Source: Leptospirales bacterium (lineage in GTDB: Bacteria; Spirochaetota; Leptospiria; Leptospirales; Leptonemataceae). Taken from it: a stretch of 64,000 nt of DNA. Positions 1 to 64,000 of this stretch are shown here, one piece after another (position 1 is the stretch's first letter; the number at the start of each line of letters is the position of its first letter). The notes under the pieces are model-generated. The model searched no databases, was not told where the DNA came from, and saw only the letters and a program-made list of their open reading frames with translations. Both the position numbers and the translations under genes were made by a program. The stretch covers positions 124,001 to 188,000 of the forward strand of contig JAIBBN010000001.1 in the NCBI GenBank assembly GCA_019694655.1. The letters are read 5' to 3'.

Positions 1-201
1 GGTATCCAGACCGACACGGTTGCTGCTGATCGTTTCTTGTATTTTGGCCAGCGGGTCTGCTGCCGCCTCCTGGGCCAGCAGCGGCGAGGCCGCAAGCAAG
101 GCTACCAGCGAGATCGAGACAGCAAATCCAATCTGGCGAAGTCTTTTTGCGCCCGCCACCCTGCGTGGGGCGGAGGCGGACCACTTGCCAAATATCGACA
201 T
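1..201 (-). CDS. N-terminus of a secreted or membrane protein (partial, possibly ammonium transporter)
   Basis: This reading frame starts with ATG at 201 and runs off the left edge after 67 codons. The first 20 residues are basic. A hydrophobic segment rich in Ala, Leu and Val follows and ends in ASPLLAQEA, which looks like a signal peptide cleaved near AQ|EA. The mature start (DPLAKIQETISSNRVGLDT) resembles the short periplasmic lead-in of Leptospira-type Amt ammonium channels, which normally continues into a TWTL-like first membrane helix. That identification is a guess from a few residues, because the diagnostic part lies outside the window. The signal peptide and strand are better supported than the product. 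Confidence 0.55.
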   Translation of the reverse strand, partial: MSIFGKWSASAPRRVAGAKRLRQIGFAVSISLVALLAASPLLAQEAAADPLAKIQETISSNRVGLDT

Positions 202-388
202 AGATTATACTCCCAGTTGCCGCCTCTAAGCGGCTGCAGGACAGTATGCACAAATGGCGCCAGGCGCTTCTGGTCCAAATTCGCTCATTAATCGGGCAGA
301 ATGTACTATCTGTACGCCGGCGCCTGTTCGCCTGGCAGGCGTACGCGGTGTCAGCGGGCGCCGGCGATTGGACAGAGACTGGATCGTG

Positions 389-421
389 GAAAAAAGAAGG
401 GCCGCCACTGCTGGCGGCCCT
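389..421 (-). terminator. rho-independent terminator
   Basis: The sequence holds a GC-rich inverted repeat, GGGCCGCC and GGCGGCCC, separated by a short loop. On the minus strand it is followed by a run of T (seen as the A tract at 389-395 on the plus strand). It lies about 30 bases after the stop of the tandem-domain gene ending at 448, so it probably ends that transcript. Confidence 0.75.
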
Positions 422-447
422 CTGGCAGGGACCCTGGGCTTGCTGGA

Positions 448-1125
448 TCAGCCGCCGTACGATCCGTCGCCGCTGAATTCGAAATTATACTCTTGTTGCG
501 AATTGTCGACATCGATGTCGAACTTGTGCTGCTGTTCCTGATCATCAACGCCCAGCACATTGTAGGTCACTGAGCTGCCGCCCACTGGCACCAGAATGCT
601 GTGCGAGGCGCCGGGCGCAAGCACCGTGTTCTGGTCCATATAGTCCGCTCCCCAGTACTGGGAATCAGCTGGAGAAACAAACAAAAAGCGAATCGTTACG
701 TCCAGATTGTTGGTGAACGTAAGCTTGGCATAGGTATAGTTCGCGCTGTTGTTCTGGCGGTTCTGCGCCGTCATTGTTACGCGCTGGTTGTTGCGGTTAT
801 CGCAAACCTCCACGCCGCGCTGCACGAATACGTTGCCGTTGGCGTGGATCGCCATCAGGTCAAACTTTCCACAGGCCTGCGGGTAGTGCGTGAAGAAGCC
901 AACGCTGCCGCCGGAGGGCAGTGTCGTGCTTGCGCCGAGAATATCGGGTCCCCAGTGCTGGCTATCATTTGGCGAAACAAACAGATATTTCACTTCCGCG
1001 CCAGTACGGTTGATCACCGTTAGCTGCTTAACCTGTTGTGAGAAGGGACGGCTTTGTGCAGTGATCGGTGCGGCTCCGGCCAGCAGCAGCAGGCCAAGAA
1101 CCATGGCAATTTTACTTTTGAGCAT
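448..1125 (-). CDS. secreted protein with two tandem FVSPxDSxxWG domains
   Basis: This 225-residue protein has an N-terminal signal peptide (basic MLKSK, hydrophobic core, cleavage near ITAQS). The mature part is two copies of a domain of about 90 residues. Copy 1 begins near residue 34 and carries YLFVSPNDSQHWGPD. Copy 2 begins near residue 131 and carries FLFVSPADSQYWGAD. Each copy then has a T-x-L-x-x-G turn. Similar domains occur in many uncharacterised bacterial secreted proteins, and I know of no assigned function. A GGGAG ribosome-binding site lies 11 bases before the ATG and a terminator follows, so it is probably a single-gene transcript. Copy 1 has two cysteines (after QA and EV) that could form a disulphide; copy 2 has none. 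Confidence 0.85.
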   Translation of the reverse strand: MLKSKIAMVLGLLLLAGAAPITAQSRPFSQQVKQLTVINRTGAEVKYLFVSPNDSQHWGPDILGASTTLPSGGSVGFFTHYPQACGKFDLMAIHANGNVFVQRGVEVCDNRNNQRVTMTAQNRQNNSANYTYAKLTFTNNLDVTIRFLFVSPADSQYWGADYMDQNTVLAPGASHSILVPVGGSSVTYNVLGVDDQEQQHKFDIDVDNSQQEYNFEFSGDGSYGG

Positions 1126-1280
1126 AGAGGCGAATCTCCCAGAATTCCGGGGAATTCCTTATTTGGATTTCCCGGTTAGACGGTCAATTGGCGCCCGGGG
1201 TTCTTGCGTACGTCGAGCGAAAAAGCCTATGCCTGGCCCTGGCGATCGCTCAGTTGACTGAAATGTGCGCCGCACCTGCC

Positions 1281-2315
1281 ATGTGGCCCTTGCTGCGGTC
1301 GATCCTCTTCCGCCTTGATCCCGAAAGCGCTCACGATCTCGCCGGCCTGGAAATGCGCACCGCGGCAAGTGTGCCGGGCTTCCTGAGCCTGCTGGCGCAA
1401 TGGACCCGTCCTCCGGACCGGCTGGCGCGCGAGGTGGCGGGGCTTCACTTTCCGGGGCCGCTGGGACTTGCCGCCGGATTTGATAAAACTGGATTGCTGT
1501 ATCCCTTCCTGGCCGCCCTGGGATTCGGATTTGTGGAGTGCGGAACCTTTACCGCCATATCACAAAGCGGCAATCCGCGGCCCAGACTCTTTCGCTATCC
1601 ACAATACAAAGCCCTTGTCAATCGCATGGGCTTCAATAACCCGGGTGCGGCAAGAGCCAGCGCCAATCTCGAAGGGGTCTTGCACCGCGTTCCTCTGGGC
1701 ATCAACATCGGAAAAAGCAAAGTCACCGAACTGGCCGATGCAGAGGCGGACTATTTACGCAGTCTGGATTTGCTGTACGATCGAGCCGACTACATGGCCA
1801 TTAATGTCAGTTCGCCAAATACCCCAGGACTACGAAAGTTGCAGAAGGGGAAGAGTTACAGTTCGCTGCTGAATGCGTTGCGCAAACGCATCGATCTTCT
1901 GGCCCGCCAGCGAGGCAGAAAGCCGGCGCCCCTTTTTTGCAAGGTAGCGCCGGACATGAGCGTGCGCGAATTCAACGAACTTGTCGACCGCAGCATCGAC
2001 GCCGGCGTATCGGGATTGATCCTGACCAATACCACCGTTGAGCGCGAAGGCCTGCCGGATATCCGCGAAAGCGGCGGACTCTCCGGACGGCCGCTACAGG
2101 CGCGCAGCACGGAATGGTTGGCGCGGGCCCGAAGCCGCGCCGGCCGCCGCCTGGCGCTGATCGGCGTCGGCGGCATTTTCAAGGCGGAAGACGCCCTGGA
2201 AAAGTTGAATGCCGGCGCCGATCTTCTGCAAGCCTACACCGGATTCATTTATGAGGGGCCTGGTTTTGCCAGGAACCTTCAGCGTCAGTTGCTCAAGTTT
2301 CAGAATTCGATTTGA
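1281..2315 (+). CDS. pyrD: dihydroorotate dehydrogenase (quinone), class 2
   Basis: PyrD oxidises dihydroorotate to orotate in pyrimidine synthesis, passing electrons to membrane quinone. The sequence has the class 2 hallmarks: an N-terminal amphipathic stretch (WPLLRSILFRLDPE), AAGFDK for FMN binding, NRMGFNNPG, the active-site NVSSPNTPG with serine as catalytic base, TNTT, and GVGGI near the end. I place the start at the ATG at 1281 because family members begin with an equivalent M-x-PLLR motif. In-frame ATGs at 1263 and 1188 would add an unusual extension. The product is 344 residues, close to the family norm. It lies directly before a small zinc-ribbon gene on the same strand. Confidence 0.95.
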   Translation: MWPLLRSILFRLDPESAHDLAGLEMRTAASVPGFLSLLAQWTRPPDRLAREVAGLHFPGPLGLAAGFDKTGLLYPFLAALGFGFVECGTFTAISQSGNPRPRLFRYPQYKALVNRMGFNNPGAARASANLEGVLHRVPLGINIGKSKVTELADAEADYLRSLDLLYDRADYMAINVSSPNTPGLRKLQKGKSYSSLLNALRKRIDLLARQRGRKPAPLFCKVAPDMSVREFNELVDRSIDAGVSGLILTNTTVEREGLPDIRESGGLSGRPLQARSTEWLARARSRAGRRLALIGVGGIFKAEDALEKLNAGADLLQAYTGFIYEGPGFARNLQRQLLKFQNSI

Positions 2316-2346
2316 CCGGCAGTGGCGCGCCCATCGCCATCTGGCG

Positions 2347-2661
2347 ATGGCCCTGCAATCGGTGCGCGTCTGGCAAACACTGGACCTGGCAAAGGTTCAG
2401 GAAGGTCTGATGGTGATCGAAGACCTTTACGGCGCCTGCGGCAAGTGCAAGCAGCTGGGCTTGAACTATACCAAAGATCGTCGCTGTCCGGCCTGCGGCG
2501 CAGAATTCAAATACCTGGCAACTCGCCTGACTGACCCGGCTGAAGTGATTAAAATTCTGAAGCGCATACAGGCCGATTCTTTGCCGTTGCAGCTGATCGA
2601 CCGCGCCGATCTGGAGCGGGCCGGCGCGCATGACGCTGCCCGAGCCTTGTTTGGCGGATGA
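2347..2661 (+). CDS. small zinc-ribbon protein
   Basis: This is a protein of about 104 residues with one recognisable motif, a four-cysteine zinc ribbon (CGKC followed 13 residues later by CPAC) around residues 37-55. The flanks look helical and charged. The motif suggests nucleic-acid or protein binding, but I cannot assign a role. The ATG at 2347 is chosen because upstream codons in this frame overlap pyrD and read as non-native sequence. It starts 31 bases after pyrD and could share its message. It converges on the phosphatase gene ending at 2721. Confidence 0.7.
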   Translation: MALQSVRVWQTLDLAKVQEGLMVIEDLYGACGKCKQLGLNYTKDRRCPACGAEFKYLATRLTDPAEVIKILKRIQADSLPLQLIDRADLERAGAHDAARALFGG

Positions 2662-2720
2662 ATTGCACGCGCCGACAGTGATGCCTCGCGCCGCTGATCG
2701 ACCGATCGAACAGGGCGCGA

Positions 2721-5222
2721 TTAGTTTTCCTCGCGCGGCGCTTTCGTTCCCGGCCAAAACCGGTCCAGACCCAGCGCGGCAACCAGGCCGCGCAGCGGAT
2801 TCTGCGGCGGCTCGAATTGCAAGGCAACAAAAGTCGTGTCGTCGCTGAGGCTGGCGTTGCCTCGAAAATCCGCCAGCTGCCGCTCCAATTTGGAAATCAA
2901 CTCATCGACGGACAGACTGCCATTGCCTTCGATGTAGTCCAACAAGCGCGCTTCGCCGTAGGCTTCCTCGCTGGCGTTGAAGGTTTCGGTTACCCCGTCC
3001 GAGTAAATGTAGAGCCGGTCCTTTCGTTGCAGTTGCAGTTGATTGGTGAAGTAGGGGGTCGGCAGAATACCAATCAATCGTTGATTGCTGACCAGCTGTT
3101 CCAGGCGCCCATCGTTGCGCACCAGAAAGGGCGCCGGATGCGCTGCATTGATGTATTCCGTCTGGCCGTTGTTGAGATCGACGACCATGGCAAAGAGCGT
3201 AATGAATTCGCTGCCTTGATAGCGCTCCATCAGGAAGCGGTTCATGGTCTGCACGGTCTGCGCCAGGGAGCCTCCGCCCGTCAGGTGCGTGCGCACGATG
3301 GCGCGCAAGCTGGATGCTAGATAGCCGGCGGCGACGCCGTGCCCGGTAACATCGCCAAGAAAGATCGCCAGTTTACGATCGGGCAAGGCAAGAATATCAA
3401 AGTAGTCGCCGGTTACCGAAACGGCGGCGCGACTGACAAAGGCAATCTGCAATTCAGCCACGCGGTCGGGGCCGGTCCGGGAAAGGGAACGCTGGTAATG
3501 CCCGGCCTGTGCCAGGGCGCGGATGCGCCGGCGTTTGCTGATCTCCTGAATTAGAACCGCATAGTTCAGGAACAGCTGACTGGCCAGGCGCGCCGCTTCC
3601 TGCAAATAGCGAATTTCGCGCAAGGCCAACTTCCGGCCGCCGCTTCGGTAGCCGACCAGCAACGCCGCGCGATAACTTTCCACCGTTCCGGGATCTTCTC
3701 TCGCTTCAACCAATCGATGGGAGCGCTTCAGCAGCTGCAGAATCTTTGCGCTCCAGCCTGGCGCCTTTTGACCGCCAAGGATGCCAATGGCCAGCGAGAA
3801 GCGATTGCGGTAGAGAAAGCGAAAGAGTTCTTCGCGGCGACCGCCAGCATAGGCCAGATAAGCGCTGACCCCCATTTGCTCTGGCTTCAGATAGCGCCAC
3901 ATTGAGCTGCCGGCCGGAACGCGAATCATCACCTCGCGTCTAACATTCAAGGCCGCGAGGCCCGGTCCGGCGGCCAGGAAAGCGGCGCTCTCCAGCTGCA
4001 AGACGGAGGCCACTTCATTCAGGAAGGCCAGTGCTGTCGGTTGCAAACGGGAATCCTCGCTCAGCAGGCCCGCGATTCGCTTCAGCGATTCGGAGAGCTC
4101 GGCATTCAGACGCAGGAAGTTGCGCTCAACAAAGGCTGAGATGCGACGCCGCATCGGATCGAGCAGCAACAGAATGGCAAGAATCAGCGCGGCATTGGCC
4201 AGCCAGTGGTTCTTCGTCTCCTGTTCCGGCAAGAGCAGGGCGTGCAGCAGCAGAAAGAGCCCGTAGATCATGGTAAGCGCAACGCTGAGCGCCGCAGCAA
4301 CGATGGAGCGACTGAGCGTTAGCTGGAACGGAAGGACATTGAGACGGTATGTCCCATAGGCTACGGTGAGCGGAAAGAAAAAGACCAGGGCGCTGATCCA
4401 CTCTACTGGCGGCATTGGCAGCCGTGTGTGAATGGCAAACTGGGCCAGGGCAAGCGGCAGCGCCAGGCCCAGTGCAAAGCCGGCAAAGAGCGCCCAGCGT
4501 TTCCAGCGTTCGATTCGATCGTCCGTACGCCGCAGGGCATTGTCAAAGAGCAAGCCCAGTGCGGCGACGAGCGAAAGCACAAACAGCCCGCTGATCAGCC
4601 ATTCGAAGTTGCCGATGGCAGCCGCGCTTTCGCCGCCAACGTAAGCGACCAACGCCAGAAATGCGACGAAGATCAATTCGCCTACGATCAACCGTCCCGG
4701 CGCATCCTTGCCAGTCAGACGCAGCGCGGCATTGAAGATCAGCAGCGGCGCCAGAGCGGAACTCAAGCGCCAGAGGTATTCCATCTTGTGGTAGGCCAGT
4801 GTAAAGCTCAGCGAGAAATGAAACAGCGCCATACAGGCTGACAGCGCTGCCAGATGAAAGTCTGCGGCGCTGCGCAAGAACCAGATGATGCCCGCCGAAA
4901 AAACCACGGCCAGCAGCAGAAAGAATCGAAAGTGGTAGAGGAAAATCCAGAATGTGTTGGGGACCGTTGCCATCAGCGTCGGACCGAGATCAGTTTCAAC
5001 CCGAACGTAAAGGGCATCGCCGGCCAGCGGTCCGGCAACCGCCGGATCGCGTCCGCCAACCGAATAGATGCGTCGGGCCTCGGAAAAGTAGCCGATGGGG
5101 ACGATGTCGCCGTTGGGCGTGTAATAGCGAGGCAAGCGTCGACCGCCCGGTTCAGCCAAAAACCAGGTCAGGACTGTCAGCAAACAGAAGACCGTCAAAT
5201 ATGCAATACGCGCCAGATTCAT
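2721..5222 (-). CDS. membrane-anchored SpoIIE-type PP2C serine/threonine phosphatase
   Basis: An 833-residue protein. The first 370 residues contain a signal-anchor helix, a short extracytoplasmic region and several further hydrophobic segments. A GAF-like middle region follows. The C-terminal SpoIIE/PP2C domain (about residues 590-815) keeps the metal-binding motifs: GDYFD near 604, GDVTGHG near 623, SDGVTE near 742 and SDDTT near 793. Such enzymes dephosphorylate anti-sigma antagonists of the STAS type, and a STAS protein is encoded at 28611-28952, though linkage is inference. The ATG overlaps the stop of the upstream gene by four bases (ATGA), so the two are translationally coupled. That upstream gene encodes a degenerate relative of this phosphatase domain. 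Confidence 0.92.
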   Translation of the reverse strand: MNLARIAYLTVFCLLTVLTWFLAEPGGRRLPRYYTPNGDIVPIGYFSEARRIYSVGGRDPAVAGPLAGDALYVRVETDLGPTLMATVPNTFWIFLYHFRFFLLLAVVFSAGIIWFLRSAADFHLAALSACMALFHFSLSFTLAYHKMEYLWRLSSALAPLLIFNAALRLTGKDAPGRLIVGELIFVAFLALVAYVGGESAAAIGNFEWLISGLFVLSLVAALGLLFDNALRRTDDRIERWKRWALFAGFALGLALPLALAQFAIHTRLPMPPVEWISALVFFFPLTVAYGTYRLNVLPFQLTLSRSIVAAALSVALTMIYGLFLLLHALLLPEQETKNHWLANAALILAILLLLDPMRRRISAFVERNFLRLNAELSESLKRIAGLLSEDSRLQPTALAFLNEVASVLQLESAAFLAAGPGLAALNVRREVMIRVPAGSSMWRYLKPEQMGVSAYLAYAGGRREELFRFLYRNRFSLAIGILGGQKAPGWSAKILQLLKRSHRLVEAREDPGTVESYRAALLVGYRSGGRKLALREIRYLQEAARLASQLFLNYAVLIQEISKRRRIRALAQAGHYQRSLSRTGPDRVAELQIAFVSRAAVSVTGDYFDILALPDRKLAIFLGDVTGHGVAAGYLASSLRAIVRTHLTGGGSLAQTVQTMNRFLMERYQGSEFITLFAMVVDLNNGQTEYINAAHPAPFLVRNDGRLEQLVSNQRLIGILPTPYFTNQLQLQRKDRLYIYSDGVTETFNASEEAYGEARLLDYIEGNGSLSVDELISKLERQLADFRGNASLSDDTTFVALQFEPPQNPLRGLVAALGLDRFWPGTKAPREEN

Positions 5223-6559
5223 GGATGCGTCGTTCGCTGTGTTTCGCCTGCGGCCAGTCGCAGTTCGAGCAGCGGCCGCTCGCGATAGGACAGCCGATAG
5301 GTCTTATTCGACTCCAGATCGATGAAGTTGCGCCAGCCGGGCGTCGCCAGGGCGCGCGTTGGCTCGGCAACTTCGCGAATCTGGAAAGCGCCCTTTTCCA
5401 GCATTGCTACCATGATCTTCCTTCCAGGCGAAAGCTCTGCAGCAAAGGAGAAGAGCGGATAGTCGGCGGCTTCTTCTTCCAGGCTCTTCTTGAGATGACC
5501 GAGCAGCCGATGCAGGTTCAGATTTTCTTCCCGCTGCAGCACAGAGTAGAGCCGACCAATGACAGCATACAATTCCAGAGCGGCCGACATGGTCATCTGC
5601 TCGCAGGCGATGGCGATCACATACCAGCGATCATCGGCGGCCTGAAAAAATTCCAGGATGCTATCATACTCCTTTTGCGCCGGTCGGCGCAAGAGCAGGC
5701 CGGGTATCTCCGGCAAAGGCGGATTGTGCAGTATGCTCTGAACCTTGGCTGCGGCGCTGAACTCCTGATCGTAGAGGCGGCTATCGATGATACGGTAGCT
5801 GTAAATGTGATTCTGGACGCTGATGCCGGCCTTGGCGCAAAAGAATTCGAGGGCGCGCGGTGCAAAGCGATTGCGTACCACGTCGTGCAATGCCAGAAAA
5901 CCAAGCAGGCGGCCGCGGAAACGAAATCCGTGCGCCGAGACGGCGCCCATCTCGGTCAGTCTCTTGAGCGCTCCAGGCGAAAGGCTGCGGTCCTGAATAT
6001 CGATGGCGCCATGCGCTTTCAGCGCGCGCAGCAGCTCATCCGCGCCGCGCGGAGCAATGTGTCTGCTTTTCAGCAAGATGCCATTGCGATACACGTGAAA
6101 ACGATAGGAACGGCGTCCTGGTTCAAGTACTGCCATTCGCGCGTGCTTGACGCCAAGCCATTCCATGAAGGCCGGAAAAGATTCGTGGATCATCTCTTCC
6201 ATGCTTCGCGGCTGAGCCATAAAGTCCAGGTGGTGAAAATCGCGGCCGAAGAAGCGCGAAAACTCATCGCGTCCCACCGCCAGCGCCAGCGCGCGCTCCC
6301 GCGCCGGAAATAGGATCAGTGTGGAAATTATGATAAAAGCGACGGTTACGATTTGATCATACAGTGCAAGTTCGGCCGGGATCAACCAGCGCAGCGCGTA
6401 GTAGACGCCAATTACCGCCAGCGCAAACAGAAAAGAAAGCGCTGCCGATCGGACACGGCGCGCGCTTGCTGCCAGCGGACGCCATTGTCGAGCGCGGGCG
6501 CGCAATGCTTCCAGACTGCGCTCGGTACTGCGCCGCAACCTAGGTTGTGTACTCGGCAT
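5219..6559 (-). CDS. membrane protein with degenerate SpoIIE-like (pseudophosphatase) domain
   Basis: 446 residues. Two hydrophobic helices lie at about residues 38-60 and 65-85, then a GAF-like region, then a C-terminal segment from about residue 270. That segment begins with AAAKVQSILHNPPLPEIPG, matching the usual entry to SpoIIE phosphatase domains. The pattern continues, but the catalytic motifs are gone: the GGDFYD position reads EYDSILEF and the GDVSGHG position reads ACEQMTM, so the metal-binding aspartates are missing. The domain assignment is my reading by eye. The gene is coupled to the active phosphatase gene by ATGA overlap, and its start overlaps the end of argJ by 20 bases. A regulatory or scaffold role for its partner is likely but unproven. 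Confidence 0.75.
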   Translation of the reverse strand: MPSTQPRLRRSTERSLEALRARARQWRPLAASARRVRSAALSFLFALAVIGVYYALRWLIPAELALYDQIVTVAFIIISTLILFPARERALALAVGRDEFSRFFGRDFHHLDFMAQPRSMEEMIHESFPAFMEWLGVKHARMAVLEPGRRSYRFHVYRNGILLKSRHIAPRGADELLRALKAHGAIDIQDRSLSPGALKRLTEMGAVSAHGFRFRGRLLGFLALHDVVRNRFAPRALEFFCAKAGISVQNHIYSYRIIDSRLYDQEFSAAAKVQSILHNPPLPEIPGLLLRRPAQKEYDSILEFFQAADDRWYVIAIACEQMTMSAALELYAVIGRLYSVLQREENLNLHRLLGHLKKSLEEEAADYPLFSFAAELSPGRKIMVAMLEKGAFQIREVAEPTRALATPGWRNFIDLESNKTYRLSYRERPLLELRLAAGETQRTTHP

Positions 6560-7784
6560 TGAGTTTAACGTATGCCTCGGTCAGATCACAGCCCCAGACG
6601 GTTTCTGAGGCCCGGCCAGTTCCCAGTGAAACGCGCAGCAGAATCTCCTGATTACGCAGGTAGGCCGAAAGTTCGGCAAGCTCCTTTTCGCCGGCGTCGC
6701 GCAGCGGATGATCGCCAAACCAGATTTGCAAAGCCTCTGGCGGCGTAGGTTCATCAAACACCTTGCCAACCGCCATGACCAGGCGGCCCCAGTTAGGGTC
6801 TGCGCCGTAGATCGCCGTCTTGACCAGCGGAGAATTGATGATTGAGCGTGCGATTTTCAGCGCCTGCTGTCGATCGCGCGCCTCCGTCACGCGCAGTTCG
6901 ATCAAGCGCGTCGCGCCTTCGCCATCGGCGGCAATGGCTCGGGCCAGCTTCAATGCCAGCTCCAGAATTGCCGCAACGAACTCCGCGGACGGACCGTCGA
7001 TGTCCGGCAAGGCCGCAATCTGTTCGCTGGAAATTGGATGATCGAGCTTTTCGAGCGCGGCAGCGGCGCTGGCGGGGAATTGCAGTGCAATGCCGCTGAG
7101 TCCGTTAGCCAGGATCAAGGCCGTATCGCTGGTCGATGTATCGCTATCCACACTGATGCGGTTGAAACTGCGTTCGACCGCCAGCCTCCAGAGTCGATCG
7201 AGGTCGGTGCGCTCGATGCTGGCATCCGTGAAAAAGTAACTCAACATCGTGGCCATGTTCGGTTCGATCATGCCGGCGCCCTTGGCCGCGGCAAAGATTC
7301 GGACGCCAGATCGCAAGCTGCGCGAGGCGAACTTCGGATAGGCGTCCGTTGTGCAAATGGCCCGGGCAAAAGTTTCAAAGTCGGGCTGCGTCAGACGCGG
7401 GGCAATCGCGGCGCTGGCCCCGAGCATCAATTCGCGCGGTAAGGGACGGCCAATGACGCCGGTACTGCTGGGAAAGACGAGTTCCGACGCCACGCCCAGC
7501 GACCTGGCGGCGACCGCCGTGTACTCTCGCGCCAGCAGTACTCCGGCCTCGCCCGTAGCGACATTGGAATTTCCGGAGTTTACTATCACAGTCTGGATGC
7601 GGCCGCCTGCTATTCTTTCGCGCCCGATAACCACGGGCGCACCGGGGAAATTGTTTCGCGTGAACAGGGCGCTGGCAACCGCAGGCCGCTCGCTATGCGC
7701 TACAGCAAAATCGAGAGCAGGCGCCTTCTTGATGCCAATCGACCAACCGCCAGCAAGGAATCCTCTGGGCCACTCGCCTTCCAT
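6540..7784 (-). CDS. argJ: bifunctional ornithine acetyltransferase / N-acetylglutamate synthase
   Basis: ArgJ transfers acetyl from N-acetylornithine to glutamate in the arginine cycle, and bifunctional forms also use acetyl-CoA. The 414-residue product has the family architecture: an N-terminal KKAPALDFAV segment, FTRNNFPGAPV, VNSGNSNVATG, and the self-cleavage region AKGAGMIEPNMATML, where the precursor is processed before the conserved threonine. It ends in the typical NAEYTT. Length is normal. It is divergent from the MBOAT gene starting at 7889. Its 3' end overlaps the next minus-strand gene, so the phosphatase pair may be co-transcribed with it. I cannot tell mono- from bifunctional from sequence alone. 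Confidence 0.95.
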   Translation of the reverse strand: MEGEWPRGFLAGGWSIGIKKAPALDFAVAHSERPAVASALFTRNNFPGAPVVIGRERIAGGRIQTVIVNSGNSNVATGEAGVLLAREYTAVAARSLGVASELVFPSSTGVIGRPLPRELMLGASAAIAPRLTQPDFETFARAICTTDAYPKFASRSLRSGVRIFAAAKGAGMIEPNMATMLSYFFTDASIERTDLDRLWRLAVERSFNRISVDSDTSTSDTALILANGLSGIALQFPASAAAALEKLDHPISSEQIAALPDIDGPSAEFVAAILELALKLARAIAADGEGATRLIELRVTEARDRQQALKIARSIINSPLVKTAIYGADPNWGRLVMAVGKVFDEPTPPEALQIWFGDHPLRDAGEKELAELSAYLRNQEILLRVSLGTGRASETVWGCDLTEAYVKLNAEYTT

Positions 7785-7888
7785 GGCGCAAGTCTGGCAG
7801 CGGCGGCGACGAGGTCACGCCCAATCCCGCTGTGCAATTTATGAATTGCCGGAATGCGGCCCAGGCGCTGCCCTGGAAGCGGCGTCGC

Positions 7889-9412
7889 ATGACCTTCAAT
7901 TCCCTCAGCTTTGTTGCGTTTTTCCCGACTGTCTTGCTGATCTACTATCTAACGCCGCGGGGTTGGCGTTGGCTGCCGCTGCTTCTGGGCAGCGCCTTCT
8001 TCTACGCCTTCGGACTCTGGAAGGCGAAGGTCGCTTACTATTTCCTGCTGCTGTGCGCTTCGGTATTGATCGACTATTTTTCCGGCCTGGCAATGGAAGC
8101 CCTGCGCGGCGCGCGGCGCAGCGCGGTCTTCTGGGCGGCATTACTGGCCAATTTTTCCGTCCTGTTTATATATAAGTACTTTGATTTCTTCAACGCCAAT
8201 CTGGCTGCCGGGCTGGCCAGTCTGGGCATCCCCTGGGCATTTGGCGCGCTCTCGCTGATTCTTCCGATCGGGATTTCTTTTCATACCTTTCAGGGCGCAA
8301 GCTATCTGATTGAAGTCTACCGCGGGGACCAGCGCGCCGAAAAGCATTTCGGCTATTTTGCACTCTACATACTGTATTTCCCGCAGCTGGTCGCCGGCCC
8401 CATTGAGCGACCGCAAAATCTACTGCAACAATTGCGGCTTGAGAATGCCTTCCGCTTTGATGAAGCGCGCGAGGGCCTGAAGCTGATGCTCTGGGGCCTG
8501 TTCAAGAAAGTCGTCGTTGCCGACCGCCTCGCAATCTATGTTACGCGAGTCTACGGCGGCGGACACGCGCCCGGGGAAGGCGCTTTGGAATTCCTTGGTT
8601 TTCCGCTGCTAGCAGCCACCTACTTCTTTGCCTTCCAGGTGTATTGTGATTTCTCCGGTTATACGGATATTGCCATCGGGGCCGCGCGGGTCATGGGCAT
8701 CCGTCTGATGCAGAATTTTCGCACGCCATATTTCAGCGCCAGCCATGCGGACTACTGGCGTCGTTGGCATATCTCTCTTTCCGGATGGTTTCGCGACTAT
8801 GTCTACTTCCCGCTGGGCGGCAACCGTGTCTCCGAATTGCGCGGGCTGTTCAATCTGATGGTCGTATTTCTTGTTAGCGGCTTATGGCACGGGGCCAACT
8901 GGACCTACGTGGCCTGGGGCGCCGTCCATGGCATTTTCGTTTTGATTGAGCGAATCTTTGAAATGGCGCTGCAGCGCGTCTCGCCGGCGGCCATAAACTG
9001 GTGGCGACGTTCTGCTTCGGGAGCTATCGAGGGCTCCTTTGGACAGCGCGCCGTGCTGCGCTTGACGCGCATTGTTCGCGTCGTTCTGGTTTTTCATGTC
9101 GCCGTGCTGGGCTATGTCTTTTTTCGGGCGCCTTCCATGGGCGATGCCTGGCATGTGATCACGCACGCTCTGGCGCCCGTACGATTCAATTTGCTGGCCT
9201 TCTACCAGGAGGAGACGCTGCGGCTTTCCGGCGTTCTTTTGATTCTCATTCTGGTCTCTATTGAGTTGATTCGGGATAGCGCCTGGTTCCAGCGTCGGCT
9301 GCCGGCGCTCAAGGCGCTTGGGCTGGGCTACTTGTTCTGGGCCGCACTGGCCGCTTTTACCTTGCTGGCGGGGGTATTCGGTGGATCAAATTTCGTCTAC
9401 TTCCAGTTCTGA
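7889..9412 (+). CDS. MBOAT family O-acyltransferase (AlgI/DltB-like)
   Basis: A polytopic membrane protein of 507 residues. It has the MBOAT signatures: SFHTFQGASYLIEVYRG, PQLVAGPIERP, FQVYCDFSGYTDIAIG, the YWRRWHISLS motif and SGLWHGANWTYVAWG, which carries the catalytic histidine. These enzymes move acyl groups onto extracellular polysaccharides or other surface polymers. The ATG at 7889 is preferred over an in-frame ATG at 7832 because the extra 19 residues are non-hydrophobic and unlike the family. The following gene overlaps it by 32 bases and encodes an SGNH-type partner, the common pairing for polymer O-acetylation. Confidence 0.93.
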   Translation: MTFNSLSFVAFFPTVLLIYYLTPRGWRWLPLLLGSAFFYAFGLWKAKVAYYFLLLCASVLIDYFSGLAMEALRGARRSAVFWAALLANFSVLFIYKYFDFFNANLAAGLASLGIPWAFGALSLILPIGISFHTFQGASYLIEVYRGDQRAEKHFGYFALYILYFPQLVAGPIERPQNLLQQLRLENAFRFDEAREGLKLMLWGLFKKVVVADRLAIYVTRVYGGGHAPGEGALEFLGFPLLAATYFFAFQVYCDFSGYTDIAIGAARVMGIRLMQNFRTPYFSASHADYWRRWHISLSGWFRDYVYFPLGGNRVSELRGLFNLMVVFLVSGLWHGANWTYVAWGAVHGIFVLIERIFEMALQRVSPAAINWWRRSASGAIEGSFGQRAVLRLTRIVRVVLVFHVAVLGYVFFRAPSMGDAWHVITHALAPVRFNLLAFYQEETLRLSGVLLILILVSIELIRDSAWFQRRLPALKALGLGYLFWAALAAFTLLAGVFGGSNFVYFQF

Positions 9413-10475
9413 AGACCGCAGCTGGCTGGATCGAGGCGTAGCCTCGCCGAGGCTTCGCTGGCTTCTGCGCCTTGGCCTGTTTGGGGTCCTGCTCTGGGCC
9501 TGCGACTACGGCTGTTATTCTTTCTCGTATAGATACTTTGATAAAATCAATCATCTGGGGGCGCTGGAGAAGCCAAATCCCGTCTGGTTGGTCGGCAGCA
9601 GCCATGTGTTCTGGGGCGTGGAGCCCGAACTGTTTCGCTCGGAAACTGGTCTGTCGCTTGGCATGCTTTCGGTGCCCGGCGCCAACAATGAGCTACGCGG
9701 CGCGCTGGTCCGCGAAGTCGTAGAGCGGCACAGAGCGAGCGCGCGATTGATCATCATTGAGGCCGACGTCTTTACCTACAGCTCCAGCCGCTATCCAGAG
9801 GGCGCGTGGCAGTTGCTGATTGGCTACTACCATCGCGGCCTCTTCCGCGACTATTTGCAGCGGAAATTTAGCGAGAGCGAACCTTACTTTCAGTTTTACA
9901 GAGCGCTGCGCAGCTATACGCTCAGCTCCGATTTTGGCTACATTGGCATGCGCTTCTGGAAGCTGATTTTCGGCGACCTGAGCGTCGCCCTTCGTCAGCT
10001 GCTGCAGCTTCCCCCGGAGTCCCTGGCGGACTATGGCGCAGCGCCCCCGCCGGGAGGGACGCTGCCGGGCGTCGGGTCGGTCGAGGCTGATACGCCTCGG
10101 GCGCGAGACTTGCGCATCCAGGAGTGGCGCACTCTCTACGGCGATTTTGTTGGCAAAGTTGAACTTTTGGAATTGGTGCAAATGGACATGGCCGCGCGCG
10201 AAGCATTGCGCGACCCGCAGGCCCAGGTTGTCCTGCTGGAGACGCCCAATGCGAACTGCTTTCCTGATCGTCAGCGGGAACTGGATGCGGTGCGGGCCAT
10301 TACGCGGCGCATTGCCAGCGCCAATCCCCGACTGCATTATTTGCGCATTGAGCCTCAGATCTTTGAAGAGGATTTTTCGCTCTACCTCGATGGCTCCCAT
10401 CTATCCCCGCTGGGTCGGGCGCTCTATACCAGGGCTCTGATCCGGGCCCTGCAACGGGAGTCGCTGCTGCCCTGA
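9381..10475 (+). CDS. membrane-anchored SGNH-like protein (DUF1574-like), MBOAT partner
   Basis: A protein of about 364 residues with one N-terminal membrane helix (around residues 23-42) and an extracytoplasmic domain. It has the block VGSSHVFWGVEPELF, the position of the SGNH nucleophile serine, and a C-terminal DGSHLSPLGRALY with the Asp and His of the triad. This resembles the DUF1574/AlgX-J-like proteins that sit beside MBOAT genes in Leptospira. It probably completes acyl transfer in the periplasm. I choose the GTG at 9381, preceded by GGGGG, which overlaps the MBOAT gene. The ATG at 9318 would add an unlikely leader. The exact polymer modified is unknown. Confidence 0.8.
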   Translation: MDQISSTSSSEDRSWLDRGVASPRLRWLLRLGLFGVLLWACDYGCYSFSYRYFDKINHLGALEKPNPVWLVGSSHVFWGVEPELFRSETGLSLGMLSVPGANNELRGALVREVVERHRASARLIIIEADVFTYSSSRYPEGAWQLLIGYYHRGLFRDYLQRKFSESEPYFQFYRALRSYTLSSDFGYIGMRFWKLIFGDLSVALRQLLQLPPESLADYGAAPPPGGTLPGVGSVEADTPRARDLRIQEWRTLYGDFVGKVELLELVQMDMAAREALRDPQAQVVLLETPNANCFPDRQRELDAVRAITRRIASANPRLHYLRIEPQIFEEDFSLYLDGSHLSPLGRALYTRALIRALQRESLLP

Positions 10476-10545
10476 GCCCCAGCTCAGCATAGTTATTTTT
10501 GACGGCGTAGCTCAAGCCGCCGGCCAGAATTCCGATGAAAGCAGC

Positions 10546-12138
10546 GTGAAGCTTATCCGTCGCGCCCTGCCTGGCCTCTTGCTGCTAATGTTCGCTGCAT
10601 CGTGGAGCGTCCTGCGTGCGCAGGCCGCAATGCCTGGGGGGACGGAATCGTCCAGCGGGCTGCGCGCCGCACCCGCGCCGCTCAATAGCGTCGGCCATGA
10701 CTTTGCTCCAACGCTGAGCGCCGACGGCAAGACGATGATCTTTGCGTCGCGCCGCGGCGACGCCGAATATGCAGATCTTTATGTTACTAACTTCCGAGAC
10801 GGCCGTTGGTCGGACCCGCAGGCCCTCGACCAGTTGAATTCGCCCTTCATCGATGAAACGCCCTTTCTGGTTCCCGATGGCAGTATGCTCTTCTTTGCTT
10901 CGAACCGCGATGGAAGCGTCGAGAGTCGCGACGAACAGGGGCGCCTGCGCGTTTCAATGGACCTGTACGTATCCCGGCATAGCGCTAGCGGCTGGACCGC
11001 GCCGCAGCGCCTGGCCGGCGAGGTAAATTCAGAGCTGACCGAACGCAGCCCGGCGCTTGACCAGCAGAGCGGCATTCTTTACTTTTCTCGACAACCGATT
11101 GGCGATATCAGCGCCACGCAGATCTTTCAGGCCCGCTACCAGGATGGCGCCTTCGTAGACGTCCGCGCATTGCCAGCGCCGGTTAATGTCGGCGCCACAG
11201 ATGCCTCGTTTGTGCCGGCGCCAGGCAAGCACGGCTTTTACTTCACTTCCCGTCGCAGCGGGGGCCTCGGTTACGATGATATATATTTTGTAAGTTTTGA
11301 GGATGGCCGTTTTGGACAACCGATCAACCTTGGTCCCGGCATCAACAGCGCAGAACGCGATCTGGCCCTCGCGGTTGGCGGGGACTGGATTATAGTTTGC
11401 TCGACGCGGTCCGGCGGACCTGGCGGCGTCGATTTGTTTCTGGAACGCGTAGCGGCGCTGCTTGAACTTCAAATAGAGGTTCGCGATCGTCAGAGCCGCG
11501 CGCCACTGCCCGGCGAGGTAGAAAGCTCCATAGATGGACAGGCCTTTCAGCGCGCCGCAACCGATGCACAGGGTCGTCTGGATCTACAGCTCGATAGCGG
11601 TGCGCGCGCCATTCGGCTGCGCATCAGTCGCCGCGGCTATCTGCCTTACGAGCAGGACTTTGTCCTGAATCCAGCGGAAAATTCCCTGCACTCAGAGAGC
11701 GGATCGCAGATTCCCCGGCAAACCCTGGGCGTCGCCGAAACATCGCGGCATTTACTGGCCGAACTGTTGCCGATCCAGACTGCCGCGACCTTCGACTTGC
11801 GCGCCATTCAATTCAACTACAATGAAGCGACCCTGCGATCGGACAGCGCAGCCAGTCTCGAACAGCTGGACCGCTTCCTTCGTGAAAATCCCGAACTGCG
11901 TCTGGAAGTTGTGGGGCATACCGATATGCACGGGGATCCGGATTACAATCAGCAACTGAGCGAAAGGCGCGCCGCAGCTGTCATTGAAGAGCTCAAGCGA
12001 CGCGGAATCCAGGGCGCGCGATTGCAGGGACGCGGCGCCGGCATGTCGCAGCCACTGAGTAGAGAGAACAGCGATGCCGCCGACGAACGCAATCGACGCA
12101 CCGAATTTCGCGTGCTTTCCGCGTCCGCCGGCCACTGA
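10546..12138 (+). CDS. OmpA-family protein with PD40-type beta-propeller repeats
   Basis: 530 residues with a signal peptide ending near VLRAQA. Residues about 45-300 carry four or five PD40/WD40-like blades of the type PTLSADGKTMIFASRRG, with DLY or DIYF strands and LNSP or INSA turns. A short carboxypeptidase-regulatory-like region follows near residues 315-380. The C-terminal OmpA domain (about 410-525) has GHTDMHGDPDYNQQLSERRA, the peptidoglycan-binding loop, and ends in ERNRRTEF. The protein probably tethers outer membrane to cell wall. The start is a GTG. An out-of-frame ATG at 10535 opens a four-codon frame whose TGA overlaps that GTG. Confidence 0.9.
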   Translation: MKLIRRALPGLLLLMFAASWSVLRAQAAMPGGTESSSGLRAAPAPLNSVGHDFAPTLSADGKTMIFASRRGDAEYADLYVTNFRDGRWSDPQALDQLNSPFIDETPFLVPDGSMLFFASNRDGSVESRDEQGRLRVSMDLYVSRHSASGWTAPQRLAGEVNSELTERSPALDQQSGILYFSRQPIGDISATQIFQARYQDGAFVDVRALPAPVNVGATDASFVPAPGKHGFYFTSRRSGGLGYDDIYFVSFEDGRFGQPINLGPGINSAERDLALAVGGDWIIVCSTRSGGPGGVDLFLERVAALLELQIEVRDRQSRAPLPGEVESSIDGQAFQRAATDAQGRLDLQLDSGARAIRLRISRRGYLPYEQDFVLNPAENSLHSESGSQIPRQTLGVAETSRHLLAELLPIQTAATFDLRAIQFNYNEATLRSDSAASLEQLDRFLRENPELRLEVVGHTDMHGDPDYNQQLSERRAAAVIEELKRRGIQGARLQGRGAGMSQPLSRENSDAADERNRRTEFRVLSASAGH

Positions 12139-12169
12139 GCGGGCAAACGGCGGCCGACTGGGAGCGGCT

Positions 12170-12490
12170 CTAAGTCAAACGAGTGCTGTCGCGCACCCAC
12201 TGCAGATAGGCCGGTGCGCCGTCAGCCAGGGGCCAGTCGACGATGCAAGGATTGTCATAGCTGTGCAAGGCGGCGAGTCGCTGGCGCAGTGCGCTGAGCC
12301 TCGCTTCGCTGGTTTTCAACAGTAAAACCGTCTCCTGATCACGCTGCAATTCTCCCTGCCAGAAGTAAATAGAGCGCATCGCCGGCAAAATATTGGCGCA
12401 GGCCGCCAGCTTCTCCGCAACAGCCGCTTCGCCGAGCTGCTCCGCTTGTTCGACGCTGGCGCAAGTTACATAGACGAAATAGACATCCAT
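12170..12490 (-). CDS. cutA: CutA1 divalent-ion tolerance protein
   Basis: A 106-residue protein of the CutA1 family, a trimeric ferredoxin-like fold related in shape to PII. The family signature is visible: the opening VYVTCASVEQAEQLG, KLAACANILP, the strand SIYFWQGELQRDQETVLLLKT, and HSYDNPCIVDWP, which holds the His and Pro of the conserved active-looking pocket. The role in metal tolerance in other bacteria is not well explained. It starts 18 bases after the PII gene on the same strand, so the two are probably co-transcribed. It converges with the OmpA-family gene. Confidence 0.93.
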   Translation of the reverse strand: MDVYFVYVTCASVEQAEQLGEAAVAEKLAACANILPAMRSIYFWQGELQRDQETVLLLKTSEARLSALRQRLAALHSYDNPCIVDWPLADGAPAYLQWVRDSTRLT

Positions 12491-12508
12491 AGATTTTTCC
12501 GTCGGCGA

Positions 12509-12850
12509 TCAACCGATCGCATCCTGGCCGCGCTCGCCGGTACGGATGCGCACAACTTCCTTGAGCTCGGTTACGAAGATTTTGCCATCTCCAATCTGCC
12601 CGCTGCGGGCGCCCTGGCAAATCGCCTTGATCGTTGGCTCGACAAATTCTTCGTTCACCGCAATTTGCAACACAGTCTTATTCAGCAAGGTCACTTCGCT
12701 GCGCGCGCCACGAAAGCCCTCGTCATAGCCGCGCTGCTGACCGCAGCCGACAGCCGAAAAGACAGTCATCTTGGCAACGCCCGCACGTTGCAGCGAAGCT
12801 TTAACGTCGCGCAACTTGTGTGGCTGGATAATCGCAGTAATCAGTTTCAT
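12509..12850 (-). CDS. glnB: PII nitrogen regulatory protein with altered T-loop tip
   Basis: 113 residues, full length for PII. Effector-site residues are present: Gln in GCGQQRG (the Q39 position), Lys in LLNKT (the K58 position), GDGKIFV with Lys90, and RIRTGE with the two ATP-contact arginines. So ATP/ADP and 2-oxoglutarate binding is expected. The T-loop reads DEGFRGARS where Escherichia coli GlnB has TELYRGAEY, so the uridylylated Tyr51 is replaced by serine. It follows the Amt-like gene by six bases, the arrangement of classic glnK-amtB in reverse order. It is followed by cutA. Regulation by uridylylation looks impossible at the usual site; phosphorylation is conceivable but unsupported. 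Confidence 0.93.
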
Positions 12851-12856
12851 AATATG

Positions 12857-13987
12857 CTACTTCAGATGGATGATCTGAAAGCCGCTGTAAGCGTCGTGGC
12901 CGTGGGCGCTGAGGTCGAGTCCGCGCAACTCCTCCGCTTCGCTGACGCGCAGCCAGCCCATTTTGCGCAGCAGTAGCGCAGGAAGCAGCGTGCCCAGAAA
13001 GGCGCCGCCGGCCATCAAGGCAGCGTAGGCAAGGCCGCCAGAGAGAAAAGGATCGCTGCGCAACGCCGCGGCCAAAGGTCCAAGCAATGCTCCCGTCAAG
13101 AATGGTCCGGCGGCCGCTGTTGGATCATCAATGCGCAGGCGATCACAAAGCAGTACGGCTGCCGCGCCAGCGACGCCGGCTGCCAGACCAGAGAACGCCG
13201 ACGCGCCTGGCGAAATCGCCATGCCGCCGCTGGCGCTCATGGCCGCCGCGGCCAGCGCTCCGCTCCAGCTGAGACTGAGGTCCGTGCGACCGGACAGGAA
13301 GCGGGACAGCAGAGCCCCGCCCAGCATGCCGCCAGCGGGCATTGCAATTAACGAAGTCGCCGACTGCAGCAATGGCCAATCGGATAGCAGAGCAAAGGCC
13401 AGCAGACCGCTGAGAAAGAAGGAAAACCCAAGCATCGAGAGCGGACTGTGGTGACCAACCAGCGGATAGATTTTCCCGTAAGCGCCGTATTTTTCGGTGC
13501 GCGGTCCGACGCTTGCTGCCAGCGCCAGGCCGCATCCGGCTGCACTGGCGAACAACCAGGCGCCGGCAGGCGCCGGCGGCGAAATCGCGTTCATCGGCAG
13601 TTGCGCTGCAAGGATCTGGGCCAGAGGCGCTATGAGCGCCGCGTAGAATACGCAAAATAGCAACACTGCGCCGCTACGCATTCGCTCCTGGCCGGCGCCG
13701 AGGGCCAGCGCCGCGCCAAGCGGCGCCAGACAGAGCAGCGGCAATCCGGCCGTTTCTTGCGAAAACGCGGCGACCTGGACGCCGCTCCAGGTTTGAAAGG
13801 CTGCCGCCGAAGTCAGCCAGGCTGCTACCGCAATAGCAAATCCCAGGCCCATTTGAAAAGCAAGACTCAAAGCATTGCGGGCGCGCAGAAGCCCCGAGCA
13901 ATACGCCTGCCAGCCGGCAAAAGCAATCAATAGTAGAACTGCGGTCAGCAGGCTGCGCAGCGCTTCGGTTGTATTTTCAAGATCCAT
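12857..13987 (-). CDS. degenerate Amt/Rh-like membrane protein lacking pore histidines
   Basis: A 376-residue polytopic membrane protein. Similarity to ammonium channels is clearest at the C-terminus, where GLDLSAHGHDAYSGF matches the cytoplasmic tail that contacts PII. It is also clear in GHHSPLSMLGFSFF, equivalent to PHNLPMVFTGTAIL, and in RIDDP, equivalent to RVDDP. By eye, the twin pore histidines are replaced: GTVVHINAA aligns with GAWLFASAA, and FGVHGVCG with AGPFLTGA, so both His become Phe. The conserved Asp before the first His also appears lost. The ATG at 13987 has a CGGAG site eight bases upstream. It overlaps the upstream glycosyltransferase and lies six bases before the PII gene. 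It is unlikely to conduct ammonium; sensing is one guess. Confidence 0.82.
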   Translation of the reverse strand: MDLENTTEALRSLLTAVLLLIAFAGWQAYCSGLLRARNALSLAFQMGLGFAIAVAAWLTSAAAFQTWSGVQVAAFSQETAGLPLLCLAPLGAALALGAGQERMRSGAVLLFCVFYAALIAPLAQILAAQLPMNAISPPAPAGAWLFASAAGCGLALAASVGPRTEKYGAYGKIYPLVGHHSPLSMLGFSFFLSGLLAFALLSDWPLLQSATSLIAMPAGGMLGGALLSRFLSGRTDLSLSWSGALAAAAMSASGGMAISPGASAFSGLAAGVAGAAAVLLCDRLRIDDPTAAAGPFLTGALLGPLAAALRSDPFLSGGLAYAALMAGGAFLGTLLPALLLRKMGWLRVSEAEELRGLDLSAHGHDAYSGFQIIHLK

Positions 13988-15113
13988 GGACAATCTCCGC
14001 AACAGCCACCGAGGGCGCTTTCAGCCGCTCATCTTCCGGCAAGGCGCCAAACTGATTGAGTATACGGTGAAAGGCGGCAAGCGTCCGGCCTCGCGAAAAA
14101 TGACGCAACCGGCGTTGCTGTCCATCCAACAACGCGCCGCGCAGCGAGCGATTCTCATGCAATTCGGCGGCTACCGCCGCCACCCGGACAAAATCCTTCC
14201 GCTCGAACTGGATGCCGGAACGATCCAGCGTTTCAGGGATCACCGAGCTACGAAAGGCAAGTACCGGCAGATCAAAGTGCATACTCTCCACCAGCGGCGC
14301 AAAAAAGCCCTCGTGCTCGCTCATACTCAGGAAGACCGACGCGCTGCGATAGCAGGCGGCCACCTGGGCTGGCGAAATCATGTCCGTAAAACGTACGGCG
14401 TCGCCCAGGCCCAGCTCTTGCGCCAGACTGGCCAGCTCACTGACGTAACTGCGTACGCCAGGATGAAATGCGCCGACGAAAACCAGTTGCGAGTCAGGAA
14501 TCAGTTTCCTGTAATAATAGTAAGTCTTGATCAAATCCTGGTGGCGCTTGTTGGGAAAGATTCGACCCACAAAAAGCAGCGTGGCCGGTCCGCGTCGAAA
14601 CAACTCGTGACGATCCAGGTCGGTACAATCCGGGAATTGCGAAAAATCTATCGGCACCGGCATTACTTCGATGTTTTTGAAGCCCAATTCTTCCAGATCA
14701 TGGGCGTTGAATTGTGAGTCGGCGGCATTGGCGGCAAATCGTCCGGCCAGTCGATGCAGCTTTTCGCGAGTGATGGCCAGCTGTTCGGCAATCGTCGGAT
14801 TGTAGGGGGCCACGAATTCCGGGGGCGTTGTATTATGGTGGATCAGCGCCTTTTCTGCAGGAATGCTCTCAAAATCATTCAGGAAATCAGAATGAAAGGA
14901 ATGGTGGTAGATCAGGATCGAGTTGCGTGCGTAGTGATAGCGACGATAGTGTTCAACCAGATGAGCGTCAGTCGTATGGAAATGCTGGCTGAAAATTTGC
15001 GAGCGAAAGCCAAGTCGACGCAATTCTTTCTGCAAGATAAGCGCTTCGTTGGAGATTGCGTCTCCCACGGCAAAGCCGGCGCAAAACTGATCGACTGAAA
15101 CGGGCGCCTTCAT
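13977..15113 (-). CDS. GT4-family glycosyltransferase
   Basis: 378 residues with the two-domain GT-B layout. The N-terminal half has FAVGDAISNEALILQKEL. The C-terminal nucleotide-sugar domain opens with ATLLFVGRIFPNKRHQDLIK, and the family E-x7-E motif appears as SEHEGFFAPLVESM. The fold is typical of retaining glycosyltransferases that build cell-surface glycans. Donor and acceptor cannot be read from sequence. Its end overlaps the Amt-like gene by 11 bases, which puts it in the same minus-strand operon. The upstream lipoprotein gene ends 16 bases before its start. Confidence 0.88.
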   Translation of the reverse strand: MKAPVSVDQFCAGFAVGDAISNEALILQKELRRLGFRSQIFSQHFHTTDAHLVEHYRRYHYARNSILIYHHSFHSDFLNDFESIPAEKALIHHNTTPPEFVAPYNPTIAEQLAITREKLHRLAGRFAANAADSQFNAHDLEELGFKNIEVMPVPIDFSQFPDCTDLDRHELFRRGPATLLFVGRIFPNKRHQDLIKTYYYYRKLIPDSQLVFVGAFHPGVRSYVSELASLAQELGLGDAVRFTDMISPAQVAACYRSASVFLSMSEHEGFFAPLVESMHFDLPVLAFRSSVIPETLDRSGIQFERKDFVRVAAVAAELHENRSLRGALLDGQQRRLRHFSRGRTLAAFHRILNQFGALPEDERLKAPSVAVAEIVHGS

Positions 15114-15129
15114 TGTGATTTGCGGCGGC

Positions 15130-15573
15130 TCAGGGGCTCTGGGCTTCGACCAGCTTCATACGAACGCAGTCCGGGTCCTGGCGGTAGAGCCGCCGACGTT
15201 CGTTACAGTCGGCAGCGGCGGCTACGGACGCTGAGCACCGTCCGTAGCTCTCGTAGATCTCCTGATCGGTCCGCAGCGCCGCGGGCCCAGGGGCGACGCT
15301 GACCTGTCCAATCAGAGCAAACTGTCGTTCCTTGCAAAGGTCCCGGGTCATTCGGCTGAGCGTCACATCGCGTCGTTCTGGTTGATCGGCCAGACGACGG
15401 GCCACATCCTCCTTCAAGCAATCAACGATGGCGTTGCAGAGACGAGCGGCGTCCAGGTCGTAGCGCTGCCGCAATTCCGGCGAAATACTGGCCTTGTGCT
15501 TGCAATGAAGGACGCCGCTGACGCAGAGCAGGCTCAACATCGCGGCGAAAAGAGCGCGGGTCGAAAGCGACAT
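15130..15573 (-). CDS. small cysteine-containing lipoprotein
   Basis: A 147-residue protein starting at the ATG at 15573. The N-terminus MSLSTRALF is followed by a hydrophobic stretch and the spirochaete-like lipobox VLHC at residue 24, so the protein is probably lipidated. The mature part is charged and helical, with cysteine pairs (LCNAIVDC, DLC, GRC, DCN, DC) that could form disulphides. The pattern resembles small Leptospira lipoproteins of unknown role (TIGR04454-like), but I am not certain. It is divergent from the VKOR-DsbA gene, an oxidative-folding enzyme. It heads the run of minus-strand genes down to cutA. Confidence 0.7.
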   Translation of the reverse strand: MSLSTRALFAAMLSLLCVSGVLHCKHKASISPELRQRYDLDAARLCNAIVDCLKEDVARRLADQPERRDVTLSRMTRDLCKERQFALIGQVSVAPGPAALRTDQEIYESYGRCSASVAAAADCNERRRLYRQDPDCVRMKLVEAQSP

Positions 15574-15676
15574 GGTTCCAGGACAGCGCCCGAATACGAC
15601 GCCTGCGGCAAGCACGAATCCAGGCCAAAGTGATTGACGCGTCTCCGGGTCGGCGCGACCGGGACGAGGCACTGTT

Positions 15677-16981
15677 ATGTTGATCCAGGATCGTTCGAAA
15701 CAACTGGCGCGTCTCGCCGCCATCCTTGGCCTGCTGGCGGCTGTAGCCGGCATTGTTCTGGCAGTCATGCTGGCCGGCAAACACAGCGGCTTCATTCAAT
15801 CAGATCTTGGCTGCACCATCGATGGTCAGGACGGCTGCAAAAACCTGGGCGCCAGTCCGGACTCCCGTATCTTCTTTGGTCGCGGCCCGCACATCGCCTG
15901 GTTTGGATTGTTTTTCTACCTTTCGCTGGGCGGCCTCTTCCTCAGAATCCTGCTCTGCCCCCCGGACCGTCGCGCCGCACTGGCCGGCCTGTTGCTGGCG
16001 ATGACTGTCTTTGGAACGGTCTACGATGGCTTCTTAGCCTACAAGAACCTGTTTGTCTTCGAAGTTCCCTGCCAGCTCTGTATCTATACTTACTTTGCCA
16101 CCCTGGTCGCGCTGCTGGGCGCTGCACTCCTGGCATTTGACTTTCGCCAGTCGCCTGCCATGCTCGCCGCAGGCGAAGTTCTGCGCGCGGCGCTGCGCGC
16201 CTGGTATGTTTTTGCGGCGGCGTTCCTGATCTGTCTGGGCCTTGCCCTCTACTTTACCGTAGCGCTAAGAATCGATGCAGCTGGCGGCGAGGGCCGCGAT
16301 TCGCGCGGCGGAATTCCGTTGCTTGGCGTCGAACGTCGCGCGGGCATTATTGCTGAACACGAAGCGCTGCCGATCGCCCCGCAATTGAATGTGAATGGCC
16401 TAACTCAGTTCGAGGGACCAGCCAATGCACCGATTGTGATTCAGGAGTTTGCTGATTTTCGCTGTCCGCATTGCTACCACGCCAGCGAGGAGTTGCGCTA
16501 TCTGCAGCAACGCTGGCCAGATCGCCTGCGCGTTTACTATCGCCATTTCCCGCTCGACGCTACCTGCAATCCACAGGTCTCGCAGTCGCGCGGCGGCTAC
16601 TCCTGCAACGGCGCGCAGGCGGCGCTTTGTGCGTCGGAGCAAAACATTTTTCCAAAGATCTACCACGGCATCTTTAACTTTCAGGCGACGGAACAGAATA
16701 TCGGGCTTCGCGAGCTCGAGAACCTTACGGTCAGTGCGGGCGGCAGCTGGCCGCGCCTGTTGCAGTGTATGGGGTCTGCTGCCACACAGCAGCGGTTGAA
16801 TCGAGATCTTGCCGATGCGCTGGCAGTCAAGGTCGAGGCGACGCCAACATTGATCATCCAGGGGCGGTTGTTCCGCGGGGCGCCGCCCATCGAGTGGATA
16901 ACCGCGGTTATTGACGCCCTGGTCTTACAGAAAGAAGGTGCGGCCGCAGAGGCTGACTTTGCGGCGCGCAATCCGCTCTAA
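15677..16981 (+). CDS. VKOR-DsbA fusion, periplasmic disulphide-bond formation protein
   Basis: 434 residues. The first 200 form a vitamin K epoxide reductase-like membrane domain, with loop cysteines C46 and C54 and the quinone-proximal CxxC at C132/C135 (PCQLC). The C-terminal part (about 225-425) is a DsbA-type thioredoxin domain with active site FRCPHCY (C263/C266), a cis-proline motif VEATPTLII and a helical insert. Such fusions couple quinone reduction to thiol oxidation of secreted proteins, replacing DsbB plus DsbA. The ATG has GAGG nine bases upstream. It is followed 24 bases later by ribH. The several cysteine-rich and haem proteins in this window are plausible clients. Confidence 0.92.
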   Translation: MLIQDRSKQLARLAAILGLLAAVAGIVLAVMLAGKHSGFIQSDLGCTIDGQDGCKNLGASPDSRIFFGRGPHIAWFGLFFYLSLGGLFLRILLCPPDRRAALAGLLLAMTVFGTVYDGFLAYKNLFVFEVPCQLCIYTYFATLVALLGAALLAFDFRQSPAMLAAGEVLRAALRAWYVFAAAFLICLGLALYFTVALRIDAAGGEGRDSRGGIPLLGVERRAGIIAEHEALPIAPQLNVNGLTQFEGPANAPIVIQEFADFRCPHCYHASEELRYLQQRWPDRLRVYYRHFPLDATCNPQVSQSRGGYSCNGAQAALCASEQNIFPKIYHGIFNFQATEQNIGLRELENLTVSAGGSWPRLLQCMGSAATQQRLNRDLADALAVKVEATPTLIIQGRLFRGAPPIEWITAVIDALVLQKEGAAAEADFAARNPL

Positions 16982-17005
16982 ACTGGCAAGCGGGGGCAAA
17001 GCTTT

Positions 17006-17470
17006 GTGAAAGAAGTGCGCGGCGGAAAAAACGGGCAGGGCCAGCGGCACGCGCTACTGGTCAGTAGCTGGAACGACTTTATCACCATGCGTCTGAAAGA
17101 GGGCGCGCTGGCGGCATTGGCTGATCACGGAGTGGCCGACGACGATGTTCACCTGGCGCACGTACCGGGGGCTTTCGAGCTGGGGCCGGCGGCGCGGAAA
17201 CTGGCTGGTTCCGGCCGCTACCACGCGGTGATCTGCCTCGGCTGTGTGATCCGCGGCGCAACGGCGCATTTCGATCATGTTGCCGGACAGGCGGCGCGTT
17301 TGGTTGCGCAGGCAGCCTACGATAGCGGCGTGCCGGTAATCTTTGGAGTGTTGACCACGGACACGATCGAGCAAGCCATCGAACGCGCTGGAACCAAAGC
17401 GGGCAACAAGGGATATGAATCCGCAGTGGCCGCCATCGAGCTGGTCAATCTATACAAGAAGCTTGGCTGA
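17006..17470 (+). CDS. ribH: 6,7-dimethyl-8-ribityllumazine synthase
   Basis: RibH condenses the pyrimidine and the butanone phosphate to form lumazine, the last-but-one step of riboflavin synthesis. The 154-residue product shows the substrate-binding motifs SSWNDFIT, VPGAFELGPAA, CLGCVIRGATAHFDHV (with the catalytic His) and GVLTTDTIEQAIERAG. It starts with GTG at 17006, preceded by a GGGGG ribosome-binding site. nusB follows, a pairing that is common in bacteria. Confidence 0.96.
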   Translation: MKEVRGGKNGQGQRHALLVSSWNDFITMRLKEGALAALADHGVADDDVHLAHVPGAFELGPAARKLAGSGRYHAVICLGCVIRGATAHFDHVAGQAARLVAQAAYDSGVPVIFGVLTTDTIEQAIERAGTKAGNKGYESAVAAIELVNLYKKLG

Positions 17471-17475
17471 AAAAC

Positions 17476-17512
17476 GCAGGCGCGCCTGGCCGCTCCGCTG
17501 AGCCTGCTTTTT
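17476..17512 (+). terminator. possible terminator after ribH
   Basis: A six-base GC stem (GCAGGC and GCCTGC) encloses a 20-base loop and is followed directly by five T. It lies just after the ribH stop codon. The long loop makes it weaker than a canonical terminator, and it may only reduce transcription into nusB. Confidence 0.4.
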
Positions 17513-17580
17513 CGCAGCCCTCCGGCTTTTTCAGAAGGCGCCGCAGGTCCCATCGGGAAAGCTGGCCTGTGGCAGCGGCA

Positions 17581-18024
17581 ATGAGCGTTCCTCCAAAGCG
17601 CAGCGGGCAGAAGAAGCATCGCAACTCGCACGCCCGTGAGGTGGCCCTGCAGGCGCTCTACCAGCTGGATGTCGTCAATGCCGATCTGGACGAGACGCTG
17701 CGACTTGGCTGGCTCAATGAACCGATGGACCCACAAAGTCGGATGCACTCCGATCGCATTGTACGTGTCTGCGCCGCCCGCCGCGCGGAGCTGGATCAGG
17801 CAATTCGCAGCCTTTCACACAAGGATATCACCCAGCTCTCCTCGGTAGTACGCTGCGTACTGCGCATGGGCATGGCTGAACTGGACATCGCCGAATTGCC
17901 GGCGGATATCGTCCTCGACGACCTGCTGAACCTTACCCGCAAATATGACGGCGAGGACTCCGTAGGCTTTGTCAATGGCATTCTGGACGCCTATCTGCAT
18001 CGTCAGCAGGGCGAGCCGGCCTGA
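17581..18024 (+). CDS. nusB: transcription antitermination protein NusB
   Basis: A helical RNA-binding protein of 147 residues that joins the NusB/NusE complex on boxA of rRNA operons. Visible family motifs are HAREVALQALYQLD at the N-terminus, VRCVLRMGMAELDI in the middle, and DEDS-type GEDSVGFVNGILDAYL at the C-terminus. I use the ATG at 17581; a GTG at 17569 in the same frame is possible. It follows ribH on the same strand. The next gene begins 88 bases later. Confidence 0.94.
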   Translation: MSVPPKRSGQKKHRNSHAREVALQALYQLDVVNADLDETLRLGWLNEPMDPQSRMHSDRIVRVCAARRAELDQAIRSLSHKDITQLSSVVRCVLRMGMAELDIAELPADIVLDDLLNLTRKYDGEDSVGFVNGILDAYLHRQQGEPA

Positions 18025-18112
18025 GCGCTGCCGCTTCCTTTGTCCGCCGGAAAGTTCGGCCGCCCGCATAAATGTGTTTAACCTTTTCTCAATTGGGCCG
18101 GATAAATAAGGT

Positions 18113-20227
18113 ATGGCCAGGTCTGTGCAAAATCGATTCCGTCTCGATGAGGGCGGCGTTGAACCAGAACGGACCATCTGGGCGCTCAATGATGGCGCTG
18201 CCGATGAGACAGTCCTGCTCGATGAGCCCTACGCCCGTCGCCGCGGCAGCCGGCGTTTTCGCCTGATAGCATTTGGCGGTCTGGCCCTGTTGCTGCTGCT
18301 CAGTATCGGCGCCTTTGTCTATTTTCGATTCATGCGCGAAGGCGCTGGCGATGAAGCCAATCAGCGCGAGCAGGCCTTTCAGCGTTTGGAAGAGACCTTG
18401 CAGGATCGCTACTATATTCCCGACGGTCCCTTCAGTCCGGCGCTCAATCATGCAGTAGAATTGTACCGCAATCTGGAGCGCGATGCGGCGCGCCGTGCGT
18501 TTGATGGCGTCGTCACATCAGCGTCGCCGGACCAGGAAAAGGCCATCGCTCTGGTCTACCTGGCCGTTATGGCGATGGAACAAGAGAATCTGGAATTGGC
18601 CCGTCATCATCTGCTGCGCGCGCTCAAGTACAACCGGGAATTCATTCCAGCGCTGGTGAACCTGGCCATTGTCGAGCGCAAGGCGGGCGCCATGGCCGAA
18701 GCGCGCGGCTACGCCCAGCAAGCGCGCGAACTGGCCCCCAATGATCCAAAGGTCGCTTTGCTTCTGGGCAATATTCTGGCCGAGGGTCAAGATCTGAATT
18801 CGGCGATCGGCATCTACCGCGAAGGCATTGCGTCGTCGCCAGAAGAGCCTCTCCTCTATTACAATCTGGCGCTCTCCTTGTTGCGACAGCAGAAGTACGA
18901 CGAGGCCTTGCTGAACTTCGCCAGGGCTATCGAGAAGGCCGGCGCCAGCCAGATTGCCGTGCAGTCCTACGCGCAAATGGGTCAGATCTATTTCTACAAG
19001 GGCAATCTTGAGATGGCAGCGGACAATCTGCGTAAGGCGGCCGCCATGGCGCCGGACAATGGACGCTACCGCTACAATCTGGGCGTCGTCTATCTGCGCA
19101 TGAACCGCGCTCAGGAGGCGGCGGCGGAGTTCCAGCGCTCGCTGGATGCCGGCGTCAATGATGTCTCCGTCTACCGTGCGCTCTCGCGCGCCTTTCTTCA
19201 GATGCGGCAGCCAGCGCTGGCCACGCGCGCCCTGGAAAAGGCGCTCTACTTAAATCCCGACGATTCTACTACGCTCTTTCAGCTGGGCGACCTCTACTAT
19301 GACCAGCGTGATCTTCTAAAAGCTGCAGATGTATTCAAGCGCATCGTCAATACCACGCCTGGCGACCGCAACACGGAAGATGCCTTATTGAAGCTTGCCG
19401 CTGTGCAAATGGATCTGGAGCGCTCCAATGAAGCCATTGATACCCTGGAGCGCGCCGCCGGACTGAATCCCTCCAACGGCAAGGTCTACTATTTGCTGGG
19501 CATGGTCTACGATCGCGCCGGACGTCGCGCCCTGGCGGTCGAATCGTGGAAGAAGGCGCTGAATCGCGGCGGCGCTGCAGTGCAACTGGAACGCAGCCAG
19601 GAACGACAGATCCGCCTGGCCATGGCCGACGTCTACCGGCGCGAGGGCGCCTATGACATGGCCCTTGCCGAGTTTCGCAAGATCGCCGAGCGCAATCAGC
19701 AGGCGCCGACGATTGCCGAAGACGCCCAGCTGGATCTGGAGGTGGGCAAGACCTACCTTGATCTGCGCGATTTCAGTAACGCAGCTCGCGCTCTGGAACG
19801 AGCGGCGCAGGCGGCGGATGCCAGCGCCGAGCAGCGAAAAGAGGCTTACCTGCGTCTGGCGCAGGCTTACGCTGCCACCGGGCAAAGCGCCGATCTGGAG
19901 AATGCGCGCGCCAATGCCAATCGCGCCGCTCGACTGGATCCGGCTGACCAGCGCGCCCGTTTGCTGCAGGCCTCCATACTGGTTCAAACGGAGTCGCTGG
20001 TCGACCGCGAAAAAGCGATCGAGCTGCTGAAAGAGGTGGCGCAGTCCGATGTCGATGCTAAAACGGCGGCGCAGGCCTACAATCTGCTGGGCGTAGCATA
20101 CATGAAAAACGGCGAGTATCGTCGTGCGCTGGGCGCCTTTGACCAGGCCGTGCAATTGGACCCATCGAACAATGAGGCCTATCAGAATCAACGGGCGGCA
20201 GCCAACGCCTACGAGAGAAATCTCTAG
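18113..20227 (+). CDS. membrane-anchored tetratricopeptide-repeat protein
   Basis: 704 residues. A cytoplasmic N-terminal segment of about 47 residues is followed by one membrane helix (about 48-71) and a long periplasmic region. That region is made of roughly a dozen TPR units of 34 residues, each with the W/L-G-Y-A-x-P pattern (for example PALVNLAIVERKAGAMAEAR and YYLLGMVYDRAGRRALAVES). TPR arrays form protein-binding superhelices, and no partner can be named. The same-strand neighbours downstream (HEAT-like protein, unknown protein) overlap or abut it, which suggests one functional unit at the cell envelope. An AAGG element lies close to the ATG. Confidence 0.9.
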   Translation: MARSVQNRFRLDEGGVEPERTIWALNDGAADETVLLDEPYARRRGSRRFRLIAFGGLALLLLLSIGAFVYFRFMREGAGDEANQREQAFQRLEETLQDRYYIPDGPFSPALNHAVELYRNLERDAARRAFDGVVTSASPDQEKAIALVYLAVMAMEQENLELARHHLLRALKYNREFIPALVNLAIVERKAGAMAEARGYAQQARELAPNDPKVALLLGNILAEGQDLNSAIGIYREGIASSPEEPLLYYNLALSLLRQQKYDEALLNFARAIEKAGASQIAVQSYAQMGQIYFYKGNLEMAADNLRKAAAMAPDNGRYRYNLGVVYLRMNRAQEAAAEFQRSLDAGVNDVSVYRALSRAFLQMRQPALATRALEKALYLNPDDSTTLFQLGDLYYDQRDLLKAADVFKRIVNTTPGDRNTEDALLKLAAVQMDLERSNEAIDTLERAAGLNPSNGKVYYLLGMVYDRAGRRALAVESWKKALNRGGAAVQLERSQERQIRLAMADVYRREGAYDMALAEFRKIAERNQQAPTIAEDAQLDLEVGKTYLDLRDFSNAARALERAAQAADASAEQRKEAYLRLAQAYAATGQSADLENARANANRAARLDPADQRARLLQASILVQTESLVDREKAIELLKEVAQSDVDAKTAAQAYNLLGVAYMKNGEYRRALGAFDQAVQLDPSNNEAYQNQRAAANAYERNL

Positions 20228-21578
20228 AGCAGCGCGAAGGGCGCTCTATCAAACGGCGCTGGTAGTTTCGCTTTTCATCTCCGCCTCAATCGCACTGCTT
20301 CCAGCAGAGCTTTGCGCGCAGAATCCAAATTCCGATGACCTGCGCTCGATGCTAAGCAGCGGCGGCGAGACCCGGCGGCGCGCTATCTGGTACATCCAGC
20401 AGATCGGCGCGGACGAGGTTTTTCCGGAGGCGGCTCGCCTGCTGGTGGAAAGCGACGACTACGATGACCATCGTGCGGTGCTCAACGCTATGCGCGGTTA
20501 TGGCGACCGTCTGGAAGGCGCCGCTCCAAACTGGTACTTGATGCTGGATGATTATATCAATCTGGATCGACCCGCTGATATTCTGATTCAAATCATTGAA
20601 CTGGCGGCGGCCTGGAAAGAACACCGGCTGATGCCAGCGCTTACTCGTCTGGCCCAGCATCCGGACGAGAGCGTACGCTCCGCCGCTTTTCGAGGCATGG
20701 CCAGCTTTGCCAACGACCTTTTGATTCCCACACTCTTGCGACTCTACTCTTCGGATCGCGCCATCTTGAAGGTTTACGCCCTGGAAGGAATGGAGCAGTT
20801 TCCAGATTCTCGATTGCAAAAGTTCATTCTCGAGGCTCTATCTTCGCCCTCCAAGTCGGTGCGCATCTATGCCGCCGCCGCACTTGCCGCACAGTCGGAC
20901 GCCGAAAATCAAAGCCAGTACCTGGCGCGACAATTTGGCGATGATAGCGATCCCGAGGTACGCGAACGCATTGTCGAACTCATTGGAAGGTATCGCTGGC
21001 GTCGCCAGAGCAGCATTGTGGCCCGCGCCATGGCCGATGACTCGCCGCTGGTTCGCGGCGCAGCATTGGAGGCCAGCCTGCTGCTGGAGGATCGCAGTCT
21101 GGCGATTGCAATCGCCAGGCAACAGGAGCGTGAACTCGACGGCACCTTGAAGCTACGCAGCATCTACTGTCTGCTGCGCCTGGATTCGAGCGGCGGAGGA
21201 CGGGGTCTGGCCGCAATGTTGACCGGCGATCAGGATGAACTGGTGCGCGCCCAGGCGGCCTCTGCCATCGGCATTCTCAATGAGCGCGAAGCGCTTGGCG
21301 CACTGCTGCGCGCTTTGCAGGATGATGCCAATGAACACGTACGACTGGAGGCGGCCGGCGCTCTGGCGCGCCTGGCTGATGGACGTTCGCTGGGCGGACT
21401 GGCCGACAGTGTGCGTCGGGAGAATGAGGTAATGTCTGTCCGTGCGGCAGCGGCCATGGCCATCGCCGCCATCGGAAATCGTGAATCGCGGCAGCAGCTG
21501 GCCCGCTTGAGCAGCGAGTTGCCCCCAGGAGAGATGCGTCGGCGCGTTCAGAACGTGCTACTCCGACTCCGAGAATAA
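20172..21578 (+). CDS. secreted HEAT-repeat-like protein
   Basis: About 468 residues. A basic N-terminus and a hydrophobic segment (ALVVSLFISASIALLPAELCAQ) form a signal peptide. The rest is tandem two-helix units of the HEAT/PBS-lyase type, such as DEVFPEAARLLVESDDY, VRSAAFRGMASFANDLLIPTLL, VRAQAASAIGILNEREALGALL and VRLEAAGALARLADGRSLGGL. Such solenoids act as protein scaffolds. The start is uncertain: the ATG at 20172 overlaps the TPR gene by 56 bases, no closer ATG, GTG or TTG fits before the signal peptide, and no clear ribosome-binding site is visible. It is likely translated by coupling to the TPR gene. Confidence 0.82.
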   Translation: MRPIRINGRQPTPTREISRAARRALYQTALVVSLFISASIALLPAELCAQNPNSDDLRSMLSSGGETRRRAIWYIQQIGADEVFPEAARLLVESDDYDDHRAVLNAMRGYGDRLEGAAPNWYLMLDDYINLDRPADILIQIIELAAAWKEHRLMPALTRLAQHPDESVRSAAFRGMASFANDLLIPTLLRLYSSDRAILKVYALEGMEQFPDSRLQKFILEALSSPSKSVRIYAAAALAAQSDAENQSQYLARQFGDDSDPEVRERIVELIGRYRWRRQSSIVARAMADDSPLVRGAALEASLLLEDRSLAIAIARQQERELDGTLKLRSIYCLLRLDSSGGGRGLAAMLTGDQDELVRAQAASAIGILNEREALGALLRALQDDANEHVRLEAAGALARLADGRSLGGLADSVRRENEVMSVRAAAAMAIAAIGNRESRQQLARLSSELPPGEMRRRVQNVLLRLRE

Positions 21579-21582
21579 GGCA

Positions 21583-22689
21583 GTGGCCGGCGACGATGAA
21601 ATCATAGTGTCCGAGGGCAGCCCCATTCCGGAAAGCGAGCTGGTCGCCGCCGAGGTAATTGGCGAGCTCCCGGATCTGGAAAACCTGCTCAATGACGCGG
21701 CCGCGGCCCCGCCGCGCAAAGAGCGCGCCCCTGGACCTTCTGCACTGCCATCGGAAAAGTCCAATGACGCGCCGGCCGTGGAGGCCGCAGTCCCTGAAGA
21801 GTCGCCGCTGGATGAGGAGGGCGGCGCGGCAAAGGAATCTGACCCTGGCGAGTTTGGCCGCCGTCGACGCCGGCGCGATCCCTTCGCTGGCATGGAGTTC
21901 TCTTCGACCCAGGCGGCGTTGCGCTCGAAAGAGATGACCTCGCTGGCAGAGTTGAAACGTATCAAGAGCGCTCGCGTACGCCATGAGGGACGGCGCATCG
22001 TAACGGACGATGTCAAAAAGCTCAAATCGCTCTCCATTGAACCGCGTCTGCCGCCCGGCGAGTACATCAACTACTACGTCGAGCCGGTCCGCATCGAATA
22101 CTACATACCTCGCGAGTCACGTTTTGCCGTGGAAACGCGCTACCTCTATGTCCCGCTGGTCGATCCAACGCCGCGGCCGCAGGATGTAGCGCTGCGCGAA
22201 CATATGGAGCAAAACCGATTCGTTGACATCGTCGATTTGATGAATGAGCGGCCAATTCACATCACAGATATTCTGGAATCCTATAACAGTTTGATGAGCC
22301 TTTATGAGTCCCTCTCCAGAGCCATCCAGGAGGCCGATCAGGGGAAGGATGAGTCCTATCGTACTGCTTTCTATCTGGTCGAAACATTGATGGACTACGA
22401 ACCGAGCCTCGCCGGTTTGCAGTTCCTGGGAGACTTCCTCAGCTGGGACCTCAACTGGCTGATTCGCGCTATGAATGCGCTGGGCGTGGAATTTGCCGCT
22501 TCCGATCGTAGTATCGCCTATATGATCAAGAAACGCAACCAGTACTGGGAAGATAACGAGCTCCCTTACGATGAGCGTTTTGAAATACTGGCGGCATTGT
22601 TCTTCGAGCAGGCATTTCCTAACCGCGGCCTCAATTTACAGGAAGAGGACTACTTCTACGATATCTTTGATCGCAAGTTCAAGATGTGA
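21583..22689 (+). CDS. unknown protein, possibly conserved in Leptospirales
   Basis: 368 residues, starting with GTG four bases after the HEAT-like gene. The first 120 residues are acidic and proline-rich with a basic cluster (RRRRRR near residue 93), so probably disordered. From about residue 150 it is a folded helical domain with aromatic blocks such as PGEYINYYVEPVRIEYYIP, RYLYVPLVDPTPRP and FLGDFLSWDLNWLIRAMN, ending in EDYFYDIFDRKFKM. There is no signal peptide or membrane helix, so it is cytoplasmic. I do not recognise a family. Its position after the TPR and HEAT-like genes suggests a shared process. Confidence 0.8.
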   Translation: MAGDDEIIVSEGSPIPESELVAAEVIGELPDLENLLNDAAAAPPRKERAPGPSALPSEKSNDAPAVEAAVPEESPLDEEGGAAKESDPGEFGRRRRRRDPFAGMEFSSTQAALRSKEMTSLAELKRIKSARVRHEGRRIVTDDVKKLKSLSIEPRLPPGEYINYYVEPVRIEYYIPRESRFAVETRYLYVPLVDPTPRPQDVALREHMEQNRFVDIVDLMNERPIHITDILESYNSLMSLYESLSRAIQEADQGKDESYRTAFYLVETLMDYEPSLAGLQFLGDFLSWDLNWLIRAMNALGVEFAASDRSIAYMIKKRNQYWEDNELPYDERFEILAALFFEQAFPNRGLNLQEEDYFYDIFDRKFKM

Positions 22690-24047
22690 TTCGTAGCTGC
22701 GTTTTGGTTTTCGGTCGTGCGCCCGTCGCCGGGCGCGTTAAGACGCGATTGGCAGCAATCGCCGGCGAAAGCGTGGCTGTTCAAGCATATCGGCGCTTGT
22801 TGGCTGGCGCCCTGGCCGCCGCCGCTCAGCTGGAGAATTCCGATTTTCAATTCTGGAGCGCGGAAGCGGGCGGCGAGGAGCTGCTGCATCCGCTGCTGGC
22901 GCCATATCCGCAGTGTGTGCTGAAGCAACAGCGCCAGGGAGATCTGGGCGTGCGTATGGCAAGCGCCCTGGCCGAGGCCGCTCAGTCGCTTGCCGATGAG
23001 GATTGCCTGCTGCTTGTGGGCAGCGATGTGCCGGCGCTGCGCGTTGAACACCTGCGCCAGGCTCAAACCGCATTGCACGAATCGGATCTGATTTTTGGGC
23101 CGGCGGCAGATGGCGGCTACTACCTGATTGCGATGCGCGCCGCTCTGGCCCGCAAGGATGAGAAGCTGCAGTCTTTATTTGACAATGTAGCCTGGTCGCA
23201 ATCAGCAACGCTAGATCATCAAGAGCAACGAGCCGCCTCCCTGGGGCTGCGTACGGCGCGCACTGCACTTCTTGCTGATCTCGATGTGGCCGCCGATCTG
23301 ATTGCCGCTCGCTCCATTGATGAGCAAGCCTGGCGCGATCTGGCGCCCGACATTCGCGTCATACTGCCTTGCCTGAACGAGCGCGCCAATCTCCCGGCAG
23401 TTCTGGCGCCGCTCCTTGCCTGCGGACTCTTTCGCGAGATCATCGTGGCTGACAATGGCAGCAGCGATGGCAGCGACCTTCTGGCCATCGAGCTTGGCGC
23501 CCGGGTTACACACTGTGCCGAGCGCGGCTATGGCGCCGCCTGTTTGACGGCCCTGGCGGATATCCGCCAGCGCGGAGGCTGTGATTGGGTAGTATTCTGC
23601 GACGCTGACGGCGCGGACGATCCGGCCTTGCTGGGGCCGCTGTTGCAGCCGCTCTGGAGCGGCGAATACGACTTTGCGCTGATTGCTCGCGACGTTCAGC
23701 TCTCGGAGGCGGGCGCATTGATGCCGCACGCCCGATTTGGAAACTGGCTGGCCTGCAGCTTGAGCGCGCTCTTTTTCGGCCGTCGCTTTCTCGATCTCGG
23801 TCCCTTCCGCGCGCTGCGCTGGGAAGCTCTGGAACAATTGCGCATGGATGACCGAAACTATGGATGGACGCTGCAGATGCAGTTGCGCGCCCAGCGGGCC
23901 GGACTGCGGATTGTTGAAATTCCCGCCGCCTACCGCCGTCGTCGCGCCGGAAAGAGCAAGGTGACATCGACGCTGCGCGGCAGCGTGCGCGCCGGTCTGG
24001 TGATTCTGTGGACCATTTTGCGCGAACGCTTTGCGGCAGTGCGCTGA
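22686..24047 (+). CDS. fused TIGR04282-type (DUF2064) and GT2 glycosyltransferase
   Basis: 453 residues with two nucleotide-sugar-type domains. Residues 1-215 match the DUF2064/TIGR04282 family: VFGRAPVAGRVKTRLA, GDLGVRMASAL, LLVGSDVPAL and FGPAADGGYYLI. Residues 218-445 are a GT2 domain like dolichyl-phosphate mannosyl or glucosyl transferases: ILPCLNERANLPAVL, IVADNGSSDGS, FCDADGADDP and a RRRAGKSKVTSTLRG tail. The GTG start overlaps the preceding stop (GTGA). The two domains are often separate neighbouring genes elsewhere, so fusion supports a joint reaction. Donor and acceptor are unknown. Confidence 0.85.
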   Translation: MIRSCVLVFGRAPVAGRVKTRLAAIAGESVAVQAYRRLLAGALAAAAQLENSDFQFWSAEAGGEELLHPLLAPYPQCVLKQQRQGDLGVRMASALAEAAQSLADEDCLLLVGSDVPALRVEHLRQAQTALHESDLIFGPAADGGYYLIAMRAALARKDEKLQSLFDNVAWSQSATLDHQEQRAASLGLRTARTALLADLDVAADLIAARSIDEQAWRDLAPDIRVILPCLNERANLPAVLAPLLACGLFREIIVADNGSSDGSDLLAIELGARVTHCAERGYGAACLTALADIRQRGGCDWVVFCDADGADDPALLGPLLQPLWSGEYDFALIARDVQLSEAGALMPHARFGNWLACSLSALFFGRRFLDLGPFRALRWEALEQLRMDDRNYGWTLQMQLRAQRAGLRIVEIPAAYRRRRAGKSKVTSTLRGSVRAGLVILWTILRERFAAVR

Positions 24048-24124
24048 TGCAGGACGCGCCGGCGCCGTACTTATTTTTGGCTTTGCGCGGCGACCGGCAA
24101 TGTTCATCCTCTGCCCATAGAGCT

Positions 24125-24259
24125 ATGGCTTCAGAAAAAGAAAGTAAAGGGTCAACGCCGCCCTCTGCGCCCGCGCCAATTGAGATCGATGAACTGAGCG
24201 AGGGCGACTTTTTGCCGAAGGCAAAGCCGCCGGCGACGCCAGAGGGCGAGTCCAAATGA
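24125..24259 (+). CDS. small acidic protein (44 residues)
   Basis: A short frame begins with ATG at 24125 and encodes a hydrophilic, proline-rich peptide (MASEKESKGSTPPSAPAP, then EIDELSEGDF). It is probably disordered. Its last codons overlap the next start (ATGA at 24256), as is usual for real genes in this operon. The 77-base gap from the upstream gene is consistent with a separate gene. I do not recognise it and could not confirm translation beyond the coupling and codon pattern. Confidence 0.5.
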   Translation: MASEKESKGSTPPSAPAPIEIDELSEGDFLPKAKPPATPEGESK

Positions 24260-24624
24260 AGGTCCCCGGTGCGGCCGATGCGGATTTGCGCCTCCACTTC
24301 ATTACCGCCGAATATCTGGCGCGTATGCGTCAGCGGGCGCGCGCCTGGAGCGACGCTTTCATAGCCCTGCAACTGGATCATTTCAAAAGGGAGTTGCCCG
24401 ACTATCCAGAGCTTCAAGAGCTGCTGGAAGGCGAGCTGCATGCACGGCAGCTGAACAAGCTGCGCCGCATCATCCGAAAAACCGGCGATCAAGAGCTTCG
24501 CCAGATGCTGACGACGCTTGGCGATCCAGATCAGCGCGAGCTCGTCGCTACGGAGCTTGAGATTCGAGGCGGTGCGCGGCGTCTGGCCGATGGCGGAGCG
24601 CCGGCGGCGGCCATCGCCCGGTGA
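24256..24624 (+). CDS. unknown helical cytoplasmic protein
   Basis: 122 residues, rich in Arg, Glu, Leu and Gln, predicted all-helical. Visible stretches are ITAEYLARMRQRARAW and LEGELHARQLNKLRRIIRK. It has no signal peptide or membrane segment. It overlaps the small acidic protein upstream by ATGA and the deaminase-like gene downstream by GTGA, so the three are translated as a coupled set. Function unknown. Confidence 0.72.
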   Translation: MKVPGAADADLRLHFITAEYLARMRQRARAWSDAFIALQLDHFKRELPDYPELQELLEGELHARQLNKLRRIIRKTGDQELRQMLTTLGDPDQRELVATELEIRGGARRLADGGAPAAAIAR

Positions 24625-25916
24625 ACGGACTTTGCGAACTGCACTGTCATCTCTATGGCTGCTTGCAGCTGGATGATCTGCGCTGGCTGGCAGCCCGTCG
24701 GCCGCCGCGCTGGCAGATTTTTCAAGATTCGTTTCGCCGCAGCTACGGCGCGACGCCGCCCGGCGCCGAACTGTTTGCCGATCAGCCGCAGAGTCGCGCA
24801 CTATTGGAACGCACCGCCCTTTTTCGAGAGCCGGGAAATTTTCAGCGCTTTCAGACCTGCTTTGACCTGGTGATTGCCGTGGCGCATACCGATGCCGAAG
24901 AACTGCAGCAGATCGCGGCGCGCGTTGTCGGTCGACAGCAGGAGGCCTTTGTCGAATATCGAATGCTTTTTTCACCGCGCGAGGATTCCGTTTCGTTTCA
25001 AGAAAAGGTCTTCGCATTGGCGGAGGGACTTGCTTCGGCCAGCGCTCCGGGACGCGAAGCGCGTCTGCTGGTCTCGCTGCCGCGCGATCCGGAGATGCGG
25101 CAATTGCGCTACCAGGACCTGCGCCGTCTTCTGCAGCAAAATGTCCATCTGGCTGCGACGATTACCGGCATCGATTTCTGTCACGTTGAGGAGGGTCATC
25201 CTCCACAGGAAGCCGCTCCGTTTCTGGCGGAGGTGTTGCTCGACAATCAACGGCAACCGCAGCAAGCTCTGGCGCTGCTCTATCATGTAGGCGAGAGCTT
25301 TCAAGATAAGAGCGTGGAGAGCGCAACGCGCTGGTGTCTGGAAGCGGCGTGGTCTGGCGCCCATCGTCTGGGGCATTGTGTTGCGCTTGGCGCGGCGCCC
25401 GAATTGTACCTTGGCAGCGTGCGCAAGGAAAGTGCAAGGGAACGTGCAGCGCAGATTGCATTTGAACTGTGTCACCAGGAGAGTTTGTCAGCGGCGGGCT
25501 ACAGCCTGGATGTCCGGGCCTTGCAACAGGAGCGCCAGCAATTGAGCTCCGCCGAGGCTCCGGAGCTGGTCGAAACGCACTATGATTCGGAGCGCGTCAA
25601 TCGGCTGCGCCTGTTTCAAGACTGGGCGATGGCACAGATGGCACAGAGTGCGGCCATCATTGAAAGCTGCCCGACCTCCAATTTACGCATCGCCGGTCTG
25701 GGCGACGCTCGCCATCATCCGCTGCCGCGTTTTCTGGCAGCAGGCATCAAGACTTGCCTGGGCGCTGATGATCCGGGCATCCTGGACTGCTCGCTGGCCG
25801 ACGAGTTTGCACTGGTTGCTCGCTGGCCGAGAATTGCCTGGGCTCAGCTGCAACGGATGAAGGAGCTGGCCTGGGACTCCCGCTCGGAATGCCTGGTGCG
25901 CGACGTAGCGGTATAA
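24621..25916 (+). CDS. adenosine-deaminase-like metal-dependent hydrolase
   Basis: 431 residues of the ADA/AMP deaminase superfamily. Metal and catalytic motifs are complete: HxH at H8/H10 (ELHCHLYG), the HAGE-like YHVGES (H222, E225), RLGHC (H252, the catalytic His position), ESCPTSN, and GADDP with the metal and catalytic aspartates near the C-terminus. The stretch between RLGHC and ESCPTSN is longer than usual (about 95 residues), so substrate choice may differ from adenosine. The start is GTG with GTGA coupling to the upstream gene. Candidate substrates are adenosine, methylthioadenosine or another 6-aminopurine; sequence alone does not decide. Confidence 0.85.
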   Translation: MNGLCELHCHLYGCLQLDDLRWLAARRPPRWQIFQDSFRRSYGATPPGAELFADQPQSRALLERTALFREPGNFQRFQTCFDLVIAVAHTDAEELQQIAARVVGRQQEAFVEYRMLFSPREDSVSFQEKVFALAEGLASASAPGREARLLVSLPRDPEMRQLRYQDLRRLLQQNVHLAATITGIDFCHVEEGHPPQEAAPFLAEVLLDNQRQPQQALALLYHVGESFQDKSVESATRWCLEAAWSGAHRLGHCVALGAAPELYLGSVRKESARERAAQIAFELCHQESLSAAGYSLDVRALQQERQQLSSAEAPELVETHYDSERVNRLRLFQDWAMAQMAQSAAIIESCPTSNLRIAGLGDARHHPLPRFLAAGIKTCLGADDPGILDCSLADEFALVARWPRIAWAQLQRMKELAWDSRSECLVRDVAV

Positions 25917-26321
25917 TCAAGCGTCTTCGCGCTCGATGTACTTGCCTTTGCCGCGGGCGACAATCTTGCCAATCTCGTTCTCGATCTCGGCGCGATTCTC
26001 GACGATGCGCCGATTCTTCTTAACAAACCAGCCGCGCAGATACAGATTTTCGCCAAGCATCGCCGGCTGCAGATAACGAATGGTAAGTTCGCCGGTGGTT
26101 GTATCAAAGTTCATGGCGCTGTTGATTTGCGCCATGATTTCGTCGAGGATTACGGCCAGCACGCCGGGGTGCACAGTATTGTCTTCGCTTTGAAACTTGG
26201 GCGGGCAGCGGTATTCGCCGTAGACCGTGCGGGTGTCTTCGTCAAAGGTCAGCTTGAGCTGAAGCCCGTCCGGATTCTCCTGACCGGAACCAAAGCTGAG
26301 GTTGCTGTTGCGGGCAGCCAT
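25917..26321 (-). CDS. hotdog-fold (PaaI-like) thioesterase
   Basis: About 134 residues from the ATG at 26321; an in-frame TTG at 26369 could add 16 residues. The hotdog core is visible as [28 protein letters not shown], the long central helix with the catalytic-region HPG and Asp/Glu, followed by strands [22 protein letters not shown] and [10 protein letters not shown]. These enzymes hydrolyse acyl-CoA thioesters, substrate unknown. It abuts the stop of the convergent deaminase-like gene with no spacer. Its upstream neighbour on the same strand is the GDPD gene. Confidence 0.8.
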
Positions 26322-26425
26322 CAGGAAACGTCGGCCATTGATAGGTCCGTCCCAATTTGCGTCAAGCAAGTTTTGGGCCGCATCGCCGAGGGCCCGATAT
26401 GCACGCCGGGGAGCGCAATACGAGC

Positions 26426-27295
26426 TTACACACGCTTGTGACGTTGCGTCCAGCTTTGCAGTGCGCGCTCGCGCAGCATTCGCTCCTCGGCGGCTTCATT
26501 GGCGGCCTCGGTAGGTAAGTCCTGCGCAGCAACAATTTGCAGCATGCGCCTCGCGCGCTCCGGAAAGTTGGTAAAGACCCCGCTGGCGCCTAACTGTCGC
26601 GCCAGCAAAATCTCCGCAGCGCTGTTAGCAGTATAGGGAATGACGCGCATACCGCGATTGCGGGCTTCGCTGCACAAACGTGCGCTGGTACGCTGCAATT
26701 CAGGATGAATACTGCAGGGCCAGAAACGCTGGCGCCACGCGTCGAGCAGGCGATCGTCTACGGGCGCCTCCAGCAACAGACCCAGCGCCAGATCGCGATT
26801 TGCCGCGCGCATCAAATCCAGGAATCGCCATTCAAATGAAGATACAATGACATGATCCTGCATCCGTCTGGCAGCTATGATCTGCAAAATTTCGGCGCAG
26901 ACCTGAGAAGCAATGAGCGTACTGCGATAGCACTCCGGCTTGATTTCAATATTCACCACGCCGCCACAGGCTCTGGCCAGCCGTAAAATCTCGCCCGGCG
27001 TTGGCGGTCGCATGCCATGAAACCCTGAGGCCATCCATGTGCCTGCCTCCAGTTTGCGAATGTCGGCGAAGTTGCTCTCCGCCGCCGGGCCGCGACCGGA
27101 AGTTGTGCGATCCAGGATGTCGTCATGCAAGACAATGAGGCGACCATCGCGCGTAAGAGTGAGGTCAATCTCAACGGCCGGTGCGCCGGCGCGGTAGGCA
27201 AGAGCGCAGGAAAAAAGCGTATTCTCAGGGGCTGCCGCGCTGTAGCCGCGATGGGCAATGATCCAGAAATCATCTTCCGCTGGCCGGCGAAGCAT
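26426..27295 (-). CDS. glycerophosphodiester phosphodiesterase
   Basis: A GDPD enzyme of about 289 residues that splits glycerophosphodiesters into glycerol 3-phosphate and alcohol. The active-site motifs are present: [15 protein letters not shown] (His, Arg, Glu), [18 protein letters not shown] (Glu, Asp, catalytic His), VNIEIKPE, and a C-terminal [10 protein letters not shown]. There is no signal peptide with the ATG at 27295, so the enzyme is likely cytoplasmic. Upstream ATGs in the frame add a sequence unlike the family. It is divergent from the small gene at 27399. Confidence 0.9.
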
Positions 27296-27398
27296 TGGAC
27301 CAGCGCGGCGCGGCCGCAGGGAGGCGCCATCAAAAAAGGTTTTCGCCACGGCCGCCCTCCGCATTTCTGGAGCTGCGACCCTCGCAGTGGAACAAGCG

Positions 27399-27647
27399 AT
27401 GCCCAATCAGGATGATGGCGATTCTCTGGAAATGATCCGCTCGGCGGCCTATTTTCTGATCGGCGCCTTTCTCAAGCTGGAGGAAGGTCTGCGCTGGCAA
27501 GCGGCGCGTTTGCTCATCCGCTGGAATGAATTGGTGCTCAAGGGCGAGGATGACGACAGCCCGGAAGCCCTGGCGCTAAAGAAGAGCCTGGATGATTTTC
27601 TGGAAAAGCTGAAACAAAGCAAGAGCAAAGGCGGTCCGGAGGCTTGA
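27399..27647 (+). CDS. small unknown helical protein
   Basis: 82 residues: an acidic start (MPNQDDGDSLE), an amphipathic to hydrophobic helix (IRSAAYFLIGAFLKLEEGLRW), a second helix, and a lysine-rich end. It resembles XseB only in being short and helical; the exonuclease VII motifs are absent. The stop lies just before the GTG of the rhomboid-like gene, so the two are co-transcribed. No function is assigned. Confidence 0.6.
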   Translation: MPNQDDGDSLEMIRSAAYFLIGAFLKLEEGLRWQAARLLIRWNELVLKGEDDDSPEALALKKSLDDFLEKLKQSKSKGGPEA

Positions 27648-27648
27648 T

Positions 27649-28593
27649 GTGCAGTGGCTGCGTCGATTGCCGGTAACATGCTTTGTTTCGCTGTTAGCCC
27701 TGGGCGGTCTGGCTTTGTTTCAATACTGGCGTTTCAGCGGGGGAGTTGAACGCGAAGATCTGTTGCTGTCGCAGTGGGCCTTCAGCATGGATGGCTTCTG
27801 GTATGAGCGCCGCATCTGGCAGCCGTTGAGCTACCTATTTGCGGGCGACAATGCCTTGCGCGTCGTGTTGCAGCTTTTTGCATTTTCTCTGGCGGCAATC
27901 ATTCTGGAACCAGCCCAGGGTTCGCTGCGCTTCGTGGCGCTATGCATCGCATCCTCCGCCGCTGGCCTCGGGCTGTTCGCCGTGATGGCCGCGCCGGAGC
28001 AATGGGTCAGCGGAATGGATGGCATCCTTGGCGGACTATTGATGGTGCTGGCGATCTATCGCCCGGCAGATCGCACTCTGCTATTCTTTGCCATACCGGC
28101 CAGCGCCTTTCTGGCGGCGGCTGCTTTGCTGGCGATGGATCTGGCGCTTACTGGTCTGGCTGGCGGTTCGCCCTGGGCCGTACTGGGCGGGGCGCTGGGA
28201 GGATTCCTTTACGCCCGATTTGCTTTGCAAATGCGTCGCGAGGAGCTTGCCTGGTCCGCCTTTCGGCGGCGCCTGGCCGCAAGGAAGGATAAGTTGCGCG
28301 CCAGTGAATGGCAGGCGCCGACGGGCGATCGTGCGGCGACATCTACAGGCAACAGTCAGCCCGGCGCCGTTGACAGTCTCAAGCCGGATGCCGCTCGCCT
28401 TGACGCGCGCCGCGCCGCTCTGGACCAGATTCGGCGCAGTGACGCGCCAGCAGAATCGGGAAGGCCTCCGGCCGACGAAGCAGAGAAAAGTAAGGGCGCC
28501 ACACAAGCAGGGACAGAAGGCGCGCCAGGCGACAGGCAGGGCGGACCGAAGCTACGCTACGATCCGGCGGCTGGCACATTTAGATTGGAATAG
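27649..28593 (+). CDS. rhomboid-like membrane protein without catalytic dyad
   Basis: 314 residues. About six hydrophobic helices lie within residues 8-200, followed by a hydrophilic, proline/alanine-rich tail of about 110 residues that ends in LRYDPAAGTFRLE. The rhomboid pattern is visible: RRIWQPLSYLFAGDNALRVVLQL, then a long helix, SGMDGILGGLL at the GxSG position, and AVLGGALGGFLYAR where active proteases have AHLGG. The serine may be kept but the catalytic histidine is valine, and the helix-2 Asn/His pair is missing. I infer a pseudoprotease. The GTG start follows the previous stop by one base. Confidence 0.68.
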   Translation: MQWLRRLPVTCFVSLLALGGLALFQYWRFSGGVEREDLLLSQWAFSMDGFWYERRIWQPLSYLFAGDNALRVVLQLFAFSLAAIILEPAQGSLRFVALCIASSAAGLGLFAVMAAPEQWVSGMDGILGGLLMVLAIYRPADRTLLFFAIPASAFLAAAALLAMDLALTGLAGGSPWAVLGGALGGFLYARFALQMRREELAWSAFRRRLAARKDKLRASEWQAPTGDRAATSTGNSQPGAVDSLKPDAARLDARRAALDQIRRSDAPAESGRPPADEAEKSKGATQAGTEGAPGDRQGGPKLRYDPAAGTFRLE

Positions 28594-28610
28594 AAACGCG
28601 CTCCAGCAAC

Positions 28611-28952
28611 TCAGAAGTCGTAGCTTTCCAGCGCTTCATCCACGGTGCGAAAAATTTCAAAGACTGAGGAGAGCTTGGTAATCTCCATCAGATTTTCGAC
28701 ATCCGAATTGAGTCCGGCAAAGACCAGGCGGCCCTTGAGATTGTCGACATGCTTATAAATGTTCAAGAACACGCCAAGGGCGGCGGAATTTACAAACGGC
28801 ACCTTTTTCATGTCGATGATGAACTTTGGCGCCTGGCCCGGCTTGATGTATTTCTCCATCTTTTCCGCCAGGTTGTACTCATCGCCGGATTTGATAGCTC
28901 CTTCAATCCGGACAATGTTGACTTCGCCTTTCGTAATAACTTTCACTTTCAT
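28611..28952 (-). CDS. STAS-domain anti-sigma factor antagonist
   Basis: 113 residues, a single SpoIIAA-like STAS domain: VNIVRIEGAI, KFIIDMKKVPFVNSAALGVFLNIYKH with the phosphorylatable serine position in VNSAALG, and a C-terminal FEIFRTVDEAL. Such proteins sequester anti-sigma kinases when unphosphorylated and are dephosphorylated by SpoIIE-type phosphatases. Its ATG overlaps the stop of the anti-sigma-like gene (ATGA). The matching kinase is not seen in this window. The phosphatase at 2721-5222 is a possible partner. Confidence 0.9.
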   Translation of the reverse strand: MKVKVITKGEVNIVRIEGAIKSGDEYNLAEKMEKYIKPGQAPKFIIDMKKVPFVNSAALGVFLNIYKHVDNLKGRLVFAGLNSDVENLMEITKLSSVFEIFRTVDEALESYDF

Positions 28953-29497
28953 CCCTGAACGCGGAAACCCAGGATCTTAGATTCGTTGAATGCGATTCGA
29001 TATTGGCCGGGCGTCAGCCCATCGAGTCTCCATTCCAGCCGTTGCCTGAGTCGCGATTTTTCCACGAGATCGTCTCCGTTGTAAAGCGAAATCTCCACGG
29101 GAGTTCCATTTTTCCGGCCGGCTTCCAGGCGCAGAGTCAAGACCTCCGAAATCTGCGCGAGTTCCAGCAGGACATAAGATTCAGGCAACGGAATCAACCC
29201 GGAATAGAGCACTGCTGCCTGGTCGCCGCGAAATGCAATGCGGCGTTCCACCAGCAGCGGGTAGTCCAGTAGCGCAATGCGTTGTCCGACGCTCAGTGCC
29301 GGCTGCGCTTCGAGCGCCGGGAACGTTGCTAATTCAGCGGCCGTGAAGCGATCGCCAAGGAGGCGCTGGTGCTCGGCCAGGCAGCTGTTGCAGCCAAAAA
29401 CGTGGGACGAGAGGCTGAGGTCCGCCGGGCGCCAGTTGTCTGCCGGCTGGAGAGCCAGCGCGATCCGTTCTTCCAGTTCCGGACAATCACTGTTCAT
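28949..29497 (-). CDS. zinc-finger-type anti-sigma-like protein
   Basis: 182 residues, starting at the ATG at 29497 that overlaps the sigma gene stop by four bases. Near residue 31 it has SHVFGCNSCLAEH, the H-x3-C-x2-C zinc motif of ZAS anti-sigma factors, and a preceding acidic helix (CPELEERIALALQ). There is no transmembrane helix. The C-terminal 130 residues look like a beta-sandwich (repeated strands such as ESYVLLELAQISEVLTLRLEAG), an unusual sensor part. It most likely binds the adjacent sigma-like factor. Position between the sigma and STAS genes supports this. Confidence 0.75.
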   Translation of the reverse strand: MNSDCPELEERIALALQPADNWRPADLSLSSHVFGCNSCLAEHQRLLGDRFTAAELATFPALEAQPALSVGQRIALLDYPLLVERRIAFRGDQAAVLYSGLIPLPESYVLLELAQISEVLTLRLEAGRKNGTPVEISLYNGDDLVEKSRLRQRLEWRLDGLTPGQYRIAFNESKILGFRVQG

Positions 29498-30339
29498 GCC
29501 AGCTCCTCTGCCAGCGCGGCCTGGCAAATTCCGCCAGTCAGCGTCTGGCGCATCAAGTTCAGTGCTCGCTCCATTCTTCGCGCAATGGTCGATTTGCTTA
29601 CGCCCACCAGTTCTGAGATCTCCTGTACGGAAAGGACTCCGCGTTCGGTGTGCAATCGTTGCAGCACGCGTTGGCGCGCCTGCCGCCAGCGGCCGCGTAT
29701 ACTTTCATCGCTTGCCGCCCGTTTCCAGCGCTGCAGTCGGATGGCGCTGCGCTGCAACTGGTCGCTTTTGATCGCGGCCTGCGCGCGACGCTGATGATAT
29801 TTTTCCAGAAAGCTGGCCGCCGCCGCAGGATGAGTAGAACAATCGGCGACGCTGCGCAAATCTTCCAGATTGAGCTGAAAGCCATGGTAGAGTTTGAGCG
29901 GCAGTCGGCATTCGGTTGGCAAGTCCTCGACGGCTTTACGAACCTGCTCCTGATCGCGATAAACGGCGGGTGCGAGAGCCTCCGAATCCGGAGCGCGGAT
30001 GGTCTCTTCGACGAACTCAGTATCGAGAAAATACTCCAGCGGGCTGCGCTGGCTTCGCTGAAAATTGCGGAATTCAAGTCGGAGATAAGCCGCCAGATAG
30101 GCGCGAAAAGGCGCGTCTTGCCGCGCCCGGTAGCGTTCCATTAAGGCAGAAAAGCGCGGCTGCATATACAGGTAGAATTCGCCGACCACGTCCGGCTCCG
30201 GACTCAGGCGAGCGCGAACAAATCGGACAAAGAAATCGGAAACGCCCGCTAAGAGGTCGTTCAGGTCCTGGTTTTTCCAGTAGGCGCTCGGAAGGTCGCT
30301 GAGATCCCCGTGCGGGGCTGTTTTACGAAAGCCGGACAT
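29494..30339 (-). CDS. ECF-like sigma factor
   Basis: 281 residues from the ATG at 30339, which has GGGAG seven bases upstream. Residues about 25-110 resemble the sigma region 2 helices (PRFSALMERYRARQDAPFRAYLAAYLRLEFRNFQRSQ). A region-4-like segment follows near 135-160 (VEDLPTECRLPLKLYHGF). The C-terminus has a clear helix-turn-helix, LSVQEISELVGVSKSTIARRMERAL. The spacing is longer than in standard ECF factors (about 170-200 residues), so the fit is imperfect. It is the first gene of a coupled set of three with anti-sigma and STAS genes and is divergent from dapF. Confidence 0.72.
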   Translation of the reverse strand: MSGFRKTAPHGDLSDLPSAYWKNQDLNDLLAGVSDFFVRFVRARLSPEPDVVGEFYLYMQPRFSALMERYRARQDAPFRAYLAAYLRLEFRNFQRSQRSPLEYFLDTEFVEETIRAPDSEALAPAVYRDQEQVRKAVEDLPTECRLPLKLYHGFQLNLEDLRSVADCSTHPAAAASFLEKYHQRRAQAAIKSDQLQRSAIRLQRWKRAASDESIRGRWRQARQRVLQRLHTERGVLSVQEISELVGVSKSTIARRMERALNLMRQTLTGGICQAALAEELA

Positions 30340-30423
30340 CTGATTACTCCCGTTTGCCGCACGCACTTCGTACCTTATTTTTTCTGGCGCCCGGGAGGCG
30401 CGGCAGGATTCCAATACTCCAGG

Positions 30424-31338
30424 ATGTCCGACTGGATCGAGTTTGTGAAAATGGAGGGAACCGGGAACGACTATCTATTCCTGGATACGCGGCGTGTCCC
30501 GGCGCCGGCCTTCAGCCCTGCGGAGATTAGCTTCCTGTCGGACCGGCGTCGCGGCGTGGGCGGCGATGGTCTGGTGCTGATAGGCCCTTCCGCCAGAGCT
30601 GCAGGCCGAATGCAGATGTGGAATGCTGATGGCTCATCCTCGGCCATGTGCGGCAATGCGCTGCGTTGCATTGCCCTCTACCTTGCGCGTGATCTGGGCT
30701 GCGATGATCTGACGCTGGAGAGCGACGTTGGCCTGCACCAGGCGCATGTCGATCGAGAACACAACCAGGCCCGCGTTCAGCTGCCGCCGCCGTCCTTTGC
30801 GGCCCAGACCATTCCATTCCTGTCGGAGCAAAGCGATGCGCCTTTACATTTGAGCGGTCCCCTGATTACAGCAACGCTGCAGGCTGCAGGGCGCAACTAT
30901 GAGGCGCTGCTGGTATCCATGGGCAACCCGCACGCTGTGATCTTTGTCGAAGATGTTGAGGCGATTGCTATCGAGGAGATCGGGCCGTTGCTGGAAAACC
31001 ACCGCGCCTTTCCTCAGCGCTGCAACATCGAGTTTGTGCAGACGATGGGCTATGGAGAATTCCGCCAGCGCACCTGGGAACGAGGCAGCGGCGAAACCCT
31101 GGCCTGTGGCAGCGGGGCCTGTGCCGTCCATGTTGCGGCATCGCTCAGCGGGCGCAGCTCCGCCGAATCGCGAATTGCACTGCGTGGCGGCGAATTGCGA
31201 GCCGCCTGGAATCCGGAGGCCAGAAGCGAAGGGGTATGGCTCAGCGGCGAAGTGCGTCGTTGCTTTGAAGGTCGCTTTGATTTGCCGGCTCTGCGCAGCA
31301 GTGCGGCCAGTGCGGCCAGTGCGGGGCTGGCGCAATGA
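30424..31338 (+). CDS. dapF: diaminopimelate epimerase
   Basis: DapF converts LL- to meso-diaminopimelate for lysine and peptidoglycan. 304 residues. The two catalytic cysteines sit in MCGNALRC (first half) and ACGSGACAVH (second half), with the substrate motifs KMEGTGNDYLFLD and WERGSGETLACG. The ATG at 30424 has AGGA just upstream, and longer in-frame starts would add non-homologous sequence. Near the 3' end a nine-base unit (AGTGCGGCC) is repeated, giving an SAASAASAG tail. The next gene overlaps the stop by ATGA. Confidence 0.96.
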   Translation: MSDWIEFVKMEGTGNDYLFLDTRRVPAPAFSPAEISFLSDRRRGVGGDGLVLIGPSARAAGRMQMWNADGSSSAMCGNALRCIALYLARDLGCDDLTLESDVGLHQAHVDREHNQARVQLPPPSFAAQTIPFLSEQSDAPLHLSGPLITATLQAAGRNYEALLVSMGNPHAVIFVEDVEAIAIEEIGPLLENHRAFPQRCNIEFVQTMGYGEFRQRTWERGSGETLACGSGACAVHVAASLSGRSSAESRIALRGGELRAAWNPEARSEGVWLSGEVRRCFEGRFDLPALRSSAASAASAGLAQ

Positions 31339-32171
31339 TTGCGCCCAACCAGCTGGGGCCGCTCTCAGATTTTGAGCGCGATCTGCTGGCAGCGCTCTTT
31401 GAGGCCAGCGAGTCCGACTACCACCGGCTGATGATGTCGCGCCTTTCCAAAACCGGTCGACTGGGCGATGTCTTTTCCTGGATGGTGGCGCGCAATGTGC
31501 CCTGCTTTGTGGCGGCGCGTTTCTGGCCGCAGCTTCGCGGCGCGATCGAGGCGGCGCAAGGTCGCGTTGCCTTTGCCGCAGCAGAACCCGGCTGGCGCGG
31601 AAGAATTGGCAATCTTCAATCCAGAATTGTCGAACAAGAACAGGGTTTCCTGCTTCAGCTGCGCAAGAGTTACTGGATGAGTTCCAATGCCGCCCTGGCG
31701 CTGGCGCGGAGCGAGCAAACCGAGGATAGTATCGCCCTGGTCTGGATCGATGATTGCAGCTCATTGCCGCTTCAAGTCCGCGAAGAAGCGGAGCTCACTC
31801 TGGAGCGCGGCGCCGCAGCGGCGCTGCGTCACTTCTTTGTCGAGACGCAGCTGAGCGTGCCGGCCGACAGAGTGCGCCACATCGCAGTGGCAGAGTACAA
31901 GCGCATGGCGACGCAGATCCCGCGGAGGGAGTACAGCAGCCTTGCTATTCTGGCCCCCTCTCTGCTGCTGCGCCAAGGCATTCCGGAAGATCCCAGAATC
32001 GACAATTTGCGCAACGAGTTGCTGGCCGCGCGCGACCAGGCTACCCTCGGAGGTCAGCAGCAGGCTCAAGCGCGAATGTTGCTGGAGAATTTTTTCAGCA
32101 AGGCGCAGCAGGCAGGTCTGGAATTGCCTCCGATGCTGCAACGTATGCGTCAAACACTGGAAGGCAAATGA
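31335..32171 (+). CDS. unknown cytoplasmic helical protein
   Basis: 278 residues, helical, without signal peptide or membrane segment. Stretches such as DFERDLLAALFEASESDYHRL, RLGDVFSWMVARNVPCFVAARFWP and ARMLLENFFSKAQQAG can be seen, but no family is recognised. Its ATG overlaps the dapF stop by four bases, so it is coupled to dapF. Its 3' end overlaps the convergent ROK kinase gene by about 22 bases. Confidence 0.75.
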   Translation: MIAPNQLGPLSDFERDLLAALFEASESDYHRLMMSRLSKTGRLGDVFSWMVARNVPCFVAARFWPQLRGAIEAAQGRVAFAAAEPGWRGRIGNLQSRIVEQEQGFLLQLRKSYWMSSNAALALARSEQTEDSIALVWIDDCSSLPLQVREEAELTLERGAAAALRHFFVETQLSVPADRVRHIAVAEYKRMATQIPRREYSSLAILAPSLLLRQGIPEDPRIDNLRNELLAARDQATLGGQQQAQARMLLENFFSKAQQAGLELPPMLQRMRQTLEGK

Positions 32172-33076
32172 GCTTCCCCTGAGTCAGCGGCGCCAAGCCA
32201 GGCGGCGCCAAAGACGCCCGCTGAATCGCCCAGCTCATTGCGGACGATAGGCGTTTGCAGTTGAGGGTGAAATGCAGAGCGCCGCACACGCACTACACCT
32301 TCAGTATAGAGTTCGTCAAAAGCGGAAAGGCCGCCGCCCAGCACCACGCAGTCTGGATCGAGAACGCTGATCAACCCGCCCAGAGCGCGTCCAAACTGGT
32401 TGAGAAACTCATCAATGGAAGCGCTGGCAGCCGCATCGCCCCGGCGATAGGCCTCGATGATCTGTGGTGCGCCAAGGTCCTGCCCGCAACGATCTCGATG
32501 GCGGGCCTGCAGGCCAGAGCCGCTGATTACAGTCTCAACGCAGCCATGTTGTCCGCACCAGCAAAGCGGACCCTGCGGATCAATGCTCAGATGACCCCAC
32601 TCTCCGGCAATGCCATGGGCGCCGCGCCGCGTCCGTCCCTGCAACACGATGCCGCCGCCGCAGCCGGTGCCCATGATTACGCCAAATACACAATCATAGC
32701 CGCGGCCGGCGCCGGAGCGCGCCTCAGCCAGTGCAAAACAGTTCGCGTCGTTTTCGATTGCGACCGGGAAGCCAAAGGCCCGGTCAAGATCAGATTGTAA
32801 CGGATGACCTATGAGCTCTGTCGTGTTGGCGTTGATCACGCGACCGTCACGGCTGTCGATCACGCCAGGAATGCCAATGCCGACGCTGTAGCTTTGCGCC
32901 TTACTGCTGGCTGCAGCTTCCTGCGCCAGCTCAACTACCGCATCGACGATAGCCCGGTATCCAGACTGCCTGGGAGTCGCTCGCCGCTGCCGAAAAAGTG
33001 CGACGCCCTGGGAGTCCAGGGCGATCGCCTCAACCTTGGTGCCTCCAAGGTCAACGCCGATATGCAAATCGGCCAC
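32150..33076 (-). CDS. ROK-family sugar kinase
   Basis: 308 residues. The ROK features are the phosphate-1 loop GVDLGGTKVEA at the N-terminus, VAIENDANCFALAEA with the catalytic Asp, IMGTGCGGGIVLQG, GEWGHLSID with a sugar-contact Glu-His pair, and the zinc motif CWCGQHGCVE. These enzymes phosphorylate glucose, fructose, N-acetylglucosamine or N-acetylmannosamine; the glucokinase-like motifs make a hexokinase role likely. No DNA-binding domain precedes it, so it is an enzyme rather than a repressor. It follows the HTH-receiver gene by 14 bases. The start is GTG. Confidence 0.92.
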   Translation of the reverse strand: MADLHIGVDLGGTKVEAIALDSQGVALFRQRRATPRQSGYRAIVDAVVELAQEAAASSKAQSYSVGIGIPGVIDSRDGRVINANTTELIGHPLQSDLDRAFGFPVAIENDANCFALAEARSGAGRGYDCVFGVIMGTGCGGGIVLQGRTRRGAHGIAGEWGHLSIDPQGPLCWCGQHGCVETVISGSGLQARHRDRCGQDLGAPQIIEAYRRGDAAASASIDEFLNQFGRALGGLISVLDPDCVVLGGGLSAFDELYTEGVVRVRRSAFHPQLQTPIVRNELGDSAGVFGAAWLGAADSGEAHLPSSV

Positions 33077-33090
33077 GGCCTGTAAGTGCC

Positions 33091-33711
33091 TCAGCCAGAA
33101 ATGGCGCGCAGTGCTGAATCCAGCGCCTGCTTGAAATCGGCCGCGCTGAAGGGCTTGTAAAGTACCGCCGCAACGCCCATCTCGCGCAAACGCGCCTCCG
33201 GCGTTTTGTTTTTATGGCCGGTGATGATGATCACTTTGGTGTGCTTGAATTCTGGCGTTCTGGCGATTTTCTCGACAATCTCAACTCCGGACAGCCCTGG
33301 CATGAAAATGTCCAGAATGGCCAGATCGGGGCGAGAAAGGCCCATTTGAATCAGCGCCTCTGGACCGGTGCCACAGGGAACGATTTTCGCTTCCGGGTAG
33401 CTGCGGCTGATTACAGTCTTAATCGAATCGCGCAGCTGATTATCATCGTCAGCTACCAGGATGCGCCGGGAGACGGCCGGTGCACGGCTGGCCGCCGGAA
33501 ACTGGAACTTGTGTAAGAATTCGATGAAATCCTCGCGCTTTACGCGCCGGTGGCCGCCCGGCGTGCGAAAGGCGCGTAAGACGCCGCGATCAATCCAGCT
33601 CTGGACCGTCTGCGTGGTGACCCCACAAATCCGGCTGATGTCCGTAGTCCCCAGGATCTCAGAGAATTCCTCGGTTTCTTGCTTTGTTTGCTTTGTTTCT
33701 GTTACTTTCAT
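33091..33711 (-). CDS. MerR/excisionase-type HTH fused to response-regulator receiver
   Basis: 206 residues. Residues about 18-68 are an HTH_17/MerR-like DNA-binding domain (TDISRICGVTTQTVQSWIDRGVLRAFRTPGGHRRV). Residues about 82-203 are a receiver: VADDDNQ acidic pocket, LAILDIFMPG with the phospho-acceptor Asp, IIITGH and LYKPFSAADF with the conserved Lys. The order (HTH then receiver) is opposite to most response regulators. It is divergent from a histidine-kinase-like protein at 33841, a likely phosphodonor. The N-terminal codons contain a short repeat of ACAAAGCA. Confidence 0.88.
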   Translation of the reverse strand: MKVTETKQTKQETEEFSEILGTTDISRICGVTTQTVQSWIDRGVLRAFRTPGGHRRVKREDFIEFLHKFQFPAASRAPAVSRRILVADDDNQLRDSIKTVISRSYPEAKIVPCGTGPEALIQMGLSRPDLAILDIFMPGLSGVEIVEKIARTPEFKHTKVIIITGHKNKTPEARLREMGVAAVLYKPFSAADFKQALDSALRAISG

Positions 33712-33840
33712 TTTAAACCCTGATCCTTCTCAGACAATGGGACGAAACTACTGGAACAGGAAATATTCACAATGTGCGAACTGGCTACTAAAATCGTGTT
33801 TTTGTCGTAGTTTTGGCGCGGTGAAGCATTTTTTGGTTCT
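33712..33840. promoter_or_regulatory. AT-rich divergent intergenic region
   Basis: This 129-base gap separates the divergent HTH-receiver gene and the ChpT-like gene. It is clearly richer in A and T than its flanks. It must hold the promoters of both genes and probably the binding site of the regulator. I see no perfect inverted repeat, and no -10 or -35 element clear enough to place. Confidence 0.45.
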
Positions 33841-34473
33841 ATGGCGCTTTTCCCTGCAGTCCCTGAGGACCGTCTCGAATCCCAGGCGCTGGAGCAGGCG
33901 CGTCTGCTCATTCAGGGCGCGCTCAGCAGTCCGTGGAGCCATGCTCTGAACAACGCCCTCAATGTCACGCTGCTTCGCGCGGACGCCCTGGCCGAAGCTC
34001 AGGACGAATCACAATTTACACAAGACCTGGAAGCGCTGCGCAAAGCAGCCGAGCGCGCTGCAGACCTCAACGAGCAGGTATCGCGTTATTTCCGCAGTCG
34101 CGAACGGCGGCGGGAGCGCCAGGCAATCGCCGCATGGTTGGACCAGGTCTTTCCGGTCCTTGCTGCAGTTCTCCGCGGGGAGCTGCAGCTCTCCTGGCAG
34201 GCCAGTGGGAAAGCTGAGGCTACGTTTGATGCCGGTCTGGCGGCTGAAGCCCTCGTCGGTATTCTGCTGACATTGAACGCTCGCGGTGTAGGCGAGATCC
34301 AGGCAAGTCTCGATCCAGCTGGATGCTTGCGACTTGCGCCAGTCGAAGCCGCGGAAGAGCTCAATGATTCTAATTTACTCTATCGCGCCGCTATGCTGGT
34401 CGCAAAGGAAGCAGGACTGCAAACGAAGGCTGGCAGCGACTGGATCGAGCTGAACCTGGCAGGCCTCCTCTAA
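33841..34473 (+). CDS. ChpT-like histidine phosphotransfer protein
   Basis: 210 residues, cytoplasmic. Residues about 30-90 look like the two-helix dimerisation domain of histidine kinases: the H-box-like SHALNNALNVTLLRADAL with the H-x2-N-N pattern, and a second helix LRKAAERAADLNEQVSRYF. The rest follows the HATPase fold weakly: LLTLNARGV at the N-box position, and a final SDWIELNL strand. The G boxes (DxGxG, GxGxG) are absent, so ATP is probably not bound. This layout is that of ChpT-type phosphotransferases. The call is by eye and uncertain. Divergence from a receiver protein supports it. Confidence 0.6.
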   Translation: MALFPAVPEDRLESQALEQARLLIQGALSSPWSHALNNALNVTLLRADALAEAQDESQFTQDLEALRKAAERAADLNEQVSRYFRSRERRRERQAIAAWLDQVFPVLAAVLRGELQLSWQASGKAEATFDAGLAAEALVGILLTLNARGVGEIQASLDPAGCLRLAPVEAAEELNDSNLLYRAAMLVAKEAGLQTKAGSDWIELNLAGLL

Positions 34474-34499
34474 AACCAGGGCTTGCCGCACCGCGGCGC

Positions 34500-34805
34500 T
34501 TACTTGCGCCGCAGCTGCTCAGCCTCTTCGCGCAATTTGCGGTTGTTGTCTTCCAGCGCGCGAATGCGCTCGCGCGCTTGCAACAATTCGTCGCGACTCA
34601 GGCTGGAGGCGGCATTCTGGGCCTCGACGGTCTCCCGGGCCTGCAGCTGCTCGGCGCGCGCAAAGTCCACTATGTTCTCGTACATTTCGATGATTTCAGC
34701 GGCATTGGCCAGCTCCTGCTCGTTGAGCTTGAGAATTCGTTCCAGTCCGCCAATGATATCCTGCTGTGAGAGGATGCGAGCCTTCAAATCTTCCATCGAT
34801 TCCAT
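34500..34805 (-). CDS. coiled-coil protein
   Basis: A protein of about 101 residues from the ATG at 34805, which has GGGA upstream. Nearly the whole sequence is heptad-like and charged (MEDLKARILSQQDIIGGLER, ELANAAEIIEMYENIVDFAR, ARERIRALEDNNRKLREEAE), predicting a long coiled coil. There is no signal or membrane segment. It lies downstream of the FNR gene on the same strand and converges with the ChpT-like gene. Function unknown. Confidence 0.75.
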   Translation of the reverse strand: MESMEDLKARILSQQDIIGGLERILKLNEQELANAAEIIEMYENIVDFARAEQLQARETVEAQNAASSLSRDELLQARERIRALEDNNRKLREEAEQLRRK

Positions 34806-34883
34806 ATGAAATTTCCCGAGCCGAAGCGCTGCCGCGCATCGGCCGAAGGTCAAGCAGATTCCATAATAAGTCCAACCTGAAGC

Positions 34884-35780
34884 TCAATAGACTTCAACAT
34901 TCCAGAGTCCCCGCTTCTTCCATTGCTCCAGCAACTGCTCCCAGTCCGCGCCATGGGAGCGCGCCGTCTCCGCCAGAGTCTCGGCGATGCCATGCTCCAT
35001 GCCCTTAATGCCGCAGATATAGATAGCCGTTTTGCTGTCCTTGACCAGCGGCCAGATGTCATGAGCCGCCTCTCGCAGGCGATGCTGTACATACATGCGC
35101 TCGCCGGTCGCAGTCTTTTCCTGGCGCGACAGGGCGACGTGAACGGCGAATCGTCCGCGTCGGGCCAGTGTTGCAATATCATCGTTCTCGTCATTCAGAT
35201 AGGCAAGTTCCGCTCGCGTCCGTGCGCCATAGAACAGCGCCGCCTGGCCGCCCCAGGCCGCGCCCGAGGCCGGGTACATACTTTCCAGGAACGCTCGAAA
35301 GGGCGCGATACCGGTGCCGGTTGCAAACATCAGAACGCCGAAACTTGAATCGACGGGCAAGCTGAAGGCCTTGCCCACGGGCCCGGTCACCAGCAACTCA
35401 TCGCCTGGCTTGCGATTGCACAGATAGTTGGAGCAGATGCCGTGGTAAGGACCCTCGGCGCGATGTTCCACCAGACGCTTTACACACAGTCCGATGGTGT
35501 CGCTGTCAATATCGCCGTGCTGGGCGGATGCGATCGAATAGAGGCGGAGTTTGTGCGGCTTCCCATCCTCGCGAAGCCCGGGCGTAACGATGCCCATTGA
35601 CTGGCCTTCGACAAAGGAATAGGCGCGACCCTCCAGCTTCAGCGTCAAATGATAGATCTCATCGCCGCTTTCCGCAGCCGACAGCCGACGAGCCTGTACC
35701 ATGCGTACCGCCAGCGGGTTGCTCAACTTATAGGATACCGCGTCCGCCGCCAGAGATCGTTTTGCAATCTGCCCTTCCAT
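34884..35780 (-). CDS. plastidic-type ferredoxin-NADP+ reductase
   Basis: 298 residues. FAD motif RLYSIAS (the RxYS pattern), the CSNYLCN and GDELLVTGPVGK segments, the NADP-binding FATGTGIAPFRAFLE, YICGIKGM, and a C-terminal VEVY with the stacking tyrosine. These are features of the plant/plastid-type reductase that is known from Leptospira. It moves electrons between NADPH and ferredoxin or flavodoxin. The ATG at 35780 is used; a longer frame upstream reads as low-complexity proline-rich sequence and would overlap the divergent ABC gene region. Confidence 0.93.
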   Translation of the reverse strand: MEGQIAKRSLAADAVSYKLSNPLAVRMVQARRLSAAESGDEIYHLTLKLEGRAYSFVEGQSMGIVTPGLREDGKPHKLRLYSIASAQHGDIDSDTIGLCVKRLVEHRAEGPYHGICSNYLCNRKPGDELLVTGPVGKAFSLPVDSSFGVLMFATGTGIAPFRAFLESMYPASGAAWGGQAALFYGARTRAELAYLNDENDDIATLARRGRFAVHVALSRQEKTATGERMYVQHRLREAAHDIWPLVKDSKTAIYICGIKGMEHGIAETLAETARSHGADWEQLLEQWKKRGLWNVEVY

Positions 35781-35949
35781 AAAGCCCAGGCTCCCGTCGC
35801 AGGGCGGCGGCGGGGAAGAAAAAAATATTTGAGGAGACCAGGGTGCGGCGTCCGCCGGACGCATCGCCAGGCGTTTCCTGCAGAGGCGGCAAGGCGCTGC
35901 TGCCGGATTCTGGTTGCCCCGTCGCAGCCACACAAGGAGCCTGACGGCG

Positions 35950-36873
35950 ATGATTGAGGTAGCGAAGGTCTCCAAATCCTACGGCGATTTTCAAGCGCTC
36001 TCCAGCATCGACTTCAAGATTGATCGCCAGCATGGCATCACTGCATTGCTGGGCCCCAATGGCGCCGGAAAGACGACAACGCTGCGCTTGATCACCGGTT
36101 ATTTGCAGGCCACGTCCGGAGAAATTCGCGTCGGCGGCATTTCTGTGGACGATGAGCAGCGGCGGGTTGAAGTCAAGCGGCTGATCGGCTATTTGCCGGA
36201 GTCCACAGCTCTGTATCCGGAGATGCTTATTTCTGAGTACCTCGAGTTCATGGGCCGCGTTCGCGGGCTGGATGGCGAAACGCTGGAGCGGCGCGCGGAG
36301 GAAATGGTCGGGGAGCTGGAGCTTGGCTCCCATTACTATTCGCCCCTGGGTATTCTCTCCAAGGGTTTCAAACAACGCGTGGCTCTGGCCGGCGCCCTGA
36401 TCCACGATCCGCCTTACGTCATACTCGATGAACCAACCTCTGGCCTTGATCCCAATCAGATCGCACATATTCGCGCCTTGATCAAGAAACTGGGCAAGAA
36501 GAGCATATTGATACTTTCCACGCACATCCTGGCCGAAGTCGAAGACATATGCGATCGAGTGATCATTATGAGCCGCGGTCGGATCGTCGCCGATCAGCCG
36601 GCTCACGAATTGCGAGCCGCGCATGCCAGCTGTATGCTGGTAGCTCGCGGCGAGGGCATTGCGGCGCGTCTCAAAGAGTGTCCGATTGTTAGCGCCGCCG
36701 AAAAACGCGAACGCCCGGATCTGCCTGAGGGTTTTCAAGCCATCGTCTGCCAGTTGCGCGATGATCGTCCGGAAGAGCTCTTCGCCTTCGTGGCCCGGCA
36801 GGGCTGGGAAGTGCGCGAGCTGGCGCCGCTGACGCGCTCGCTGCAGGAAGTGTTCAGCGAGCTAACCCGGTGA
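35950..36873 (+). CDS. ABC transporter ATP-binding protein (GldA-like)
   Basis: 307 residues. Walker A is GPNGAGKTT, the ABC signature is LSKGFKQRVALAGAL, Walker B runs into ILDEPTSGLDP, and the switch His follows in STHILAEVED. The C-terminal 90 residues match the extension of GldA/CcmA-type exporters. The ATG has AAGGAG ten bases upstream. It leads a four-gene set with a GldF-like permease, a GldG-like protein and a DUF4340 protein, seen in many bacteria without gliding motility. The substrate is unknown. Confidence 0.93.
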   Translation: MIEVAKVSKSYGDFQALSSIDFKIDRQHGITALLGPNGAGKTTTLRLITGYLQATSGEIRVGGISVDDEQRRVEVKRLIGYLPESTALYPEMLISEYLEFMGRVRGLDGETLERRAEEMVGELELGSHYYSPLGILSKGFKQRVALAGALIHDPPYVILDEPTSGLDPNQIAHIRALIKKLGKKSILILSTHILAEVEDICDRVIIMSRGRIVADQPAHELRAAHASCMLVARGEGIAARLKECPIVSAAEKRERPDLPEGFQAIVCQLRDDRPEELFAFVARQGWEVRELAPLTRSLQEVFSELTR

Positions 36874-36974
36874 GCATCGATCTATTGCGGTCGAACAATG
36901 CGCTGGCTCCGTTATGCGCTCGTCGGCGCCTGGCGGGGATGAGCCAGGAATCATATCTTTAGAGGAATTGAGCA

Positions 36975-37709
36975 ATGCAAGCGGCCTGGAAAATACTCTA
37001 CTGGCGCGAAGTGCGCAGCTATTTCAATACCCCAATAGGCTACGTTTTTGCCGTCATCTGTCTGTTTCTGAACTTCGCCTTCTTCTTTCTTGGGATATTC
37101 GATATCGTGCCTGCATTCTGGCGGGCTAATGAAGCGACCATTCGCGGCTACCTGACGCTCTTGCCAGTCACCTTCATTTTGTTTGTGCCGGCCATCACCA
37201 TGCGCATCTGGGCGGAGGAGCGCAAGAGCGGCACCATTGAACTGTTGAGCACCCTGCCGTTTCGAGACATTGAGCTGGTGCTGGCCAAATTCCTGGCGGC
37301 GCTCAGCTACGTGGCGGGATTGGTGCTGGCCTCCTTGCCGCTGGCGCTAAGCGTTGCTTTGATTGGCAGCAATTTCGATTGGGGCGCCCTGCTCGCTATG
37401 TACACAGGCTCCATATTGATGGCCGGGGCCTATGTCAGCGCCGGCATGGTGATTTCGGCTCTGACCAGGGAACAAATCGTCGCCTTTATTCTGATCTGCG
37501 TGATGAGCCTTGCGATGTTCTTAATCAATTTTTATATTATCTCTCAGCATGCCGGTTCTTTTGCGCAGGTCATTGGTTTTCTTTCCTTTAGCTATCACTA
37601 TGAGTCCTTTGCGCGAGGACTCGTTCAATTTAGCGATGTTTTCTATTTTGCCAGCTTTACGGCTTTGATGCTGGGGCTGAATATCTGGATACTGCGGAGA
37701 GAGCGATGA
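36975..37709 (+). CDS. ABC transporter permease (GldF-like, ABC-2 type)
   Basis: 244 residues, with six hydrophobic helices. The ABC-2 permease pattern is visible: ILYWREVRSYFNTPIGYVFAV at the start, and the cytoplasmic coupling segment MRIWAEERKSGTIELLSTLPF. The last helix ends in WILRRER. A GAGGAA ribosome-binding site precedes the ATG. The next gene overlaps its stop by ATGA. Confidence 0.92.
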   Translation: MQAAWKILYWREVRSYFNTPIGYVFAVICLFLNFAFFFLGIFDIVPAFWRANEATIRGYLTLLPVTFILFVPAITMRIWAEERKSGTIELLSTLPFRDIELVLAKFLAALSYVAGLVLASLPLALSVALIGSNFDWGALLAMYTGSILMAGAYVSAGMVISALTREQIVAFILICVMSLAMFLINFYIISQHAGSFAQVIGFLSFSYHYESFARGLVQFSDVFYFASFTALMLGLNIWILRRER

Positions 37710-39445
37710 TTGAGTCCATCAACCGCAGTCGCGGATTTCTCTATATCAATCTGGCGATTGCCTTCCTGTTGCTGAATGGGGTGCTGGCGCGCTCCGGTTG
37801 CCGCCTGGATCTTACGCGCGACCGACTCAATTCCATCTCGGACAGCACGGCCAAGGTTCTGGCGTCAGCGCCGGAGCCGCTGCTGATTGAGGCCTACATT
37901 ACGCGCAATATACCGGGCGAATACCAGTCCGGCCTCTATCCGCTGATCAACTCGCTGCAGGAGATTGCACGTGTCGGCGGCGACCGCGTCCGTTTACGGA
38001 TGATTGATCCAGTCTCCGACTACGAACGCGAGCAAGCGCAACGCCGGGGTATCATGCCCCTCGAAGTTACGTTGCAAGAGGACTTCTCCGAGCAGCGACA
38101 GGGCGCCTTTTTTGGCATCTATGTGCAGCAAGGAGAGAAGAGTTTCACGCTTAATTTGACCGAGGGCAACTGGTTTATCAACGATCTGGAGTATCGTTTT
38201 CTGCGCGAATTAAAGCGCCTCAATCGCAAGCAGGATAGCAGCGGAGTTGGCATTGTCCGCGGACCCGGCCTCTCTTCCACTGAATCGCTTTCCTATCAGG
38301 CAAGTTTGAACAGTCTGCAGAAGGATGGCGCTTCGGTGCTGAAGGCGCTGCTGGAGAAGGAGTACGGGCGGGTCGATGATATCAGCCTCAACGAACGCGT
38401 ACCCGGCGGCGTGCGTACGCTCCTGATCATCGGATTGCCGCGTCTCGAACAGCGCGAGATCTACGAGCTGGATCAGTTTTTGCTGCGTGGCGGCAATGTG
38501 CTGCTGATGGCCAAGGGCTTTGATTTCGATTTTCAGGACGCCAATCCGCAGCTTGCTCAATTTGGACTGGGCGGCGCCGCCGGCTTTGGCTTCGCCAGCG
38601 TTCCCCAGGAAGAACTCAAGGCGATGAACGAATGGCTTGGCCGCTACGGAATCATTGTAGAGCCAGGCGTGATTCTGGAGCCCAGCCATGCTCTCCCGGT
38701 GAATGATATCATGGGGCGTTTTGTTCGGCGCGTGCCCTATCCGGCGTGGGCCGTTTTCTCGAGCAGCGATGATACGCTGCCGGCGTCCTTACCTGCGCTG
38801 CAGTCTGTGCGTCAGATTGTAGCTCCCTGGTTTTCGACGCTGGATCTGCGCGAGGCGGCGCAGCCAAACGTTCGCTACCAGACGCTCATTCGCAGCGGCG
38901 AAGAGGCCTACCGACGCCAGAGCGGCTCGCTGGACTATGAAGCCGCCTTGCAGGCCGGCCGCTCGCCAGGCGATCAAGTTCTTCCGGAATCGGCGCCGGT
39001 GGCGGCGCTGGCCCGCGGTCGTTTCCAGAGCGCCTTCCATCGCGATGCATTGCCGGCGGGCGCCGATGCTGCGCTTTTTCGCGAGTCGCAGGCCGGAGCT
39101 ACCGAAGGCAGTCTGGCCGTCATAGGCACGCCCTATATGCTCAGCGATATCTTACTGCGCAATGAAACCGGCGTAGCCGTCTTCACCTTGAATCGCGCCT
39201 TTGTATTGAACCTGCTGGAAGAACTGAATGGCGACTCCGACCTGGCGGAGGCAAGGGCGCGTACGCCGCAGCTGGCTACGATATCGCCTTTCTTTGAGGA
39301 ATACCCCTTCCTTCGACTGCTCTTCAGCAGCTTTCATATCCTGGCCATTCCCGGCCTGCTTGCTGCATACGGCGTGCTGCGACTCTACGGTCGCAACCGC
39401 CGCCGCGGACTGGAAGTTGAGGCAACGGAGAAGAAAGATGTCTGA
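37706..39445 (+). CDS. GldG-like ABC-associated membrane protein
   Basis: 579 residues. An N-terminal helix (about 12-30) and a C-terminal helix (about 538-558) anchor a large periplasmic domain. The opening RLDLTRDRLNSISDSTAKVL and SAPEPLLIEAYIT, then PGEYQSGLYPLINSLQEIAR, are typical of the GldG/Gtf2-like family. The start overlaps the permease stop (ATGA). The DUF4340 gene follows with an overlap of eight bases. Confidence 0.9.
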   Translation: MIESINRSRGFLYINLAIAFLLLNGVLARSGCRLDLTRDRLNSISDSTAKVLASAPEPLLIEAYITRNIPGEYQSGLYPLINSLQEIARVGGDRVRLRMIDPVSDYEREQAQRRGIMPLEVTLQEDFSEQRQGAFFGIYVQQGEKSFTLNLTEGNWFINDLEYRFLRELKRLNRKQDSSGVGIVRGPGLSSTESLSYQASLNSLQKDGASVLKALLEKEYGRVDDISLNERVPGGVRTLLIIGLPRLEQREIYELDQFLLRGGNVLLMAKGFDFDFQDANPQLAQFGLGGAAGFGFASVPQEELKAMNEWLGRYGIIVEPGVILEPSHALPVNDIMGRFVRRVPYPAWAVFSSSDDTLPASLPALQSVRQIVAPWFSTLDLREAAQPNVRYQTLIRSGEEAYRRQSGSLDYEAALQAGRSPGDQVLPESAPVAALARGRFQSAFHRDALPAGADAALFRESQAGATEGSLAVIGTPYMLSDILLRNETGVAVFTLNRAFVLNLLEELNGDSDLAEARARTPQLATISPFFEEYPFLRLLFSSFHILAIPGLLAAYGVLRLYGRNRRRGLEVEATEKKDV

Positions 39446-40562
39446 GCTCTTGCAGAGGTTGCGTCGCAATGCAGGGGTTCTGGCCTTGCTGTTGAATCTC
39501 GGTCTGGCCAGCGTTCTCTATTTCCAGTACAATCCGCTGAACCTGATTGCTACTGGCTACCAGGCGGCGGACCCGCTGCTGGAGGCCTACCAGGAAGATG
39601 TGCAAACCTTGCGCATCCTGGATCCGGATCTGGGTTCCGACAATGTTGTAGCTCTGGTGCGCGGCGAACAATTGCCGCCAGACCAATGGAAAGATCCGCC
39701 GCCAGCGGAAGAAAGCGCCTGGCAGAAATTCAAGCGCAGCGTACTGAAGCGCGAGCATCCGGAGTACGCCTGGCAGCTGGTGCAACAGCGCGCCGGCGGC
39801 GAAGTGCAATTTGGCGCAGATCCTGATCGCATTCGCGATCTTTTCACAGCCTTGCGCGACGCCCGTCGTTACTATGGCGTCGATCGAAGCCCGGAGCGCG
39901 ATCGCGACCTGGAGATGGGCAAGGATTCTCGCGGTCGCTATGCCAACTTGCGCATCGAAACCGTTTCCCCCAGCGGCGAAAAGCATACGCTTTTCATTGG
40001 ACGCGCGGCGGCCAGCGGGGCCGAAAGCTACGTGCGACTCGATGAGGAGTCCGTGATTTTCCAGGTGGCAACCAATCTGCGCAGCGTGCTTGGCGGCGGA
40101 GACATGGACTATTTTCGCGACCGCCGCGTCTTGCCGCTGGAGTGGAAGCGCGAGAGTTTGACTGGCCTGCATCTGCAAGTTCGCGGTCAGTCGCTGGCGC
40201 TGCAATTCGAGAGCGGCAACTGGCGCCTGCCGGCCAGTCCGGGGATCAAAATCAAAAATGAAGAAGTCAATCTGATTGCCGGCGATATCTTTGCCTGGCG
40301 GGCGCAGAGTTTTCCCGCCACGGCGCCAGCCGACCTGGACCAGCGTTTTGCCGGCGTGTTGCGGCTGGAACTTGCGGCGCGCGAGGCCGCGTCTACGACG
40401 CCGCCGCAAATCCTGGAATACCAGATCCTGGGACGTCGCAACTTCAGCAGTTACGTATTGCGCACGGCGGCCGGCGCAATGGTCGAGGTTAATTCGATCT
40501 ATCTGGAAGATCTCTACGACCCGGCGCGCAAGCTGGTGGACACACAGGCGCCGGCGCCGTAA
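39438..40562 (+). CDS. DUF4340-domain protein of the Gld-like ABC operon
   Basis: 374 residues from the ATG at 39438, which overlaps the GldG-like stop by eight bases. One N-terminal membrane helix (about 12-32) precedes a periplasmic domain. Residues about 110-200 carry the DUF4340 pattern (FGADPDRIRDLFTALRDARR, then a GRYANLRIETVSPSG strand set). The role is unknown; the family travels with GldG-like proteins. Confidence 0.82.
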   Translation: MSELLQRLRRNAGVLALLLNLGLASVLYFQYNPLNLIATGYQAADPLLEAYQEDVQTLRILDPDLGSDNVVALVRGEQLPPDQWKDPPPAEESAWQKFKRSVLKREHPEYAWQLVQQRAGGEVQFGADPDRIRDLFTALRDARRYYGVDRSPERDRDLEMGKDSRGRYANLRIETVSPSGEKHTLFIGRAAASGAESYVRLDEESVIFQVATNLRSVLGGGDMDYFRDRRVLPLEWKRESLTGLHLQVRGQSLALQFESGNWRLPASPGIKIKNEEVNLIAGDIFAWRAQSFPATAPADLDQRFAGVLRLELAAREAASTTPPQILEYQILGRRNFSSYVLRTAAGAMVEVNSIYLEDLYDPARKLVDTQAPAP

Positions 40563-40609
40563 GTTTGTGATCGGTCCGCATTGCGGACTCATGCGGGAGG
40601 CCAGGACAT

Positions 40610-41014
40610 ATGGCAAAGCTGGAAGACATAGAAGGGATTGGTCCGGTCTACGCGGAAAAGTTGAAGGCCGCCGGCGTCGCCAGCACGGATGATCTTCTTG
40701 CGCAGGGTAAGACGCGGGCCGGGCGGGATAAGATCGCGGCCGCCAGCGGAATCACGCTCACCCTGGTCTTGAAGTGGATCAACCATGTCGATCTGGCGCG
40801 AGTCAATGGCATCGGCTGGGAATTTGCCGAGCTGCTGGAGGCTGCGGGAGTCGACACGGTTCCGGAACTGGCACAACGCAACGCCGGCGCGCTGGCGACG
40901 GCGCTGTCGTCAAAGAACGAAGAAAAGAAGCTTACCCGCCGGACGCCTGGCGAGGATCAAGTGAAGGACTGGATTGCCCAGGCTAAGGCCCTGCCGAGGG
41001 CCATTGAATACTAG
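40610..41014 (+). CDS. DUF4332 helix-hairpin-helix protein
   Basis: 134 residues with two helix-hairpin-helix motifs: EDIEGIGPVYAEKLKAAGV near the start and ARVNGIGWEFAELLEAAGV near residue 65. Such motifs bind DNA backbones non-specifically. The whole length fits the DUF4332 family. A GGGAGG site precedes the ATG. It stands 47 bases after the ABC operon and may be a separate transcription unit. Confidence 0.88.
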   Translation: MAKLEDIEGIGPVYAEKLKAAGVASTDDLLAQGKTRAGRDKIAAASGITLTLVLKWINHVDLARVNGIGWEFAELLEAAGVDTVPELAQRNAGALATALSSKNEEKKLTRRTPGEDQVKDWIAQAKALPRAIEY

Positions 41015-41149
41015 GCGCTGGAAGCCTTTCCGCAGTTAAGATCGCGAATTGGACCCGGGTATGGCCTTCCATTCTCTGCCGGGCGACCAAAAATAGTACA
41101 GCGTTGTATCGGACTCCTCTGACTCTGGTCAAAGGGAGCTGAAACCCTG

Positions 41150-43123
41150 ATGCGCGCTACATGTCTGGGATGCCTTTTGGGAATTGCCCTTAGCCTGAAC
41201 TCGTGCCTGGGCAGCTTTTCCGATACCCCGCCCTATTCGCTGCTGCTGGCGCTGGGTGATTCCGGTGCGTCCGGATTGCAGGGACGGCGACTGCAACTGC
41301 AGATTGCCGGTCTTGGCGGCAGCGGCCTGCAGATTGAACTGACGCCGGGGGCTGGCCCGCTGGAAACGCTGTCGCCATCGGCCAGCGGCGACTACGTTTA
41401 CAGCAGACAATTTGATCCGCTGGAAAGTTTCAGTGTAGCCATTCTGACGCAGCCATCGAACCCCGCGCACACCTGTACCATAACATCCGCTCCGGCCGGC
41501 GCTTTTGGCAGCGGCGAAAACGAAGTCATCCATGTGCAGGTATCCTGTCTGATCCATGCCGTTCTGCTGCAGATGAACCCGGAGGCCTTGCCTTCAGGGG
41601 CTTCGCCTTTGCTGAACAATCAGCCCATTCGATTTGTATTCAATCAAGCGATGACTACCGGCGCTTGCGCCAGTGCCGGCGGCATTGGACCACACACTCT
41701 GAGTCTGGCTACAACCAGCGTTGCCAACGATACGATTGTCGCTACGCCTGCGGGACTGTGGACTACAGGGACCCGCAGCCTCTCGCTTTCAGCATGCACC
41801 GCGCTGGCAGGCGTGCCTATGGCAGTGACGCCCGCCAATGTAACCTACAAAGTCTACGATGCGACTGCCGCGCGTTTTGTGCGCGCCGGAGCTGCCGGCA
41901 CTGGCTTGAGCGCTGCGTCGCCGATGGCCGATGTAGCAACAGCCGTAGTACAGCTGAATGCCGTGTGTCCGGGGACTTTGCCAGACTGTGCGGTAATGGT
42001 CGCCGACGGCGTTTATGACGTTGGCGCAGGCGGACTGAGCCTCACGAACAGCGGCGTTTCGCTGTACGGCGGCTACAGCGCAGATTTTAGCTCCCGGAAT
42101 ATAAGCGCTTTTGGCGCCAGATTGGAAATGGCTGCCTGCGGCGCAGCGCCGGGCACTCCCTGCAGTATCATTACGTCAGGCGCCGGAGTTGGCGCGCCAA
42201 CTATCGTCCAGGGCTTTCGGATTCGCGGCTACCGGACGGCGCACACCCATACTTTTGGCGTTCGCGTGCTTGGCGGTCTGAGCATCGCCGGCAACTACAT
42301 TGATGGCGGCAATGGTACGACGGAATCAACCGCTATCGCGCAGGATGGCGTCGGAACAATCATTGCCGGCGGCAACCTGGCCGTTGGCGGCATGTTTGAG
42401 GGCGGCGCCTTCACGCCCGTTAGCGGACAGGTCTTTGGCATTCGCAATGTTCCCCTGGCTGGCGCCGCCTTCATTATTCGCGGCAACGTAATCGTAGCCG
42501 GACCTGGTACGGGGGGCAATAGCATTGGCCTCCAACTTGCCCAGGGATCCTTCGGACCGATCGCCGGCGATGTATTCAACAATATTGTAATTACAAAGTC
42601 CTCCAGCGGCGGCGGCGATCACGGCCTGATGATTGCCCAGGTTTTGCCGACTTACGTAATCTTGCACAATATCATCTCAGTAGAGGAGAGCAGCCCTGCG
42701 GCCTGGGCTATAGCGCTGCAAGTGAATGCAACTCCAAGGATTGCTAACAATCTTCTGCAGACCGGCGCCGGCGGAGTATGCTTGAAGCAAGCAAGCCTGA
42801 CGGCAACGCCGGATATTCTGGAGGCCAGCAACCTCTTTGGATGCAGCGCCTTCTACCAGGATGTATTTGGAGCGAACGATGCTACGCTTGTTGCCTTGAA
42901 TGCAGAGCCCTTCTCATCAGGCCTGGACAACTTGAACCTGAATCCGGCCTTCGTCAATGCCGCGGCGCTGAACTTCAGATATCAGGCGAGTTCTCCCTGC
43001 CAGTTGAGCCAGGGCGCATCGCCAGTCTACGCCGCAACCGTTCCGGCCGATATCGATATGATCACGCGCACCATTGCCTTCTCCATAGGACCCTACGAAT
43101 ACGACGGCGCCTGCACGCCCTGA
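41150..43123 (+). CDS. large lipoprotein with parallel beta-helix domain
   Basis: 657 residues. The signal peptide ends in a lipobox (LSLNSC at about residue 19). Residues 20-240 form a beta-rich region with three cysteines and an Ig-like segment (NNQPIRFVFNQAM). From about residue 250 it has repeats of short strand turns (VADGVYDVGAGGLSLTNSGV, VSLYGGYSADFSSRN, IAGNYIDGGNG, FNNIVITKSS, ILHNIISVEES, RIANNLLQTG), a right-handed beta-helix of the DUF1565/pectate-lyase type. It ends in IGPYEYDGACTP. It is probably surface-exposed. It is flanked by non-coding sequence on both sides and is likely monocistronic. Confidence 0.85.
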   Translation: MRATCLGCLLGIALSLNSCLGSFSDTPPYSLLLALGDSGASGLQGRRLQLQIAGLGGSGLQIELTPGAGPLETLSPSASGDYVYSRQFDPLESFSVAILTQPSNPAHTCTITSAPAGAFGSGENEVIHVQVSCLIHAVLLQMNPEALPSGASPLLNNQPIRFVFNQAMTTGACASAGGIGPHTLSLATTSVANDTIVATPAGLWTTGTRSLSLSACTALAGVPMAVTPANVTYKVYDATAARFVRAGAAGTGLSAASPMADVATAVVQLNAVCPGTLPDCAVMVADGVYDVGAGGLSLTNSGVSLYGGYSADFSSRNISAFGARLEMAACGAAPGTPCSIITSGAGVGAPTIVQGFRIRGYRTAHTHTFGVRVLGGLSIAGNYIDGGNGTTESTAIAQDGVGTIIAGGNLAVGGMFEGGAFTPVSGQVFGIRNVPLAGAAFIIRGNVIVAGPGTGGNSIGLQLAQGSFGPIAGDVFNNIVITKSSSGGGDHGLMIAQVLPTYVILHNIISVEESSPAAWAIALQVNATPRIANNLLQTGAGGVCLKQASLTATPDILEASNLFGCSAFYQDVFGANDATLVALNAEPFSSGLDNLNLNPAFVNAAALNFRYQASSPCQLSQGASPVYAATVPADIDMITRTIAFSIGPYEYDGACTP

Positions 43124-43208
43124 GGCTGACTGCCGCCGCTACCAGGAAAGCCCTGCGCCCGGCGCAATGCGTCTCGACTTTTTTGCCGGTGCGACGTAAA
43201 CTGGCAGC

Positions 43209-44597
43209 ATGCAGGCCCTCGATATATCGCTGGCCGATTTGCGTCGCCTCGAGGCGCAGAGCAAACCGGGGCCGCGCTACACCAGCTATCCGACAGCCCT
43301 GTCATTCAGCGAGGAGCTGGGGCCATCCGAGTACGCGGCAATGCTGGAAGAGCGCCGCGCGCTGCGCTCGCCGCTCTCGCTGTACCTGCACATTCCCTTC
43401 TGCGAGAACATCTGCCTCTATTGCGCCTGCAGCGTGGTCTATACTGCCAACCACCGTCGAGCCGCCCCTTACATCGAGCTGCTCAAGCGTGAAATAGCTC
43501 TGACAGCCGCTCACTGCGGCTCACAGCGTCGCGTGGAGCAGCTTCATCTGGGCGGCGGCACGCCAACCTTCCTCGAGCCGCAGCAGCTTCTGGACCTGAT
43601 ATCTGCTTTGCGCGACTCCTTTGATATCGCAAACAATGCGGAACTCTCCATCGAATTGGACCCGCGGGTTACCAGCGACGAGCATCTTGCTGCTCTGGCG
43701 CAAGTCGGATTTCGCCGCGCATCGTTGGGCGTGCAAGACTTTGCGCCTCAAGTGCAGGAGGCCATTCATCGTCAACAGTCGGAGGAACTGGTGGCGAACC
43801 TGGCTGCAGATCTACGGCGTCGCGGCTTCGAAAGCCTGAATTTTGATTTGATCTACGGCCTGCCGCGTCAGAGCGAACAGAGTTTCCTGGATACCGTTCG
43901 ACGCACGCTGGCCCTTGGCCCCGATCGCATCTCGCTATTTCATTTTGCCTACCTGCCGGGGGTGGTGAAGCACCAGCAGCGAATTCGCGCCGAGGAGTTG
44001 CCCGATGCCGAGGCGCGCCTGCGCATCTTCTATGGCGCGTTGCAGCTGTTTCTTGAGGCAGGCTACGAAGCAATTGGCATGGACCATTTTGCGAAGCCCG
44101 GAGATGAACTGGCCATTGCGGCGCGGCGCGGCGCATTGCACCGCAACTTTCAAGGGTATACCACGCGCGGCGATCTGGACCTGATCGGTCTCGGTCTCAC
44201 TGCAATCGGCGACTTGAAAGACGCCTACTTTCAGAATCAGCGCGGATTGTCGGAGTATGAGCAGGCGATCGGCGATGGCCAACTGGCCACGCAGCGCGGA
44301 GTACGACTCACCGAAGAGGACAAACTGCGGCGCGCAGTGATTCAGGACATCATGTGTCGCGCTTCGCTGTCTTTTGCTGAGATCGACGCACGCTTTGGCC
44401 TCGACAGTCGACGGCATTTTCAAGAGGAGCTACGGTCGTTGCACCCTCTGATTGAGGAGGGCTTGCTCCGAATGGATGATCAGGGCCTGCTGGTAAACGC
44501 CCTTGGTCGCTTTGCCCTGCGCAACATTGCCATGGTCTTTGATGCGCGACTTGCCGAACTGAATCAGAAGGCGCCGCGCTTTTCCCGCACCGTCTAA
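43209..44597 (+). CDS. hemN: oxygen-independent coproporphyrinogen III oxidase
   Basis: HemN is a radical-SAM enzyme of anaerobic haem synthesis. 462 residues. The cluster motif is YLHIPFCENICLYCACS (C-x3-C-x2-C-x-C) in the N-terminal third, preceded by the HemN-specific GPRYTSYPTA. LHLGGGTPTFL, NFDLIYGLP and GMDHFAKPGDEL are also family blocks. The length is typical for true HemN rather than HemW. It fits the need for haem in the nearby cytochrome and NO-reductase genes. I see no Fnr-type box in front of it. Confidence 0.95.
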   Translation: MQALDISLADLRRLEAQSKPGPRYTSYPTALSFSEELGPSEYAAMLEERRALRSPLSLYLHIPFCENICLYCACSVVYTANHRRAAPYIELLKREIALTAAHCGSQRRVEQLHLGGGTPTFLEPQQLLDLISALRDSFDIANNAELSIELDPRVTSDEHLAALAQVGFRRASLGVQDFAPQVQEAIHRQQSEELVANLAADLRRRGFESLNFDLIYGLPRQSEQSFLDTVRRTLALGPDRISLFHFAYLPGVVKHQQRIRAEELPDAEARLRIFYGALQLFLEAGYEAIGMDHFAKPGDELAIAARRGALHRNFQGYTTRGDLDLIGLGLTAIGDLKDAYFQNQRGLSEYEQAIGDGQLATQRGVRLTEEDKLRRAVIQDIMCRASLSFAEIDARFGLDSRRHFQEELRSLHPLIEEGLLRMDDQGLLVNALGRFALRNIAMVFDARLAELNQKAPRFSRTV

Positions 44598-44923
44598 GGC
44601 CTGTCAGGGCTCGGACCTGGCCGCGGACCAAGCCGTAAGCGCAGAGCGCGACGATGATCGCCAGTCAAGAAGGCAACAACACGTCTGCCGACAATCAGGG
44701 GCCGCTCTTCGCATGCCGTGCTTGGACATTCGAGGCGGGAATTTTCATCGACGGCAAACTGCACAACCCGCCCCTGCCGGTCTTTGACCTGAAGCATTCC
44801 GTTTTCAAAAGATTCGATGATCCCGAAGACCCGGTGCCCTTCATGAGCCGGCAGCGTCGCTGGCAATGCCGGCAAAAGAACAAGAGCAAAGGCGCAGTAC
44901 AGATGCAATGTTCTACGGTGCAT
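44594..44923 (-). CDS. small periplasmic protein of the copper/haem cluster
   Basis: 109 residues with a signal peptide ending near LPATLPAHEGH. The mature protein begins with His-Glu-Gly-His, a possible metal ligand set. It continues as a small beta domain (RVFGIIESFENGMLQVKDRQ, then RVVQFAVDENSRL, RRVVAFLTGD). This resembles OB-like domains that bind metals in copper-related proteins, but I cannot name a family. Its start overlaps the cytochrome gene end by 11 bases, and it is the last gene of the cluster. Its stop overlaps hemN by four bases on the other strand. Confidence 0.7.
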   Translation of the reverse strand: MHRRTLHLYCAFALVLLPALPATLPAHEGHRVFGIIESFENGMLQVKDRQGRVVQFAVDENSRLECPSTACEERPLIVGRRVVAFLTGDHRRALRLRLGPRPGPSPDRP

Positions 44924-45470
44924 GAAGAAATTCCTCCTCTTCGCGCCGCTCGCGCAGCAAACGTACGCCCTGTGGCGATCGTTCAGCGATTTCCTGCAGC
45001 TCTTGCGGACTTAGCTGCGGCAAAGCGCGAATAAGACGCACCAGCTCCCAGCTTTCCAGATCGTTGGCGCTGCCATCGCCAAAGGCTGGCATGCCTGAAA
45101 AGCGAATGCCGCTGGCAATCGCAAAGTAGATTTCGCCGTCGCTCAGCTGCTGTGTGCCCTGGCGCAAATCCGGCGCAGGCGGATAAAAGTGAAATTGTCC
45201 GCCTGCGCCGTCGGCGCCGTGGCAGAAGGCGCAATGATCCGCGTAGTGCAACCGCGCGCGCCGTAGAGTCGCCGCATCGTTAGCAGCCGGATTTGGCGTC
45301 CGGATCAACTGCTCGGGCGTCAGCCAGCGACGAAGGCGACGCATGAGCGCCGTTTCCAGAGCGCCCGGCTCGCCGCTGGCGGTGCTATCGACACGCAGCA
45401 GCAGGCCTGACGCAAGGACTGCGCCGATTGCCAGCAGCGCCGCAACAACTCCCTTGCTTTTCACCGCCAT
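44913..45470 (-). CDS. c-type cytochrome, membrane-anchored
   Basis: 185 residues. An N-terminal helix (about 7-27) acts as signal or anchor. One haem-binding motif CAFCH lies near residue 83, and a distal Met in GMPAFGDG is near residue 127. The region YPPAPDLRQG, typical of class I cytochromes, lies between them. It could feed electrons to MbnH. It begins 24 bases after the barrel gene. Confidence 0.9.
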   Translation of the reverse strand: MAVKSKGVVAALLAIGAVLASGLLLRVDSTASGEPGALETALMRRLRRWLTPEQLIRTPNPAANDAATLRRARLHYADHCAFCHGADGAGGQFHFYPPAPDLRQGTQQLSDGEIYFAIASGIRFSGMPAFGDGSANDLESWELVRLIRALPQLSPQELQEIAERSPQGVRLLRERREEEEFLHAP

Positions 45471-45493
45471 CGCCTTAGCCCTATCGCATTCAT

Positions 45494-46522
45494 CTACTGC
45501 TCGGCCCCTTGCGCTGGCTCATTTTGCAGCCACTGGTCCTCATCAAGATCCTGGTTTTCGGGATCGGCGTCCCAGAGATGCAAGACAAATGCAAAGCGCC
45601 AGGCGCCGGCGTAGAGTCGCTGCGCGCGCGGATTTTCCGGACCGACGCCGCGGCCAAAGTAAAGCAGCGGGACTTCCCAGGACGGACGACTGCGCTTCTG
45701 GTAAAGCGGATGCTCGTAACCAAGCTCCAGCTGAAGACGGTGTTCGACTTCATAGCCCAGACCGAAATCAAGCGATCGATAGATCGAAGGCGCTTCGCCT
45801 TGCGCATCCCGTTCTTTGAGAACGCCGGCATAGGGCAATCGATAGTTGAAAGCTGCTGAGGCGTAGATCTGTTCGCTCAGGAAGCCGCCAACGCGCAGCC
45901 GCCAGGCTGTACTCTTTTTCAATTCGTGAGTCTGACGGGCGGGAGGCGGTTCGTAGGCAATGGACTGCACCGGATCCTGCGGCGGCGGCGCCTGCTCGGG
46001 CAATCGCGAAAGTGGAAAGGCGCCGCTAACGCTCAGGTCGCCGAAGAAGGGCGATGCATTGTAACCCAGCCCTGTTCCGATTCGTCCCTCCTGATAATCT
46101 TCGTCCACAAAGCGCGAACGCGTCGGGCCTGTCGCCGGCAGGTAGGCTGCTTGCAGCGTCCACTGCCACGGACCAGATTCCAGCGGCATCGCTTTTAGGC
46201 CGATCTCTACGCGACCCAGCCGTCCGGCGTCGCTGCGATTCTTCTGCGACAGGTAGTGGTAGCTTGCGGCCCCGTAGAAGGAGAAGGCCTGACCGAAGGC
46301 CAGTTCGCCGGCCAGACTGTTCAGCCATCGATCGCGGTCGCCCTGTTCTCCCATCCGCACCTGCAAGGAATAGGCAACCTGGTTGCGCGGCAGCAGACCC
46401 GGCGCCGCACTGCCGCCGCCGCTGCCGCCGTGATGGGCCTGCAACGGATTCATGGCTGCGGCCAGCAGCAGCATGGCCCCGAGGCCTTTCGCTATCAATG
46501 GCGCCTTCGGTATTGTGCTCAT
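45494..46522 (-). CDS. outer-membrane beta-barrel candidate
   Basis: About 342 residues from the ATG at 46522, which overlaps the previous stop by ATGA. The signal peptide ends near MNPLQAHHGG. The mature start is His-His-Gly-Gly-Ser-Gly, glycine-rich. Later residues alternate polar and aromatic positions (SFYGAASYHYLSQKNRSD, RIGTGLGYNASPFFGDLSV, SLDFGLGYEVEHRLQLELGY), as in barrels. The C-terminus does not end in Phe; it continues into an acidic tail. No family is named. Its coupling to the MbnP/MbnH pair suggests a role in copper or small-molecule passage. Confidence 0.7.
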   Translation of the reverse strand: MSTIPKAPLIAKGLGAMLLLAAAMNPLQAHHGGSGGGSAAPGLLPRNQVAYSLQVRMGEQGDRDRWLNSLAGELAFGQAFSFYGAASYHYLSQKNRSDAGRLGRVEIGLKAMPLESGPWQWTLQAAYLPATGPTRSRFVDEDYQEGRIGTGLGYNASPFFGDLSVSGAFPLSRLPEQAPPPQDPVQSIAYEPPPARQTHELKKSTAWRLRVGGFLSEQIYASAAFNYRLPYAGVLKERDAQGEAPSIYRSLDFGLGYEVEHRLQLELGYEHPLYQKRSRPSWEVPLLYFGRGVGPENPRAQRLYAGAWRFAFVLHLWDADPENQDLDEDQWLQNEPAQGAEQ

Positions 46523-47313
46523 AGATGGAAGCACTCCGTTTCCGACAGTACGTCGCTGCTGGCGAGGTTGTCATGTATGGCGTCTTGAACCGCATCTTGC
46601 GTTGCGGCCGCTACGCCCTCGAAAAGATGCGAATAATTAAAGAGCAGCTTTGCCTGTGCATCGCGCGCCGGGCTCATTTTCGCCGGGCAGGCCAGCGCGG
46701 CGTTCCAGTCAAAGTTCTCGTTGGCGACGACGGCGAAGGCCGCGCCGTTGATTGTACCGGCGGCAACCAGGCGATCGCCATGCAGACGCACTGCATTGGC
46801 GACGGCAAAGGCCCCGAATATCTCCAGCGGACCGCCTCGATTGTAAGGATGGCCGCCAAGATCCAGCTCGCTTCCGGAGGCCGCTGGCGAAAGGGCGTCG
46901 AGAGAGTAGTTGATATCAGTCAACAAATTTGATGCTCCGCCGCCAGCGCTGCCTGCTTCGCCGTGCGCCTGCAAACTGCGCCGTCCGAGAATGCCGCCAA
47001 GCCGGTCCAGCCACGATCGCTCGCCGGTCCGGCCGTTCAGGGCAAGCGGCGCCAGGCCAATTTCTGCTCGATAAAAGTGAACCTGCATTGCAGTCAGGTG
47101 AATGTTGAAGGTGTTTTCGGTGAAGTCCTGAATCGTATCAAGTCCGCCGTCGGCAGAGCGCAATTGAAGCTGGATGCTGGAGCTGGCGCCCAGCAGCGTT
47201 GCAAGGGCCTGCAGCTGAGCTTTTTGTTCCGCTGTGGCATCGCCCTCGGCGCCAAACAGGCAGGCGCCTATCAGCGATGCGCAGAAAATGGAAAACAGTC
47301 GTTTCATGTTCAT
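46519..47313 (-). CDS. secreted protein of unknown function, coupled to mbnH
   Basis: 264 residues. The signal peptide ends at LIGACLFG, which can also be read as a lipobox. The mature part begins with a helix and continues as a beta-rich domain (FNIHLTAMQVHFYRAEIGL, INGAAFAVVANENFDWNAAL, AQAKLLFNYSHLFEGVA). It ends in LSETECFHL. Two lone cysteines (ALACP and ECF) lie in the second half. It starts by ATGA overlap at the MbnH stop and overlaps the barrel gene by four bases. Its tight coupling suggests it works with the MbnP/MbnH pair. Confidence 0.72.
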   Translation of the reverse strand: MNMKRLFSIFCASLIGACLFGAEGDATAEQKAQLQALATLLGASSSIQLQLRSADGGLDTIQDFTENTFNIHLTAMQVHFYRAEIGLAPLALNGRTGERSWLDRLGGILGRRSLQAHGEAGSAGGGASNLLTDINYSLDALSPAASGSELDLGGHPYNRGGPLEIFGAFAVANAVRLHGDRLVAAGTINGAAFAVVANENFDWNAALACPAKMSPARDAQAKLLFNYSHLFEGVAAATQDAVQDAIHDNLASSDVLSETECFHL

Positions 47314-48617
47314 ATCCCAAAGTGCGAGTCGGCCGGTTGGGGATTGCTGAAGGCCGGGTTGTTTAAGAAACTCGAATCGTTCAGACTCATTAAAAATTCA
47401 ATCAGGTCTGCTTGCTCTTGCGCTGTGAGCCCGAAGGGTCGGATTAACGTTTGATCTACCGCTGGATGCGGCTGCCCCATTCCATCGCGTTTCCCGCCGT
47501 TCATGTAGTGATTCAGAACCAGTTGTAGCGCATCGCGCGCGCAAGCGTCGGCGTCTCCCGCCAGGGCCGGATTGCAGGCGACGCTGCCATCGTGCATATA
47601 AGGGAAGGTCATTCCTACATTGCGTAGCGATGGCGCTCGGAACCTACCTTCGTCTCCGGCCTGTCCGGTTGCATCGATCAAGCCGCGTTCGCGCATTGGC
47701 CGCGCAGCATAGTCGGCGGCAAGATACAATCCATTGTTGTGATAGAAAAGCTCCGGCGACGGCAAGCCAGGATGGTTTACAGAGTCGCTGAAGGTAAATC
47801 CGCCATGGCAATGGAAACACTCGGCAGTCTCTCCATGAAATAGATTTGCGCCGCGTATCGCCGATGCATTGATCGCGCCCGTCTCGCCGCGCAAGAAGCG
47901 ATCGTAGGAGGAATTGAAGCTCAACATTGTTCTCTCGAAAGCCGCCAGACTGCGGCGAATCCGTGACTCGCTGATATCCGCGCTGCCATAGGCGCGCCGA
48001 AACAACTCCAGATAACGCGGATCATTGCGCAGCTTGTCTAAGTAGCCTTCATTGCTTAGACCAAGTTCAACAATCGTGCTGGGTCCGGATGCGCCAAAGA
48101 GCGGCGCGGCCGCCTGTGCTTCCAGAGTCACAAAGGCTGGATTGGCCCAGGTCAGGCGCGAGAAGTAGGCAACGTTGGCCAGGCTTTGTGAGTTTCGGGG
48201 ATGCGTCTCGCCCGTCGGGAAGGCGTCGTGGGCAATGCCATTGGGTCGCGCGGCCCGGGTGGTGAATCCAAGGCCTTGCTGATGACAGCTGGCGCAGGAC
48301 ATCGATTCGTCGCCGGACAGTCGTCGGTCATAAAACAAGTGACGGCCCAACTCGGCCCGCTCCGGCGTGGTGCAGTTTTCCGCGGGCTGCGGCGGAATGG
48401 GCGTATTCGGCGGCAGCCCTGGCGTATAAGGCCTGCAGGCGCTGGCAAGCAGCGCCAGGCCAAGTAATTCGGCATTGAGGTCGTCCTCCGATTTCGGAAA
48501 GACCGCTTCCCATATCAGGCAGCTGTGCAGCAAAGCGCACAAGGCGGCCAGCGCCGCAGCCCTCAGGTAGAGGGCGACGACGAAGGTGCGACGGCAAATG
48601 CTATGGCAAGCGGCCAT
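47310..48617 (-). CDS. mbnH: MbnH-family di-haem enzyme
   Basis: 435 residues. Two haem motifs, MSCASCH (about residue 108) and CFHCH (about 267), with the spacing of bacterial di-haem peroxidase relatives. The family blocks GRHLFYDRRLSGDES, SLANVAYFSRLTW, and APSLRNVGMTFPYMHDGS are present. In the methanobactin system MbnH oxidises a tryptophan of its partner MbnP to kynurenine. The signal peptide ends in a lipobox-like LLHSC at about residue 33, so it is probably a lipoprotein. It starts one base after the mbnP stop and overlaps the next gene by ATGA. Confidence 0.88.
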   Translation of the reverse strand: MAACHSICRRTFVVALYLRAAALAALCALLHSCLIWEAVFPKSEDDLNAELLGLALLASACRPYTPGLPPNTPIPPQPAENCTTPERAELGRHLFYDRRLSGDESMSCASCHQQGLGFTTRAARPNGIAHDAFPTGETHPRNSQSLANVAYFSRLTWANPAFVTLEAQAAAPLFGASGPSTIVELGLSNEGYLDKLRNDPRYLELFRRAYGSADISESRIRRSLAAFERTMLSFNSSYDRFLRGETGAINASAIRGANLFHGETAECFHCHGGFTFSDSVNHPGLPSPELFYHNNGLYLAADYAARPMRERGLIDATGQAGDEGRFRAPSLRNVGMTFPYMHDGSVACNPALAGDADACARDALQLVLNHYMNGGKRDGMGQPHPAVDQTLIRPFGLTAQEQADLIEFLMSLNDSSFLNNPAFSNPQPADSHFGI

Positions 48618-48618
48618 G

Positions 48619-49545
48619 CTATTGACTCACGCGAAAGGCTTCTACAGAAGCCGAATTGGATGCGCCGGTGGCGCCGTTAACGCCAAGGGTGTCGAGCAAG
48701 GTGTCGCAGACCGCGCCGCCCTGACGCGGCATACAGGTTAGAGCTCCAGGATTCTGCGGGAAACCGCGCAATAACTCATTCAAATCGAGCACTACCCGCC
48801 GCTGCGCAGGGTTGAATCCTGAACTATCCGAGATACGAACCTCAGGCCGATTGGCGGCGCTGCAGGTAACGCCGGAGGGAGGGGTCCCTGCACACCCGGT
48901 GCTGCCCAGGTGGAAATTGGTTAGATTGGATCCGCCGTCGCGAAGTTCGATCTTGGCAAACTTGTAGCCGCTGGTCCAGGCCCAGTTCATTGCCGTAATG
49001 TTTAGCGGCGATCGCGTATCGGCGCCGTCCCGGTCGATGTGATTGCTGGCTTCCGGAACTCCCACATTGAATGCTACGCCAGTATAGGCGCCCGATGGCG
49101 CCGTATAGCGCACCGATCGATTGGTTCGACTGTCGCCTACGCAGCCCGCCGTAGCGTCTTCAAAGTCCAGCAGTGCGACTCCGTACTGCTGGTCTTGAAA
49201 TACGCCGTCCGATACAATCGTCGCCGGCGTTTCGACGCCAGCGGCATCGAGGAAGCGCAGATTAGAAACAAAGAAGCGTAGATCTTGAACGGCGTAGCTT
49301 ACAGCAACGCCGGCCCCGGCGTTAGTATTTTTTGCGGTAATGGCCCCGCATTGAAACTCGACGGCATTGGCATCGATGACCTGGAAAGACAGCGACTGCG
49401 GAAGCAGGGCGGCAATGGCCAGCATGCCCAGCATTTCGGCATCTCCATTCTCCGTTTGCTGGCAAGCAAGCGCAGGCAGAGAACTCAGCGCTGCCAGGGC
49501 GAAAAGCAATGCCCGGCGAGATTGCAATAATATAGATCGATACAT
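48619..49545 (-). CDS. mbnP: MbnP-family copper-binding lipoprotein
   Basis: 308 residues from the ATG at 49545, preceded by GGAGGAAC. The signal ends in the lipobox LPALAC (Cys28). Family features are LSFQVIDANAVEFQCG, VALLDFEDATAGC, FNVGVPEASNHID and MNWAWTSGYKF, which holds the tryptophans (188/190) where MbnH is expected to act. The cysteine pattern is C66, C135, then C218 and C228, then LTC and VCD near the C-terminus. It is the first of a coupled set with mbnH. No methanobactin precursor or MbnB/MbnC genes are seen. Confidence 0.88.
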   Translation of the reverse strand: MYRSILLQSRRALLFALAALSSLPALACQQTENGDAEMLGMLAIAALLPQSLSFQVIDANAVEFQCGAITAKNTNAGAGVAVSYAVQDLRFFVSNLRFLDAAGVETPATIVSDGVFQDQQYGVALLDFEDATAGCVGDSRTNRSVRYTAPSGAYTGVAFNVGVPEASNHIDRDGADTRSPLNITAMNWAWTSGYKFAKIELRDGGSNLTNFHLGSTGCAGTPPSGVTCSAANRPEVRISDSSGFNPAQRRVVLDLNELLRGFPQNPGALTCMPRQGGAVCDTLLDTLGVNGATGASNSASVEAFRVSQ

Positions 49546-49563
49546 TGTTATAGTTCCTCCAGT

Positions 49564-49585
49564 AAAAAACGGCCGCATCTCGGCC
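49564..49585 (-). terminator. terminator-like hairpin in front of mbnP
   Basis: On the minus strand a 5-bp GC stem (GGCCG, loop AGATG, CGGCC) is followed by a G and six T. It ends only six or seven bases before the mbnP ribosome-binding site. There is no room for a promoter between it and the gene, so any message for mbnP and mbnH must pass through it. It may therefore be an attenuator. Confidence 0.5.
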
Positions 49586-49671
49586 TGGGGGAGGCGCTCG
49601 CAAATCAGAGTACGCAGGGACCCGGTGCAATCCAGGTTTGCTCTCAGAATCGGCGGCCAGGCCGCCCTTTG

Positions 49672-49690
49672 CGATCGCCTCAGGCGATCG
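49672..49690. repeat. inverted repeat at the end of the DUF2946-like gene
   Basis: The palindrome CGATCGCCT / AGGCGATCG spans the stop codon of the DUF2946-like gene. It is followed at 49652-49666 by a second palindrome, GGCGGCC-A-GGCCGCC. Neither has a T tract. They may form structured RNA between the two genes. Confidence 0.5.
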
Positions 49691-50144
49691 GAGGCGCTCG
49701 CGACGGAGGAAGGAAACAGGACTCAGCGCAGACCAGTTCGGTGTGCGGCGATTGCGAAAATGCGTAGAGCGTCTGTAGCTGCACAGCCAGAGGCTGAATC
49801 AGCGGCGCAAGCGTGAGCGCCAGATGAAGAAAACTCTGACAGATGGGACAGGTATCGTGCTGATGGGGCGCGTCGTTCGCATGGCGGCTGTTGTGGCGCG
49901 AACCAGGGTCGGCGCTTTGCGCCTGCTCTATCAGATTGGCAATGGCGGCGGCCTGGTGGCAGGCAGGCAAAGTCTGTATGTAGCGTCGCTGTGCGTCGCT
50001 GAGCTTTGCATCGGAGATCTGTCCGGGATTGAGAACGGGGCAGCGGTGCAGCGAGGGGACCGGATACTGCAGACAAAAGGCCAGCAGCGCCGCAAGCGAG
50101 GCGACCTGTCGTGCGCGCAGTGTGGCAAAGAGCCGCAGGCCCAT
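49680..50144 (-). CDS. DUF2946-like small periplasmic protein
   Basis: 154 residues with an N-terminal hydrophobic segment (VASLAALLAFCLQY). The mature part is His-rich near residue 90 (SRHNSRHANDAPHQHD), then has CPICQSF and a hydrophobic helix. It ends in SRAPPIA, the C-terminal pattern of DUF2946 proteins, which occur beside copper genes. It precedes mbnP by about 134 bases on the same strand. This suggests metal binding in the same pathway, but a function is not established for the family. Confidence 0.75.
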   Translation of the reverse strand: MGLRLFATLRARQVASLAALLAFCLQYPVPSLHRCPVLNPGQISDAKLSDAQRRYIQTLPACHQAAAIANLIEQAQSADPGSRHNSRHANDAPHQHDTCPICQSFLHLALTLAPLIQPLAVQLQTLYAFSQSPHTELVCAESCFLPPSRAPPIA

Positions 50145-50186
50145 GTCACGGCCATCGCGAAAAACGCAGGCGCCGGCGTCCAGTGA

Positions 50187-50192
50187 ATTATC
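50187..50192 (-). promoter_or_regulatory. possible -10 element for the DUF2946-mbnPH cluster
   Basis: The minus-strand hexamer GATAAT (five of six matches to TATAAT) lies 43 bases before the DUF2946-like start, in the gap that follows the gene ending at 50226. No good -35 hexamer is seen at the usual spacing, so this is weak. Confidence 0.3.
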
Positions 50193-50225
50193 GCTAAATG
50201 AATTCTTTAAACTGAAAGGTCAGCC

Positions 50226-50903
50226 TCAAGGCGCGGCATCCTGCCACAGCGCCTCGATGTGATCGCGGTCTTCCAGCTCCTCGATGGAAATGAATTGCGG
50301 GCCAAAAAATTCGGCAAGCTGTCGAAGAATCAGATTGGTTTGTACGAAAAATACAACGCGTTCATCCGTACGCACGAACACCCGCATCAGGCGCAGTTCT
50401 CCCAGCATCGAAGTGTAGCCTGGCACGCGTTCCAGGAAGTAGTCCATGTTCATGGCAATCGTATCGCCGTCGTCGGAGGGAGCGGAAAAAACGGCTGGCG
50501 CTGTGCGCGCCAGCGACTGTGCAAATCGTCGCTGAATAGCGGGAACAAACTTTGAGGCCAGGCGCATCAGGTCCACGGTCGCCTCGGAGGGATCCAGCAA
50601 TCGAAACTTCCGAATTGCCAATCGCACCAGGCTGCCTTCGTTGGAGAGCGGCTGCGTCTCGGCCAGAAAGCCAACGCGCTTGTAGCCCAGCGAGGCCAGG
50701 GTATGATCCTCGCGCGGAAGGTAGATGCCGCGAAAAACCACCGTTCCATCGGAAGATCCGACGGAGAGCGACTCGATGGTGCGCGAGGGCTGGGCGACGT
50801 ATTTTTGCAAGATCGGATTCAGGGCCGGCAGCGATACCACCAGCTTGTACATGCGGCTGGCAAGGGGATTGGCAAATTCAGAAAGATCGCTCAGCCAGCG
50901 CAC
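50226..50903 (-). CDS. unknown cytoplasmic protein
   Basis: About 225 residues. I choose the GTG at 50903 because GGAAGGG lies seven bases upstream; the frame stays open further up to 51098 but an ATG there would overlap the gpsA start. The protein has mixed alpha/beta character ([60 protein letters not shown]). It has no signal peptide or membrane helix. I do not recognise a family. It is divergent from gpsA. Confidence 0.7.
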
Positions 50904-51024
50904 GGGGTTGCCCTTCCAGTTGGCTCGCCAGTCTGAAATTGCCCTCGCCCCGAGTAAAGTGTTTGCCCCGCCGCCCTTGAAGCGCTCTGTGTGGCCCCCG
51001 GGCGATCGCCCGGCGGAGAAATTC

Positions 51025-52026
51025 ATGAAGTGTGCTGTACTGGGCTCGGGAACCTTTGGAACCGCGCTGGCCTCGATCCTTGCTAACAAGGACTTCAACG
51101 TAAACCTGTGGACTCGTCAGGCGGAGCTGGCCGAAGCGATCAACAACGAGCACCGCAACAAGCGCTATTTTCCGGACCTGCCCTTGCCCGAGAGACTGCG
51201 CGCCGCAACCGACATTGAAGCCATTTTGCATGACGCCGAGCTGGTGGTCCTGGCCGTTCCAGCGCAGCAGATCAGCGCTGTGATTCGCGATTACGGCGCG
51301 CTCTTGCCGGTCAACATTCCAATCGTTTCCGCTGCCAAGGGCATTGAAGAAGGCAGCTTGCGCCTGGTATCGGAGATCCTGGAGGAGGAGCTGCCAGGAA
51401 AATACCATGGAATGCTCAGCTATATATCCGGACCCAGTTTCGCCAAAGAAATGATCCAGAAAGTGCCAACGGTGGTGAGCATTGCCGCTCGCAGCGAGGT
51501 CGTCGCACAGAAGGTTCAGCAGATCTTCTATACCAACTTCTTTCGCACCTACTGGACGCCTGATGTGACAGGCGTCGAGGTTGGCGGCTCGTTGAAGAAC
51601 GTAATTGCCATCGCCGCCGGCGTTTCCGATGGTCTGGGCTTTGGCAACAATACGCGGGCGGCGTTGATTACGCGCGGCCTGGCGGAGATCACGCGGCTGG
51701 GAATTGCCAAGGGCGCCGATCCGCTGACTTTCCTGGGTCTGGCCGGACTTGGCGACCTGGTCTTGACCTGCACTGGCGCGCTATCGCGTAATCGGACGGT
51801 AGGGCTGATGCTGGGTCAGGGCAAGAAACTGAAAGAAGCCCTCGACGAGATGAATCAGGTGGTTGAAGGCGTCTATACCGCGCAATCCGCCTACCAGTTG
51901 TCGCAGAAAATGAAAGTGGAAATGGCAATTACGGAGCAGATCTACAAGCTGCTGTATGAGGATAAGGACGCGCGGCAGGTGACCATCGATCTGATGTCGC
52001 GCGAGCTGAAACGAGAGGGCGTCTAG
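51025..52026 (+). CDS. gpsA: glycerol-3-phosphate dehydrogenase [NAD(P)+]
   Basis: GpsA reduces dihydroxyacetone phosphate to sn-glycerol 3-phosphate for phospholipid synthesis. 333 residues. The N-terminal nucleotide loop is [12 protein letters not shown], followed by [37 protein letters not shown] (catalytic Lys) and GLGDLVLTC. The start at the ATG at 51025 is fixed by the family N-terminus (MKCAVLGSG) and a GGCGGAG site upstream. Length is normal. Confidence 0.96.
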
Positions 52027-52052
52027 CTCCTGCTGACGATTGCGAAAGCCGA

Positions 52053-52703
52053 CTAGCGAGCCGCGTGGCGACGTCCGCGCGTTGTTCGCTTGCGCGCCGC
52101 CGGAAGGCTGCGCTCTGCACTTCGCCCGGCGCCGGCCAGCTGTGATTCTCGCCGGGCTGCTGCCTCGCCCGGACCGGACTTCTGCGCAATCTGACTCCAG
52201 CGTAAGAATTGCCGGACCATGTCGCGCAGCGGCAGCTCCTTCAAAGTGTCGGAAAGCAGCGCCATTCCAGCAAAGGCTGCGATCGTCAGGTGGGCGCTGA
52301 TGCTATCGGCGCCATACAGTTCGCGCAGCATGCGAATGCGGTGTTGCAAGAGCTCATTCATTTCACGCGCCAGCTCCGGCATTACATGCGCCATAGCATG
52401 GATCTCGATCATGATTCGCGAATCGTTGAAAAATTTCTCGCTGGTCAGTTCGACTATTTCTTCGGCACACAGCGGTTGTTCCAGACGACGGCGCTCCACC
52501 TGATCGTAGGAGCGCAACAACTCTACGTACAACTGCTCTTTTGATCCAAAGTAGTGGTGAACCAGTCCGTGGTTCACTCCCGCTGCACGGGCAATATCCT
52601 TCACCGAAGTGGCGGCGTGGCCCTGGCGTAGCAGGCATTCTTCGGCAGCATAGATCAGCTTTTCGCGCGCACTGGATGCGGCAGGCAGCGGGCGGGGCAA
52701 CAT
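52053..52703 (-). CDS. TetR/AcrR-family transcriptional regulator
   Basis: 216 residues from the ATG at 52703. The N-terminal HTH is clear: AREKLIYAAEECLLRQGHAATSVKDIARAAGVNHGLVHHYFGSKEQLYVELL. The C-terminal ligand domain (about 75-185) is helical. A basic tail (RSAERSLPAARKRTTRGRRH) follows. It lies last in the run of nor and crp genes, 56 bases after crp. It may control a nearby promoter or a distant target; no operator is recognised. It converges with gpsA. Confidence 0.88.
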   Translation of the reverse strand: MLPRPLPAASSAREKLIYAAEECLLRQGHAATSVKDIARAAGVNHGLVHHYFGSKEQLYVELLRSYDQVERRRLEQPLCAEEIVELTSEKFFNDSRIMIEIHAMAHVMPELAREMNELLQHRIRMLRELYGADSISAHLTIAAFAGMALLSDTLKELPLRDMVRQFLRWSQIAQKSGPGEAAARRESQLAGAGRSAERSLPAARKRTTRGRRHAAR

Positions 52704-52759
52704 GGAGTCGTCAGGCTGAAGCGATTCCTGGCATGCGGCAAGCAAAAACGCCGTAGCGC

Positions 52760-53413
52760 TCAAAGCTGGCCGATGCGCAATCGCCCGTTCTCCTCGCTCA
52801 ACGCGCCGCGATCCTTCAACGACGCCAGTGCACGACTGAAGGCCTCCGGGGTGATTCCTAAGTAGAGTGCAACCTGCCCTTTGGGGATATCGAGCAAAAT
52901 GGGAGAATCGCCGGCCCCCAGTTCTTGCAGGAATCCAAGTACGCGTTCCTCTGCCGACTGCAGCATGAGCATGCTGCTTTTGTCTCGAAAAAAACGGGCA
53001 ATCTCCAGCATCGAATCCTGCAAAGCCCCTTGCAAGAGCGGCCTGTCGCGCAGCAGGATGCGCATGGAATCGACCGGGTAAAGCCGCAAATCGGAATGCT
53101 GGATGGAGCTGCAGGCTGCCGGATAGCTTTCGATGTTTCGAAAGAGAGGCAGGACGGCAATGCAATGGCCCGCAGTAAAGAAGCTGAGCACCGCCTGCTT
53201 GCCCGAGGAATTGACGCGAAAGACCTTGCAGGCCCCGCGTTCTACCAGAAAGAAGCCGCGGTAGCGATCGCCCTCGCCAAACACGCTCTCGCCTGGCTCA
53301 AAGTTGAGCGGTCGCGAGATTTCCTGCAGCGCTGCCCGATCCTCCGGCTGCAGACTGTCGCGAAAATCAGGAGTCACCGGGCCTGTTGAAAATGTATCCT
53401 GCCGCTCTGTCAA
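52760..53413 (-). CDS. Crp/Fnr-family regulator (Dnr/NnrR-like role inferred)
   Basis: 217 residues. The cyclic-nucleotide-like sensor domain (NFEPGESVFGEGDRYRGFFLVERGACKVFR) is followed by a dimer helix and an HTH at the C-terminus (GQVALYLGITPEAFSRALASLKDRG). The N-terminal cysteine cluster of FNR is absent, so it is not an oxygen-sensing Fe-S Fnr. This fits Dnr/NnrR-type NO responders. It lies 14 bases after norD. The start is a TTG at 53413; a GTG at 53377 is an alternative. Its target sites are probably the TTGAT-N4-ATCAA boxes at 58181, 60123 and 60173. Confidence 0.85.
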   Translation of the reverse strand: MTERQDTFSTGPVTPDFRDSLQPEDRAALQEISRPLNFEPGESVFGEGDRYRGFFLVERGACKVFRVNSSGKQAVLSFFTAGHCIAVLPLFRNIESYPAACSSIQHSDLRLYPVDSMRILLRDRPLLQGALQDSMLEIARFFRDKSSMLMLQSAEERVLGFLQELGAGDSPILLDIPKGQVALYLGITPEAFSRALASLKDRGALSEENGRLRIGQL

Positions 53414-53427
53414 TCGAAGCGGGAGCT

Positions 53428-55146
53428 TCAGCTGCGAAGCAGTCTGAGATAGAAATCGCCAAGAGCCTCCGGCAACTGATCCGGATCGTGCAGGATCTGG
53501 CAGGCGCCCTGTCCAAGCATTTCCTGAAAAGCTGCGCGCCGGCGCCAGTCGACGGCAAAGACCTGGACATGGATGCCGGCGGCCTGCGCTTCGCGGATTG
53601 CCTGGCGTACGTCCAGATTGCCGTAGCGGCCTTCATAACGATCGTAGTCGTTCGGGCGACCATCGGTGATCAGCATCAGCCAGCGCTGTGCGGCCGGCGT
53701 TGTGCGCAGTTGCGCTGTTGCATGACGCAGCGCCGGTCCCACGCGCGTGTAACCCTCCGGCTGCAGGCGACCCAGCCGGTCGCGTACTGTCTGCCAGCCT
53801 TCCGTGCGCTCTTTGATGCGTAAGTATTCGCAGTCGTTGCGCGTACGGGAGTAGAAGGCGGCGGCGGCAAACTCGCAGCCGTGCAGGGCAAGCGCCTCGC
53901 CAAAGAGGATCAGGGCTTCGCGCTCCACGTCGAGAACGCGCCGGTCCATCAGCCAGGCATCGGCGGACATGCTCAGGTCGAGCAAAAAGAGTATGGACAG
54001 GTCCTTGCGCCGACGCCTTCGACTGAGGTAGAGTCGTTCCTCCGGACTGCGGCCCGCAGCAAGATCGCAGAAGCGTTCGCAGAGGGCGTCAAGGTCCGGG
54101 TCGTCCCCGCTCAACTGCCTATGGAGCAACTGCAACTCCTGAAATACAGCGGCGAATTTACGCTCCAGACGACGAAAGGCGGCGGATCGCTCCTGAAGAA
54201 CCTGCGCTGCATAACCCGGTCGAACCTCGCTCAGCTGCCGCTGATACAGTCGACAGTGCCGCGGGCGGTAGCTGCGCTTTCTGAAATCCCATTCATCGTA
54301 GAAAACTGCCGGTGAGGTACTCTGTTCACCGGATATTTCTCCGCCGCCGGCGCCGCCTTGTTCCAGCGCACGAATGCTCTGGGCCTGTTCCGTAGATCGG
54401 ATGCGCCAGGCCAGTTGCAATTCCTGCAGCGCTTCGCTGTGCTGGGCCTGCTCATCTTCTCCATCCAGATCGCGCCAGCGGCCGTCAAAATCGTCGAGGG
54501 TTTCAATCTTTTCAAAATTGTGACCCAGAGTGTAATCCTCGATGGCCTTCTGGTCCGGCGTGAGCCAGCGGGCATTTTCCGGCAATGCGGCGACAGGGCT
54601 ATGCTCTTCTTCGGCCGCTCTTTGAGATTGAATCGCCGCGCCGGGGCCTGCCGTCGCGCTCTCGCTGATCTCCAAATAGCGGCCGCATAGCATTTGCCTC
54701 AAGGGCCGCCAGGCGTGCGGCGGACGCCTGCGATCCAGAGACTCTTCGCGACGGATCATTTGCTTTACTCTTGCATAGAGATCGCGCGCCTGCGGAAATT
54801 CTCGCAGAGCGCGGCGCAGCGCCAGACGATGAAGGCGCGGGGCGTCGACGCGCTGCAAGGGCTGACTGGCCATCAGCAAGATGCGTAAACGAAAGAAGTC
54901 CAGATTTTCTTGCAAGGCGCCGGAGATGCACTGACCGAAGGGCAGATAGAAGCGGTCGCCAGCGCGGCCGCCAATACCGTCTGAAGCGCGTTCCAGCTGA
55001 ATGCCGCGGCCAGCAAGCAGCAGAGCAAAGCTTTGCAGACGCGGCAGCTGATCGCCCGGTTCGGCGGCAGGCCACAGGGGGCGCGGCGTGCGCAGGCGGC
55101 GCAGTCCGCGCCAGATCCAGCGAAAGACGAGCTGATCAAGCTCCAT
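53428..55146 (-). CDS. norD: NorD, vWA-domain protein for NO reductase activation
   Basis: 572 residues. The C-terminal von Willebrand A domain has the metal site DLSMS in LFLLDLSMSADAW, and later ITDGRPNDYD. The N-terminal half is helical with long charged stretches. NorD and NorQ act together as a MoxR-type chaperone that matures the NorBC nitric oxide reductase, probably by inserting iron. The gene starts 20 bases after norQ and is followed by crp. Confidence 0.93.
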   Translation of the reverse strand: MELDQLVFRWIWRGLRRLRTPRPLWPAAEPGDQLPRLQSFALLLAGRGIQLERASDGIGGRAGDRFYLPFGQCISGALQENLDFFRLRILLMASQPLQRVDAPRLHRLALRRALREFPQARDLYARVKQMIRREESLDRRRPPHAWRPLRQMLCGRYLEISESATAGPGAAIQSQRAAEEEHSPVAALPENARWLTPDQKAIEDYTLGHNFEKIETLDDFDGRWRDLDGEDEQAQHSEALQELQLAWRIRSTEQAQSIRALEQGGAGGGEISGEQSTSPAVFYDEWDFRKRSYRPRHCRLYQRQLSEVRPGYAAQVLQERSAAFRRLERKFAAVFQELQLLHRQLSGDDPDLDALCERFCDLAAGRSPEERLYLSRRRRRKDLSILFLLDLSMSADAWLMDRRVLDVEREALILFGEALALHGCEFAAAAFYSRTRNDCEYLRIKERTEGWQTVRDRLGRLQPEGYTRVGPALRHATAQLRTTPAAQRWLMLITDGRPNDYDRYEGRYGNLDVRQAIREAQAAGIHVQVFAVDWRRRAAFQEMLGQGACQILHDPDQLPEALGDFYLRLLRS

Positions 55147-55166
55147 AAGCGTTCTCGGATCGCACT

Positions 55167-55958
55167 CTAAAAGTAGAGCGCCGCCAGATCGCCAAGGGCC
55201 TGTAAGGTATCGCTATCGTCGGTCAGCGCCTCGGCAATGGCCGCCCTGCAGGACATCCGTTCCGGAAGTCCGGAGTTCATCAGCCGGGCGGCGTCGGCCA
55301 GCAAACGCGTCGAGGCCGTCTCCGAAAGTCCCAGTTCTGATTGTGCTCGAATCTTTGCCGCCATCTTGACCAGCGCCGTGGCGCGCGGCGCCGATACGCC
55401 GGTCTCTCCGCAGAGAATTTCAATCTCTACCTCGGCCGGCGGATAATCAAAGCTCCAGGCGACAAAGCGCTGCCGGGTGGACGGTTTCAGTTCTTTGATA
55501 CCGCGCTGGTAACCGGGATTGAAGGAAGCCACCAGCATGAACTCTGCGGGCGCTGGCAGGCTTTCATTACGTCGATCCAGGTAGAGCGCGCGTCGATGAT
55601 CGGTGAGCGAGTGAATGGCGACAATTACATCGGGTCGCGCTTCGGCAATTTCGTCGAGGTAAATGATCGCTCCCTCGCGCAGCGCTCGCGTCAGCGGGCC
55701 GTCCTGCCAGATTGTTTCGGCGCCTTGAATGAGGTAGCGGCCAAGCAGGTCTACGGCCGAGGTCTCGTCGTGGCAGGCGACAGTAATCAGCGGACGCGCC
55801 AGGCGCGCCGCCATATGTTCCACGTATCGCGACTTGCCCGAGCCGGTGGGGCCCTTCAGCAGCAATGCCAGCTGATTGCGGAAGGCGTGCTCAAAGAGCT
55901 CGCATTCGCGCCCCACCGCCCGGTAGTAGGGGATTTGCACCCCGCTTGCATCAGCCAT
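55167..55958 (-). CDS. norQ: NorQ/CbbQ-type MoxR AAA+ ATPase
   Basis: 263 residues. Walker A GPTGSGKSRYVEH near residue 36, Walker B AIIYLDEIAEARPD, sensor 1 MLVASFNPGYQ, and the arginine-finger region in STRQRFVAWSFDY. The family partners with a vWA protein (norD) to mature metalloenzymes. It starts on the last base of the norB stop (TAATG). It is cytoplasmic. Confidence 0.94.
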   Translation of the reverse strand: MADASGVQIPYYRAVGRECELFEHAFRNQLALLLKGPTGSGKSRYVEHMAARLARPLITVACHDETSAVDLLGRYLIQGAETIWQDGPLTRALREGAIIYLDEIAEARPDVIVAIHSLTDHRRALYLDRRNESLPAPAEFMLVASFNPGYQRGIKELKPSTRQRFVAWSFDYPPAEVEIEILCGETGVSAPRATALVKMAAKIRAQSELGLSETASTRLLADAARLMNSGLPERMSCRAAIAEALTDDSDTLQALGDLAALYF

Positions 55959-57325
55959 TAGCGGCCAGCGGCAACAGCCTCATCCGACGCATCCTCCGGC
56001 ATCATCGCCTCCATTTTTGGCAGTCCGTGTCGCAGGAATTGGACAATGTAAATCGCAATTCCAACGGTGAAGAGACTGGCCCCGGCGAGCATGCCCACAA
56101 AGTGAATGGAAATTTCCTTTTGCACCGCCAGGAAGTCCATGCCCATCTTTCGTTCCAGATATACCTGGGCGATGCCGGCGACAGCCAAAGCGCCAGTCAT
56201 CCCAAGCATGCCAAGGTTTGCACACCAGAAGGCGATGTAGCCAGCCATTGTATCCCACAGCTTCCGTCCAGTCAGCAAGGGAGTTGCATAGGAAATGACT
56301 GCCAGTACCAGCATTGCATAGGCGCCCCAGAAAGCCAGGTGGCCATGCATGGCCGTGATCAGCGTGCCGTGCGTCCAGCGGTTGACCTGCGGCCAGGTAT
56401 GGGCAAATCCCAGAAATCCGGCGCCCAGAAAGGACATCACCGCACAGCCAAGCGTCCAGAAGATGGCGATCTTGTTGGGGTGTTCGCGTCCCTTCTTGCG
56501 GTACATGTTGATCGCCCAGATTGCCATGCCCAGGAAAGCCAGCGGCTCCAGCGCCGAGAAGATTCCGCCCACCATCAGCCAGTAGCGCGGCGTACCGATC
56601 CAGTAGTAGTGGTGTCCGGTGCCGAGAATACCCGATAGAAATGTGAGTCCAATGACTACGTAGAGCCACTTCTCTACCACCTCGCGGTCAATGCCGGTCA
56701 GCTTGATCAGCAAGTAGGACAGTATGCCGCCCATGATCAGCTCCCAGACGCCCTCTACCCAGAGATGCACCACCCACCAGCGAAAGTAGGAGTCGAGCGT
56801 CTGATTGTCGAAGTAGATCATCCCCGGCAGATAGAGCAATGCTGCGCAGAAGAGGCCAAAGAAGAAGACCAGCGAAGTGGTCGTCAGTCGCTTACCCTTC
56901 CACAATGTGAGCCCGACGTTAGCCAGAAAGGTCAATACGTTAACCACCACCAGGTAGTCGAGCGGTCGCGGGATCTCCAGAAACTTGCGTCCTTCCCACC
57001 AGTTCAAATGAAAACCGATCAGGGCGATCACGCCAACCACCACCCAGCTGGCCCACTGCAGTACAGCTATCTTAGGCCACAGTAATTCGCGCTGCGCTTC
57101 ATCGGGGATAATAAAATAAGCGGCGCCCATGAAGCCGGTCAACAGCCAGACCACCAGCAGGTTGGTATGTGTAGCGCGCGCTGCATTGAAGGGAATCCAC
57201 TGGTGAAGTCCGTCATAGCCAATGCGCGCAAAGCCCATGATGAAGCCGTAGATGATCTGCAGCGTCAACAGCAGCGCCACCGTTGCGAAAAACAGATACG
57301 CGATTCTTTGCGATTTGTATTTCAT
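55958..57325 (-). CDS. norB: nitric oxide reductase subunit B (cNOR type)
   Basis: NorB is the catalytic subunit that reduces two NO to N2O. 455 residues, with 12 hydrophobic helices. Haem and FeB ligands appear as RATHTNLLVVW, VVHLWVEGVWELI (with the conserved Glu residues near FeB), LGTGHHYYWIG and MHGHLAFWGAY. No N-terminal quinol-oxidase-type extension is present, so it is the cytochrome c-dependent type with NorC as partner. It follows norC by 12 bases. It ends on the norQ start. Confidence 0.97.
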   Translation of the reverse strand: MKYKSQRIAYLFFATVALLLTLQIIYGFIMGFARIGYDGLHQWIPFNAARATHTNLLVVWLLTGFMGAAYFIIPDEAQRELLWPKIAVLQWASWVVVGVIALIGFHLNWWEGRKFLEIPRPLDYLVVVNVLTFLANVGLTLWKGKRLTTTSLVFFFGLFCAALLYLPGMIYFDNQTLDSYFRWWVVHLWVEGVWELIMGGILSYLLIKLTGIDREVVEKWLYVVIGLTFLSGILGTGHHYYWIGTPRYWLMVGGIFSALEPLAFLGMAIWAINMYRKKGREHPNKIAIFWTLGCAVMSFLGAGFLGFAHTWPQVNRWTHGTLITAMHGHLAFWGAYAMLVLAVISYATPLLTGRKLWDTMAGYIAFWCANLGMLGMTGALAVAGIAQVYLERKMGMDFLAVQKEISIHFVGMLAGASLFTVGIAIYIVQFLRHGLPKMEAMMPEDASDEAVAAGR

Positions 57326-57337
57326 GGAACAGTCCTC

Positions 57338-58033
57338 TTATTTCAGCGTCGCCAGGAAGGCGACCAGTGCGGCGCGTTCGGCGTCGCTCAACGGCAATTT
57401 TGGCATTGCTGTACCCGGCTTCACCGACTGCGGATCGGATAGCCAGCGATCCAGATAGGCGAGATCGCGACGGGCGCCTACGCCATCCAGCGCTGGCCCG
57501 ACGTTTCCGCCCTGGCCGCCCAGCGAATGGCAAGCAGTACAGAGCTGTCCAAACTTTTCAGGCGCCTTGCTGAGGTCGACGGCAGTGCGCGCGATGACCG
57601 GCTGCGAGTTAGCGGCGGCGATATCGGGCTCGGGCGGCCAGCCGTTGGTATCGACTTCGCCAATCCACTTCAAGAAAGCGATGACGTCGCCGATCTGTTG
57701 TTCGGAAAAGTGGTATTGAACCATCTTGCGCTCTCCCGGAAACATTGCCTCGGGATCCTGCAAGAATACGCGCAGCCATTCCGGTCCGCGTTTGCGATAG
57801 CTCGTGGTAAGATCCGGCGCGTAGTAAGCGCCTTCTCCAAGAATTGTATGACAACCCATACAATTGTTCTGGTCCCAGATGGCCTTGCCGCGCTTCACTT
57901 CCTCGCTCAGATTCTGACCTCTCGTGCGCTCGCCAGTTTGACGCAAAGAGTCTACCGTCAAACCAAGGAACAGCGCACTGAAGAGCGCAGTGCCGATGAG
58001 AAAAAAGGCGCGGGCTTGCGATTTGGATAGCAT
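57338..58033 (-). CDS. norC: NorC with an extra C-terminal cytochrome c domain
   Basis: 231 residues, longer than usual NorC (about 150). An N-terminal membrane anchor (about 8-27) precedes the NorC domain with CMGCH (residues 58-62) and an axial Met in ERKMVQYHF (M104). A second cytochrome c unit begins near residue 150 and has CTACH (165-169) and the Met in GTAMPKL (M210). The NorC part alone matches the family. The additional haem may help electron entry from a donor protein. A GGGAGG site precedes the ATG. An Fnr-type box lies 148 bases upstream. Confidence 0.94.
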   Translation of the reverse strand: MLSKSQARAFFLIGTALFSALFLGLTVDSLRQTGERTRGQNLSEEVKRGKAIWDQNNCMGCHTILGEGAYYAPDLTTSYRKRGPEWLRVFLQDPEAMFPGERKMVQYHFSEQQIGDVIAFLKWIGEVDTNGWPPEPDIAAANSQPVIARTAVDLSKAPEKFGQLCTACHSLGGQGGNVGPALDGVGARRDLAYLDRWLSDPQSVKPGTAMPKLPLSDAERAALVAFLATLK

Positions 58034-58180
58034 CGCCCCTCCCGTTGCACATTCTGCGCAACGTCCAAGTCTGGGCCGGAGCCGCTTGAATCAGGCAAGC
58101 TTTAATTGTTTGCTGGCTTAAAGAGACATAGAAGCTATTGAGAGAGCTGGCCCGCTCTTTTGATGGCCGCAGGATCATCC

Positions 58181-58194
58181 TTGATCCAGATCAA
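58181..58194 (-). promoter_or_regulatory. Fnr/Dnr-type operator upstream of norC
   Basis: Perfect 14-base palindrome TTGATCCAGATCAA, matching the Crp/Fnr-Dnr consensus TTGAT-N4-ATCAA. It lies about 148 bases before the norC ATG. The -10 hexamer could not be placed with confidence. The same core occurs at 60123 and 60173. Confidence 0.8.
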
Positions 58195-58225
58195 GAAGTC
58201 TGAAAAATTTGCAGTGGAATTGGCA

Positions 58226-58248
58226 GCGGCGCAGTAAGACTGCGCCGC
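58226..58248 (-). terminator. hairpin after the porin gene
   Basis: A 9-bp stem (GCGGCGCAG and CTGCGCCGC, loop TAAGA) sits seven bases after the porin stop. On the minus strand a short run of T comes only about 15 bases later, so termination would be imperfect. It separates the porin from the norC promoter region. Confidence 0.5.
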
Positions 58249-58254
58249 GATGAT

Positions 58255-60075
58255 TCAAAACCGAGCGGTTGCCATCAGGTAGGCAAAGTGCGCAGTGCGC
58301 CGCGATTGCGGCTGCTGCAGGGCCAGAAATTCTGCCGGTCGATCAATGCGTCCATCGCTCAGATCGCTGACCACCCGGCGACTGTATAGCTCCTGGCGAA
58401 TCAGCAGGTCGTCCTTGAGCGCGCCGACGGCATCGCCGCCGAGGATATAGCTGTATCCGGCGCGCCATTCGATGGCCAGCGCTTTGACCTCGTAGACAAG
58501 ATCATATTCGCGGAACAGGTGTTTGCGCAAATGGCCGACGCCAAGGGCTGCGGCGCTCAAATCCGTATTGTAGGCCGAAGCGAAACGTGCATTGGAGGCC
58601 GATTCGGTGCTGGCCTGTGTAGCCCCGCTCTGTCCTCCTCCTGTAACTTTGTACCAGGCGTCCTGCGCTCTGTATTTGTCCGCCGACCAGTAAGCGATGC
58701 GCAACTTGCCGGCGTCGCCCAGGCGCCATTCCAGATTGATCGACCAGGCTTTCATGTTCTGCCAGCTCACCAGATCTGCTTCGCCAAATTTACCATGGTT
58801 GGTGGGGAATAGATTGTTGAATGTAGCAACCGTTGCGTCGTTGCGATTGCCGTCGCCGCTTCCAACCAGAGCCTCGCCGCCCAGGCGCAGCGACTCAAGC
58901 ACGCGGTAGCCGATGCTGGCTGCTGCGGCAAATGCATCGATGCGCTGGCGCTCAACGTAGACGCGGCAACCGCTCAGCGAAGACCCGTCAGGCTGAGTTA
59001 CCGTGGCATAAACGCGGCAAGGATTGGCGGCGCTGGTGAAAAGATCCGTCGGCAGGGGGGCAATGAGCTGCGCCTGATCCCAGGCTGCGCCCACATAGCG
59101 TCCGCTGCGCCCGGTTTGCCAGGCATATTCCAGCGTCCAGTCCAGAGGACCGGCAGCGCTCTTGCCGCCGTCGACAGTGCGATTGGTGAAGCGCGCGCCC
59201 AGCGTATGCAGCTGCTCGGCTTCGCGGCTCCGATCCTCGGTGTTGATGATGGCCACGCCGCCGCGACTCTGGATCGCTGTCGCGTCGGCTACCGGCGCGC
59301 TGCGTTGCACAGGGCTGAAGCGCGCTCCAATATAGTAGGGCTCAATCTGAAGCCACTCAATGGGCTTGAATGTATTGTAGATTCCAAATAGTCTGGCGTC
59401 GTCCAGGTCTCCGTTCTGGGCGCCCACCGCCGTCGAATTGCCGGCGCTATCTGAATCCTGTTCGGCGAGTTGTGCGACAAACCACTGCGAGGACCAGGCA
59501 TCGCCATGCAGGTTGGCGCGAATTCCATCAAAGCTGCGGCCGACGTTAGTCCAGTCCAACGGACCAATCAAACGCTGGTCGCCAAAGGCCAGAATCAATC
59601 TTCCGCCGCGTACATCGAGGCCGCCCCAAAGCCCGGTGGTCTCCAGCCAGGCCTCGCGTACGTCGACGGATTGCCGCGTGTCGTCGTTCGCTGTGGCCAG
59701 TCCCGTATCGGAACCGCGTTCGGCGCCCCAGACCCGAGAATCCTGGAGACGGATGCGCGCTGCGCTGGATTCGCCCAGTTTGGCGGCAACGCCAAGCTCG
59801 CTGCGCATGCCGGTAAACTCCTGGTTGTCGTCGCGGGCGCGGCAAAGGGTCCCGCTACAGCTGAGATCCGATCGATCAAAATTGAAATTGTATTTCCATT
59901 CCGGACGAACTCGGACCATACCATCCACGCGAATGGCCTCCCAGGCCTTGAGCAATGCTCGCATTCGTTCCATTTCGCCGGGATCCGCCGGCGTCGTTTC
60001 GCCTTCGGCGGCCAGCGAATTCAATGCAGCCAGCAGCAAGGCGAGCAAAAGTACCAATTTCTTAAACGTTGACAT
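58255..60075 (-). CDS. alginate-export-type outer membrane porin
   Basis: 606 residues from the ATG at 60075, preceded by GGGGG. The signal peptide is MSTFKKLVLLLALLLAALNSLA. The family marker of alginate-export proteins is GRLILAFGDQRLIGPLDWTN followed by GRSFDGIRA. Beta-strand alternation continues to the C-terminal TARF, ending in Phe as in barrels. Similar porins often accompany denitrification genes and may help nitrite or nitrate cross the outer membrane. It is divergent from nirK, with two Fnr-type boxes between them. Confidence 0.9.
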   Translation of the reverse strand: MSTFKKLVLLLALLLAALNSLAAEGETTPADPGEMERMRALLKAWEAIRVDGMVRVRPEWKYNFNFDRSDLSCSGTLCRARDDNQEFTGMRSELGVAAKLGESSAARIRLQDSRVWGAERGSDTGLATANDDTRQSVDVREAWLETTGLWGGLDVRGGRLILAFGDQRLIGPLDWTNVGRSFDGIRANLHGDAWSSQWFVAQLAEQDSDSAGNSTAVGAQNGDLDDARLFGIYNTFKPIEWLQIEPYYIGARFSPVQRSAPVADATAIQSRGGVAIINTEDRSREAEQLHTLGARFTNRTVDGGKSAAGPLDWTLEYAWQTGRSGRYVGAAWDQAQLIAPLPTDLFTSAANPCRVYATVTQPDGSSLSGCRVYVERQRIDAFAAAASIGYRVLESLRLGGEALVGSGDGNRNDATVATFNNLFPTNHGKFGEADLVSWQNMKAWSINLEWRLGDAGKLRIAYWSADKYRAQDAWYKVTGGGQSGATQASTESASNARFASAYNTDLSAAALGVGHLRKHLFREYDLVYEVKALAIEWRAGYSYILGGDAVGALKDDLLIRQELYSRRVVSDLSDGRIDRPAEFLALQQPQSRRTAHFAYLMATARF

Positions 60076-60094
60076 GATAACCCCCGGTGGGGCC

Positions 60095-60100
60095 ATCTTA
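60095..60100 (-). promoter_or_regulatory. -10 element of the porin promoter
   Basis: The minus-strand hexamer TAAGAT (four of six to TATAAT) suggests a transcription start near 60088. The palindrome at 60123-60136 is then centred 41.5 bases upstream, the exact class II position for Crp/Fnr activators. No -35 hexamer is needed. Confidence 0.6.
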
Positions 60101-60122
60101 TCCGCTTTGCTTTCGATTTGCT

Positions 60123-60136
60123 TTGATCCGGATCAA
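60123..60136. promoter_or_regulatory. Fnr/Dnr-type operator (porin side)
   Basis: Perfect palindrome TTGATCCGGATCAA in the divergent nirK-porin region. Its centre at 60129.5 lies 41.5 bases upstream of the porin start predicted from TAAGAT at 60095-60100. Confidence 0.8.
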
Positions 60137-60172
60137 GTGAAGCTTAAAGAATTGCTTTTTTTCCCTCCCAGT

Positions 60173-60186
60173 TTGATCCAGATCAA
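60173..60186. promoter_or_regulatory. Fnr/Dnr-type operator (nirK side)
   Basis: Perfect palindrome TTGATCCAGATCAA, identical to the norC site. It is centred about 54 bases before the nirK ATG. A class II start would fall near 60221, which overlaps the ribosome-binding site; the -10 there is not clear. It could also act on the porin promoter from a distance. Confidence 0.78.
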
Positions 60187-60233
60187 TGCCCTTCCACCGG
60201 GATTGTGCGAAGAGGGGGCAAGAGGAGGCTTCT

Positions 60234-61661
60234 ATGAGCCAGATCTTGAATTGTAAATTTGCCGGGAATTCGGGCGTTGCTGCACTTGCTGCCGCCGGAC
60301 TGGTTCTGTTCCTTGCGGCGTTTTCGCTGCAATGTAGCAAACCGACTATCGAGGCGCAGATGACTTTTGCCCCGCAGGTTCCGCCTCCGGTCAATCGAGG
60401 ACCGGCCCGGGTTATTGTGAACCTCGAGACCAGGGAAGTGACGGCCCGCCTGGCCGATGGCGTGGACTATACCTTCTGGACCTTCGGCGGCCATGTGCCG
60501 GGTCCTTTCATCAGGGTTCGCGAGGGCGACGAGGTGGAGTTCCATCTCAGCAACCATCCCAGTTCCAAGATGCCGCACAATATCGACCTCCATGCGGTCA
60601 CCGGTCCTGGCGGCGGCGCCGCTTCGTCCTTCACTGCGCCGGGCCACACCTCCACTTTCTCGTTTCAGGTAATCAATCCAGGATTGTACATCTATCACTG
60701 CGCTACGGCGCCTGTAGGCATGCATATCGCCAACGGCATGTACGGTTTGATTCTGGTGGAACCCTCGGGCGGTCTGCCGGAGGTCGATCGAGAATACTAT
60801 GTAGTACAAAGCGAATTCTATACACGCGATCGCTTTGGCCGGCCGGGTTTGCAACCCTTTGACATGGAGAAAGCGATACGCGAGCAGCCGGAGTATGTGG
60901 TTTTCAATGGTTCCGTTGGCGCTCTGGCCGGCGACAACGCCATCCAGGCCAAGGTTGGCGAAACAGTGCGGCTGTTTGTTGGCAACGGCGGACCGAACCT
61001 GGTCAGTTCCTTTCACGTGATTGGCGAGATCTTTGACGTCGTCCACCAGGAGGGAGGGACTGAGGAGAATCAGCGCAATGTGCAGACGACGTTGGTGCCG
61101 GCCGGCGGGTCGAGCATAGTTGAATTCAAGGTCGATGTCCCTGGCACCTTCTTGCTGGTAGACCACTCCATCTTCCGCACTTTCAACAAGGGCGCGCTTG
61201 GCATGTTGAAGGTCGAGGGCGCGGAAAATCACATGATCTATTCCGGCAAACAATCGGATACGGTGTATTTGCCGGAGGGCGGAGCGGTGCAGAGCGTCCC
61301 TGCGGATGCCGGCGCTTCGCGCCCGACGGCGCATACCCTGGCGGAGCGCATTGCCGCAGGCCGCAATACCTTCAACCAGACCTGCGCCGCCTGCCATCAG
61401 TTGAACGGGCAGGGCGTCCCCGGCGCCTTTCCGCCGCTGGCAAAGTCGGACTACTTGATGGCCGACACGCAGCGCGCCATTCGCGTCGTACTGCGCGGTC
61501 TGGATGGTCCGGTGACTGTCAATGGCAAGACTTACAACTCGGTGATGCCGGCGCAGTCGCTTTCGGACGAGGAAATTGCCAATGTTCTGAGCTACGTGCG
61601 CAACAGCTGGGGCAACACGGGGGGCGCAGTTTCGCCGGAGCAGGTGCGCGGATTGCGTTGA
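60234..61661 (+). CDS. nirK: copper nitrite reductase with C-terminal cytochrome c
   Basis: NirK reduces nitrite to NO. 475 residues with GAGGAGG before the ATG. The signal ends in a lipobox (FSLQC, Cys34), so it is probably a lipoprotein. Type 1 copper ligands: H115, C156, H164, M169. Type 2: H120, H155 and H311 (VDHSIF), with active-site Asp118 (HNIDLHA) and His261. From about residue 365 a class I cytochrome c follows, with CAACH (384-388) and a Met in SVMPAQS. This is the three-domain NirK found in some denitrifiers. nirV and a SCO protein follow on the same strand. Confidence 0.97.
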
Positions 61662-61685
61662 CTGCAAGTTGGGGCGTAGAGGGCA

Positions 61686-62522
61686 ATGAGGATGTTTGAT
61701 TCTCCTGCGGCGCGCAGGGCTCAGGCGTTTGCACCACAAAGGCTAACGAGCTGGCTGCTCCTGGTCAGCGCATTGCTGGCGATCGGCGCAACGCCGGCCC
61801 TGGCTACGCCGCAGTCCCTTGATCCAACGGCGCCCCTGCCTGGCGGCCGTTACCGATCCTTTCTGGCGCCCTCTGAGGAGGCGCCAGAAAGCGTGGCCCC
61901 CTTTCGAATGGATCTTTATGCCGTAACCAACCAGCGCTTTGCGGACTTCGTCGCTCGCTATCCACAGTGGGGACCCGGCCAGCCGCCGCGGATCAAAGCT
62001 GATGCGGGCTACCTGCGCCACTGGATTGGCGGGCGCATGTCGCCGCCGCAGGCGCAGTTGCCGGTGGTCAATGTTTCCTGGTTTGCGGCCAGAGCCTACT
62101 GTCAGGCGCAGGCCAAACGGCTGCCAACTATAGCACAATGGGAACTGGCCGCAGCGGCGCCGGACGCGGCACGCCGTGGCGAGGGCCGTGCGGCGCTCAC
62201 CGAGCGGATCCTGGCCTGGTACGGATCGCCCAACCGTTTGCTGCCCGTGGGCAGCGTGTACCGAAATACCTACGGCCTCTATGATATGCATGGCGGCGTC
62301 TGGGAGTGGACCGATGACTTTACGCAGGCGGCCGTACAGCGCGACAGCCGCGGCGAAAACGAGCAGAATCAATTTTGCGGCGCAAGCGCTGGCAACGCCA
62401 GCAACCGGGAAGACTACGCCGCCTACATGCGCTTTGCCATGCGATCGAGCCTGCGCGCCGCCTCAACCGCCGGCAATCTTGGCTTTCGATGTGTTGCAAC
62501 TTCTCATTTACAAGCGAGGTGA
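61686..62522 (+). CDS. nirV: NirV-like formylglycine-generating-enzyme-fold protein
   Basis: 278 residues. A signal-like N-terminus (residues 20-40) precedes an FGE-sulfatase domain: FRMDLYAVTNQRFADFV, VVNVSWFAARAYCQAQ, KRLPTIAQWELAAAA, NTYGLYDMHGGVWEWTDDF, and LRAASTAGNLGFRCV. NirV genes sit after nirK in many denitrifiers and are thought to help copper enzyme maturation. The start may be the ATG at 61686 or 61692. It follows nirK by 24 bases and precedes the SCO gene by four. Confidence 0.88.
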   Translation: MRMFDSPAARRAQAFAPQRLTSWLLLVSALLAIGATPALATPQSLDPTAPLPGGRYRSFLAPSEEAPESVAPFRMDLYAVTNQRFADFVARYPQWGPGQPPRIKADAGYLRHWIGGRMSPPQAQLPVVNVSWFAARAYCQAQAKRLPTIAQWELAAAAPDAARRGEGRAALTERILAWYGSPNRLLPVGSVYRNTYGLYDMHGGVWEWTDDFTQAAVQRDSRGENEQNQFCGASAGNASNREDYAAYMRFAMRSSLRAASTAGNLGFRCVATSHLQAR

Positions 62523-62526
62523 TCGA

Positions 62527-63123
62527 ATGAAATACCGCAGCTCACTCTACACAAGCGCCGCGCTACTTGCCGTCGCGCTCCTGTCGATGCTCACACTCTG
62601 TAAAGGCGAGCATGATCATGCCTCCTTGCCCGCAAGCGCTTCCTCCGACGGCTCACTGTATGATCTCAACTTGCAATTCAAAGACCAGCGTGGACGGACC
62701 ATTGCCTGGCAGGATCTGCGCGGCAAGAAAACAGTGATGGCGCTCTTTTACACGCGCTGCGCTTCGGTCTGCCCGCGCATCATTGCCGACATGAAGCGCG
62801 TGCAGGATTCGCTGCCGCCAGCGGCGCGCGCCGAGGTGCGCTTTGTCGCACTGAGCTTTGACGGGCAAGACACGCCGGAAATTTTGGCCGACTATGCCTC
62901 CAGAATGCATCTGGATGAGTCGTGGACCTTGCTTGGCGGGACTTCGGATTCAGTGCAGGAGCTCGCGGCGGCTCTGGGCTTTCAATTTCGCAAACACGGC
63001 GACGGCCAGTTCACACACAGCGCAATCATCTATCTGCTGGATGAGGAGGGCGCGGTGGTCAGTCGCAAAGAAGGCGCCGGGCAAAGCATCGAGGACTTCT
63101 CGGCCTCTGTCGCAGAACTCTAG
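62527..63123 (+). CDS. SCO1/SenC-family copper chaperone lipoprotein
   Basis: 198 residues. A signal peptide with lipobox-like LTLC at about residue 25, then KGEHDHAS. The thioredoxin fold has the copper motif FYTRCASVCPRI (CxxxCP) and a distal His in FTHSAIIYL. SCO proteins deliver copper to CuA or, here more likely, to NirK. It lies four bases after nirV. A shared hairpin follows at 63131. Confidence 0.92.
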   Translation: MKYRSSLYTSAALLAVALLSMLTLCKGEHDHASLPASASSDGSLYDLNLQFKDQRGRTIAWQDLRGKKTVMALFYTRCASVCPRIIADMKRVQDSLPPAARAEVRFVALSFDGQDTPEILADYASRMHLDESWTLLGGTSDSVQELAAALGFQFRKHGDGQFTHSAIIYLLDEEGAVVSRKEGAGQSIEDFSASVAEL

Positions 63124-63124
63124 C

Positions 63125-63156
63125 AAAAAAAGCGGCGCCGACAGTACGGCGCCGCT
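63125..63156 (-). terminator. rho-independent terminator between SCO and YHS genes
   Basis: A perfect 10-bp stem (AGCGGCGCCG and CGGCGCCGCT, six-base loop) lies between the convergent genes. On the minus strand it is followed by a run of T (A tract 63125-63131), so it terminates the YHS gene. It may also slow transcripts from nirK. Confidence 0.82.
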
Positions 63157-63164
63157 CCGCCCGG

Positions 63165-63608
63165 TCAATGGGCGTTGACGTGACCCTGCCAGTTCGCGTC
63201 GCCCTGGCGGATATAGTTCTGCATATCTTCCAGCCAGTCTTCCTGTACGTCTGAGTCGTAGTTCAGAAAAAGGCGGCCGCCGACAATCTTCCAGGCCGTT
63301 GGATCCACTTCGACCAGCTTGTTGTAATGTCCCATGGCATAGGCGCAATACCCGCCGTAGGCCGGGGCATAGCGCTGTGGATTGGCCTTGAACAGATTGA
63401 GATTCTGCTGGGATGAGAAGCGCCAATTGGCGCCATTCCACTGGTAGCTGAATTGCGCCTGACCGCGCACTGGCCGACCCACGGTGAAATAGGCCACCGG
63501 ATCATAGCCGCGGATTGCTGCGCCATCGGCGACAAAAACGGGCGAGGCTGCAAGCGATCCGCCAAGGATCAGCGAAAGCAGCGCGCCAAAGACAATGCTT
63601 CGATTCAT
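63165..63608 (-). CDS. secreted YHS-domain protein
   Basis: 147 residues from the ATG at 63608, preceded by AAGGGGAA. The signal peptide ends near GGSLAASP. The YHS-like domain follows: AAIRGYDPVAYFTVGRPVRG, WRFSSQQNLNLFKANPQRYAPAYGGYCAYAMGHY. The single Cys in GGYCAYA is the conserved one. YHS proteins of this kind often occur near metal and NO-related genes. Function is not known. It is convergent with the SCO gene. Confidence 0.88.
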   Translation of the reverse strand: MNRSIVFGALLSLILGGSLAASPVFVADGAAIRGYDPVAYFTVGRPVRGQAQFSYQWNGANWRFSSQQNLNLFKANPQRYAPAYGGYCAYAMGHYNKLVEVDPTAWKIVGGRLFLNYDSDVQEDWLEDMQNYIRQGDANWQGHVNAH

Positions 63609-63937
63609 GGGTTCCCCTTTGCAATGCGCGATACCCTGCCGGAGCCTGGCCATCGCGTTCATGCTTGGGATGTTGGACGTTGGCCGCAGGTTACATGGCT
63701 TTCCGGAAAAAGCGCTGACAATCTGCCTTCGCCAGCGCCCAATCCCCGCCCGAGAGCGCGCCTCCAACCTCCGTTCCTGGGGCCTGGGGATAAACAAAAC
63801 GGTTTTCAAAATGAACTGCATTGACTGCAGCAATGGCGAATTTCTCGGAGAATTCGCACGAATGTTTCAACCGATGCGCGTATTCGATTCGTGAATGGCG
63901 CGACCTCCTGTCGTGCGCAGCCGACTTTGGACCGGCG
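63609..63937. other. non-coding stretch with short inverted repeats
   Basis: This 329-base gap follows the start of the YHS gene. Frames in it are short and unlike the neighbours. Two inverted repeats are present around 63837-63863: CGAATT...AATTCG and ATTCG-CA-CGAAT. They may be an operator or just local symmetry. No Fnr-type box and no RNA gene is recognised. Confidence 0.4.
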
Positions 63938-64000
63938 CTAATTTGCGATCTCCCCGGCGCGGCGCAAAGCTTGCAGACTCTTGCCGGGACCGGAGGCCTC
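63938..64000 (-). CDS. C-terminal end of an unidentified protein (partial)
   Basis: On the minus strand the frame from the right edge reads EASGPGKSLQALRRAGEIAN and then stops with TAG at 63938. Only 20 residues are in the window, so it may be a real C-terminus or chance. Confidence 0.3.
   Translation of the reverse strand, partial: EASGPGKSLQALRRAGEIAN

Follow-up and report, generated by a model that had tools for sequence, protein, structure and literature searches.

Pairs of MbnP and MbnH are known far outside the methanobactin producers (PMC3621798), and the purpose of the pairs without methanobactin is so far unsettled. The locus described here raises the question of what such a pair does in a free-living spirochaete. 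The window, i.e. the whole stretch of 64,000 nucleotides analysed, was originally predicted to come from a spirochaete-like genome with NirK and SCO and to carry seven same-strand genes around mbnP and mbnH, most of them overlapping or almost so. All seven minus-strand ORFs are present at the coordinates listed below, with short gaps or overlaps between neighbours; NirK and SCO are both encoded within the window; and the assignment to spirochaetes agrees with the nearest named relatives, which are MAGs labelled 'Spirochaetaceae' and uncultured Leptospiraceae. The analysis shows gene families, motifs, a conserved gene order, fold similarity, sequence bias and RNA structure.

49680-50144, minus strand: leader ORF of 154 aa, CruR-type, putatively copper-responsive (DUF2946; motifs, C>G skew, homologues in 5 relatives)
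49839..49850, minus strand: CPIC codons, putative copper-sensing motif (aa 99-102; direct reading)
49689..49700, minus strand: RAPP codons, putative ribosome-arrest motif (aa 149-152; direct reading)
49546..49679, minus strand: structured leader-to-mbnP gap, 134 nt (MFE -57.9 kcal/mol, z -2.8 vs shuffles)
49571..49585, minus strand: intrinsic-terminator-like hairpin GGCCG-AGATG-CGGCC, then GTTTTTT (not conserved in relatives)
48619-49545 (ORF open to 49578), minus strand: mbnP, lipoprotein of the WxW copper-site family (TIGR04052, PF20243)
48976..48984, minus strand: WxW motif of MbnP, W188/W190 counted from 49545 (= W199/W201 of the longer ORF)
47310-48617, minus strand: mbnH, di-heme MauG-like enzyme (TIGR04039, 6e1c match)
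46519-47313, minus strand: Lsa30-family lipoprotein, predicted MbnP fold, no WxW (structure, and profiles via intermediates)
45494-46534, minus strand: outer-membrane barrel, 12 strands, LIC11086 family (NF047618, 4rl8 fold match)
44913-45470, minus strand: mono-heme, membrane-anchored cytochrome c, window-specific (PF13442, 1e-10)
44594-44923, minus strand: small secreted HEGH protein, orphan (no family match)

An MbnP/MbnH pair without methanobactin genes

Both proteins exceeded the cut-offs of the curated profiles, as the original prediction would have it: MbnP scored 208.8 bits with TIGR04052 (cut-off 140) and 112 bits with PF20243 (cut-off 27), and MbnH scored 378.6 bits with TIGR04039 (cut-off 362.85). 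MbnP also matched the solved MbnP of Methylosinus trichosporium (7l6g; 3.7e-24), and MbnH the 'Di-heme enzyme' 6e1c (7e-71). The WxW tryptophans and the conserved cysteines of MbnP were invariant in an alignment of 15 relatives, and both CxxCH heme sites of MbnH (CASCH and CFHCH) are conserved. The predicted numbering W188/W190 holds when counted from ATG 49545, which has GGAGG just 5' of it and is more likely the start of mbnP than the alternative ATG 49578, which sits in the hairpin loop. By the literature on the family, MbnH turns a tryptophan of the WxW motif of MbnP into kynurenine and thereby creates a tight copper site, a modification that the MbnP of the window may be expected to carry as well.

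A methanobactin operon was rejected, since MbnB stayed under the cut-off in this genome and the 29 others of the order (30 genomes), where only DUF692-like paralogues were found; the present genome gave one DUF692-like match below threshold, with 43 bits vs 325. An MbnP/MbnH pair free of methanobactin genes is thus supported, as had been claimed, and the proteins are all predicted to be secreted. Matches of window proteins to PF02226 and to the XPC-binding domain were taken as chance.

A probable CruR-type leader ORF opens the operon

In Bordetella pertussis, the DUF2946 protein CruR (bp2923) is a copper-responsive upstream ORF (PMC9426467), for which, as for other peptides, ribosome arrest at RAPP/RGPP has been proven experimentally (PMC12992588). 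In Bordetella, this design silences genes for copper uptake at high copper, and the rut region of CruR has a C>G bias. The first gene of our operon matched the DUF2946 profile over its full length with 23.5 bits (cut-off 23.7), carries the defining motifs with their spacing and ends in CPIC, 46 residues, RAPP, 2 residues and stop. Among six leaders of 154-226 aa, the spacing from CXXC to the end motif was 46-47 residues and the termini were RAPP, RGPP or RPPP. CPxC was kept in all six aligned leaders of the f1 loci; two further f1 leaders (L026 and L029) lack CXXC. The leaders of the f2 loci have CXC and KPP in place of CXXC and RAPP, arrest at KPP being putative. A leader with PP within its last 10 residues lies upstream of 13 of the 14 mbnP genes (f1 and f2), compared to about 2% of other genes. 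In one genome (G001), mbnPH is absent, but a leader ending in RDPP is retained along with an HH barrel and a small lipoprotein.

The sense strand of the window leader has a (C-G)/(C+G) of 0.207, rank 1 among 60 ORFs (+4 SD), and the genome encodes Rho (710 bits with the profile). The intrinsic-terminator-like hairpin was rejected as the switch, as it is not conserved in relatives and folding with a stalled ribosome as constraint yielded no clear-cut switch. A sigma-70-type promoter was not found upstream of the leader. The gene is very probably a regulatory leader ORF and no working part of the pathway, contrary to the original reading. By this likeness the leader would sense copper. These results suggest that spirochaetes extend the described range of CruR-like leaders, with the CXC/KPP leaders as a new variant.

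Five genes are conserved across the order

The order mbnP, mbnH, Lsa30-type gene and barrel was found in every f1 and f2 locus long enough, and the module of leader, mbnP, mbnH, Lsa30-type gene and barrel is conserved across the order. The unit is therefore smaller than the seven genes originally predicted: neighbourhood comparison gave no homologue of the cytochrome c and no counterpart of the HEGH protein in the relatives' loci, and the latter, whose mature end is probably A|HEGH, matched nothing in the 29 remaining genomes of the order. Both were rejected as conserved parts.

The fourth gene, described before as an unknown secreted protein, encodes a lipoprotein related to the Lsa30 (LIC11087) family. 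The profile of the f1 proteins found the f2 homologues (4e-6 to 5e-19), and an f2 member matched NF047544 (Lsa30) over its full length (3.4e-40). The window protein (17 bits) and the L032 protein (138 bits) stayed below the equivalog cut-off of 500 bits, so that by sequence the window protein is a relative of the family and no Lsa30 equivalog. Its structure model (pLDDT 74) matched MbnP 7l6g with a VIA Z score of 9.1 (165 residues, rmsd 3.3), the next match reaching 5.8. The family profile had no match among PDB sequences and hhalign gave 50% probability against MbnP, for the N-terminal part only, so that it is the structure model that predicts a divergent MbnP-fold lipoprotein, which may bind copper. 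The gene is present in 12 of the 13 mbnP-bearing genomes compared to 2 of the 17 mbnP-lacking ones (both fragmentary; p 2e-5), and in G004, where mbnPH is lost, it is broken.

The barrel candidate of the original prediction is a 12-stranded outer-membrane barrel that accompanies MbnP/MbnH across the order. With NF047618 (LIC11086), the window barrel scored 104.5 bits, under the exception-type cut-off of 350, and the barrel of a syntenic relative 415.7 bits, over it. The best fold matches of the model are channels of phenol pathways and amyloid secretion (COG4313 channel 4rl8, VIA Z 21.3; FapF, Z 19.9), with PcoB, an annotated copper transporter, lower (Z 12.7). The fold tells nothing about the cargo. 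From the sequence, the mature N-terminus is probably HH (A33|H34-H35); 11 f1/f2 barrels have HH or HY at this position, and His at +1 was also found in nine barrels of Proteobacteria and Bdellovibrionota encoded directly 3' of mbnH, compared to about 1% of other secreted-like proteins. Homology between the spirochaete and these proteobacterial barrels was not supported (hhalign probability 0.6%), and the spirochaete Lsa30-type and barrel profiles had no matches in 77 non-spirochaete MbnH loci. A leader before mbnPH and a barrel directly after it occur in spirochaetes as well as in Beta- and Gammaproteobacteria and Bdellovibrionota, where the barrel is an unrelated one. The TonB-dependent copper receptor TIGR01778 had no match in the present genome.

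A putatively corresponding block in Leptospira

The five-gene module matches LIC11090-LIC11086 of Leptospira, a link that the original prediction missed. The relative L032 has the same five-gene order: its leader exceeds the cut-off of LIC_11090 and its barrel that of LIC11086, and it has MbnP, MbnH and an Lsa30-family protein. LIC11089 (Lsa32) would, from locus-tag order and size, be MbnP. LIC11087 (Lsa30) and LIC11089 have been published as host-matrix adhesins that bind laminin and plasminogen; the literature searched gave no link between them and MbnP/MbnH. The two "adhesins" may belong to a system that takes up or handles copper. As a tentative proposal, somewhat less likely than its negation, Leptospirales including pathogenic Leptospira would take up copper through an operon that is controlled by a leader and independent of TonB. 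Lsa32 (LIC11089, MbnP) and Lsa30 (LIC11087, the second MbnP-fold lipoprotein) would bind the metal, the 12-stranded LIC11086 with its N-terminal His would carry it across the outer membrane, and their published adhesin roles (Lsa30 and Lsa32) would be secondary or incidental. If this holds, two "adhesins" and a vaccine-candidate channel of leptospirosis research belong to one copper operon, which would offer an alternative explanation for the conservation of Lsa30, Lsa32 and LIC11086 and grounds for redoing the binding experiments with recombinant Lsa30 and Lsa32 in the presence of metal and MbnH.

Probable copper acquisition and its alternatives

The CruR-type leader makes copper acquisition the likeliest purpose of the operon, and by analogy with the Bordetella design, which shuts uptake genes at high copper, the seven genes are probably expressed when copper is limiting. 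With scarce copper, the ribosome would stall at RAPP, close to where the leader ends, and block Rho (or a local terminator), so that mbnP, mbnH and the rest are transcribed; with copper present, the nascent CPIC would bind it, the stall would be released and transcription would stop before mbnP. MbnH would convert the WxW tryptophan of MbnP to kynurenine, MbnP and the MbnP-fold lipoprotein would retain copper at the envelope. The LIC11086-type barrel, its His N-terminus probably facing the periplasm, would pass or hand copper over the outer membrane. We favour this as the full explanation with moderate confidence; copper sensing by the leader, the kynurenine, copper binding by the Lsa30-type protein, the role of the barrel and the direction in which copper moves are inferred. 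Of the predicted self-contained acquisition route, acquisition remains likeliest and the barrel does travel with the pair, but the electron carrier fell away, since cytochrome and HEGH protein lie outside the conserved unit; at most, it would apply to one genome.

Control might also run the other way, since CutF, also of DUF2946, activates a multicopper oxidase, a copper-detoxification gene, with copper. The operon would then be switched on at high copper for detoxification or storage, with MbnP and the Lsa30-type protein sequestering copper and the barrel, which resembles PcoB among others, exporting it. We regard this as unlikely: CutF has CxxxC and a stem-loop over the start site, whereas our leader has CXXC, RAPP and a long structured gap as in CruR, and copper-resistance genes are absent from the operon. 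Slightly less likely still is that the operon supplies copper to neighbouring periplasmic NirK, SCO or oxidases, the barrel merely anchoring or secreting a component. The operon is flanked by hemN and a nor/nirK/SCO island, and cruR operons often hold copper chaperones, but the operon's conserved products are lipoproteins of the envelope plus a barrel, and the nirK loci of three relatives lack mbnPH. NirK was found in 7 of the 13 mbnP-bearing and 5 of the 17 mbnP-lacking relatives (Fisher p 0.26); mbnP and nirK are thus independent across these 30 genomes, and the predicted tie to NirK, or a partnership with it, was not supported. That a FapF/COG4313-like barrel exports MbnP and the Lsa30-type lipoprotein for matrix binding as their main role is improbable: the similarity to FapF and the published binding of laminin and plasminogen speak for it, but uncultured relatives represented by MAGs share the same gene order, the genes are accompanied by a copper-type leader and by a di-heme enzyme that modifies tryptophan, and binding was measured on recombinant proteins, which presumably lack the cofactor made by MbnH.

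Comparison with known systems

Earlier publications already describe MbnPH without methanobactin as well as cruR ahead of MbnPH, the latter as mbnPH genes within cruR operons (PMC9426467); the order-wide module and the link to Leptospira are new. With a leader before and a barrel after the pair, TonB-free copper acquisition becomes a testable purpose for it. The pair itself agrees with the known one (TIGR04052/TIGR04039, GenProp0940) in cut-offs, invariant WxW, cysteines, heme motifs and gene adjacency; it differs in that both proteins are lipoprotein-like, methanobactin genes and a TonB receptor are missing from the operon, and the genes next in line encode a second MbnP-fold lipoprotein and a 12-stranded barrel. 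Compared to CruR (CXXC-45-RAPP-3), our leader has CXXC-46-RAPP-2 and shares the export signal, the C>G message, the structured gap and the position as opening gene of a copper operon, but its spirochaete host lies outside the lineages named in PMC9426467, the present genome has the intrinsic-terminator-like hairpin, and a barrel is found downstream instead of a TonB-dependent transporter. In methanotrophs, a di-heme peroxidase likewise adjoins a secreted partner in MopE/SACCP and CorA/CorB, whose genes are repressed by copper, and MopE has a tryptophan-derived kynurenine in its copper site, but MbnP has no marked sequence similarity to MopE or CorA (PMC3621798). Closest in gene order is the block LIC11090-LIC11089 (Lsa32)-LIC11088 (di-heme enzyme)-LIC11087 (Lsa30)-LIC11086 (COG4313-like channel) of L. 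interrogans, which L032 reproduces with all five genes, whereas the leaders differ, with CXC and KPP in the LIC_11090 type and CXXC and RAPP in the window.

The MbnP/MbnH pair and its gene neighborhood

Seven closely packed ORFs occupy 44594-50144 on the minus strand of the window, and the seven same-strand genes predicted there are real. Profile searches placed the second and third gene above the cut-offs of the MbnP family (TIGR04052, 208.8 bits, cut-off 140; PF20243, 112 bits) and the MbnH family (TIGR04039, 378.6, cut-off 362.85), as originally proposed. The closest solved structure is MbnP 7l6g for the second gene product (3.7e-24) and 6e1c, which bears the name 'Di-heme enzyme', for the third (7e-71). 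The WxW pair and the cysteines of MbnP as well as both heme sites of MbnH are kept in alignments with relatives. The likely mbnP start is the ATG at 49545, downstream of GGAGG; an alternative ATG at 49578 lies within a hairpin loop. Counted from 49545, the WxW tryptophans are W188 and W190, which agrees with the predicted numbering. The claim that the pair stands without methanobactin genes holds as well: across the window genome and 29 further genomes of the order, no methanobactin synthase reached the cut-off.

We found mbnP in 13 of 30 genomes of the order and in 20 of 393 sampled from the phylum. In f1, the family to which the window belongs, and in the sister family f2, all loci with sufficient sequence show the succession mbnP, mbnH, Lsa30-type lipoprotein and barrel, with a single break: in locus L029, a CcmH-like gene (8332-8910; cytochrome c maturation, PF03918) lies between mbnH and the Lsa30-type gene, which fits the requirement of MbnH for c-type heme. 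An upstream leader with PP in its last ten residues is present in 13 of 14 cases (all except L024), compared to about 2% of other genes there. The lipoprotein occurs in 12 of the 13 mbnP genomes and, as fragments only, in 2 of the 17 others (p 2e-5); in the thirteenth, G007, the locus stops at a contig edge. Genome G004 lacks mbnPH and has a split lipoprotein and an intact barrel. The locus of genome G001 (L148:7175-9059) is a reduced form of the operon, in which a leader ending in RDPP (SRDPPV), a small, cysteine-rich lipoprotein of 130 aa and a LIC11086-type barrel starting with HH remain and mbnP and mbnH are absent. Loci of a third family, f3, contain mbnP, mbnH and a barrel, in several cases with PP-ended leader-like ORFs, and no Lsa30-type lipoprotein; their MbnH falls elsewhere in the MbnH tree, and the five-gene unit from leader to barrel therefore tracks the order.

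Of the proposed extra genes, the lipoprotein and the barrel are conserved, whereas the cytochrome c gene has no counterpart in the loci of relatives and the HEGH protein is found only in the window genome among genomes of the order. The operon sits between hemN and a nor/nirK/SCO island:

52760-53413, Crp/Fnr regulator beside the denitrification island
53428-63123, denitrification island upstream of the operon: norD-like, norQ-like, norB, norC, porin-like protein, nirK with fused cytochrome c, formylglycine-generating-enzyme-like protein, SCO

A tie to NirK was not supported, as mbnP and nirK are unassociated across the order (p 0.26). No TonB-copper receptor was matched in the window genome. 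Second, divergent mbnP/mbnH pairs lie next to the main one at L089:10282-12485 (Pseudobacteriovorax) and L106:4375-6690 (a proteobacterial MAG).

The lipoprotein and the barrel

The fourth gene product, predicted as an unknown secreted protein, indeed carries a signal sequence that includes a lipobox-like cysteine, invariant in the alignment like two others. Its AlphaFold model (pLDDT 74) retrieved solved MbnP as best match in Foldseek (E 0.064) and also in VIA (Z 9.1 across 165 residues, the next hit reaching 5.8), and the protein is without WxW. A profile built from f1 alone detected f2 homologues at 4e-6 to 5e-19, an f2 member matched NCBIfam Lsa30 over its full length (3.4e-40), and 6 of 11 aligned lipoproteins matched the Lsa30 profile. 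Because of the model match to MbnP and this profile chain, the lipoprotein is best read as a divergent member of the Lsa30 family with a predicted MbnP fold. In Myxococcota (L061, L066, L088, L097), mbnH is immediately followed by a lipoprotein of 205-237 aa with a YEGGATDEAL-like stretch, some of which start with CGHDHDH; these may constitute a further MbnPH partner family.

For the barrel candidate, matched to the NF047618 (LIC11086) family by profile search, the model has twelve strands and resembles a COG4313 channel (Z 21.3), FapF (19.9) and the copper transporter PcoB (12.7). Past the predicted signal cleavage, f1 and f2 barrels start with HH (HY in one; n=11) and two f3 barrels with EH or DH. 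In Beta- and Gammaproteobacteria and Bdellovibrionota, a predicted barrel of about 400 aa directly 3' of mbnH likewise starts with His and carries an invariant HxH, with no detectable homology to the spirochaete barrel. Among the other secreted-like proteins of these loci, a His start is rare (about 1%). The His-starting barrels may mean that a metal-binding N-terminus is needed independently beside MbnP. A second CruR-like leader, ending in RDPPSMRFA, precedes a methionine-rich PF13557 barrel near nirK (L125:238-2012, G017 contig 9), and a similar barrel accompanies a LIC_11090-type leader and a lipoprotein at L025:2715-6431; both are possibly further leader-controlled copper channels.

The leader and the sign of control

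The first gene of the operon is very probably a regulatory leader. Predicted to be DUF2946-like, it misses the DUF2946 gathering score by 0.2 bits but has the motif layout diagnostic of Bordetella CruR: CPIC, 46 residues, RAPP, two residues and stop, compared to CXXC-45-RAPP-3 in CruR. Homologous leaders in relatives have 156 to 226 aa, a CPxC to RxPP spacing of 46-47 and ends in RAPP, RGPP or RPPP; arrest by RAPP and RGPP has been proven, and for CruR it was demonstrated in vitro (PMC12992588). The message is rich in C and poor in G: its (C-G)/(C+G) of 0.207 ranks first among the window's 60 gene-sized ORFs, whose mean is -0.006 (SD 0.052). Among relatives, 4 of 5 CXXC leaders and 1 of 2 leaders without CXXC are the most C-biased ORF of their locus. 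In cruR, mapping placed the Rho site in C-rich, G-poor sequence of this kind, and Rho is encoded in the window genome. The gap between leader and mbnP is strongly structured (z -2.8):

49571-49585, terminator-like hairpin followed by six U

Within 49546-49711, the 12-nt sequence GCGAGCGCCTCC is present in two identical copies, one where RAPP is encoded and one in the 3' arm of the gap hairpin; such a repeat arose in 1 of 5000 shuffles, and the two copies may compete as partners of the sequence around the leader stop codon.

In the CruR system, copper relieves the stall and the downstream copper-uptake gene is switched off; since CruR acts in this direction, the window operon is predicted to be on at low copper through its CruR-type leader. 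It is possible that the sign is reversed and the leader switches the operon on with copper, since CutF, a member of this family, is an activator when copper is present; its motif, however, is CxxxC, and its gap design is unlike that of the window leader. By analogy, copper limitation has good support as the trigger.

Relation to Leptospira proteins and known systems

Locus L032 of f2 contains, in order, a leader above the LIC_11090 family cut-off (105.6 vs 75), MbnP, MbnH, an Lsa30-family protein and a barrel above the LIC11086 cut-off (415.7 vs 350). In L. interrogans, LIC11086 to LIC11090 are consecutive tags: LIC11086 is a COG4313-like channel that has been tried as a vaccine candidate (PMC9586249, PMC5406399), LIC11087 is Lsa30 (PMC4388678), LIC11088 is annotated as 'di-heme enzyme' (PMC8308593) and LIC11089 is Lsa32 (PMC9694704). 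From gene position and size, we infer that LIC11089 is MbnP. Lsa30 was described as limited to pathogenic Leptospira (PMC4758666); we found the family in uncultured relatives. None of the papers searched ties these Leptospira proteins to MbnP/MbnH or copper. A testable re-reading of Lsa30, Lsa32 and LIC11086 is the most valuable outcome of this analysis. Operons of the cruR-mbnPH type were noted previously; the one described here is a known pair, MbnP/MbnH, with a known kind of leader, joined in spirochaetes by a conserved second lipoprotein of predicted MbnP fold and an outer-membrane channel.
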